Positions 1-28,874 of a DNA stretch of 28,874 nt are shown piece by piece. How positions within the stretch are numbered: position 1 is the first letter of the stretch; every line of letters begins with the position of its first letter. The notes beneath the pieces were generated by a model. That model was not told the DNA's origin and did no database searches. It was given only the letters and a program-made list of their open reading frames with translations. The position numbers and the translations under genes were made by a program. This DNA is from a virus. The stretch lies in the IMG/VR virus record IMGVR_UViG_3300020416_000042, positions 1 through 28,874 of that record; one strand, given 5' to 3'.

Positions 1-737
1 TGCTCGTTGAGTTTAGCTTCCATATCATCTAACTCACCTGCCATACCATCAAGCAGGTTGAATTTCTCCTCAGGCACGGTAAAGTTGTGCTCTAAGAAGA
101 GACCTTTTAGACCGTTGAAGAACGACTCTGCCATCTCGGTCTTAATGCCGTGCTCGATCTGGAGAGCATTCTCCTTCATCCAGTTTTCGGCGGCATAAGT
201 GAGATAGTCGTCTACCTTCTCGGCCAAACTTGTTTGAATCTTTTCAACTTCTTCAGTCAGGGCAGATTCATATGCCTCTTGCAACGCTGCAACTTCGGTA
301 TTAACCTTAGAGGTTACTGCCGCTTCAAAAATAGTTGCTGCTTTTACTCGGAACTCTTCTGAGAGCTCTTCACCAGCGACAAGAGCGTTAACATCTTCAG
401 TAAAGTCGTACTGGGTTTCAGCGATTGTTTCTTTTTCGCCGTCATCTTCTACGTCCTCCTGTTTTGCGGATGCAGCACTGGGTTTGGTTGAAAGAGATTT
501 CGAACCTTCTACGCTAACTGAATTAGCAGCAGATTTACCAGCGTTTTTAGTGCCTTTTGCACCTTCCATGGAATCCGAGGTGACACTAACTACCATCTTA
601 CCACTACCACCTAATGAATCACTGGACTTAGATGTGTCCATTTTTTCACCAGGTTTTGCGTTTTTGGTAACTGCGTTAGAACCTTCGGTCACTTCTTCCA
701 TGTTATCTAACTCTTTATCGAGTGAGGTCTCAGCCAT
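1..737 (-). CDS. 22: gp22-like prohead scaffolding core protein (partial, C-terminus beyond window)
   Basis: The frame runs from an ATG at 737 without a stop to the left edge, giving about 245 residues. The first ~115 residues are rich in Ser, Gly, Lys and Thr (for example GGSGKMVVSVTS). They are followed by an acidic, alanine-rich, probably helical and coiled-coil region (FEAAVTSKVNTEVAALQEAY; LAEKVDDYLTYAAENWMKE). In T4, gp22 is the main internal scaffold of the prohead and is cut to peptides by gp21. The place directly after gp21 and the helical composition fit gp22; I identify it by synteny and composition more than by any motif. A perfect TATAAATA late box lies 39 bases upstream of the start, so the gene probably has its own late transcript. 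The major capsid gene (gp23) would be expected beyond the left edge. Confidence 0.82.
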   Translation of the reverse strand, partial: MAETSLDKELDNMEEVTEGSNAVTKNAKPGEKMDTSKSSDSLGGSGKMVVSVTSDSMEGAKGTKNAGKSAANSVSVEGSKSLSTKPSAASAKQEDVEDDGEKETIAETQYDFTEDVNALVAGEELSEEFRVKAATIFEAAVTSKVNTEVAALQEAYESALTEEVEKIQTSLAEKVDDYLTYAAENWMKENALQIEHGIKTEMAESFFNGLKGLFLEHNFTVPEEKFNLLDGMAGELDDMEAKLNE

Positions 738-775
738 TTGTTTGAACTCCGTTATGCTTTAGCGTTGTCTTTATT

Positions 776-783
776 TATTTATA
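776..783 (-). promoter_or_regulatory. T4-type late promoter box before gp22
   Basis: The minus strand reads TATAAATA, a perfect match to the T4 late-promoter consensus recognised by the gp55 late sigma factor with gp33/gp45. It lies in the gap between gp21 and gp22, 39 bases before the gp22 ATG. Confidence 0.75.
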
Positions 784-785
784 CA

Positions 786-1430
786 TCACAAACTCTTTAA
801 AAATGCTGCAAACGCGGAGACTTTACGCTCCTGCAGATTTATTAGAGTAGCTTGATCAATTTCTTGTTTGATTTCGGCAACAGTAGACTCTTTAAGAATG
901 CCATTATCCCAAACCCATTCCTTTCCTTCCATAATACCATCAACAAATGCATCAGGTGCAGAAGGATCTGCTACAATATCAGCAGCAGTGGCAAGCATGA
1001 AATCATCACAAACAACATTACAATTAGATTCCTTCTTGATTGAACCCATTCCTCTGGAAGAAACACCAAGTTTTACACCTTCATCAAGAAGGTTCTTAGC
1101 AATCTTACCCATGGGCGTTTCAAGTATCTTTGCTCTACCGATGAAGTTATTTCCATCTTCTTTCAAAGATTGAATCTTATGTGAAACCCTATCTAAATTA
1201 ATAGATGGTCCGTCAGGATGACCTAACTCCCCAAGAGCACGACCAGTTTTGATGTAAGACTCATCATATTTAGCAACTTCACGTGCTAATGTATTACGGG
1301 GATACATTCTACCATTGCGGTTTTTAAGTTCCGCTTGTAAAAAGATACCTTCGATAAAGTAATTCTTCTTGCCTTCTTTCTCTTCACAAAGAAAGTCAAC
1401 GTTAGTAATTTCTTCAGCTATCAGTCTCAT
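786..1430 (-). CDS. 21: gp21 prohead maturation protease
   Basis: This is a 214-residue protein, close to T4 gp21 (212 residues). It matures the prohead by cleaving the scaffold and capsid proteins. The conserved blocks of the T4-type serine protease are visible: GRALGELGHPDG with candidate catalytic His71, LGVSSRGMGS with candidate nucleophile Ser124 or Ser125, and ATAADIVADPSAPDAFV around residues 147-163, which may supply the third catalytic residue. I chose the ATG at 1430 (MRLIAEEITN), where family similarity begins. An in-frame ATG at 1505 would add 25 unrelated residues and lengthen the overlap with the upstream gene. With the chosen start the overlap is 17 bases, which suggests translational coupling. 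Confidence 0.95.
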   Translation of the reverse strand: MRLIAEEITNVDFLCEEKEGKKNYFIEGIFLQAELKNRNGRMYPRNTLAREVAKYDESYIKTGRALGELGHPDGPSINLDRVSHKIQSLKEDGNNFIGRAKILETPMGKIAKNLLDEGVKLGVSSRGMGSIKKESNCNVVCDDFMLATAADIVADPSAPDAFVDGIMEGKEWVWDNGILKESTVAEIKQEIDQATLINLQERKVSAFAAFLKSL

Positions 1431-1743
1431 CGCTTGGTTCCTCATCAGTTTCGGGTTCCTCTGTGGGTGTTTCATCAGCAGGTGGATCTTCTGGTTTGCG
1501 ACCATCCACCTCTACGGTTTCTGGTTCAGCATCATCTGTAGCAAGATCAGCAGCAATTTCATCTGCAGCATCTTGACCAGTATCGTCTAATTCAAAACCC
1601 ATACTCTTTGCAAATTCAACCTTTCTTGCTTGAATTGCATCATATGTTGCAGCACCCAAAGCATCGTTAATTGAATCGATTGCTTGTGCTTTATCATCAC
1701 CAAAGATCTGTTTGACGATTTGTTGTGAAATATCACTAGGCAT
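1414..1743 (-). CDS. Small acidic prohead core protein (gp67/gp68-like)
   Basis: This 109-residue protein lies between portal gp20 and protease gp21, the place T4 uses for core genes 67 and 68. Residues 1-55 look helical (MPSDISQQIVKQIFGDD, then LGAATYDAIQARKVEFA). The C-terminal ~45 residues are very acidic and proline-rich, ending PETDEEPSDETDS. T4 gp67 is a small acidic core component degraded during head maturation, so composition and position agree. Which T4 protein it matches cannot be decided by eye. The stop overlaps the gp21 start by 17 bases. Confidence 0.7.
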   Translation of the reverse strand: MPSDISQQIVKQIFGDDKAQAIDSINDALGAATYDAIQARKVEFAKSMGFELDDTGQDAADEIAADLATDDAEPETVEVDGRKPEDPPADETPTEEPETDEEPSDETDS

Positions 1744-1764
1744 AATAAGTTCCCACTGTAGTAT

Positions 1765-1772
1765 TATTTAGT
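1765..1772 (-). promoter_or_regulatory. Late-box-like element before the core protein gene
   Basis: The minus strand reads ACTAAATA, one mismatch from the cyanophage form NATAAATA. It is 22 bases upstream of the 109-aa gene's ATG and just after the gp20 coding region. The mismatch makes this tentative. Confidence 0.4.
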
Positions 1773-1775
1773 AGA

Positions 1776-3377
1776 TTAAATTTCTCCCCTACGTGCATCT
1801 GCAGGATCAACTGCGGATTCGTTGGGTGCCACCTCTGCAGGTGGAGCACCACCTTGCTCTGCACCACCAGCTTCCATTGCTGCTACTTCGGCAGGATCTT
1901 GTATGATACCTGCATCCATTTCAGAATCAATTTGTTTGTCAATCTCTTTAATTTCTTCCGTAGTTTGTTTAAGAACTTGACGACGCATGTATTCAACAGA
2001 GAAATATTTACCAACAAAAGGATCCATAAGATTAACTTGATTCATACGCTCGTTACGGATTTCAATTTCCTTGAGTTCAGTAAAGTAATTGTCAGCGATA
2101 TAATCAAATTGAATATGGGTTTTCATCTCATCCCATTCTTCAAGAGTTGCAATACCTTTAAGAACTACCTGACTCTTTAAAAGATCCATAAAAAGTTCAG
2201 AAAATCTTTTGCGTAAACGTGCAATAAATTTCTGGAACTTAACTTCATCACGAGTAATTTCTGCGGCACGACCGATGTTAAAGGTAGTCTCAGTTTCAAG
2301 TCTTGATGATGGTACGTTCAACGCTTTGTATAACTTTTTCTGGAAATACTTAACGTCTTCTAGTTCACCTAGGTTCTGTCCACCAGGTAATGTAGAGATC
2401 TCTGTTCCTCTACCACCTTCTCTACGTGGTAACCAGAAATCCTCAAGCATTGACATGAACTTCTTGTCATCCTTAATCTCACCAGTGTTTGCATCGTATA
2501 CAAGTTTATTCCTGTAACGACCCATTACCTCACGTAGATATTGTTCCGCTTTATTCTTGGGAAGGTTACCTACATCAATATAGAAAATTCTTCTTTCTGG
2601 TGCTCTTGATAATCTGTAGATAACAAGAGAGTCTTCAATCATCCTTAACTGATTGACTGCCTTAATCGCCTTGTGTAGATGACTAAGAGTCATATTTTTA
2701 TTCAGATCTTGAATACCTGAATGGCAATATGTAATAGAATCAGTAGTAATTCTCATACCCTGATTCGTAGAATTCTTTAAACCTTTTGGGTTATATAAGA
2801 AATATTCTGCTGCTTTTTGTGTTAGTTGAGTGTTGAGATCTACACCACGCATTTGATCTGGAGTCTTTTTCTCGTACTCAGTTACTTTGCGAATCTTACG
2901 TGGATCGATATAACGAAGTTCTACAAGACCTTTTTTAGGTGCCTTGGGATCTATTACTTTGTGGTAAAAAAGTCTTCCGTCAACATACCATCTACGGAAA
3001 ATTTCATACGAGCGATTTTCAAAATCAAGAAGTTTTAGAATTTCATCAAACTCTTCTCGCATTAATTTTTTAATTTTATCTGATACCTTTAGGTTGGATA
3101 ACTCCAACTCAACTGGTACATCATCAAAATTTCCACATATTGTTTCGTTGACAATATCGTCAACTGCACTATCACACTCAGGATTTAAAACCATCTCCCT
3201 GTATCGGGTGATGAGTTCATAATCATTACGAATAGTTCCGTCAAAATCAACAGAGTATCCGTAGTATCCGCCACCAACTACGGGTTGCGAACCATCCATG
3301 TTATCTTTTTGAACAAAAGAAGGCCCCTTGGGGACCTTCTTCGCTCTCTCAAGACTATATCCGAAGAGCTGAGACAT
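1776..3377 (-). CDS. 20: gp20 portal vertex protein
   Basis: This 533-residue protein compares with 524 for T4 gp20. Portal subunits form the 12-mer ring through which DNA enters and leaves, and which starts head assembly. Recognisable portal-family segments include YREMVLNPECDSAVDDIVNE near residues 59-78, RRWYVDGRLFYHKVIDP, ELRYIDPRKIRKV, RAPERRIFYIDVGNLPKNKA and LNVPSSRLETETTFNIGR. The C-terminus is acidic and Ala/Pro/Gly-rich (GGAEQGGAPPAEVAP), typical of cyanophage portals. A GATAAATA late box lies 31 bases upstream. The first ~20 codons contain a GC-rich hairpin followed by TTTT, listed separately. g20 is a standard marker gene for cyanomyoviruses. Confidence 0.97.
   Translation of the reverse strand: MSQLFGYSLERAKKVPKGPSFVQKDNMDGSQPVVGGGYYGYSVDFDGTIRNDYELITRYREMVLNPECDSAVDDIVNETICGNFDDVPVELELSNLKVSDKIKKLMREEFDEILKLLDFENRSYEIFRRWYVDGRLFYHKVIDPKAPKKGLVELRYIDPRKIRKVTEYEKKTPDQMRGVDLNTQLTQKAAEYFLYNPKGLKNSTNQGMRITTDSITYCHSGIQDLNKNMTLSHLHKAIKAVNQLRMIEDSLVIYRLSRAPERRIFYIDVGNLPKNKAEQYLREVMGRYRNKLVYDANTGEIKDDKKFMSMLEDFWLPRREGGRGTEISTLPGGQNLGELEDVKYFQKKLYKALNVPSSRLETETTFNIGRAAEITRDEVKFQKFIARLRKRFSELFMDLLKSQVVLKGIATLEEWDEMKTHIQFDYIADNYFTELKEIEIRNERMNQVNLMDPFVGKYFSVEYMRRQVLKQTTEEIKEIDKQIDSEMDAGIIQDPAEVAAMEAGGAEQGGAPPAEVAPNESAVDPADARRGEI
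3317..3341 (-). other. Terminator-like hairpin inside the 5' end of gp20
   Basis: On the minus strand AAGAAGG, a one-base bulge, then CCC and GGG around a 4-base loop pair with CCTTCTT. TTTTG follows. The stem is about ten base pairs with one bulge and lies within codons ~12-20 of the portal gene (KKVPKGPSF). It has the shape of a weak intrinsic terminator or an mRNA structure near the ribosome start. It may also be a by-product of the encoded residues. Confidence 0.4.
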
Positions 3378-3407
3378 TATAATTTTACTGGGTTATTGGT
3401 CCTGATC

Positions 3408-3415
3408 TATTTATC
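3408..3415 (-). promoter_or_regulatory. Late promoter box before gp20
   Basis: The minus strand reads GATAAATA, matching the cyanophage late form NATAAATA. It overlaps the gp19 stop codon and is 31 bases upstream of the gp20 ATG. Confidence 0.65.
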
Positions 3416-4001
3416 AGTCATTTGAAGTAGGTACTTTTGGAGTCCAGTATTGTGTCTGGAGTTCAACTGTGAATTCTTCAATCGCATCGTTGTTTCCATA
3501 ATCTAGATCAATTGCAGCAATGTTGCTTGGGAATACGTTATAGAATCTGTAAGACTTAAGCACCTTAGGTTTCTCACCATCTTTAACATCACGTGCTAAC
3601 TGATGAACTTCCATGTCTGCAAAGTAACCAGTGCTATCATCAGCATCGCCAAGACCCGCAGCAGATGTAAAGTTCTCATTGTATGCTTGAATACTTGATG
3701 CCCAAAGTTCAAATGCATTGCGGAGTACAAAGTTGCTGTCATTCTGTATTGTAATTGTCCAAGGTTCGAATGTTCTATCGCCTGCAATTTTTAATACACG
3801 ACCTCTGAAAGGAACTTCAATAACTCCTATCTGAGAAGAGGGAAGATTTGCCGCACGTACAGTAAATTTTCCAAGATTTACAAGACTTGCATTGTTAATA
3901 ATTCCTGAAGGGAACGCAAGGTCTACCTGAAATAAATTAGGACGAGCAAAGTCTGAAACAACATTTGCTTTAAAATCGTCAATAGTACCTCTTTTTGCCA
4001 T
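3414..4001 (-). CDS. 19: gp19 tail tube protein
   Basis: This 195-residue protein compares with 163 for T4 gp19. It polymerises into the inner tube through which DNA passes. The N-terminal part contains the tube-family pattern NLFQVDLAFP, then SSQIGVIEVPFRGRVLKIAG at about residues 55-74 and RTFEPWTITIQND. The C-terminal part ends with YRFYNVFPSNIAAIDLDYGN and FTVELQTQYWTP, typical of T4-like tube proteins. It follows the sheath gene, as in T4. A strong hairpin terminator separates it from gp18, so it can be expressed at its own level, as expected for a protein needed in many copies. Confidence 0.95.
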   Translation of the reverse strand: MAKRGTIDDFKANVVSDFARPNLFQVDLAFPSGIINNASLVNLGKFTVRAANLPSSQIGVIEVPFRGRVLKIAGDRTFEPWTITIQNDSNFVLRNAFELWASSIQAYNENFTSAAGLGDADDSTGYFADMEVHQLARDVKDGEKPKVLKSYRFYNVFPSNIAAIDLDYGNNDAIEEFTVELQTQYWTPKVPTSND

Positions 4002-4029
4002 GGTTTTTAGATGATGTCTCTGTCCTTAA

Positions 4030-4037
4030 TATTTAGA
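4030..4037 (-). promoter_or_regulatory. Possible late box before gp19
   Basis: The minus strand reads TCTAAATA, one mismatch from TATAAATA. It is 29 bases upstream of the gp19 ATG and downstream of the terminator hairpin, which is where a gp19 promoter is needed. Confidence 0.4.
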
Positions 4038-4058
4038 ATATTTTATATTTTCAGACAT

Positions 4059-4084
4059 AAAAAGAGATCCCCGAAGGGATCTCT
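4059..4084 (-). terminator. Intrinsic terminator after gp18, TTCG-capped
   Basis: On the minus strand AGAGATCCC and GGGATCTCT form a perfect 9-bp stem closed by a TTCG loop, followed at once by TTTT. The UUCG tetraloop gives unusually stable RNA hairpins. It lies 31 bases past the gp18 stop and insulates gp18 from gp19. Confidence 0.88.
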
Positions 4085-4109
4085 CTGTCTATCCTTTAAT
4101 GGACAACTG

Positions 4110-4117
4110 TATTTATT
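4110..4117 (-). promoter_or_regulatory. Late-box match at the gp18 stop codon
   Basis: The minus strand reads AATAAATA, a NATAAATA match overlapping the last bases of gp18. It lies upstream of the terminator at 4059-4084, so a transcript from it would meet the hairpin almost at once. It may be a chance match or a source of short RNA. Confidence 0.3.
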
Positions 4118-6365
4118 ACGCTGCTACTTCAGTAAATGCAACACCACTTCTAGTTGCAGTAAATGTAAGAGTGATGTAGTTAATTGTGCGTGTTGGTTTC
4201 ACGAAAATTTCCGCGTAGAACTCACCACGATCAACTGCTTCAGATGGGTTATTATCCTCATCACACTTAACTAAGAAGTCTGTTACACCACGACGACCTT
4301 GAACTTCGCGAAGATAAGGTTCAACAATATTGAGGAATAGTGAACGCTGTGCAGCATCGTTTTGCTCAAAGAGTTGAGACTTAGCAGCACCAGAGATAAC
4401 TCTCTCAATTGTTAGGAACAGACGACGTACGTTGATTCTATCAAATGCGGATGCAAATCCTTGTGCAGTCTTATCACCGAATAGGACTACTCCTTGACCA
4501 GGGAAGGAAACAACGGGATTAACACGAGCACCATATAAACGATCACGTTGAGTCTTGTTAGGAGTATATGCAAGTTTGATTGCATTTCTCAAAACACCAC
4601 GTTGGAAACCAGCAGGTGAGAACCATGGTTCTGCAACTTCAGTAGTTTGTAAGCAAAGACCAGCAATGTCACCGTTAGTAGGAACGTAACGATAAACATC
4701 ATTGTACTTATCGTAGATGTACTTGTAACCAGAGTCAAATACAACGTAAGAACTAGAAGGTAAAGTATCAAAGAAACTAATAATGTTATTAGTAATTGTG
4801 TTTGCGTTGCTTAAACCAATAACGTTACCACGACGAGGAGATACAAATAACATGCAGTCACGACGCTCTTCAACAATATTTGTTAGAGCAGTGATCTTAG
4901 CGAGTGCTTCTGCATCTGTAGAACCAGAAGGACCAGTTAAGATAAAGTCGATAACTTGTGATTCAGGATCTTCAAGTAGTTCATATGCAGTACTTACATC
5001 TGTATTACTTACAGAATAAACACCACCAACAGAAGAGTAGTCAGCACCACCAGTAAGACTGTAGTAGAATGTTGAGTTATTCTTAGAACCTAAAGTTGTA
5101 CGTCCAGCAGGAAAATCAACAGATCCATCAGCAGAACGTAGAAGGTTAAACTGACGACTAGCTGCGGAAAGACCCCAAGTACCATCAGATCCAGTTGCGG
5201 TTGCGTTGAATACTCCAGTCTCATGCTCACCCCAGTAGATATACTCGGAACGTGCCTTCAGAACATTTACATAGTAATTTGTTTCACCAACAGAAGTCTT
5301 AGCATCAGATGCTTTAGAAACACCAATGAAACGCTCAAGTAAAGCACCAGTTGTACCAGTAATCTTACCATCAATATCAACTACAACGATGTGGAGTTCA
5401 TCACGGAATCCACCTGTTTCTGTAGCAAACTTAGAAGTTTCAGGACGTGGAGCAACGCTTACCCATTTTACACCAGGTAGATACTCACGCTCATCATACT
5501 CGTCACGAACAGAAGATGCTGTTGCAGAGTTACTATTAGTATCAGCAATTGCATCACTAGCAGCAAATGCAATACTATCTTTATTCAGAGCAGCATACAA
5601 ACGACGTTCGATGGTAGTATCAATAGCAGCAGTGTTTGTTCCCTGAGTAATTACTTGATTATCTGAAAGAATACCAGTAACACCACCAGAAGGAAGACCG
5701 ATTTCTAACTTCTTATTAGCAGGATCCCATGAGAGAACATTTACTGTTTCATCAGAACCACCAATACTAATTGTAGTTGCAGAACCAACTGTGAAATCAC
5801 CAACAACAGTGTCTACAGTAAGGACAATGCTATACTTGAAGACTTTACCAGCAGCACCAGATGCAGCAGTGATTGCTTCGTCAGCAACAAATTCCCATTC
5901 GTTACCTGAACCAGGTGCGGGAAGAACTACAATTTGATCTGCACCAGCATCAGTTACAAAGATACCGATAGAGTTTCCTTTGGTACCAGGAGTTTTTGCT
6001 GCCCATTCAAAACTGTTATTGGCAGTCTCAAAGTTAGTTTCGTAGTCTTGGAAATTTTTAATTAGAGGTGCAGTTCCAGTATTAACAGCATTTTTTAATG
6101 CACTTGCTGTTACACGAACTGTCTTAAGGATACCACCATATGAAAGAAACTGAGATGCTGTAAACCAGTACTCGTAGTTGTTATCATTTGGTTTCCCAAA
6201 AATATCTGTAAGTTGTCTCTCGTTAGAAATTTGTACAATTTCCTCAACAGGACCTTGCTCAAATGGTGCCGCAATTACGCCTACATTTGCGGTGGATAAT
6301 GTGGTAATAGTAGTCAGGTCTCTCTCCTGAATTACTACACCTGGCGATGATTGGTTAGCTGCCAT
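4116..6365 (-). CDS. 18: gp18 tail sheath protein
   Basis: This 749-residue protein compares with 659 for T4 gp18. It forms the contractile sheath around the gp19 tube. The N-terminus has the sheath pattern SSPGVVIQERDLTTI followed by GVIAAPFEQGPVEEIVQI. The C-terminal half has KLAYTPNKTQRDRLYGARVN, FPGQGVVLFGDKTA and NVRRLFLTIERVI, all standard for phage sheath proteins. The extra length lies partly in residues ~150-265, which contain small-residue-rich beta-like sequence resembling the repeats of the fibre and structural proteins in this window. A perfect TATAAATA lies upstream, and an AGGAG ribosome site is nine bases before the ATG. Confidence 0.97.
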   Translation of the reverse strand: MAANQSSPGVVIQERDLTTITTLSTANVGVIAAPFEQGPVEEIVQISNERQLTDIFGKPNDNNYEYWFTASQFLSYGGILKTVRVTASALKNAVNTGTAPLIKNFQDYETNFETANNSFEWAAKTPGTKGNSIGIFVTDAGADQIVVLPAPGSGNEWEFVADEAITAASGAAGKVFKYSIVLTVDTVVGDFTVGSATTISIGGSDETVNVLSWDPANKKLEIGLPSGGVTGILSDNQVITQGTNTAAIDTTIERRLYAALNKDSIAFAASDAIADTNSNSATASSVRDEYDEREYLPGVKWVSVAPRPETSKFATETGGFRDELHIVVVDIDGKITGTTGALLERFIGVSKASDAKTSVGETNYYVNVLKARSEYIYWGEHETGVFNATATGSDGTWGLSAASRQFNLLRSADGSVDFPAGRTTLGSKNNSTFYYSLTGGADYSSVGGVYSVSNTDVSTAYELLEDPESQVIDFILTGPSGSTDAEALAKITALTNIVEERRDCMLFVSPRRGNVIGLSNANTITNNIISFFDTLPSSSYVVFDSGYKYIYDKYNDVYRYVPTNGDIAGLCLQTTEVAEPWFSPAGFQRGVLRNAIKLAYTPNKTQRDRLYGARVNPVVSFPGQGVVLFGDKTAQGFASAFDRINVRRLFLTIERVISGAAKSQLFEQNDAAQRSLFLNIVEPYLREVQGRRGVTDFLVKCDEDNNPSEAVDRGEFYAEIFVKPTRTINYITLTFTATRSGVAFTEVAA

Positions 6366-6412
6366 GTTTATATACTCCTAGGAAAATGATGTCAACATCG
6401 GTTGTCTAAGAT

Positions 6413-6420
6413 TATTTATA
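6413..6420 (-). promoter_or_regulatory. T4-type late promoter box before gp18
   Basis: The minus strand reads TATAAATA, a perfect late consensus, in the gp17-gp18 gap, 47 bases upstream of the gp18 ATG. Confidence 0.78.
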
Positions 6421-6431
6421 TTTTTGAAACG

Positions 6432-8084
6432 TTACCTAAACTCCCACATGTAAGACTGATCACCATATTCCGCGACTTCCCATCTTTCACCTTGAGCATC
6501 GATGATATGATCATCCTCTAATCCGTCTGAAACAAATCCAAAAGGTGCCATATCTTGTTCAATATTTTCTCTTTGATCATCATAGATGCGTTGCCTCACA
6601 TCATTGTCGTGCATTTCTTTAAAGTATTCTTGCATTGCCATCCACGCAAATATAACAAGACACATAGCAAGGTCATCATTACATCCTTCTTCTGCGGCAA
6701 ATGATTGTCCTTTTACAATAAAGGTAGTTAACTCTGCGATTGTATCATAATCTGGAATTAATAATTTATCTTCTTCAATCAATGCCTTAAGGTTAGAACA
6801 ACCAACTTGTTTTACAGCAGTTGACATTTTAACTCCCAACTGAGTCTTTTTACCTGAGAATCCCTGTCCTAATTGTTGACCTGCTCTACCTCTCATGGCA
6901 GCCATCAATAGATTCTCGTACTCTAAATCAAATTGAATTATATCTGCAACCTGTCCACCAATATCATTTACCTCACATAGAATATATGCATTATTGTAAT
7001 TTTTTGCTACATCTACAATAACATTGGGAAAGATAATAGGTTTGATTTCATTATTTCTATACTTAGCAACTAATTCATATGGAACTGTTGTGGTATCCAA
7101 GACACAAAATGCTGAATAATCTTGTGATGTTCCACGTGCAACGTCAACAGTAATGATGTAATTGTGTTCTGGTTCTACATTTTTATATACTGCAAGACCT
7201 TTATTTTGTTTGATAGGATCTGAGTATGGCATAGTCCTCAACTTACTAGGACTAATCAGAGTATCAACAGATCCTAGGAACTCACACTCAAACTCAACTT
7301 TAAATTGTTGTTCTGATGTGTTAGCAATGGTTTGTTCTTTCCATGCTGCATCTCTACCAGGAACTTCAGACCAATGAACTTCGGTTGTTATGTATTCATT
7401 CTTATTTCTTTCTGCATCATGCCAAAGTTTATAGAACATATTCATCCCGTGAGGGGTAGAAATGATGATAACCTTGGTAGATTTACCAGATGAGATAGTA
7501 GGATATACAGAACTAAAGAACTGATCAGCGATATGATTCGGAACGAAAGCGAATTCATCCAGAAATATAACATTAAACGACATACCCCGCACAGCACTAG
7601 ACGAAGTAGAAGCAGCCATGATTTTACTTCCATTTTCCAGTTCCAAGCTCCCTCTGTTCCATTGGAGGATTCCTTGCTGGAGCCACTTGGGGAGGTTTTC
7701 ATAAGATAATTGTAATCGTTGCAGCATCTCACGAGAAGTTGCTGCTTTGTTTGCTAGAATTGCGACATTAACATTCGCTTTAAAAAGAACATACCAAAGA
7801 AGGTATGAAGTAACGATAGTCGATTTACCAGTCTGACGAGGTAACTTTGCTATGTTGAATCTATTGTCATGAAATTTCTCAACCATTTCTGCTTGGAAAT
7901 CATACATGGCAAATGGAATCAAACCCCTATCAAGAGAAACAATCTTGATATAAGTTTGAATAAAATATACGGGATCCTCAGAACATTTGATATACTCTTG
8001 AACTTCATCAGGAGTAAAATTTGTGGCAACGTTCGCTTTCTTTAAATTAGGATTACCAAGATATTGTTCCTGATTCGTGCTCAT
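6432..8084 (-). CDS. 17: gp17 terminase large subunit (packaging ATPase and nuclease)
   Basis: This 550-residue protein compares with 610 for T4 gp17. It drives DNA into the prohead and cuts the concatemer. The ATPase domain has Walker A LPRQTGKST at residues 81-89, Walker B VIFLDE at 172-177 and the coupling motif IIISTP at 206-211. The C-terminal RNase H-like nuclease has acidic residues in ITVDVARG (Asp314), ILCEVNDIG (Glu371) and CNDDLAM (Asp470/471). These correspond to the T4 triad Asp401, Glu458 and Asp542. All key residues are present, so it should be active. The small partner gp16 is ~5.4 kb upstream instead of adjacent. Confidence 0.98.
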   Translation of the reverse strand: MSTNQEQYLGNPNLKKANVATNFTPDEVQEYIKCSEDPVYFIQTYIKIVSLDRGLIPFAMYDFQAEMVEKFHDNRFNIAKLPRQTGKSTIVTSYLLWYVLFKANVNVAILANKAATSREMLQRLQLSYENLPKWLQQGILQWNRGSLELENGSKIMAASTSSSAVRGMSFNVIFLDEFAFVPNHIADQFFSSVYPTISSGKSTKVIIISTPHGMNMFYKLWHDAERNKNEYITTEVHWSEVPGRDAAWKEQTIANTSEQQFKVEFECEFLGSVDTLISPSKLRTMPYSDPIKQNKGLAVYKNVEPEHNYIITVDVARGTSQDYSAFCVLDTTTVPYELVAKYRNNEIKPIIFPNVIVDVAKNYNNAYILCEVNDIGGQVADIIQFDLEYENLLMAAMRGRAGQQLGQGFSGKKTQLGVKMSTAVKQVGCSNLKALIEEDKLLIPDYDTIAELTTFIVKGQSFAAEEGCNDDLAMCLVIFAWMAMQEYFKEMHDNDVRQRIYDDQRENIEQDMAPFGFVSDGLEDDHIIDAQGERWEVAEYGDQSYMWEFR

Positions 8085-8363
8085 TTATTCTGGTCTGTAT
8101 TCCTGAGATTTATACTGAGAATAATCTGGTGCAATAGGAGCAGTTTTTTGTTTGAAATATTTGTTTATAACATCTACTTGATCCTGATACTTGGCAATGA
8201 TGTTTAATTCAGTTTCAATTGCTTCTGTTATATCAGAGTGTTCTCCGATACCAGCAGGATTAGTTAAGTAGACTTCTACATTAGCAACATGCTTTTGGAT
8301 GTCTCCTTGTGCATGTGCTAATAGTGCTCTAATAAGTTGTTCTCTCATGTTACTCATTTTCAT
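8085..8363 (-). CDS. Conserved small protein directly before gp17
   Basis: This is a 92-residue protein if it starts at the ATG at 8363 (MKMSNMREQL). In-frame ATGs at 8393, 8357 and 8348 are alternatives; 8363 has GAAG a few bases upstream. The sequence is helical (NMREQLIRALLAHAQGDIQK) with a second helix around ITEAIETELNIIAKYQDQVD and a Gln/Tyr-rich tail. I recall similar proteins next to gp17 in cyanomyoviruses, but no function is known to me. It abuts gp17 with no gap, so co-translation is likely, and a packaging accessory role is possible by position only. Confidence 0.75.
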   Translation of the reverse strand: MKMSNMREQLIRALLAHAQGDIQKHVANVEVYLTNPAGIGEHSDITEAIETELNIIAKYQDQVDVINKYFKQKTAPIAPDYSQYKSQEYRPE

Positions 8364-8460
8364 ATTCTTCAGTAGGGATAATCCACTCAGCATATAAACG
8401 TCTGGTGGTCACACCTTCTGTATTTAGGGTTACTTGATCAAGACTCGACCAGAGTCCCAA
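8350..8460 (-). CDS. Probable 36-residue protein with TTG start
   Basis: The 88-base gap between the nuclease-like gene and the next gene is an open frame that reads as plausible protein: VTLNTEGVTTRRLYAEWIIP then TEEYENE. A good ribosome site, AGGAG, lies five bases before an in-frame TTG at 8460. This gives 36 residues and a 23-base overlap with the upstream gene's end. A much longer version from an ATG at 8541 would overlap that gene by about 100 bases. The stop overlaps the start of the next gene. Function unknown. Confidence 0.5.
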   Translation of the reverse strand: MGLWSSLDQVTLNTEGVTTRRLYAEWIIPTEEYENE

Positions 8461-8917
8461 AGTGTCTCCTAATTTCACGTAACTCCTCAAAATCTTTCTG
8501 TTTAGTCCCGCCATCATACGCCCAAGCATAACCTTCCTCAATCATAAGTTCATTTAGTGAAATAGTAGCATCGCCAACATAGAGCCAACCAAGAAGCCTA
8601 CCATACTTCCCAACGCCACCCTTAAGTTCAGTCCTAATAGTGAGTTCTTCACCACCTTTAATAGTTTCTGTAAGTTTATCCTTCAACCAATTTGTCGCAT
8701 CTATTCCCAACGCCTTCTCTTCCAAGTTCCTTGTTCTTTTCTCTGGCGTATCAACGCCTGCAATTCTAACTCTTTCTTTCTTGTATAGATCAAAACCGAG
8801 ATCGATAGTAACGTCAATAGTGTCACCATCAAGCACCTTGTTTATTTTTGTCACTCTGAAGTTGTAACAACTCTTCCGTGACGGTGGTGTCATCGCTCCC
8901 ATTTGGCCAAAACTCAT
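8438..8917 (-). CDS. Staphylococcal-nuclease-like (thermonuclease) domain protein
   Basis: This is 159 residues from the ATG at 8917. The SNase fold is clear: VLDGDTIDV at residues 28-36 (acidic Ca-binding Asp30/Asp32), RVRIAGVDTPEKRT at 49-62 (Arg51, Asp56, Glu59) and KYGRLLGWLYV at 104-114 (Arg107). The catalytic Arg/Glu/Arg set of Staphylococcus nuclease is therefore present. No hydrophobic signal peptide is visible, so it probably acts in the cell, perhaps in host DNA breakdown. Starts at 8902 and 8893 are also possible; the chosen one overlaps the upstream gene by 89 bases, which is long. Confidence 0.88.
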   Translation of the reverse strand: MSFGQMGAMTPPSRKSCYNFRVTKINKVLDGDTIDVTIDLGFDLYKKERVRIAGVDTPEKRTRNLEEKALGIDATNWLKDKLTETIKGGEELTIRTELKGGVGKYGRLLGWLYVGDATISLNELMIEEGYAWAYDGGTKQKDFEELREIRRHFGTLVES

Positions 8918-9005
8918 CGTACTTAAATATGTAGTAGATTACAATACCTACTGCAACAAGTAAGATGGCAATCATTATATTGATTGACCAAACTACCTCA
9001 GACAT
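8829..9005 (-). CDS. Small single-pass membrane protein
   Basis: This is a 58-residue protein from MSEVVWSINI at 9005. An in-frame ATG at 9020 would add five residues. Residues ~6-30 form one hydrophobic helix (SINIMIAILLVAVGIVIYYI), followed by a charged cytosolic or periplasmic tail (FKYDEFWPNGSDD). It overlaps the previous small gene by 8 bases and the nuclease gene by up to 89. Function unknown. Confidence 0.65.
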   Translation of the reverse strand: MSEVVWSINIMIAILLVAVGIVIYYIFKYDEFWPNGSDDTTVTEELLQLQSDKNKQGA

Positions 9006-9111
9006 ATGCTGATGCAGCAAACTTTACTGATAGTGCCAAGGCACATCCCATTACAGTAAGTCTACTCATCCACCACATAATTTCGTGTTTGTTTTTTGTA
9101 ATTGTTTTCAT
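8998..9111 (-). CDS. Tiny 37-residue membrane-type protein
   Basis: The reading frame starts with an ATG at 9111 that overlaps the previous gene's TGA as ATGA. The sequence starts MKTITKNKHEIMWWMSRLTV and continues with MGCALALSVKFAASAYV. A basic N-terminus followed by ~20 apolar residues resembles a signal anchor or small membrane peptide. Overlaps with both neighbours support it as a real gene. Function unknown. Confidence 0.55.
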   Translation of the reverse strand: MKTITKNKHEIMWWMSRLTVMGCALALSVKFAASAYV

Positions 9112-9311
9112 ATTAGTGAACCTTGTGAACGTAACCAATCTAGTCCAGTTTCGTTAGTACACATATCAATACAATGAGGATGCTCCCTAAGATAAGGAAC
9201 ATCCTCTTTACTGTGTTGAATTGCTTCGTATGAGTCTGCAGCGTACTCACAAATTTCATAGTGATGCTGTTGAGCATCATGATACCTAATGGTATAGTGA
9301 CTTAGGGGCAT
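9108..9311 (-). CDS. 67-residue protein of unknown function
   Basis: The sequence starts MPLSHYTIRYHDAQQHHYEI and continues with ICEYAADSYEAIQHSKED. It is soluble, His- and Tyr-rich, with a short beta then helix pattern and two cysteines near residues 46 and 51. It is the first gene of a chain that runs with overlaps through small genes towards gp17. A promoter-like TATACT and a late-box-like element lie ~30 bases upstream. I do not recognise its function. Confidence 0.7.
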   Translation of the reverse strand: MPLSHYTIRYHDAQQHHYEICEYAADSYEAIQHSKEDVPYLREHPHCIDMCTNETGLDWLRSQGSLI

Positions 9312-9339
9312 GATCTTTCAATCCCAGAGTATGTACATG

Positions 9340-9350
9340 TATTTAGTATA
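9340..9350 (-). promoter_or_regulatory. Extended -10 promoter overlapping a late-box-like element
   Basis: The minus strand reads TGCTATACTAAATAC. TGC-TATACT is a good extended -10 of the sigma70 type at 9345-9350, and ACTAAATA at 9340-9347 is one mismatch from the late box. It sits ~30 bases before the 67-aa gene and after the hairpin closing the ndhI cluster. No convincing -35 is seen. The overlap would allow both early and late use. Confidence 0.5.
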
Positions 9351-9376
9351 GCATATAAGTAAAAATACGCAAATGT

Positions 9377-9394
9377 GTGTGGGATTACCCACAC
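9377..9394 (-). terminator. Hairpin at the end of the ndhI cluster
   Basis: GTGTGGG and CCCACAC form a perfect 7-bp stem with a 4-base loop, starting at the stop codon of the 96-aa gene. The nearest T-run on the minus strand begins about 11 bases later (ATTTTT), so it is either a weak terminator or an RNA end-protecting stem. It marks the downstream boundary of the cluster. Confidence 0.5.
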
Positions 9395-9684
9395 TAATAA
9401 TGATCTCCCAACCCTTCAACTGGTTCAGGTTTCCAACCCTTACCATAGTATTTCTCTAGCATGTTAAGGTGAGGGGCACGAGCAATCTGCTCTTCTGTTG
9501 GTGGATTAGATTTAGGTGGTTCCTTTGGAAACATCTCTAGTTGTATCTCAGGGATAGAGAATGTATCACCATCCTTTCTATGATGACAGATATAGAATGT
9601 TCCATCCTCTTTTTTATATAAGAAGTCAGCATCATGTGAATTTAACAGAAGCATCTGTTGAATCTTGTCACCCTTTTCAATCAT
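9394..9684 (-). CDS. 96-residue protein of unknown function, last gene of the ndhI cluster
   Basis: The start overlaps the ndhI stop as ATGA. The N-terminal half looks like a small beta fold ([20 protein letters not shown]), followed by a proline-rich linker ([19 protein letters not shown]) and an aromatic C-terminus ([20 protein letters not shown]). No cofactor motif and no membrane helix are visible. Tight coupling to ndhI suggests joint expression, but that does not prove a shared role. I do not recognise the family. Confidence 0.72.
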
Positions 9685-10223
9685 CTTGCACCTATACGGG
9701 GTTCGTTATCGGGAACATCATGGGGATCCATCTTTCCTTTTGGTAGGTAAGCCAACTCACGCATTGCCCTAACTGAGGGATCAGTTGTAACATTAGTGGG
9801 CAATCGTCCAAGAGCGACGTTATCAAAATTAAGTGAGTGCCTGTCAAATGTAGCGAGTTCATATTCCTCCGTCATTGATAGACAGTTCGTAGGACAGTAT
9901 TCTACACAATTTCCACAGAATATGCAAGCCCCAAAGTCTATCGAATAGTTTCTTAGTTCTTTTTTCTTTGTTTGTTTGTTCATCACCCAGTCAACGACTG
10001 GTAGATTAATAGGACATACTCTCACGCATACCTCACAGGCAATGCATTTATCAAACTCATAATGAATACGTCCACGATACCTTTCAGATGGTATCAGTTT
10101 TTCATAAGGATACTGTATGGTTACAGGTCTCCTTCTCATATGATCAAAGGTTACACCTAACCCCTGAAGCATATATTTAGCAGTATCTTTTACCTCTTTT
10201 AAGTAACTAAAGATACCTTTCAT
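9681..10223 (-). CDS. ndhI: NdhI, NAD(P)H-quinone oxidoreductase (NDH-1) subunit I, virus-encoded
   Basis: This 180-residue protein closely follows cyanobacterial NdhI. NdhI is the two-cluster iron-sulphur subunit that carries electrons from ferredoxin through the NDH-1 arm towards plastoquinone. Visible hallmarks are [20 protein letters not shown] near 21-40, [18 protein letters not shown], the first 4Fe-4S set Cys60/63/66/70 ([12 protein letters not shown]), the second set Cys100/103/106/110 ([12 protein letters not shown]), and [20 protein letters not shown]. All eight ligands are intact. The ATG at 10223 overlaps the upstream stop as ATGA; a TTG at 10244 is unlikely. The C-terminus ([15 protein letters not shown]) is as short as or shorter than in hosts. 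It is an auxiliary metabolic gene between gp16 and gp17. Confidence 0.95.
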
Positions 10224-10354
10224 CGTTTCACATCGTGAGCACAACCATCACCAGTGTAGTCATCACTATCATAGTAACCACCTTTAGTTCCAAAGAAGAT
10301 TGTTAATCCTACGAATGGAAGTGATACTAGTATTAGAAATGTTTCTAAAATCAT
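10220..10354 (-). CDS. 44-residue one-helix membrane protein, candidate NdhP-type partner of NdhI
   Basis: The ATG at 10354 overlaps the stop of the gene before it, and the TGA at 10220-10222 overlaps the ndhI ATG, both as ATGA. The protein begins [20 protein letters not shown], a single membrane helix, followed by a polar, acidic tail ([20 protein letters not shown]) and DVKR. The size, one helix and position before ndhI suggest a small NDH-1 subunit such as NdhP, which in cyanobacteria is about 40 residues with one helix. I could not compare sequences, so the name is a hypothesis. That it is a real gene is much better supported. Confidence 0.65.
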
Positions 10355-10680
10355 CGCCTTAAGATTTTTTGTATTGGTACTTGCTTTATCTTATCCATAA
10401 CATCAATCTCTACTCTGTCTGCAATTTTGTCAATGATGTTAACATCAAGGTGCATGAACGGTGGAATGACACCAAGAATACGAAGTAATCCGTCAAGAAA
10501 TAATGCAAGACAGGTAAATCCAAGAATCATACTGATGATTGTTGCTTCTCTATTGTGTTTCGCCATCGATGCTTCATCAATGGCACGTGCTTCATCTACT
10601 GCAGCACGGATCAAAATGTCCACCTCTTCTTTAGTGTAGCAAAGATGAGGGAGGATCTTTTTGATTGCCTCTTCCGTCAT
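10351..10680 (-). CDS. 109-residue single-pass membrane protein, first gene of the ndhI cluster
   Basis: Residues 1-45 are soluble and helical (CYTKEEVDILIRAAVDEARA). A hydrophobic stretch at about 48-75 (IISMILGFTCLALFLDGLLR) is one membrane helix, and the C-terminus is charged (DKIADRVEIDVMDKIKQV). It is joined by an ATGA overlap to the 44-aa gene and then ndhI. The helix would place it in a host membrane, possibly the thylakoid. A TATAAT box lies 36 bases upstream of the start. Function unknown. Confidence 0.72.
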   Translation of the reverse strand: MTEEAIKKILPHLCYTKEEVDILIRAAVDEARAIDEASMAKHNREATIISMILGFTCLALFLDGLLRILGVIPPFMHLDVNIIDKIADRVEIDVMDKIKQVPIQKILRR

Positions 10681-10715
10681 TGTATCAGTATGAACTGTTT
10701 CTATTACTATTACTT

Positions 10716-10721
10716 ATTATA
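10716..10721 (-). promoter_or_regulatory. Sigma70-like -10 box before the ndhI cluster
   Basis: The minus strand reads TATAAT within GATATAATAAG, in an AT-rich 72-base gap. It lies 36 bases upstream of the cluster's first ATG. No strong -35 is seen. A host-type box here suggests early or middle transcription separate from the late structural genes. Confidence 0.5.
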
Positions 10722-10752
10722 TCACAAAATTTAACATTTGGCACATGTTTAT

Positions 10753-10968
10753 TTACTCATCATAATCCTTCATCAAACCATCAATTAATCCACGACGATA
10801 CTCCCATGTTTGACCACTAGTGGATCCTTTACATGGATTGATACAACTATCATCACCGTAATTATTACATACTAAACCTGCTAGATCATGTGGGCATCCC
10901 TCCTTTCCTGTAGACCAATATAACTGTTCTCCGAGCCATGTAGCACCACACTTCGGACAATTTTTCAT
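10753..10968 (-). CDS. 71-residue Cys-rich, zinc-ribbon-like protein
   Basis: The protein starts MKNCPKCGATWLGEQLYW, a zinc-ribbon knuckle (Cys4, Cys7). Further possible ligands follow: Cys25 and His27 in GCPHD, then Cys34, Cys42 and Cys46. The second half, SGQTWEYRRGLIDGLMKDYD, is helical and acidic. The pattern suggests a small metal-stabilised protein. I recall similar small proteins in cyanophages but know no function. It lies alone between the 46-aa gene and the ndhI cluster. Confidence 0.72.
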   Translation of the reverse strand: MKNCPKCGATWLGEQLYWSTGKEGCPHDLAGLVCNNYGDDSCINPCKGSTSGQTWEYRRGLIDGLMKDYDE

Positions 10969-10991
10969 TTTACTGTATAGATCTACCGTCT

Positions 10992-10997
10992 ATTATA
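10992..10997 (-). promoter_or_regulatory. Possible -10 box before the Cys-rich gene
   Basis: The minus strand has TATAAT within ATATATAATAGAC, 24 bases upstream of the 71-aa gene's ATG. No clear -35 is visible, and the region is AT-rich, so chance is possible. Confidence 0.33.
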
Positions 10998-10999
10998 TA

Positions 11000-11140
11000 T
11001 CAGGATGGTCGTTTTGCCATCTTTGCACTTTTGTCTAAATCTAACTGGTATAACTTTCTCATCATCTCTTGTTTCTTTTCAATGTCGTTCAATTTTTTAT
11101 GAACGTCTTTGAGTTCAGACTCAATCGATCTGTCAGTCAT
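11000..11140 (-). CDS. 46-residue coiled-coil peptide
   Basis: An ATG at 11140 opens a 46-residue frame: MTDRSIESELKDVHKKLNDI, then EKKQEMMRKLYQLDLDKSAK, ending MAKRPS. The heptad-like spacing of Leu/Ile/Met and the high charge predict one long helix that could dimerise. A codon upstream of the ATG is a stop, so the start is well defined. The leader of about 70 bases has a perfect late box at 11211-11218. Similar short coiled-coil proteins are common in phages. Function unknown. Confidence 0.6.
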   Translation of the reverse strand: MTDRSIESELKDVHKKLNDIEKKQEMMRKLYQLDLDKSAKMAKRPS

Positions 11141-11220
11141 TTAGTTTTAAAAATACTGCTCTCAAACCTCCTTGCCAAAACTACAAACAAGTTATGGATT
11201 TGAGTAAAAGTATTTATAAT
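11141..11220 (-). promoter_or_regulatory. Leader with perfect late box and orphan ribosome site
   Basis: TATAAATA is present on the minus strand at 11211-11218, immediately after the 291-aa gene. AAGGAGG, a full-strength ribosome site, lies at 11167-11173 but is 26 bases from the 46-aa gene's ATG, beyond normal reach. The only start near it is a TTG opening a ten-residue frame that ends over the ATG. Confidence 0.55.
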
Positions 11221-12096
11221 TTAAGACTTCTTCATTTTCGCTTTTGCTTTTTTCTCATCCTGTTTTTTTAAATAACTTTTAAGTTGCTTCAATTTAATAT
11301 CACGAATTAGTTTGGAACGTTTGCTAAGATATGGAGGTTTAGTTTTTTCAATCGCTTTGATTGCCATATCACCAATACCCTCTTCTATCTCATTCTCTTC
11401 ATTTGCTTTAACACAGTTTGGATATCTCTTTCCAAACATAGTTTTCATACCTTTCTTCTTATAACCTTTCCAACATTTCTCATCAAGAGTTTCTTCATTA
11501 CTCTCATTAGTATGAGCAAATGCCTTTCTCATTGCATCTAATTTGAGATGAGGTGGTAGACTATCTGCTGCTGCTTTCCTCTTTTTCTCTGCCTTTTTCT
11601 TAGCAGCATCACCCAGTTTACTATGTTCAATCTCTGGTTGATAACCCTTACCCTCATCTACAAACTTAACAGGCATTGAAACCGTTCCTTTACCTGGCAC
11701 ATACTTTGTTGTACGAGGTTTTTTAGGATCATCGCTCTTAAAATCTTTGTGAAGTTTATTATATGCCTTCCTAGTCATCTTAATTTCTTCTTCTACTGAA
11801 CTAGGTGTACCATCGCCATGCTCTATCACTTTACCTTCTTTATCTTTTTGATGATGTTCTTTGTTGAGTAAACGACCCAAGAGAGATTTTTTCTTAGTAG
11901 GTGATTTATATCCATGTCGTTTAGCATAATCCATATAGGATTCTCCCTTTCTCAACTTCTTAGGATCAGACTTTGGTTTAGATGCTGCAGCACGATCTTC
12001 ACGAGCACGTTGATTAGCACCAGGACCACCTAACTTCCGATCCTTATCAGGATCTGGATGCCAGTAATCTCCTCTTTCGACGATCATCTTATCCAT
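11221..12096 (-). CDS. Highly basic 291-residue protein, cyanophage conserved type
   Basis: Lysine and arginine dominate, with disordered stretches such as KPRTTKYVPGKGTVSMPVKF and AAKKKAEKKRKAAADSLPPH. Residues ~205-230 hold a compact block, LDEKCWKGYKKKGMKTMFGK followed by RYPNCVKANEE. I recall this block in other marine phage proteins. The C-terminus is a helical basic tail (LKQLKSYLKKQDEKKAKAK). The start overlaps the stop of the preceding basic gene by 8 bases. A nucleic-acid-binding or capsid-internal role is possible from the charge, but I know of no experiment. Confidence 0.75.
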   Translation of the reverse strand: MDKMIVERGDYWHPDPDKDRKLGGPGANQRAREDRAAASKPKSDPKKLRKGESYMDYAKRHGYKSPTKKKSLLGRLLNKEHHQKDKEGKVIEHGDGTPSSVEEEIKMTRKAYNKLHKDFKSDDPKKPRTTKYVPGKGTVSMPVKFVDEGKGYQPEIEHSKLGDAAKKKAEKKRKAAADSLPPHLKLDAMRKAFAHTNESNEETLDEKCWKGYKKKGMKTMFGKRYPNCVKANEENEIEEGIGDMAIKAIEKTKPPYLSKRSKLIRDIKLKQLKSYLKKQDEKKAKAKMKKS

Positions 12097-12991
12097 AATG
12101 GTATGCTGATTTGTTGGTTTTACCTAATTTACCCTTTCTAACTTTTGTTCCAGAAGTTTCTCCCATTCCAGAAGGGTTTTTTCCTGGTTTTGCCTTGCCT
12201 ACATTGACAGACTTATCTGGTTTTTTCTTTTCAGTATCATGTAATCTAGCAGGTTTACCTGCTTTCTTAGTGATAACTGACTCTTGACCATGTTTACGAC
12301 CTAATCGTCGCATGACTTTACCAAAACGTCTCTTACTCATACCCTTACCTGGTGAGGTTTGGTATGAGACCTCACGTCCAGTTCCTTCACCTGATGAATA
12401 TTTATATTCTCCTACCCCTTTCTTGTAACCAATACCTTTTTTCTTGAGATCTTTCTCAAGGTTTTTCCTACTTTCTCTATTTTTCTTCTCGTCAGTTCCC
12501 CGATCTGCAGAAATATTTCCAGTAGTTTTAGATTTTGCTTTAGAAAGCATCCTTGTAGTGGGGTTACCCTCAACAAGTTTAATAAAATCCTTGTAATACA
12601 TTCCTTCTTTTTTCATAGGTAAACCCTTGTGCTTTGTTTTAGCAAAATCCTTTACGCTGGACACGCTGGTGGAGGCAGCAACTTTGGCAACCTCAGGCGA
12701 GGGATTTTCCATTTCCCCTTTTTGAGTCGCTCGAACCATTCCGAAGAACCTTTGTTGTTTTTTGGAAACTGATTTTTCATTGATGCCTCCAAACACATCA
12801 TTATATGTAGGTGGCATCTTAGACATTTCCTTCATTGCCATTTTGTTTGCAGTTTTATGCATGACCTCTATGTCACGCTTACCGTATAATCGGTTCCAGC
12901 GTTTTTTACCCTTCTTCATACCTCTAATATATTTCTTAGCGGTCTGATTTATTGCGGGTGGAATTGAAGAATCACCGAAACCTTGTGCCAT
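12089..12991 (-). CDS. Basic 300-residue protein with DUF3008-like block and a second module
   Basis: Residues ~73-128 match the DUF3008 pattern: KSVSKKQQRFFGMVRATQKG, then NPSPEVAKVAAS and VKDFAKTKHKGLPMKK. Residues 131-142 (MYYKDFIKLVEG) look like the start of an inserted module. Residues ~158-241 resemble a separate small domain: ISADRGTDEKKNRESRKNLE, then KDLKKKGIGYKKGVGEYKY and LGRKHGQESVI. The last ~55 residues are a Lys/Gly/Pro-rich tail. It starts two bases after the stop of the 178-aa gene and overlaps the next gene, so the three are probably co-transcribed from the late box at 13558. Function unknown. Confidence 0.78.
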   Translation of the reverse strand: MAQGFGDSSIPPAINQTAKKYIRGMKKGKKRWNRLYGKRDIEVMHKTANKMAMKEMSKMPPTYNDVFGGINEKSVSKKQQRFFGMVRATQKGEMENPSPEVAKVAASTSVSSVKDFAKTKHKGLPMKKEGMYYKDFIKLVEGNPTTRMLSKAKSKTTGNISADRGTDEKKNRESRKNLEKDLKKKGIGYKKGVGEYKYSSGEGTGREVSYQTSPGKGMSKRRFGKVMRRLGRKHGQESVITKKAGKPARLHDTEKKKPDKSVNVGKAKPGKNPSGMGETSGTKVRKGKLGKTNKSAYHYG

Positions 12992-12992
12992 A

Positions 12993-13529
12993 TCAACCGC
13001 CGACTACTTGAATTTCTTCAAGAACAATCGCATTACCTGTAACAGCAACTTTGATTGCACGTTTTACAACTGCTTGAGGTCCACTATAAGCATAGGTGTA
13101 ATCAGCAGATGCACCTGATGAATCAACATCAGTGCTAATTGTTGTATTAGTAGTAGCAGTAACTTTCTTACCTGCTGTTCCTGCTGATAAGAAGTTTGAG
13201 TTGATAGCGGGTGAAGTATCATCATCCTCAACAGCAATAAAATCTCCTACAGAGAATGGGTGAGTGCTACTTCTTTCTCCTAAATTAGTACCAAGTTGAT
13301 AATCTGCAGTGCTGTCATCAACTGCCTTTACAATTCTTGCTTGACCAGGTTTGCCACCTTTTAAAAGCAATGCTTCATCTTGAATCAATGTGATAGCAGG
13401 ACCATCATTGAATGCTACAGTAGCATCACCAGCAGTAGCAACTACTCTATAATAACCAGTTTGAATATTTTGGTATTCAGTTGCACCTGCTGCAATAGCA
13501 TTGGTGCTTAAAACGCTCAGTACTGACAT
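12993..13529 (-). CDS. Probable virion structural protein, 178 residues
   Basis: It is rich in Ala, Thr, Val, Ser and Asp with alternating apolar residues, as in beta-sandwich virion proteins: VLSTNAIAAGATEYQNIQTG, TVAFNDGPAITLIQDEALLL and FSVGDFIAVEDDDTSP. I saw no enzyme motif. A GATAAATA late box 29 bases upstream fits a virion protein. It directly follows gp16 and leads a three-gene late unit with the two basic proteins. The exact role is unknown; a head decoration or tail accessory is possible. Confidence 0.7.
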   Translation of the reverse strand: MSVLSVLSTNAIAAGATEYQNIQTGYYRVVATAGDATVAFNDGPAITLIQDEALLLKGGKPGQARIVKAVDDSTADYQLGTNLGERSSTHPFSVGDFIAVEDDDTSPAINSNFLSAGTAGKKVTATTNTTISTDVDSSGASADYTYAYSGPQAVVKRAIKVAVTGNAIVLEEIQVVGG

Positions 13530-13540
13530 GTCGTGTCTTG

Positions 13541-13972
13541 TTATTTCTTGTCAGTATTATTTATCTCCTTTTGCTTCTTTAACATTTTTTGTAAATCTGC
13601 AGTGCTACCAACGAACATTGTATTGTTGACAGTGCTAGGTCCGATTTTTTTATCCTCTGCATCCAACTCTTTCATTTTCTTTTGTAAGTCAATGAGTTTG
13701 TCAGCAGTGTCTGCTACACTTTTAATTGTTGTTGCAGCAACTTCATAAGCACGAGGATGATCACTTGCTCGTGCCACATCAAGTATACCATCTACTGCCT
13801 CCTGTCCTTTCATTACTAACATATGTAATGCAGCACGAGAAGTTTCATAGTCTTGCTTTACATCACCTTCTTCTGATTTTTTCAAAGTTGGTTTTACTTT
13901 TTCAACATGTTTCTGGAGTTCGGAAGGTTCTGCTCCAAAAGCGTTATTGAGACCGTCAAAAGGATTTGTCAT
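13541..13972 (-). CDS. 16: gp16 terminase small subunit
   Basis: This 143-residue protein compares with 164 for T4 gp16. It regulates gp17 and recognises DNA for packaging. It is largely helical: TSRAALHMLVMKGQEAVDGI, DVARASDHPRAYEVAATTIK, then a long coiled-coil helix ADTADKLIDLQKKMKELDAE. This fits the central oligomerising coiled coil of T4-like small terminases. Its place just after gp15, with a four-base overlap at the start, matches T4 order. In T4 gp17 is next; here ~5.4 kb is inserted. Confidence 0.9.
   Translation of the reverse strand: MTNPFDGLNNAFGAEPSELQKHVEKVKPTLKKSEEGDVKQDYETSRAALHMLVMKGQEAVDGILDVARASDHPRAYEVAATTIKSVADTADKLIDLQKKMKELDAEDKKIGPSTVNNTMFVGSTADLQKMLKKQKEINNTDKK
13558..13565 (-). 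promoter_or_regulatory. Late promoter box before the 178-aa structural gene
   Basis: The minus strand reads GATAAATA, a NATAAATA match, inside the end of gp16 and 29 bases upstream of the next ATG. Confidence 0.62.
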
Positions 13973-14757
13973 GATATTGTTTCATCAGCTCCACTTATAG
14001 GATTACGTTTCTTCTGATCTGTAAAGTCCTCATCGACAATACCAAATCCAAAGTCATCATCAGCATCTGCTGTAACAGGATCTGGTTGAATTGTATAACG
14101 AACTTGTCTGGGTGCAGAAGTTGTATTTGTATCGGTATAGTAATCTGTAATAACTTTTTTGATAGTTTTTGTATCGGTAACAGGACCGTATAGGTAAGTT
14201 TTTACAGTAAACTGTAAAGTATAAATTATTGCTCTACGAGTTTGAAAATTATTTTCGTAGTCATCTTCATAATCAACACTAGTTAAAACAACAGGAACAT
14301 CCTTTGTTTCATCTACATCAGGAACTAACTTAACTGCTAGATTAAAATGTGGTTGAAAGAAAGGAAGAATCTGTTCAAGAATCTGCAAACCATCTTCTTG
14401 ATTTTTAGAAATGATTGCTAGTTCAAATGAGAGATTATAAGGAACAGGCATGTAGACGTTCTTATTCTCATCAACATCCTTAGCAAATCTAATTTTTTGA
14501 GTAGGTGATACTTTTCTAGAAGAATCGTATTGTATACCATTAATCTCAAAAGAGATTCTAGGTAAAGTAATTTGAACTCTCTTATTTGTAGGATCTGGTA
14601 CTTGATCTAAACGTGCTAAAAACTTTTGCTTAGGACCATAAGCAAGAGGAACTTTCTGTACCTCGGTTGAACGACGAAGTTCGATGTTGTTAAACAACGT
14701 ACCAAACGCTACAACAGTTCTTCTAAAAATTTCGTGATATGAATATGTGCCTAACAT
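13969..14757 (-). CDS. 15: gp15 tail terminator / sheath stabiliser
   Basis: This 262-residue protein compares with 272 for T4 gp15. It caps the finished tail and joins it to the neck. It starts MLGTYSYHEIFRRTVVAFGT and contains TEVQKVPLAYGPKQKFLARL, then ITLPRISFEINGIQYDSSRK, and YNLSFELAIISKNQEDGLQI, typical of the family. The start overlaps the gp14 stop (TGATG), and the stop overlaps the gp16 start, so gp14-gp15-gp16 are coupled. Confidence 0.95.
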   Translation of the reverse strand: MLGTYSYHEIFRRTVVAFGTLFNNIELRRSTEVQKVPLAYGPKQKFLARLDQVPDPTNKRVQITLPRISFEINGIQYDSSRKVSPTQKIRFAKDVDENKNVYMPVPYNLSFELAIISKNQEDGLQILEQILPFFQPHFNLAVKLVPDVDETKDVPVVLTSVDYEDDYENNFQTRRAIIYTLQFTVKTYLYGPVTDTKTIKKVITDYYTDTNTTSAPRQVRYTIQPDPVTADADDDFGFGIVDEDFTDQKKRNPISGADETIS

Positions 14758-15683
14758 CAGATTGTAGTATCAGTAGTGGAACCAACAGAACCAAAGGGAT
14801 TGCCTTCTGAGAAATCTATGATATCATCATCAGCAGTTTCAAAACCAAAGTTTTGATCAACACTGTCAGCAGTATTAACGTTATTTAGTGTATTATAAGA
14901 AGCAGATGTCCAAGCAGCACCAGAAGTTTGACCAGTTACAGTTTCTGGTATGGTAAAGATACCAGATCTATTGAAGACTTGTAGTTGTCTGTCGGTAGAA
15001 TTCCATGCTTTGACTTCAGCAGTTACATTAGATGTACCACCAGCAACTACCTCACCAACAGTAAAGTCTCCACTACCACCAGCAGCAAAGTTAACTGTAA
15101 TAGCATTAGCAAATGCTGCCTCAATACCATCAATCTCTGCAACTCCAGTGTCAAGTGCCTCGTCTGCATACTGGAAGAGTTCACACTGACATTCCCAAAC
15201 ATATCCTTTTCCTAGTTGATAGAATGGTCTCTCTGCCTCAACAAATTGTATTTCAAATAAATGTTTAGTAGCGGGAAACCAAATTAAATCTCCTTCATTA
15301 GGTCGACCCTCAACATTTAATACTGCGTTATCATCTACAGCAGATGTAAACTTTTCTCTAGAAAAAACAAAGGTAGTTTTATCTTCAATACGAACACCAA
15401 ACTTACTTAACAATTCTCCTTGTCCTTCCCACCCTTCTACATTATTGACGTACGCTCTAACTTGTAATGCTTGTGTAAATCTACTATTCTCAACCTCACC
15501 TAAAATAGTGTCTCTATTTACATAGGTTCTGGGTAGATAGAAGATGTCTTGACCGTAGATTTCAATACTCTCTACAATTAAATTTTCTATAAAGGTTTGT
15601 TCTTGAGATGAACCATTTGCTTTTAGAAGATTTGTATGATCTCTAAAAACAAAATCCGATGCTGGAGAATTAGTAAATGCCAT
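14757..15683 (-). CDS. 14: gp14 neck protein
   Basis: This 308-residue protein compares with 256 for T4 gp14. With gp13 it forms the neck that closes the filled head. Family sequence is seen in QTFIENLIVESIEIYGQDIF, YLPRTYVNRDTILGEVENSR and RVYA-type segment QVRAYVNNVEGWEGQGELLS, and in PFYQLGKGYVWECQCELFQY. The extra length is mostly a late insertion at residues ~190-265, FTVGEVVAGGTSNVTAEVKA followed by IPETVTGQTSGAAW. This resembles the repeats in the fibre and large structural proteins of this window. Confidence 0.94.
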   Translation of the reverse strand: MAFTNSPASDFVFRDHTNLLKANGSSQEQTFIENLIVESIEIYGQDIFYLPRTYVNRDTILGEVENSRFTQALQVRAYVNNVEGWEGQGELLSKFGVRIEDKTTFVFSREKFTSAVDDNAVLNVEGRPNEGDLIWFPATKHLFEIQFVEAERPFYQLGKGYVWECQCELFQYADEALDTGVAEIDGIEAAFANAITVNFAAGGSGDFTVGEVVAGGTSNVTAEVKAWNSTDRQLQVFNRSGIFTIPETVTGQTSGAAWTSASYNTLNNVNTADSVDQNFGFETADDDIIDFSEGNPFGSVGSTTDTTI

Positions 15684-15684
15684 G

Positions 15685-16491
15685 TTAACCTATTAAATCC
15701 AAAGGAGGAAGTTCGTATGTTTCACGAACTGTTGTTTCAAGATCTTTCTTGAATTGACTTGCATCTTCAAGGATCTGACGACCGTTAAGAGTTACACCAC
15801 CAAGCATTTGAATGCCATCATACTTACTTAAGTTACGACCCCACTGTTGTTGGAATAATGCTTCCACATAGTCCTTCAACCAGTTGTCATTATACATTGC
15901 TGTATATGTATCTGGGTCTTGACGCATCAAAGTTTCAACTAAAATATGATCACCCGCTTGTAATTCTTCCCAATCAAAATCAAGATATAATCTACCTTGA
16001 TGCTCGTTGAATCTAATTCTACGACTATTGTTATTATTAGTAACCCAATCTAAAGTCTCAAGATATTGAGAAGTCATGTAATAATGAAGGATTTGACCGT
16101 GGGTCATTGAGTAAATATCATTCAAGAAAATTTGATATTTAATATTGAAGATATTACCAGGAACAACACTAGAAGCACCAATCTGACTAAAGACCCTAGT
16201 AACACTCATCACACCAGGAGGAAGATCAACATATTCAGTTCCTTCATACCAAGCAGTAGAACCAATCTGAGCAGTTGCTTGTGCTGCAGTTTTGATTGCA
16301 TCAGTTACTTCAATGTTAATAAAAGATTTGTAACTACCATTGTAATGATACTCTTGGTAGTAATCAATTGCCTCTTCAATTAAATCATCAAGTTGTTCGG
16401 TAGCAACGTTGATATCGATTGTAGGAAATCCTAACCTACGAAGAGCATAATCTCTTAATTCGGTTTTGTTTGCGGGTCTAGTTGCTGACAT
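15685..16491 (-). CDS. 13: gp13 neck protein
   Basis: This 268-residue protein compares with 309 for T4 gp13. It starts MSATRPANKTELRDYALRRL and continues with DLIEEAIDYYQEYHYNGSYK, the helical N-terminus typical of cyanophage gp13. It also has NIKYQIFLNDIYSMTHGQIL and FDWEELQAGDHILVETLMRQ. The C-terminus ends RETYELPPLDLIG. It leads the neck cluster gp13-gp14-gp15 and starts six bases past the fibre gene's stop. Confidence 0.94.
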   Translation of the reverse strand: MSATRPANKTELRDYALRRLGFPTIDINVATEQLDDLIEEAIDYYQEYHYNGSYKSFINIEVTDAIKTAAQATAQIGSTAWYEGTEYVDLPPGVMSVTRVFSQIGASSVVPGNIFNIKYQIFLNDIYSMTHGQILHYYMTSQYLETLDWVTNNNNSRRIRFNEHQGRLYLDFDWEELQAGDHILVETLMRQDPDTYTAMYNDNWLKDYVEALFQQQWGRNLSKYDGIQMLGGVTLNGRQILEDASQFKKDLETTVRETYELPPLDLIG

Positions 16492-16497
16492 TTTTTA

Positions 16498-19400
16498 TCA
16501 AGAGAATGATTGAACGGTGAGAGTAGTAACATCATTTGCACTGACGACTTCTCCTTTTTTGAAGAATCCATCAACAGTGTCAACGGTGATCTGATTAGAA
16601 CCAAGGGCGGTGATAACACCTGTGGTGCCACTAGTAGCACCAGTAACAGTTGAACCAACCTCCATTGTAGTAACGTCAGTCAGTTGTAAAGTTGCGTTAG
16701 TAGCAACAGTGGAGATATCGACCGTACCACCAGCACCACCTGCCTGAACAATAGTAATTGTCTCACCAGCGACATATCCAGTTCCACCGTCATTGATAGT
16801 GACGTTGGTAATCGCACCGCCAGAGGCAGTGATATCAACAGTGAGAGATGCAGATCCAGAACCACCTGTTGTTGCAAGAGCAGTTCCAGTTGTATATCCA
16901 GTACCACCAGTTATACTTCCTAGATTTAAGGTTAATACCTTACCTGCATTAGGGTTGGTAATGGTCACAGTGTCATTTAGAGTGTAGGCAGATCCACCTG
17001 CGTTTACTGCAACAGCAGTGATAACACCACTAGCAACAGTTGTGTTTACAGTTAGAGAGGATCCAGTTCCTCCAGAAGTGGCAACACCATTTGCAGCAGT
17101 AAATCCACCGCCACCACCATTAGTGACAACCGCAACAACACCAGCACCAGGTGTGGGATCTCCAGAAAGAGCTAGTGTTAGAGTTGTAGAAGATGCCAAG
17201 TTGTTTAACATTGCACTGAGTTGTTCAAATGCATTGTCAAGTTTTTCTTGTACTCTTGCCTCTGTATAATATTGATTAGTTCCTTCAGCAAGATCAGATG
17301 TAGTCTTGCTAGAAAGATCAAGGTTAGCACCAGTTGCAGCAGCAACTTTTAAGTCTGCTCTACCATCAGCACGAGTGTTTGTAAAGTAAAGATTAGTGCT
17401 ACCTTCTGTTAATGCATCAGTGTCATGGTTTGCAATACTAGAAACAGTACCAGTTACATCACCAGTTACATCTCCTTGTACATTACCAGTTACATTTCCA
17501 GTTAGTGATGCTGTGATAACACCAGCAGCAAAGTTACCAGATCCGTCACGTAAAACTAAGTTGTTTGCTGCGTTTGTAGCAGAAGAAGCAACGTTAATTG
17601 TTGTATTACCAGAAACACCATCCGCATTAGTAAGAGTAATACCAGAGGATGCTGTTACCTCAAGTTCTCTTTGAGCGTATGTATTTGCAGCAGTTCTTAC
17701 AACATATCCTGTTCCACTCATTGCTGCTAAAGCAGTGATATCAGCATCAACAAATGTTGTAGTGATGCTTACATCTGCAGATCCATTAAAGGATACAGTT
17801 CCAGAAACAACACCAGCAACTGCAATATTTCTTGCAGTCTCAAGAGTTGTTGCTGTAGAGGCGTTACCAGTCAGAGCAGCAGTAATTGTTCCTGCAGCAA
17901 AGTTACCAGATGCATCACGGTTAACAACTGTAGATGCTGTATTAGAACTTGCAGTTGTCATGCTATCAAGCAAGTCAACGTTCAGATTGTTAACCTTAGT
18001 AGTTGAAGCAATAGAGAATGGAGCACCGCTTGATTTATTAGAAACAATTTGACCATCAACAGTTAAAGCACCGTCAATGTTAGCATCATTATCTACATCA
18101 AGTGCTGTACCAGCAGCAGTAAGATTTAAACTACCAGCACGAAGAGCACTATCTGTACCAGCAAGAACCTCCGAAGTATTAGTTGCACTTGTTAAGAATG
18201 CGAACTGGTTGGCGGATCTGTCGTATCCGAAGAAACCAATTTTCGCACTGCCGTCAAAATAACGGAACTCAATACCACGATCTTTACCGTCGTTAGACGC
18301 GGGTGCTGTGTCACCACCCACAGTAATAATAGGGTCATCGATAGTTGTGACCGTAGAATTGACAGTAGTTGTTGTTCCATTGACCGTTAAATTACCTGTG
18401 ACTATAAGATCAGATGAAGCGGTTACATCACCTGCAACATCTAATGTTCCTTGAATATCTGTGTTACCATTATCAGTATCAACAGTAAATTTATCTACAC
18501 CACCAGCAGTCTCAATAGTAAATGTTTTATTGTCTGCTTTGATATTTACATTATCATTACATACTAAAGCACCAGAAATATCAGCACTATTATTAAGATC
18601 TAATGCTCCACTAAGTTCTGTGCCACCATAAACTCTTATACCTTCACCAACAGCAAGATTTTTACCGATGGCAGCACCACCAGTCAATTGGAATGCACCG
18701 TCAGCAGCGTATGAACCAGTTAGAGTTTGCTGAGTGTTTCTAGTGATTGTAGTAACACCAGAAACACCTAGAGTGTCATTAATCTGAGTTGCATCACCAA
18801 TCGTTACTGTTCCAATTATGTTTGTGTTACCATTATCAGTATCGATACTAAACTTAGTTACACCAGAACCATTGTTTATATTAACTACTTCATTATTACT
18901 TTGAACGATTAGAGAATCATTGATAGTTGTTTGACCTTCAACAACCAGAGTACCATCAGTTGCTACGTTACCTGTGGAAGAGGCAACAGTAAACTTATCA
19001 GTTGTACCTGATCTAACTGCAAAGTTATTATCAACATCTACAGTTCCATTGAACTCGGAGTTGTTTGATACAGTTAGTGTGCCACCAAGAGTTGTGTTAC
19101 TATCTACGTTAAGTGTAGAATTTAATTCAGTGTGACCATCAGCAGTTAGTGTGCCTTCAATGTTAGTATTTCCTGTTACATTATCAACAAAAAACTTATC
19201 AGTAGTTCCATTTCTAACAGCAAAATCTGCGTCAACATCAACTACACCATTAACATTTAATGATCCTTGAATTAAGGTATTACCATTATCTGTGTCAACT
19301 GTAAACTTATCAGTACCAGAACCATTCTGAATCGCAAACTCTTCATTAGAAGCATTGATAATTACAGAATCTTGAATAGTTGTTTGACCTTCAACATTCA

Positions 19401-22065
19401 GTGTGCCTTCGATATCGGTATTACCAGATGCACCCAAGACAGAGAACTTAACTGTATCATTAGAGTTTCTCTTACCAACGAATAAACCTTCTCCAGATCC
19501 TGTGGCACCAACATGTAAGTTCTGGTTAACACCTGCACCACCAAAGACTCTTAAGTTAGAAGTATTAGAGTTTGAGAATGATGGGTTAAATGCAGAGAAA
19601 GAACCAGCTCTTAGTTTGAATCGAACAGATAGGTAGTTTCTTAAACCAAAGTTTTCAGTAGAGTCTTCTTGCTGGTTAAAGTCACCATTTAGGAAGATGT
19701 TACCATTGAATAATACATCTTTATCAAAGTATCCACCACCATCTACTCTTAATGCACCATAGTCATTATTCTGAATTGAGTGAGGAGCACCAGATACAAT
19801 ATCAGGATTGTCTGTAGACTCAAGATGAACTAGAGATGATACGTTTAAGTTTGAATTTAAATCAGTATTTCCTGTGACTGTTACAACACCACCAAATTCT
19901 GCATTACCTGTTGTTGTATGAATTTCACTCTTAACAGTTCCTGATCCATTTTTAAATTGTAATGACTTGGAAGCACCATGCAATTCCATGGTGTCATCAA
20001 AACGAGATGTGCCATGAATGCGAAGGTTAGTATCTACATCTACACTACCACCAATATTAACATCATCTCCAATACCAGCACCACCAGCAACTACTAAATC
20101 TCCAGTAGTATTAGATGTTGAGTTTGTATTTGTTGTAAGTTTTAAATTTCCAGCGATGATCCCTGCATCTGTTCCAGAGAATACCTCTGCGGTATTTGTG
20201 GCATTGAAGAGGAATGTAAACGCTCCTGTATGCCCTCCAAGATCTGCGGCCGAATCATCATAACCAAAGAATCCAACTCTTGCCTGAGAGTCAAAGTATC
20301 TGAATTCAACTCCTCTATCCTTACCGTCATCTGATGCTGGAGCAGTATCACCACCAAGAGTGATAATAGGATCATCCAACGTAGTAACGGTTGAATTAAC
20401 TGTCGTAGTAGTTCCATCAACTTGTAGGTTACCTCTTATAGTTACTAGACCTGTGACATCTCTATCGTCATTAGGGTCAATTAAAATATCTCCAACAGCA
20501 CCAATGTGATCTGCTTGGAATCTCATTGTTTCTACATGAACTTTACCAGCAGCATCAGTAGCATTAATCTGAACAGTATCTTCTGCCTGAATAATTACAT
20601 TACTTGCACCAGAACCACTATTGGTAGCAGCAATTGATAGATTTCTAGCACTACCACTGTTTTGAGATATACCAATAGTTAAGTTTCCATCACCTGTTTT
20701 GTTTATTAATTGATCGGTTGCTCCATCAAATGTTACATCAGGGTCACTGATTAATGTTTTTACATTAATATCAACTTCTCCAGCACCACCATCACCAGTA
20801 TTATTAGCACCGAAGAGAAGATTGCCTGAAGTATCATTTACCTTAACGTAATTTAATTTATTGAATCCTCTATATCCTGTAGTTGCGGTAAGTTCTTGAT
20901 CTAAATCAAAATGTTCTACTGCGTTACCGTCAGCAAAGGATACTCTACTATTTTGTAACTGTGGATTATCAACACCTGCTGTAGCAATAGTAACGTGACC
21001 ACCAGCAGTAACATCAAAATCTTCCTGTGCAAATGATGCGAGACCTTTTTGTTCTGTGCTTTCAGCACCAAGGAATCTCCATCCACCTGCATCACCAGAA
21101 CCATGAGTAGGTGCTCCTCCGCCTGCACTTACATCTTCGAATGCTTGATATACCTTACTTGCATTTTTAATAATAGCATATCTGCTATATGCTGTTGCGT
21201 TATCATAATCAGGTGCAGTTGTGCCTTCTGCTGCTGTGGCGATTGGTACAGTTTCTGCACTTGTTAAACGACCGTAATCATCAACAGTAAATTTTGTAGC
21301 GTTAACTGTTTCTGATCCTACTACGGATGTTAGAGATTCTGTGTTGTAATTACCAGCAGTAACAGCAGTTGTAATAAGATCAATGGTGGGGTTTCCATTA
21401 ATACCGCCACCATCATTGATTGAAATTCTTGTTGCTGTACCAGTAATCGTACGAGTTACCATAGTATTACTGGTGCTTCTACTGATCAAACCAGTAGTGG
21501 TAAGACCTGCAATAGCAACTAGGTCTAAATCATATGGTTGAGCACCAGTTCCTTCAATGTTGGTATCTAAACCATATCCAGCAAGAGTTGTTGGGTTGGA
21601 AGCATTCTTAACTCTACCTTTCGCATCTACTACAACTTTAGTATATGTTCCCTCAGATGAAGCAGTGTTGTCGTGGTGAGGTAATGTAGAAAGTAAATCT
21701 AGAGTTGAAGTAATAGTAATGTTTTGTGATCCATCAAAAATTTGTGATCCTTCAACATCACCTGCCAATTGAATTTGTCTAGAGGAAGCAAGTCTAGAAG
21801 CTGTTGCCGAGTTACCAATAAGGGTTGCAGTAATTGTACCTGCAGAAAAATTACCATCAGCATCCCTTTGTACAAGAGTATTTGCTGTATTAGATACTGA
21901 TTCAATAGGACGCTCATATCTAAGAGTGTTCCATGATGTTACACCATCACCAATTTTGATACGACCAGTATCAAGTTCAACCCCAAACTCACCTTGAGCG
22001 AGAATAGGATTTGAGTTTTGCCATTCTTGGGCACCACCTCTTCTTAATTGAATTCTATTTGCCAT
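16498..22065 (-). CDS. Giant tail-fibre-like protein with repeats, 1855 residues
   Basis: The N-terminus (RIQLRRGGAQEWQNSNPILA, then GEFGVELDTGRIKIGDG) matches the Mtd N-terminal / hyaluronidase-like domain found on phage fibres. Next come fibre repeats of the form DGNFSAGTITATLIGNSATA (again at ~17.9 and 17.5 kb). A central array carries DTDNGNT-type units. Two near copies of a larger module are TVTTLDDPIITLGGDTAPAS and TVTTIDDPIITVGGDTAPAS, about 2 kb apart. The C-terminal ~220 residues are Gly/Thr-rich beta repeats (GTGYVAGETITIVQAGGAGG). The protein probably binds host surface structures. A CATAAATA box precedes the start. No chaperone-type intramolecular protease was recognised. Confidence 0.85.
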   Translation of the reverse strand: MANRIQLRRGGAQEWQNSNPILAQGEFGVELDTGRIKIGDGVTSWNTLRYERPIESVSNTANTLVQRDADGNFSAGTITATLIGNSATASRLASSRQIQLAGDVEGSQIFDGSQNITITSTLDLLSTLPHHDNTASSEGTYTKVVVDAKGRVKNASNPTTLAGYGLDTNIEGTGAQPYDLDLVAIAGLTTTGLISRSTSNTMVTRTITGTATRISINDGGGINGNPTIDLITTAVTAGNYNTESLTSVVGSETVNATKFTVDDYGRLTSAETVPIATAAEGTTAPDYDNATAYSRYAIIKNASKVYQAFEDVSAGGGAPTHGSGDAGGWRFLGAESTEQKGLASFAQEDFDVTAGGHVTIATAGVDNPQLQNSRVSFADGNAVEHFDLDQELTATTGYRGFNKLNYVKVNDTSGNLLFGANNTGDGGAGEVDINVKTLISDPDVTFDGATDQLINKTGDGNLTIGISQNSGSARNLSIAATNSGSGASNVIIQAEDTVQINATDAAGKVHVETMRFQADHIGAVGDILIDPNDDRDVTGLVTIRGNLQVDGTTTTVNSTVTTLDDPIITLGGDTAPASDDGKDRGVEFRYFDSQARVGFFGYDDSAADLGGHTGAFTFLFNATNTAEVFSGTDAGIIAGNLKLTTNTNSTSNTTGDLVVAGGAGIGDDVNIGGSVDVDTNLRIHGTSRFDDTMELHGASKSLQFKNGSGTVKSEIHTTTGNAEFGGVVTVTGNTDLNSNLNVSSLVHLESTDNPDIVSGAPHSIQNNDYGALRVDGGGYFDKDVLFNGNIFLNGDFNQQEDSTENFGLRNYLSVRFKLRAGSFSAFNPSFSNSNTSNLRVFGGAGVNQNLHVGATGSGEGLFVGKRNSNDTVKFSVLGASGNTDIEGTLNVEGQTTIQDSVIINASNEEFAIQNGSGTDKFTVDTDNGNTLIQGSLNVNGVVDVDADFAVRNGTTDKFFVDNVTGNTNIEGTLTADGHTELNSTLNVDSNTTLGGTLTVSNNSEFNGTVDVDNNFAVRSGTTDKFTVASSTGNVATDGTLVVEGQTTINDSLIVQSNNEVVNINNGSGVTKFSIDTDNGNTNIIGTVTIGDATQINDTLGVSGVTTITRNTQQTLTGSYAADGAFQLTGGAAIGKNLAVGEGIRVYGGTELSGALDLNNSADISGALVCNDNVNIKADNKTFTIETAGGVDKFTVDTDNGNTDIQGTLDVAGDVTASSDLIVTGNLTVNGTTTTVNSTVTTIDDPIITVGGDTAPASNDGKDRGIEFRYFDGSAKIGFFGYDRSANQFAFLTSATNTSEVLAGTDSALRAGSLNLTAAGTALDVDNDANIDGALTVDGQIVSNKSSGAPFSIASTTKVNNLNVDLLDSMTTASSNTASTVVNRDASGNFAAGTITAALTGNASTATTLETARNIAVAGVVSGTVSFNGSADVSITTTFVDADITALAAMSGTGYVVRTAANTYAQRELEVTASSGITLTNADGVSGNTTINVASSATNAANNLVLRDGSGNFAAGVITASLTGNVTGNVQGDVTGDVTGTVSSIANHDTDALTEGSTNLYFTNTRADGRADLKVAAATGANLDLSSKTTSDLAEGTNQYYTEARVQEKLDNAFEQLSAMLNNLASSTTLTLALSGDPTPGAGVVAVVTNGGGGGFTAANGVATSGGTGSSLTVNTTVASGVITAVAVNAGGSAYTLNDTVTITNPNAGKVLTLNLGSITGGTGYTTGTALATTGGSGSASLTVDITASGGAITNVTINDGGTGYVAGETITIVQAGGAGGTVDISTVATNATLQLTDVTTMEVGSTVTGATSGTTGVITALGSNQITVDTVDGFFKKGEVVSANDVTTLTVQSFS
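18222..18375 (-). repeat. Fibre internal duplication, copy B
   Basis: This segment encodes NSTVTTIDDPIITVGGDTAP, ASNDGKDRGIEFRYFDGSAK and IGFFGYDRSA. It closely matches copy A at about 20236-20410, about 2 kb upstream in the same gene. Copy A has an extra ADLGGHTG stretch before its FLFNATNTAEV. The copies differ by many synonymous and a few conservative changes, so the duplication is old or under selection. Confidence 0.8.
18430..19480 (-). repeat. Array of degenerate fibre repeats (DTDNGNT type)
   Basis: At least six units share the pattern K-F-x-V/I-D-x-x-x-G-N-T-x-I-x-G-T-L-x-V-x-G. Examples are KFTVDTDNGNTDIQGTLDV, KFSIDTDNGNTNIIGTVTI, KFFVDNVTGNTNIEGTLTAD and KFSVLGASGNTDIEGTLNVE. Two units keep 20 identical bases (+ strand 18461-18480 and 18824-18843). 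Such units usually form stacked beta structure in fibre shafts. Confidence 0.75.
20236..20410 (-). repeat. Fibre internal duplication, copy A
   Basis: This segment encodes NSTVTTLDDPIITLGGDTAP, ASDDGKDRGVEFRYFDSQAR and VGFFGYDDSAADLGGHTG. It pairs with copy B at about 18222-18375. Confidence 0.8.
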
Positions 22066-22102
22066 TTTATTAGGACAACTCTATGAGAACATGCTTCCAA
22101 GT

Positions 22103-22110
22103 TATTTATG
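22103..22110 (-). promoter_or_regulatory. Late promoter box before the fibre gene
   Basis: The minus strand reads CATAAATA, a NATAAATA match, 37 bases before the fibre ATG and only five bases after the T-run of the upstream terminator. This makes the fibre gene a separate late unit. Confidence 0.68.
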
Positions 22111-22115
22111 TCAGT

Positions 22116-22138
22116 AAAAAGGGGGCATTACTGCCCCC
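22116..22138 (-). terminator. Intrinsic terminator after the 78-aa gene
   Basis: On the minus strand GGGGGCA and TGCCCCC form a perfect 7-bp GC-rich stem with a 4-base loop, followed at once by TTTTT. It ends the unit made of the giant structural gene and the three small genes. Confidence 0.9.
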
Positions 22139-22145
22139 ATATTCA

Positions 22146-22382
22146 TTATGCAGTTTCAAGGTTATCTACAACCTCTTCATCTGGAGGTGCAGACTCCTCT
22201 TTGTTGTAATACTCTAATGCTTCGATAGCACCTTGGAGTTTTAGAGCAACAACTTCATTACCTTTAATTTTTTCAGATAATTGTTTATTTTCCTCGATAA
22301 CCGCATTGAAACGCTCTCTAAATTGTCGGAGCATTTCTGGTTGTGTCACCTGTTCTACAGGTGCATTCGCATCATCTGTCAT
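22146..22382 (-). CDS. 78-residue coiled-coil protein
   Basis: The central part is a long helix with heptads: EMLRQFRERFNAVIEENKQL, then SEKIKGNEVVALKLQGAIEA. The tail is acidic (SAPPDEEVVDNLETA). It overlaps the 81-aa gene by 11 bases and is followed by the terminator. It may be a fibre or tail assembly helper by position before the fibre gene. I do not recognise a characterised family. Confidence 0.72.
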   Translation of the reverse strand: MTDDANAPVEQVTQPEMLRQFRERFNAVIEENKQLSEKIKGNEVVALKLQGAIEALEYYNKEESAPPDEEVVDNLETA

Positions 22383-22617
22383 TTTTATCTTGGACTAACG
22401 TTAGTAAAAGTGATTTAATTTCACTCATTTCTGATTTTAACTCAGAAACCTCATTTTGTAAAGCTTGTTTATCACGTGCTTCTTTTTGCCTCTTATTGTA
22501 AGATGCCATATATTTATCATATTCATCAGCACTGCTTTTTATGATAGCATTGGAATAAGGATCTCTATAAAGACCCTCCTTTCCTTCAACAGGAATTAAT
22601 CCTTCAAGTTCATCCAT
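22372..22617 (-). CDS. 81-residue protein with C-terminal coiled coil
   Basis: The N-terminus, MDELEGLIPVEGKEGLYRDP, is followed by YSNAIIKSSADEYDKYMASY. The second half is a coiled coil (ALQNEVSELKSEMSEIKSLL). I recall this N-terminal type in T4-like marine phages at the same place, but the function is unknown. It overlaps both neighbours (8 and 11 bases), so translation is coupled. Confidence 0.75.
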   Translation of the reverse strand: MDELEGLIPVEGKEGLYRDPYSNAIIKSSADEYDKYMASYNKRQKEARDKQALQNEVSELKSEMSEIKSLLLTLVQDKNDR

Positions 22618-22924
22618 GAATATTCTCCGATCCTCCTACAGCAAAAGGGTTGTATTTTGCCCTTGCCATTCTATACATTTTTTCATGCATAGTTACTATC
22701 TCTTCAGCACCCTTCTCAAAGTCAGGTGTTGATTCGTGACGTGAAGCATAAGCATCTGCTATTTCTTCTTCAGGTCTGGGGTTTTCATAACCTAGTTCTT
22801 TTCTCATGTCATCATGGAGTCTTTCTGTAGGAGTTTTATCTGTTGCCACTGGCCAAGAGTCATAAGGGTGTGCTTTTTCATCATCAAACCAATCATCCAA
22901 AGGTAGTCTGTGTAAAGGTGCCAT
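22610..22924 (-). CDS. 104-residue acidic/aromatic protein of unknown function
   Basis: It starts MAPLHRLPLDDWFDDEKAHP and continues YDSWPVATDKTPTERLHDDM. The second half is helical (GAEEIVTMHEKMYRMARAKY) and ends with a short Gly/Asn tail. Its ATG overlaps the giant gene's stop (TAATG), so it is probably translated by reinitiation. The position suggests a virion or assembly accessory. Confidence 0.72.
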   Translation of the reverse strand: MAPLHRLPLDDWFDDEKAHPYDSWPVATDKTPTERLHDDMRKELGYENPRPEEEIADAYASRHESTPDFEKGAEEIVTMHEKMYRMARAKYNPFAVGGSENIHG

Positions 22925-25900
22925 TAGGTTGCAAGTGCGATAGCACGTAAATCTGCAATCAAAGGAACTCTTGCTTGACTTGAAGATCTTAAAACGATCT
23001 TAAGTTGGAATGCGTTAAAGTTTAAACCACTTACTTCATAGTAATAATCCTTCCAAAGAATTTCTTCACTAGGAGAATCATCATACTGAAGAGGTTTATC
23101 CATTTGTGTCCAACCGATAGAATCGATGTCATCACCAGTTCCAGTGCTAAATGCTCTGTAGTAAAGTCTAACATCTGCCTCTGGTGGACGGGACATTTGG
23201 AAATCAACTCTAATTGATCTAGACTCTCTAATTAAACGAGCAAGTCGTGTGATGTATACACAATCATTTTGATCACCTAGTGGTAGAAGAGAAACGTCTT
23301 GTGTACGATCAATTTGTCCTTGCTGACCATATGGAGATGATCCACCTGGCCATTGATTGATTCTATTAGTTGTTGTAATTAAAGAACATCTATCTAAATC
23401 AACAACAGGAGAAAGAGTTGACTTTGTGGTTGACAAATCAATGAGCATAGTCAATGATTTTTGTCCATCTAGTTTAGCATTTTCATTAACTTCCGAACAA
23501 ACCATCTTAGGATTGGGGAAGAAGTTTTGATCGTTTAATGTAATGGGAACATAACTACCATCATTAACAAATGATGCTTGATCACGAGGAGTAGAACCTC
23601 CTTCACCACCACCATCACCAACAGATGTTGCTGTAGTTGTATTGATTCTAGCAGTAATATCTGTTTCTGGCAAATTCATTACAGAAACAGTAGGTGTTAG
23701 AGTTTCAAACTGTGTATTCTGAGAAGCGTAAACCATGTTTCCACCAGCACGAATACCATTATTTGCTACACCTTGCATTTGAAGCATATACGTATCCATC
23801 CAAGGACACTCAAGACTTGTGTGAGTCTTGTTAATATCAACTAGAGGAAGACCATCAAGATTATAGCATTGAACAACCGCAGCAGATGCATGTGTTACAT
23901 CAGTAGTTCCATTAGAACCTCTACCACCAGTTGCTACAGTAATTGTTTTACCATCAGTAGAGATAGCACTGTACTTAATGATTTCATCGTTAATCTTAAC
24001 GTATCCTGGATTCACATTACTAATCGCTGCACCATTCACAACTTTGTGGAATGCTTGTGCATTTTCAACCGTGATTGATGTTGCAGCTGCTGCCAACGCA
24101 CTAGTAAGAGTTGTATCACCAACTTCAGAAATTACACCTTCAATACTTACATTATTCTGTCTACTATGCATACCACTGTTTCTATGATAAACAAGAATTT
24201 CTTTCTCATCATTTGCATAGGTAGGTGCAGTAGAAAGGAATCCACCAAATGAATCACCACTTTCAGTAGAAGAAGTTACAGTTGCAGTCCAACCACCAGA
24301 CTCATTTAGAGTTTCAGTAGCAGTAAAGGCACCAGTAATATAATGAAGAACTAATGCAGTAGATCCGTTCCAACTCTTAACAATACCGACAGAACCAGAA
24401 GTTGCACCAGTAACAGTATCACCAACCTCTAGAGTTCCAGTTACACTACCAACAACCATAGTTGCAAGAGATTCAGAAGACCTTAAGAGGAAGGTAGTAG
24501 AAGATCCACCTAACCAATTACCAGAAACATCATTAACCGTAATTGTATCTGCAACAGATGCAGATGTAGTAGAAGAAACAACAGTTGATTCAGCATTTGA
24601 AGTAAGTTGTAGCAAACGAGCACCAACACTGTAAGTATACTGAGAACCAGCAGGACCAAGAGTTAGTACAATTTTTGGTTTGATAGTTTGAATTGGATTG
24701 TCAATCAATCTGTGTATACCACCATTACCCTTACCTTGTGCTGTATTATTAAGAGCAACAGTTCCACTAGTTGCAGTGAAGTTTGCACGATATACAGTAA
24801 ACTTCAGATCTTCATATTGGTCAGCAGTCCATGTAGATGCGTTTTGTGATTTGAATAGAACACCAGCATAAGGTTGTTCAGAAATTGTTCTATTACCACT
24901 AACATCAACATCACCCATTCTAGAAATCCAAACTTGGTATTCATTAGAGTCAGATAGAAGAACAAAGCAATATTCAACAGATGACTTAATGTATACAGGT
25001 GCTTGGAAAGTAAACTTAGTAGCAACAGCAGCACTTTCTGAAACTTCTACTTGATCTGGTGTAATAGTAACATCTGAGAATGGAAGAATTGTTTTAGTTG
25101 GATAACCATTTTCCATTGTTCTGATCTGCATCGAGATCGGAATATTATCATCTTTAGTATTAAAGAAGATTTCAACAGAAGAGATGAATACACCACCTTC
25201 TTCCTCAACAATAAAGGATTGAGCAAGAGGGTCATACCAACCAACCTGACGTGTCTCGGTTCTAGTTGTTTCTACAACTCTATCTTCACTAACTGTATCT
25301 CTAACAAGTTCAGCATTACGAATTGCAAGAATATTTTCTTGAACAGTTTGTAATGTTCCTGTTGCTGAGTAAGTTGTATCAGCAGAAGAATCTACTGCAC
25401 CAATTGCCTTACTATTTTCTGGAGATGTTGTAAATCTAAATGAACGAGTACCTGTTGCCCAACGTGGATTTGCATCATTTTTGGGAGAAGGAACAAAGAA
25501 CGTACCTTGTAGATTACCAACGTTATCTGTTAAGAGGCGGCGATCTCCAACAACTGCTCTTGCACCAGAAGTTTGACCAACTAAAATTTCACCAACTTGC
25601 ATATTACCAAAGAAATCTGGTGATACAGTTTCAGATATAGCAGTTATATCATGGTTTAGAAGTGCTGTTTGAGAAGCATATGAAGTAGGAAGAGTTTCTG
25701 TACCTCTACCATAAGGATTGGTTTTATAACCATCATCAGGAGCAACAACTTTTAACTGACAACCTGAAGTTTCTCCACGCACAGTTTCACCAACAACAAA
25801 AGGAGTTTCATTTGTTCTAGAATCAGTTGTTGAATTTTTAATAAGTTCAATTACCTTAGGAGTGAGGTATGTAGTTACATCAACACCATCAAAGAATGCA

Positions 25901-28874
25901 TACATTCTAGTACGTGGTTTCATACGATCAACGTTGAAACCTATGTTACGAGATCTAATCCAAGGAATACTACTTCTAGAAAGAACTGTATCACCTAATG
26001 ATCTCCTTTCAATCTTAGGAACAACTCTAGTACGAATACCTTGACGTGCTTGGTTGTTTACAACACGGAATGTACGACGTTCGTGTAGGTAGAATAGACC
26101 TTGACGACGTTGACCATGACCAGCACGACCTAACTGACGACCAATTCCATATGTACCAGACGTAGATCTTTGTTGAGAAGTTGATTGTAATGTTTCACCA
26201 GTCCAGTTAGTTTGCCATGAACCCCATTGAATAGGAGCAAATCCATTTTGATCAACTTGTAAGTCTCTTGATACAGAGGAGAAATCACCCTCGATGTTTT
26301 CAACACGAGCAGGTATACGCTCAGTATCAATCCAATCATCAGATGCAGGTGTTAGATCAATGCGTCCAATAAAGGTAAAGACGTTAAATGGGTTTACATT
26401 CTCTGTTCTAGAGGCATATGGTTGAGTAATAAGTGCTACATCTTCAAAAGGTAGCATCAATACATTACCATCAGTTTTTACAATATTAGTAGAATCTGTT
26501 TCGTTATATTGAAGTGCTACGTTTGTTGTAAAGTGTTGTGGACGTAATTGACCTTCTCTAAAGTCAAGAGAACATTTATAATCTGGATTAAGAACATCTC
26601 CAGTAGTATGGTCGGTGAAGTCATCAACAACATAACCATTCTTTAAACGATCAAATCCATTCTCATCATAAGTCTTGGTGTTTTCTGCTTGAGATTCAAG
26701 CATTGAAAGTGAAGTATAATATTCAACGTGGGTAAGTCTTTGCTCAAGATCACCAATATCTTTCATCGTATATCTTCTGATAACTTCTGTAGTAATCAGA
26801 ACATCTCTTTCTGGATCAAATACAAATGGTTTGTATTCAAGAGTTGCCAAAAGCATAGCATTCTCAACTTTTGGAGGTGGAATGAGGAAATAACCAGATA
26901 CACCTTTACTTACAATTAATTGACCATCATGCGATAGATATATCTTGTCAATTCTTGGAAGATACCAAGCATAGTCTGCTCTAAACGAAGAGTTAACTTT
27001 CATGATATCAAAGATAGTTGCACCACCAGCACCACCAGTAGTATCAAATACCCTAGAAACAAAATCAAAGGTACTACAATTTACAAAGTATGGATCACTA
27101 ACAGTTCCAGTACCATTTCTTAATTCTTTAACAGCAGGTCGGAAATCAATTTGATCTCTAATATACTTAATAGAACCATCCAACTTATAAGCGGGAATGT
27201 CTTTGTAACCAATACCACTATAAGATTCTGCTGAGAAATAATCACCAGATGCTTCATGAGTAAAGAAGTCAAAAATTACAAGCAATCTTCTTGTAGGTGC
27301 TACAGTAGAAGGAAGGCGAATTAGTTTTGATGTGTCATAGAAATTAGTTCTTTGTCCTGGTTCAAGTTCAAATTGATCAGTAATAACTTTACTTCCTGCA
27401 AAAATAGATTCTTCGCCGTCATCGATAATACCAGTAATGGTATCTCCAGCACTATTTTCACCAGTAATAGTTTCTCCTGTAATAAATGGAATTTCATTCA
27501 AACCAACATAATATAGTTTTAGATCTGCGTTAGAGAATGAAATAACTCTACCTCTGGCACCAGAAGTTTTACCAACAATTAGTGTGCTTGCAGCAAAGAA
27601 TACAGATTCAGTAAGAATTACATATGGTGAAGATGCATCGTTATCATCAAATGATTCATAGATTGCATGAACATTGTAAACATCATTAACACCAAATGAA
27701 ATATCTAAATCTTCAACTCTAGTTCCATAAAGAGTACTATGAATAAGACCTGTTGGTTGTGTATCTACATCAGTCTCAGTCTTAAATACTTTCAATGACC
27801 TCATCTTAGAAGCGGTCTTAATTTTTCTAGCAACAGTATTCTTAGAGACCAACGCTGTAAGAGTTACTGTAGCAACATTGGTAAGACCACTAATTGAGAA
27901 AGATTGGTTGTCAGAACCAAAAGATGTTGACAACACACCAGCATCTACTTGTGCATCAATATCTACATTTTCTCCATCAGAAAATACTGTGGATGTTCCA
28001 TTATCAATAATTGTAAGAATATAATTATCACCAGATAATGCACCAAATGCTTCAGTCTCAGGAAGAGTAAATGTAATAGAACCTGAAGTTACTGTTTTGG
28101 ATGCAAAGTTTCTAAAGACAAAGAATGACTCATCATCCAGAGACTTCATTGTATCTTCTGGAAGGTCAAAAGAAAGTTCTCCGTTTTGATAATCTTTCTG
28201 GAAGATGAAAGGACGTAACCTAACTAGTTCGCCATATTCGCCAGCAGTAACTGTACCAACCTTCAAAGCATTATCAAGTCTAGCAGTTTGATCACTAAAG
28301 TTAAAAACTGCATCTACTCCTAAAACTGTAGATTTTCTATTTACTGAAGTAGTTGCAATAGCAGTTGGATCAACTCTCTTAATACGGAGAGTGTTTGTGC
28401 CTTCTAAATCAGAAAGTGTTGGAGTAACTACATCACCAGGTCTCAGATCTTTTTCAAATCTTGTACGGAAACCAGTGATATCTTCACGACCAACACTAGC
28501 AACATCAAAAGTTGCATTACCACCACCGCCAGTGATAGTAATAGTTTCATTAATATCGTAACCAGATCCAGCATTGTTGACAGTCACCCCTGTAACTGCA
28601 CCTGCTGTAACAGTAATATCGACTGTTAAGTTGCTACCATTACCACCAGTTGTAGCAACACCTGTAGCATTTGAATATCCACTACCACCAACGATAGTAT
28701 CTACAGTAAGAACGTCACCAGTTGTTTCATCAATATTTACTGTGGAAGACTCAATAGGACGTGAATCATTTAGAATCCAGTTTGCACCAAATCTAATAGC
28801 ACTAGAACCATCAAGACCAAAGGAAGATCTAACATCACTTAATTGATAAGTATGTGCTGCCTCTAAGGTTCCAG
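22924..28874 (-). CDS. Giant virion structural protein, likely baseplate/tail periphery (N-terminus beyond window)
   Basis: The frame stays open to the right edge, giving at least 1982 residues; the GTG at 28587 is internal. The N-terminal visible part has Gly/Thr-rich beta repeats (ITVTAGAVTGVTVNNAGSGY). Around 26.7 kb is MKDIGDLEQRLTHVEYYTSL. Around 25.2 kb is a domain starting GWYDPLAQSFIVEEEGGVFI, with EIFFNTKDDNIPISMQIRTM and SSVEYCFVLLSDSNEYQVWI; I know this from many phage tail or baseplate proteins. The C-terminus has LDRCSLITTTNRINQWPG and FQMSRPPEADVRLYYRAFST. In cyanomyoviruses a protein like this lies between the baseplate wedge genes and gp13. Its T4 counterpart is uncertain, though gp10-type is possible. 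Confidence 0.8.
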   Translation of the reverse strand, partial: GTLEAAHTYQLSDVRSSFGLDGSSAIRFGANWILNDSRPIESSTVNIDETTGDVLTVDTIVGGSGYSNATGVATTGGNGSNLTVDITVTAGAVTGVTVNNAGSGYDINETITITGGGGNATFDVASVGREDITGFRTRFEKDLRPGDVVTPTLSDLEGTNTLRIKRVDPTAIATTSVNRKSTVLGVDAVFNFSDQTARLDNALKVGTVTAGEYGELVRLRPFIFQKDYQNGELSFDLPEDTMKSLDDESFFVFRNFASKTVTSGSITFTLPETEAFGALSGDNYILTIIDNGTSTVFSDGENVDIDAQVDAGVLSTSFGSDNQSFSISGLTNVATVTLTALVSKNTVARKIKTASKMRSLKVFKTETDVDTQPTGLIHSTLYGTRVEDLDISFGVNDVYNVHAIYESFDDNDASSPYVILTESVFFAASTLIVGKTSGARGRVISFSNADLKLYYVGLNEIPFITGETITGENSAGDTITGIIDDGEESIFAGSKVITDQFELEPGQRTNFYDTSKLIRLPSTVAPTRRLLVIFDFFTHEASGDYFSAESYSGIGYKDIPAYKLDGSIKYIRDQIDFRPAVKELRNGTGTVSDPYFVNCSTFDFVSRVFDTTGGAGGATIFDIMKVNSSFRADYAWYLPRIDKIYLSHDGQLIVSKGVSGYFLIPPPKVENAMLLATLEYKPFVFDPERDVLITTEVIRRYTMKDIGDLEQRLTHVEYYTSLSMLESQAENTKTYDENGFDRLKNGYVVDDFTDHTTGDVLNPDYKCSLDFREGQLRPQHFTTNVALQYNETDSTNIVKTDGNVLMLPFEDVALITQPYASRTENVNPFNVFTFIGRIDLTPASDDWIDTERIPARVENIEGDFSSVSRDLQVDQNGFAPIQWGSWQTNWTGETLQSTSQQRSTSGTYGIGRQLGRAGHGQRRQGLFYLHERRTFRVVNNQARQGIRTRVVPKIERRSLGDTVLSRSSIPWIRSRNIGFNVDRMKPRTRMYAFFDGVDVTTYLTPKVIELIKNSTTDSRTNETPFVVGETVRGETSGCQLKVVAPDDGYKTNPYGRGTETLPTSYASQTALLNHDITAISETVSPDFFGNMQVGEILVGQTSGARAVVGDRRLLTDNVGNLQGTFFVPSPKNDANPRWATGTRSFRFTTSPENSKAIGAVDSSADTTYSATGTLQTVQENILAIRNAELVRDTVSEDRVVETTRTETRQVGWYDPLAQSFIVEEEGGVFISSVEIFFNTKDDNIPISMQIRTMENGYPTKTILPFSDVTITPDQVEVSESAAVATKFTFQAPVYIKSSVEYCFVLLSDSNEYQVWISRMGDVDVSGNRTISEQPYAGVLFKSQNASTWTADQYEDLKFTVYRANFTATSGTVALNNTAQGKGNGGIHRLIDNPIQTIKPKIVLTLGPAGSQYTYSVGARLLQLTSNAESTVVSSTTSASVADTITVNDVSGNWLGGSSTTFLLRSSESLATMVVGSVTGTLEVGDTVTGATSGSVGIVKSWNGSTALVLHYITGAFTATETLNESGGWTATVTSSTESGDSFGGFLSTAPTYANDEKEILVYHRNSGMHSRQNNVSIEGVISEVGDTTLTSALAAAATSITVENAQAFHKVVNGAAISNVNPGYVKINDEIIKYSAISTDGKTITVATGGRGSNGTTDVTHASAAVVQCYNLDGLPLVDINKTHTSLECPWMDTYMLQMQGVANNGIRAGGNMVYASQNTQFETLTPTVSVMNLPETDITARINTTTATSVGDGGGEGGSTPRDQASFVNDGSYVPITLNDQNFFPNPKMVCSEVNENAKLDGQKSLTMLIDLSTTKSTLSPVVDLDRCSLITTTNRINQWPGGSSPYGQQGQIDRTQDVSLLPLGDQNDCVYITRLARLIRESRSIRVDFQMSRPPEADVRLYYRAFSTGTGDDIDSIGWTQMDKPLQYDDSPSEEILWKDYYYEVSGLNFNAFQLKIVLRSSSQARVPLIADLRAIALAT

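Follow-up and report, generated by a model that had tools for sequence, protein, structure and literature searches.

The neck protein gp14, a fibre-like protein, the giant baseplate protein VrlC and, very probably, the sheath protein gp18 of a T4-like marine phage carry copies of the same small domain, which we call the T module. As judged from profile comparisons, the T module is a real promiscuous domain family that has no model in Pfam or NCBIfam; promiscuous accessory domains of phages are already known in general. The DNA analysed (the window) is 28,874 bases long, and its structural genes are all on the minus strand in the order gp21, gp20, gp19, gp18, gp17, a variable block, gp16, gp15, gp14, gp13, a fibre-like protein, small genes and a giant protein. 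The structural gene order matches that of a near relative, Prochlorococcus phage P-SSM7 (Kyanoviridae), whose gp14 is 96% identical to the gp14 of the window. The latter was assigned as a T4-like neck protein (PF11649) from the match of its core and from the gp13-gp14-gp15 order, which is as in P-SSM7. The genes that bear T modules are as follows:

4116..6365, minus strand: gp18, tail sheath (Pfam Phage_sheath_1/_1C; VIA-align against T4-like sheaths, Z 38)
14757..15683, minus strand: gp14, neck protein/head closure Hc2, 308 amino acids (Pfam T4_neck-protein, 3.4e-33; PHROG460, 1.1e-141)
16498..22065, minus strand: fibre-like structural protein, 1855 amino acids (PHROG697; Mtd_N at the N-terminus)
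22924..28872, minus strand: VrlC/DUF4815 giant baseplate protein, N-terminus past the window end (PHROG358; DUF4815, 3.7e-34; the name VrlC is taken from relatives)

VrlC is truncated by the window edge (1982 codons are present, compared with 2534 amino acids in the P-SSM7 orthologue), and since the window end cuts the gene, the GTG at position 28587 is a false start of its open reading frame. The fibre gene (16498-22065) lies directly upstream of gp13, where T4 has wac (fibritin), and its product might form neck whiskers. Within the variable block, between gp16 and gp17, lies ndhI, coding for NAD(P)H-quinone oxidoreductase subunit I (9681-10244, minus strand; NCBIfam TIGR00403, 307.5 bits against a cut-off of 302.35); there is no such annotation in the corresponding variable block of P-SSM7.

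The initial annotation of this DNA had drawn attention to a short repeat motif recurring in unrelated virion proteins, and each peptide that it quoted is found in the protein named. The repeat is real, but the unit that recurs is about 65 residues long, and the quoted motif corresponds to its first hairpin only. On the sequence evidence, the quoted peptides are pieces of one homologous 65-70-residue unit with the consensus GxFxxGExVtGxtSGxtGxVxsWdxxxxxLxlxxvxGxFxxGExvxG, in which the second hairpin also has a GE. In the window, gp14 and the C-terminus of the fibre have one copy each, VrlC has two complete copies and two or three half copies, and gp18 very probably has a degenerate one. They are given below with E-values from a profile that itself contains several of them; the search of other phages with whole families left out serves as the independent test.

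5586..5876, minus strand: probable degenerate T-type barrel, an insertion in gp18 at residues 164-260 (hhalign match, residues 189-244; model strand order as in the gp14 module)
14889..15104, minus strand: T module of gp14, residues 194-265 (profile match 14886-15080, E 2.6e-27; predicted six-stranded beta-barrel)
16504..16677, minus strand: fibre T module, at the very C-terminus (E 5.9e-14)
24256..24441, minus strand: T module, VrlC site c (E 3.4e-17)
24514..24642, minus strand: possible degenerate T unit adjoining VrlC site c, before it (E 0.59 in the window)
25537..25608, minus strand: T half unit in VrlC, GEILVGQTSGARAVV (E 2e-4)
25756..25812, minus strand: T half unit in VrlC, GETVRGETSG (E 0.0027)
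27415..27612, minus strand: T module, VrlC site b (E 2.8e-20)

At the equivalent place in relatives, the possible degenerate unit of VrlC reaches E-values of 0.004 (P-SSM7) and 2.7e-8 (S-MbCM6).

The copies in the initial annotation had been picked by eye, and a fair test is therefore one in which whole families are left out of the profile. The families left out in turn were gp14, the fibre, each VrlC site, gp8 and PHROG708. In other phages all of them were recovered, with the best E-value per family ranging from 6.5e-4 to 2.7e-14 and the worst single copy at 0.025; the profile built without fibre copies, for example, recovered the T module of the P-SSM7 fibre with an E-value of 3.3e-6. The proposal that a single domain family is common to unrelated virion proteins is thus borne out by the recovery of the gp14, fibre and VrlC families. 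Reversed and shuffled proteomes were free of T matches, with two exceptions: a single leave-out run gave two matches to reversed sequences at E<=10, and 500 locally shuffled proteomes gave 15 matches up to E 1, the best at 1.2e-4. Among the 736 open reading frames of the P-SSM7 genome, significant T matches occur in virion genes only.

It might be argued that Gly/Thr-rich beta-hairpins of several proteins came to resemble each other independently. The host proteins of the module are all beta-rich and biased in composition, and one chance match at E 1e-4 did arise among the 500 shuffled replicates. Yet the family-excluding profiles match most of the length of the module, with G, E, W and the second GE in register, and no structural protein of T4 matches the T profile. 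The strict pattern [VIL]xGxTS[GN] occurs seven times in nine virion proteins, whereas 2000 shuffles that preserve local composition contain 0.2 on average and at most 4, none reaching 7. A frequency no higher than expected for Gly/Thr-rich beta proteins, named in the initial annotation as a refuting outcome, was not obtained. We consider such convergence scarcely credible.

The T module has no family in Pfam or NCBIfam (the top Pfam match, a restriction-endonuclease SH3 fragment, is far under the cut-off). Its profile retrieved nothing under E 0.25 from the PDB sequences, and no match was found in the plasmid collection. Searches of the open-access literature on the motif, on cyanophage neck and baseplate structures and on VrlC turned up no description of it.

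The excess length of gp14 over its T4 counterpart (256 amino acids, no T match) is largely the T module, as had been suggested. The module sits in the C-terminal arm, with the core on one side of it and a conserved acidic tail on the other, and is the best-predicted part of an AlphaFold model whose overall mean pLDDT is 71 and pTM 0.57. Within the module, pLDDT is 82-92 over most of the length, and strands are predicted at residues 194-199, 212-215, 221-228, 233-237, 248-251 and 257-264. In gp18, a T profile from which gp18 itself was excluded matched residues 189-244 in hhalign (probability 75%, P 2.6e-5), while the negative controls gp13, gp15, gp19, gp20, gp9 and the DUF7243 protein each gave less than 1% for the same profile. 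The AlphaFold model of gp18 has a mean pLDDT of 84, about 90 in the barrel, with strands at 172-188, 196-201, 204-214, 219-223, 238-241 and 244-260. As can be seen from the strand lists (rather than from a superposition), the order of strands is the same in the gp14 and gp18 barrels and their spacing is roughly alike. The T module is thus predicted to be a six-stranded beta-barrel in both proteins; the initial annotation had raised a common fold for the two insertions, and different folds were not obtained. A degenerate copy, also suspected there, is very probably present in gp18, judging by one profile match and the modelled strand order; we regard the assignment as good but not conclusive.

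Tail sheath proteins carry additional domains on a conserved core, away from the tube, according to PMC9230969 and PMC3004832, and domain I of T4 gp18 (residues 98-188) is a six-stranded barrel (PMC3004832). The predicted six-stranded barrel of the window gp18 is an addition of this kind but, unlike domain I, is related to domains of other virion proteins. By alignment landmarks, the window barrel comes after the PGxxGNxI strand and domain I before that strand; the insertion point therefore seems to differ from that of domain I and to lie later, apparently in domain II. A fold search with whole gp18 returned only sheaths. In another gp18 (L130, 2001-4247) an apparent repeat of a second type, the G module described below, occupies the site that the T-type barrel has in the window protein.

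Some of the proteins that house T modules have relatives without them. The VrlC core is homologous to the baseplate protein ORF65 of Staphylococcus phage 812 (DUF4815, PDB 9euf). Both are DUF4815 proteins of contractile-tail baseplates, but ORF65 has 1152 amino acids compared with 2534 in P-SSM7 VrlC, and the aligned stretches exclude the T-module sites. The VrlC orthologue of pelagiphage HTVC008M is without T sites b and c, and the flanking core aligns. The fibre C-terminus has a different ending in Syn9 and S-MbCM6. T modules of relatives are also found on gp8, on a wedge protein (PHROG708), on gp13 and on gp15: relatives bear modules at one spot of gp13, and some of them also in gp15, while the window has none in either. 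Since the cores of the host proteins exist without T in T4 and in module-free orthologues, the T module is, by these comparisons, accessory. Apart from the module, the homology of VrlC and ORF65 distantly connects the baseplates of marine T4-like phages with those of Herelleviridae.

A second shared repeat, which we call the G module (GGSGY...TVDIT...GAITNVTVNNGGSGY), is present twice in the fibre, before the T module, and once in VrlC:

16750..16896, minus strand: G module, second copy of the fibre (E 7e-12)
16960..17100, minus strand: G module, first copy of the fibre (E 2.4e-10)
28534..28677, minus strand: G module in VrlC (E 3.7e-15)

In Syn9, S-CAM22 and S-MbCM6, G repeats are nested within the first hairpin of the gp14 T module, and in gp14 of S-SM2 and P-SSM2 about four of them precede an intact T module; it is because of such added G repeats that many cyanophage gp14 genes are at least about 80 codons longer than that of the window. 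G repeats also occur in gp8, in PHROG708 (six or seven copies) and in the structural protein 090 of P-SSM7 (L003, 5052-26426; 7124 amino acids), which has at least 17. The idea that the G module corresponds to domain I of T4 gp18 was dropped, the Pfam match having an E-value of only 1.

Gain, loss and nesting of modules are thus seen between lineages, and one may ask if modules are mobile now, being recombined between genes of one genome as a device for diversification. Their presence or absence does vary among related phages, and the G repeats nested in the T module of some gp14s would be consistent with such traffic. However, the host-protein labels can be mapped on a tree of 59 T copies with 8 changes, the smallest number possible, as opposed to 34.3 for shuffled labels, the alignment being short, several joins weak and near-copies by themselves giving some clustering; further, no near-identical T copies were found in different genes of one phage. 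Since T copies cluster by site, their spread appears to be old, with descent by site and not by movement between genes. The tree, whose testimony against present mobility covers the T module, suggests that the spread took place long ago and does not suggest recent movement between genes. Present-day mobility is, in our opinion, very unlikely. Of the original proposal of a mobile or adaptable surface domain within one virion, the shared domain stands and a surface location is likely from position; mobility at present is largely contradicted, for the T module, by the tree, and the 82-94% identity of the gp14 module to those of isolates, to which we return below, argues against adaptability.

A query with the T consensus retrieved many virus contigs and at least 25 loci on bacterial contigs. 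The proteins at the latter, some of them phage-like, include a J-type tail fibre, a major tail protein family bearing an Ig-like domain, and relatives of the wedge protein and of VrlC. One of the bacterial-contig copies (L295, 2109-3068) belongs to a major tail protein, and another (L294, 1098-6134) stands beside a PilY1 propeller in a bacterial protein.

Comparison with solved structures by VIA-align matched the gp14 core to T4 gp14 (Z 11) and residues 192-275 of gp14 to residues 765-852 of a chain of the T4 baseplate 5iv5 (Z 7.9, rmsd 2.7 over 81 residues; a Z below 8 can mean merely a common barrel). We infer that this chain is gp7, because the entry contains gp7 and the chain, with 1004 of 1032 residues modelled, has the right length. 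The next closest structures were the barrels of EF-Tu and aIF2 gamma, with Z of about 6. The T4 gp7 barrel is therefore the closest of the listed solved structures to the gp14 module and likewise belongs to a tail protein, but the sequence similarity is not significant: comparisons of the T module with T4 gp7 by sequence or profile gave P 0.52 for the single sequence, 0.08 for the family and 0.012 for the domain slice. The presence of a recognisable T module in T4 gp7 was accordingly rejected, the sequence match being not significant even with 27 relatives, and the similarity was kept as a structural lead. It could be that the T module stems from a gp7-type barrel (765-852) resident in the baseplate, of which marine phages acquired copies in their neck and sheath. 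Such an origin would be compatible with the function that we favour below; it is suggested by a match about 2 Z units over the EF-Tu and aIF2 barrels, and the top sequence match falls in the corresponding strand. Weighing against it are the P-values of 0.01-0.5, the Z below 8, which may reflect a common barrel alone, and the marine T-bearing wedge protein, which is without profile similarity to T4 gp7. We think this origin unlikely.

Ig-like domains of tailed phages are accessory and were spread by domain shuffling over virion proteins of the outer surface (Fraser et al. 2006, as cited in PMC10684548). The T module resembles them in being a small accessory beta domain on several unrelated virion proteins. 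Unlike them, it matches no Ig family: five T copies gave none in Pfam up to E 10, and three gave none in NCBIfam. Its predicted fold seems closer to a closed barrel than to an Ig sandwich; the listed solved folds nearest to the gp14 module are barrels (T4 gp7, EF-Tu and aIF2 gamma) with no Ig among them, and an Ig fold may yet lie beyond that list. Smug et al. 2023 (PMC10684548) describe fragments that are common to phage proteins otherwise unrelated, among them proteins of the tail, baseplate and neck passage. The phenomenon is the same, with one family here on the neck, sheath, baseplate and fibre of one virion; the word "cyanophage" is absent from that paper, and its passages on domain sharing do not describe the T module.

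As to function, T4 gp14 has a C-terminal arm (residues 178-256) that becomes ordered on gp15, binding it upon tail docking (PMC12270204). From the positions of the copies in the gp14 arm and in the VrlC baseplate protein, outward-facing barrels are predicted, and T modules likely face outward on the virion. The T module is probably an independently folding barrel that was inserted long ago by marine T4-like phages and acts as an accessory surface domain, bracing or cementing its neighbours or docking tail parts. The barrel would have been inserted into the C-terminal arm of gp14, a loop of gp18, C-terminal parts of gp8 and the wedge protein, loops of VrlC and the tip of the fibre. The cores of these proteins would fold and assemble without the barrel, which would stay outside, where it most likely braces or cements adjacent subunits or gives docking points to other parts of the tail. 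Since the arm that holds it binds gp15 in T4 after tail attachment, the gp14 barrel probably strengthens the joint of neck and tail.

The main rival to bracing is that T modules are weak adhesion domains which, being present in many copies on the tail, bind host polysaccharides with low affinity and make productive adsorption likelier, as has been proposed for phage Ig-like domains. The sites on neck, sheath, baseplate and fibre are likely exposed, extra sheath domains have been proposed as adhesion aids (PMC9230969), and homologous modules occur in proteins of bacterial contigs with PilY1 or J-fibre domains; the copy at the fibre tip together with those by the PilY1 propeller and in the J-type fibre would fit adhesion. 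Against it, Pfam shows no match to a carbohydrate-binding family, the copies cluster strictly by host protein, and the gp14 module is 82-94% identical to those of six isolates from Prochlorococcus (NATL1A, MIT9303) and Synechococcus (WH7803, WH6501, WH8102, WH8109) hosts. Its identity to the P-SSM7 module is 94%, compared with 98% for the core, and in the other five isolates the module is above the core; the point holds for isolates only, the module being less conserved than the core in L016 and L017, environmental relatives at a greater distance. A receptor-binding surface is expected to vary and a brace is not, and conservation of the gp14 module across hosts therefore favours bracing and seems to fit a structural role better than receptor binding. 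A conserved surface could also bind a receptor common to all picocyanobacteria. On balance, adhesion is possible but doubtful. More speculatively, the barrel family might form a tail-wide surface connector, with the copies on neck, sheath, baseplate and fibre as parts of a single interaction system, homotypic or mediated by a common partner, which keeps the tail in register; the source would be a barrel already resident in the baseplate, such as that of T4 gp7. We hold this to be quite improbable.

Whatever its role, the T module alone transfers labels between proteins. I899_gp055 of HTVC008M (L012, 33435-36485) bears the label "head closure Hc2" in a wedge position, between gp6 and gp8; the full gp14 profile matches it through the module columns only, and the core-only profile gives no match. 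Likewise, the VrlC gene of S-MbCM25 is labelled "neck protein". Whole-protein annotation of marine phages thus needs masking of the module. In common marine viruses, one family is present on nearly every outer part of one contractile tail, and it illustrates the elaboration of a conserved injection machine whose core stays unchanged. T modules are defined, removable domains with which the role of tail decoration may be tested.
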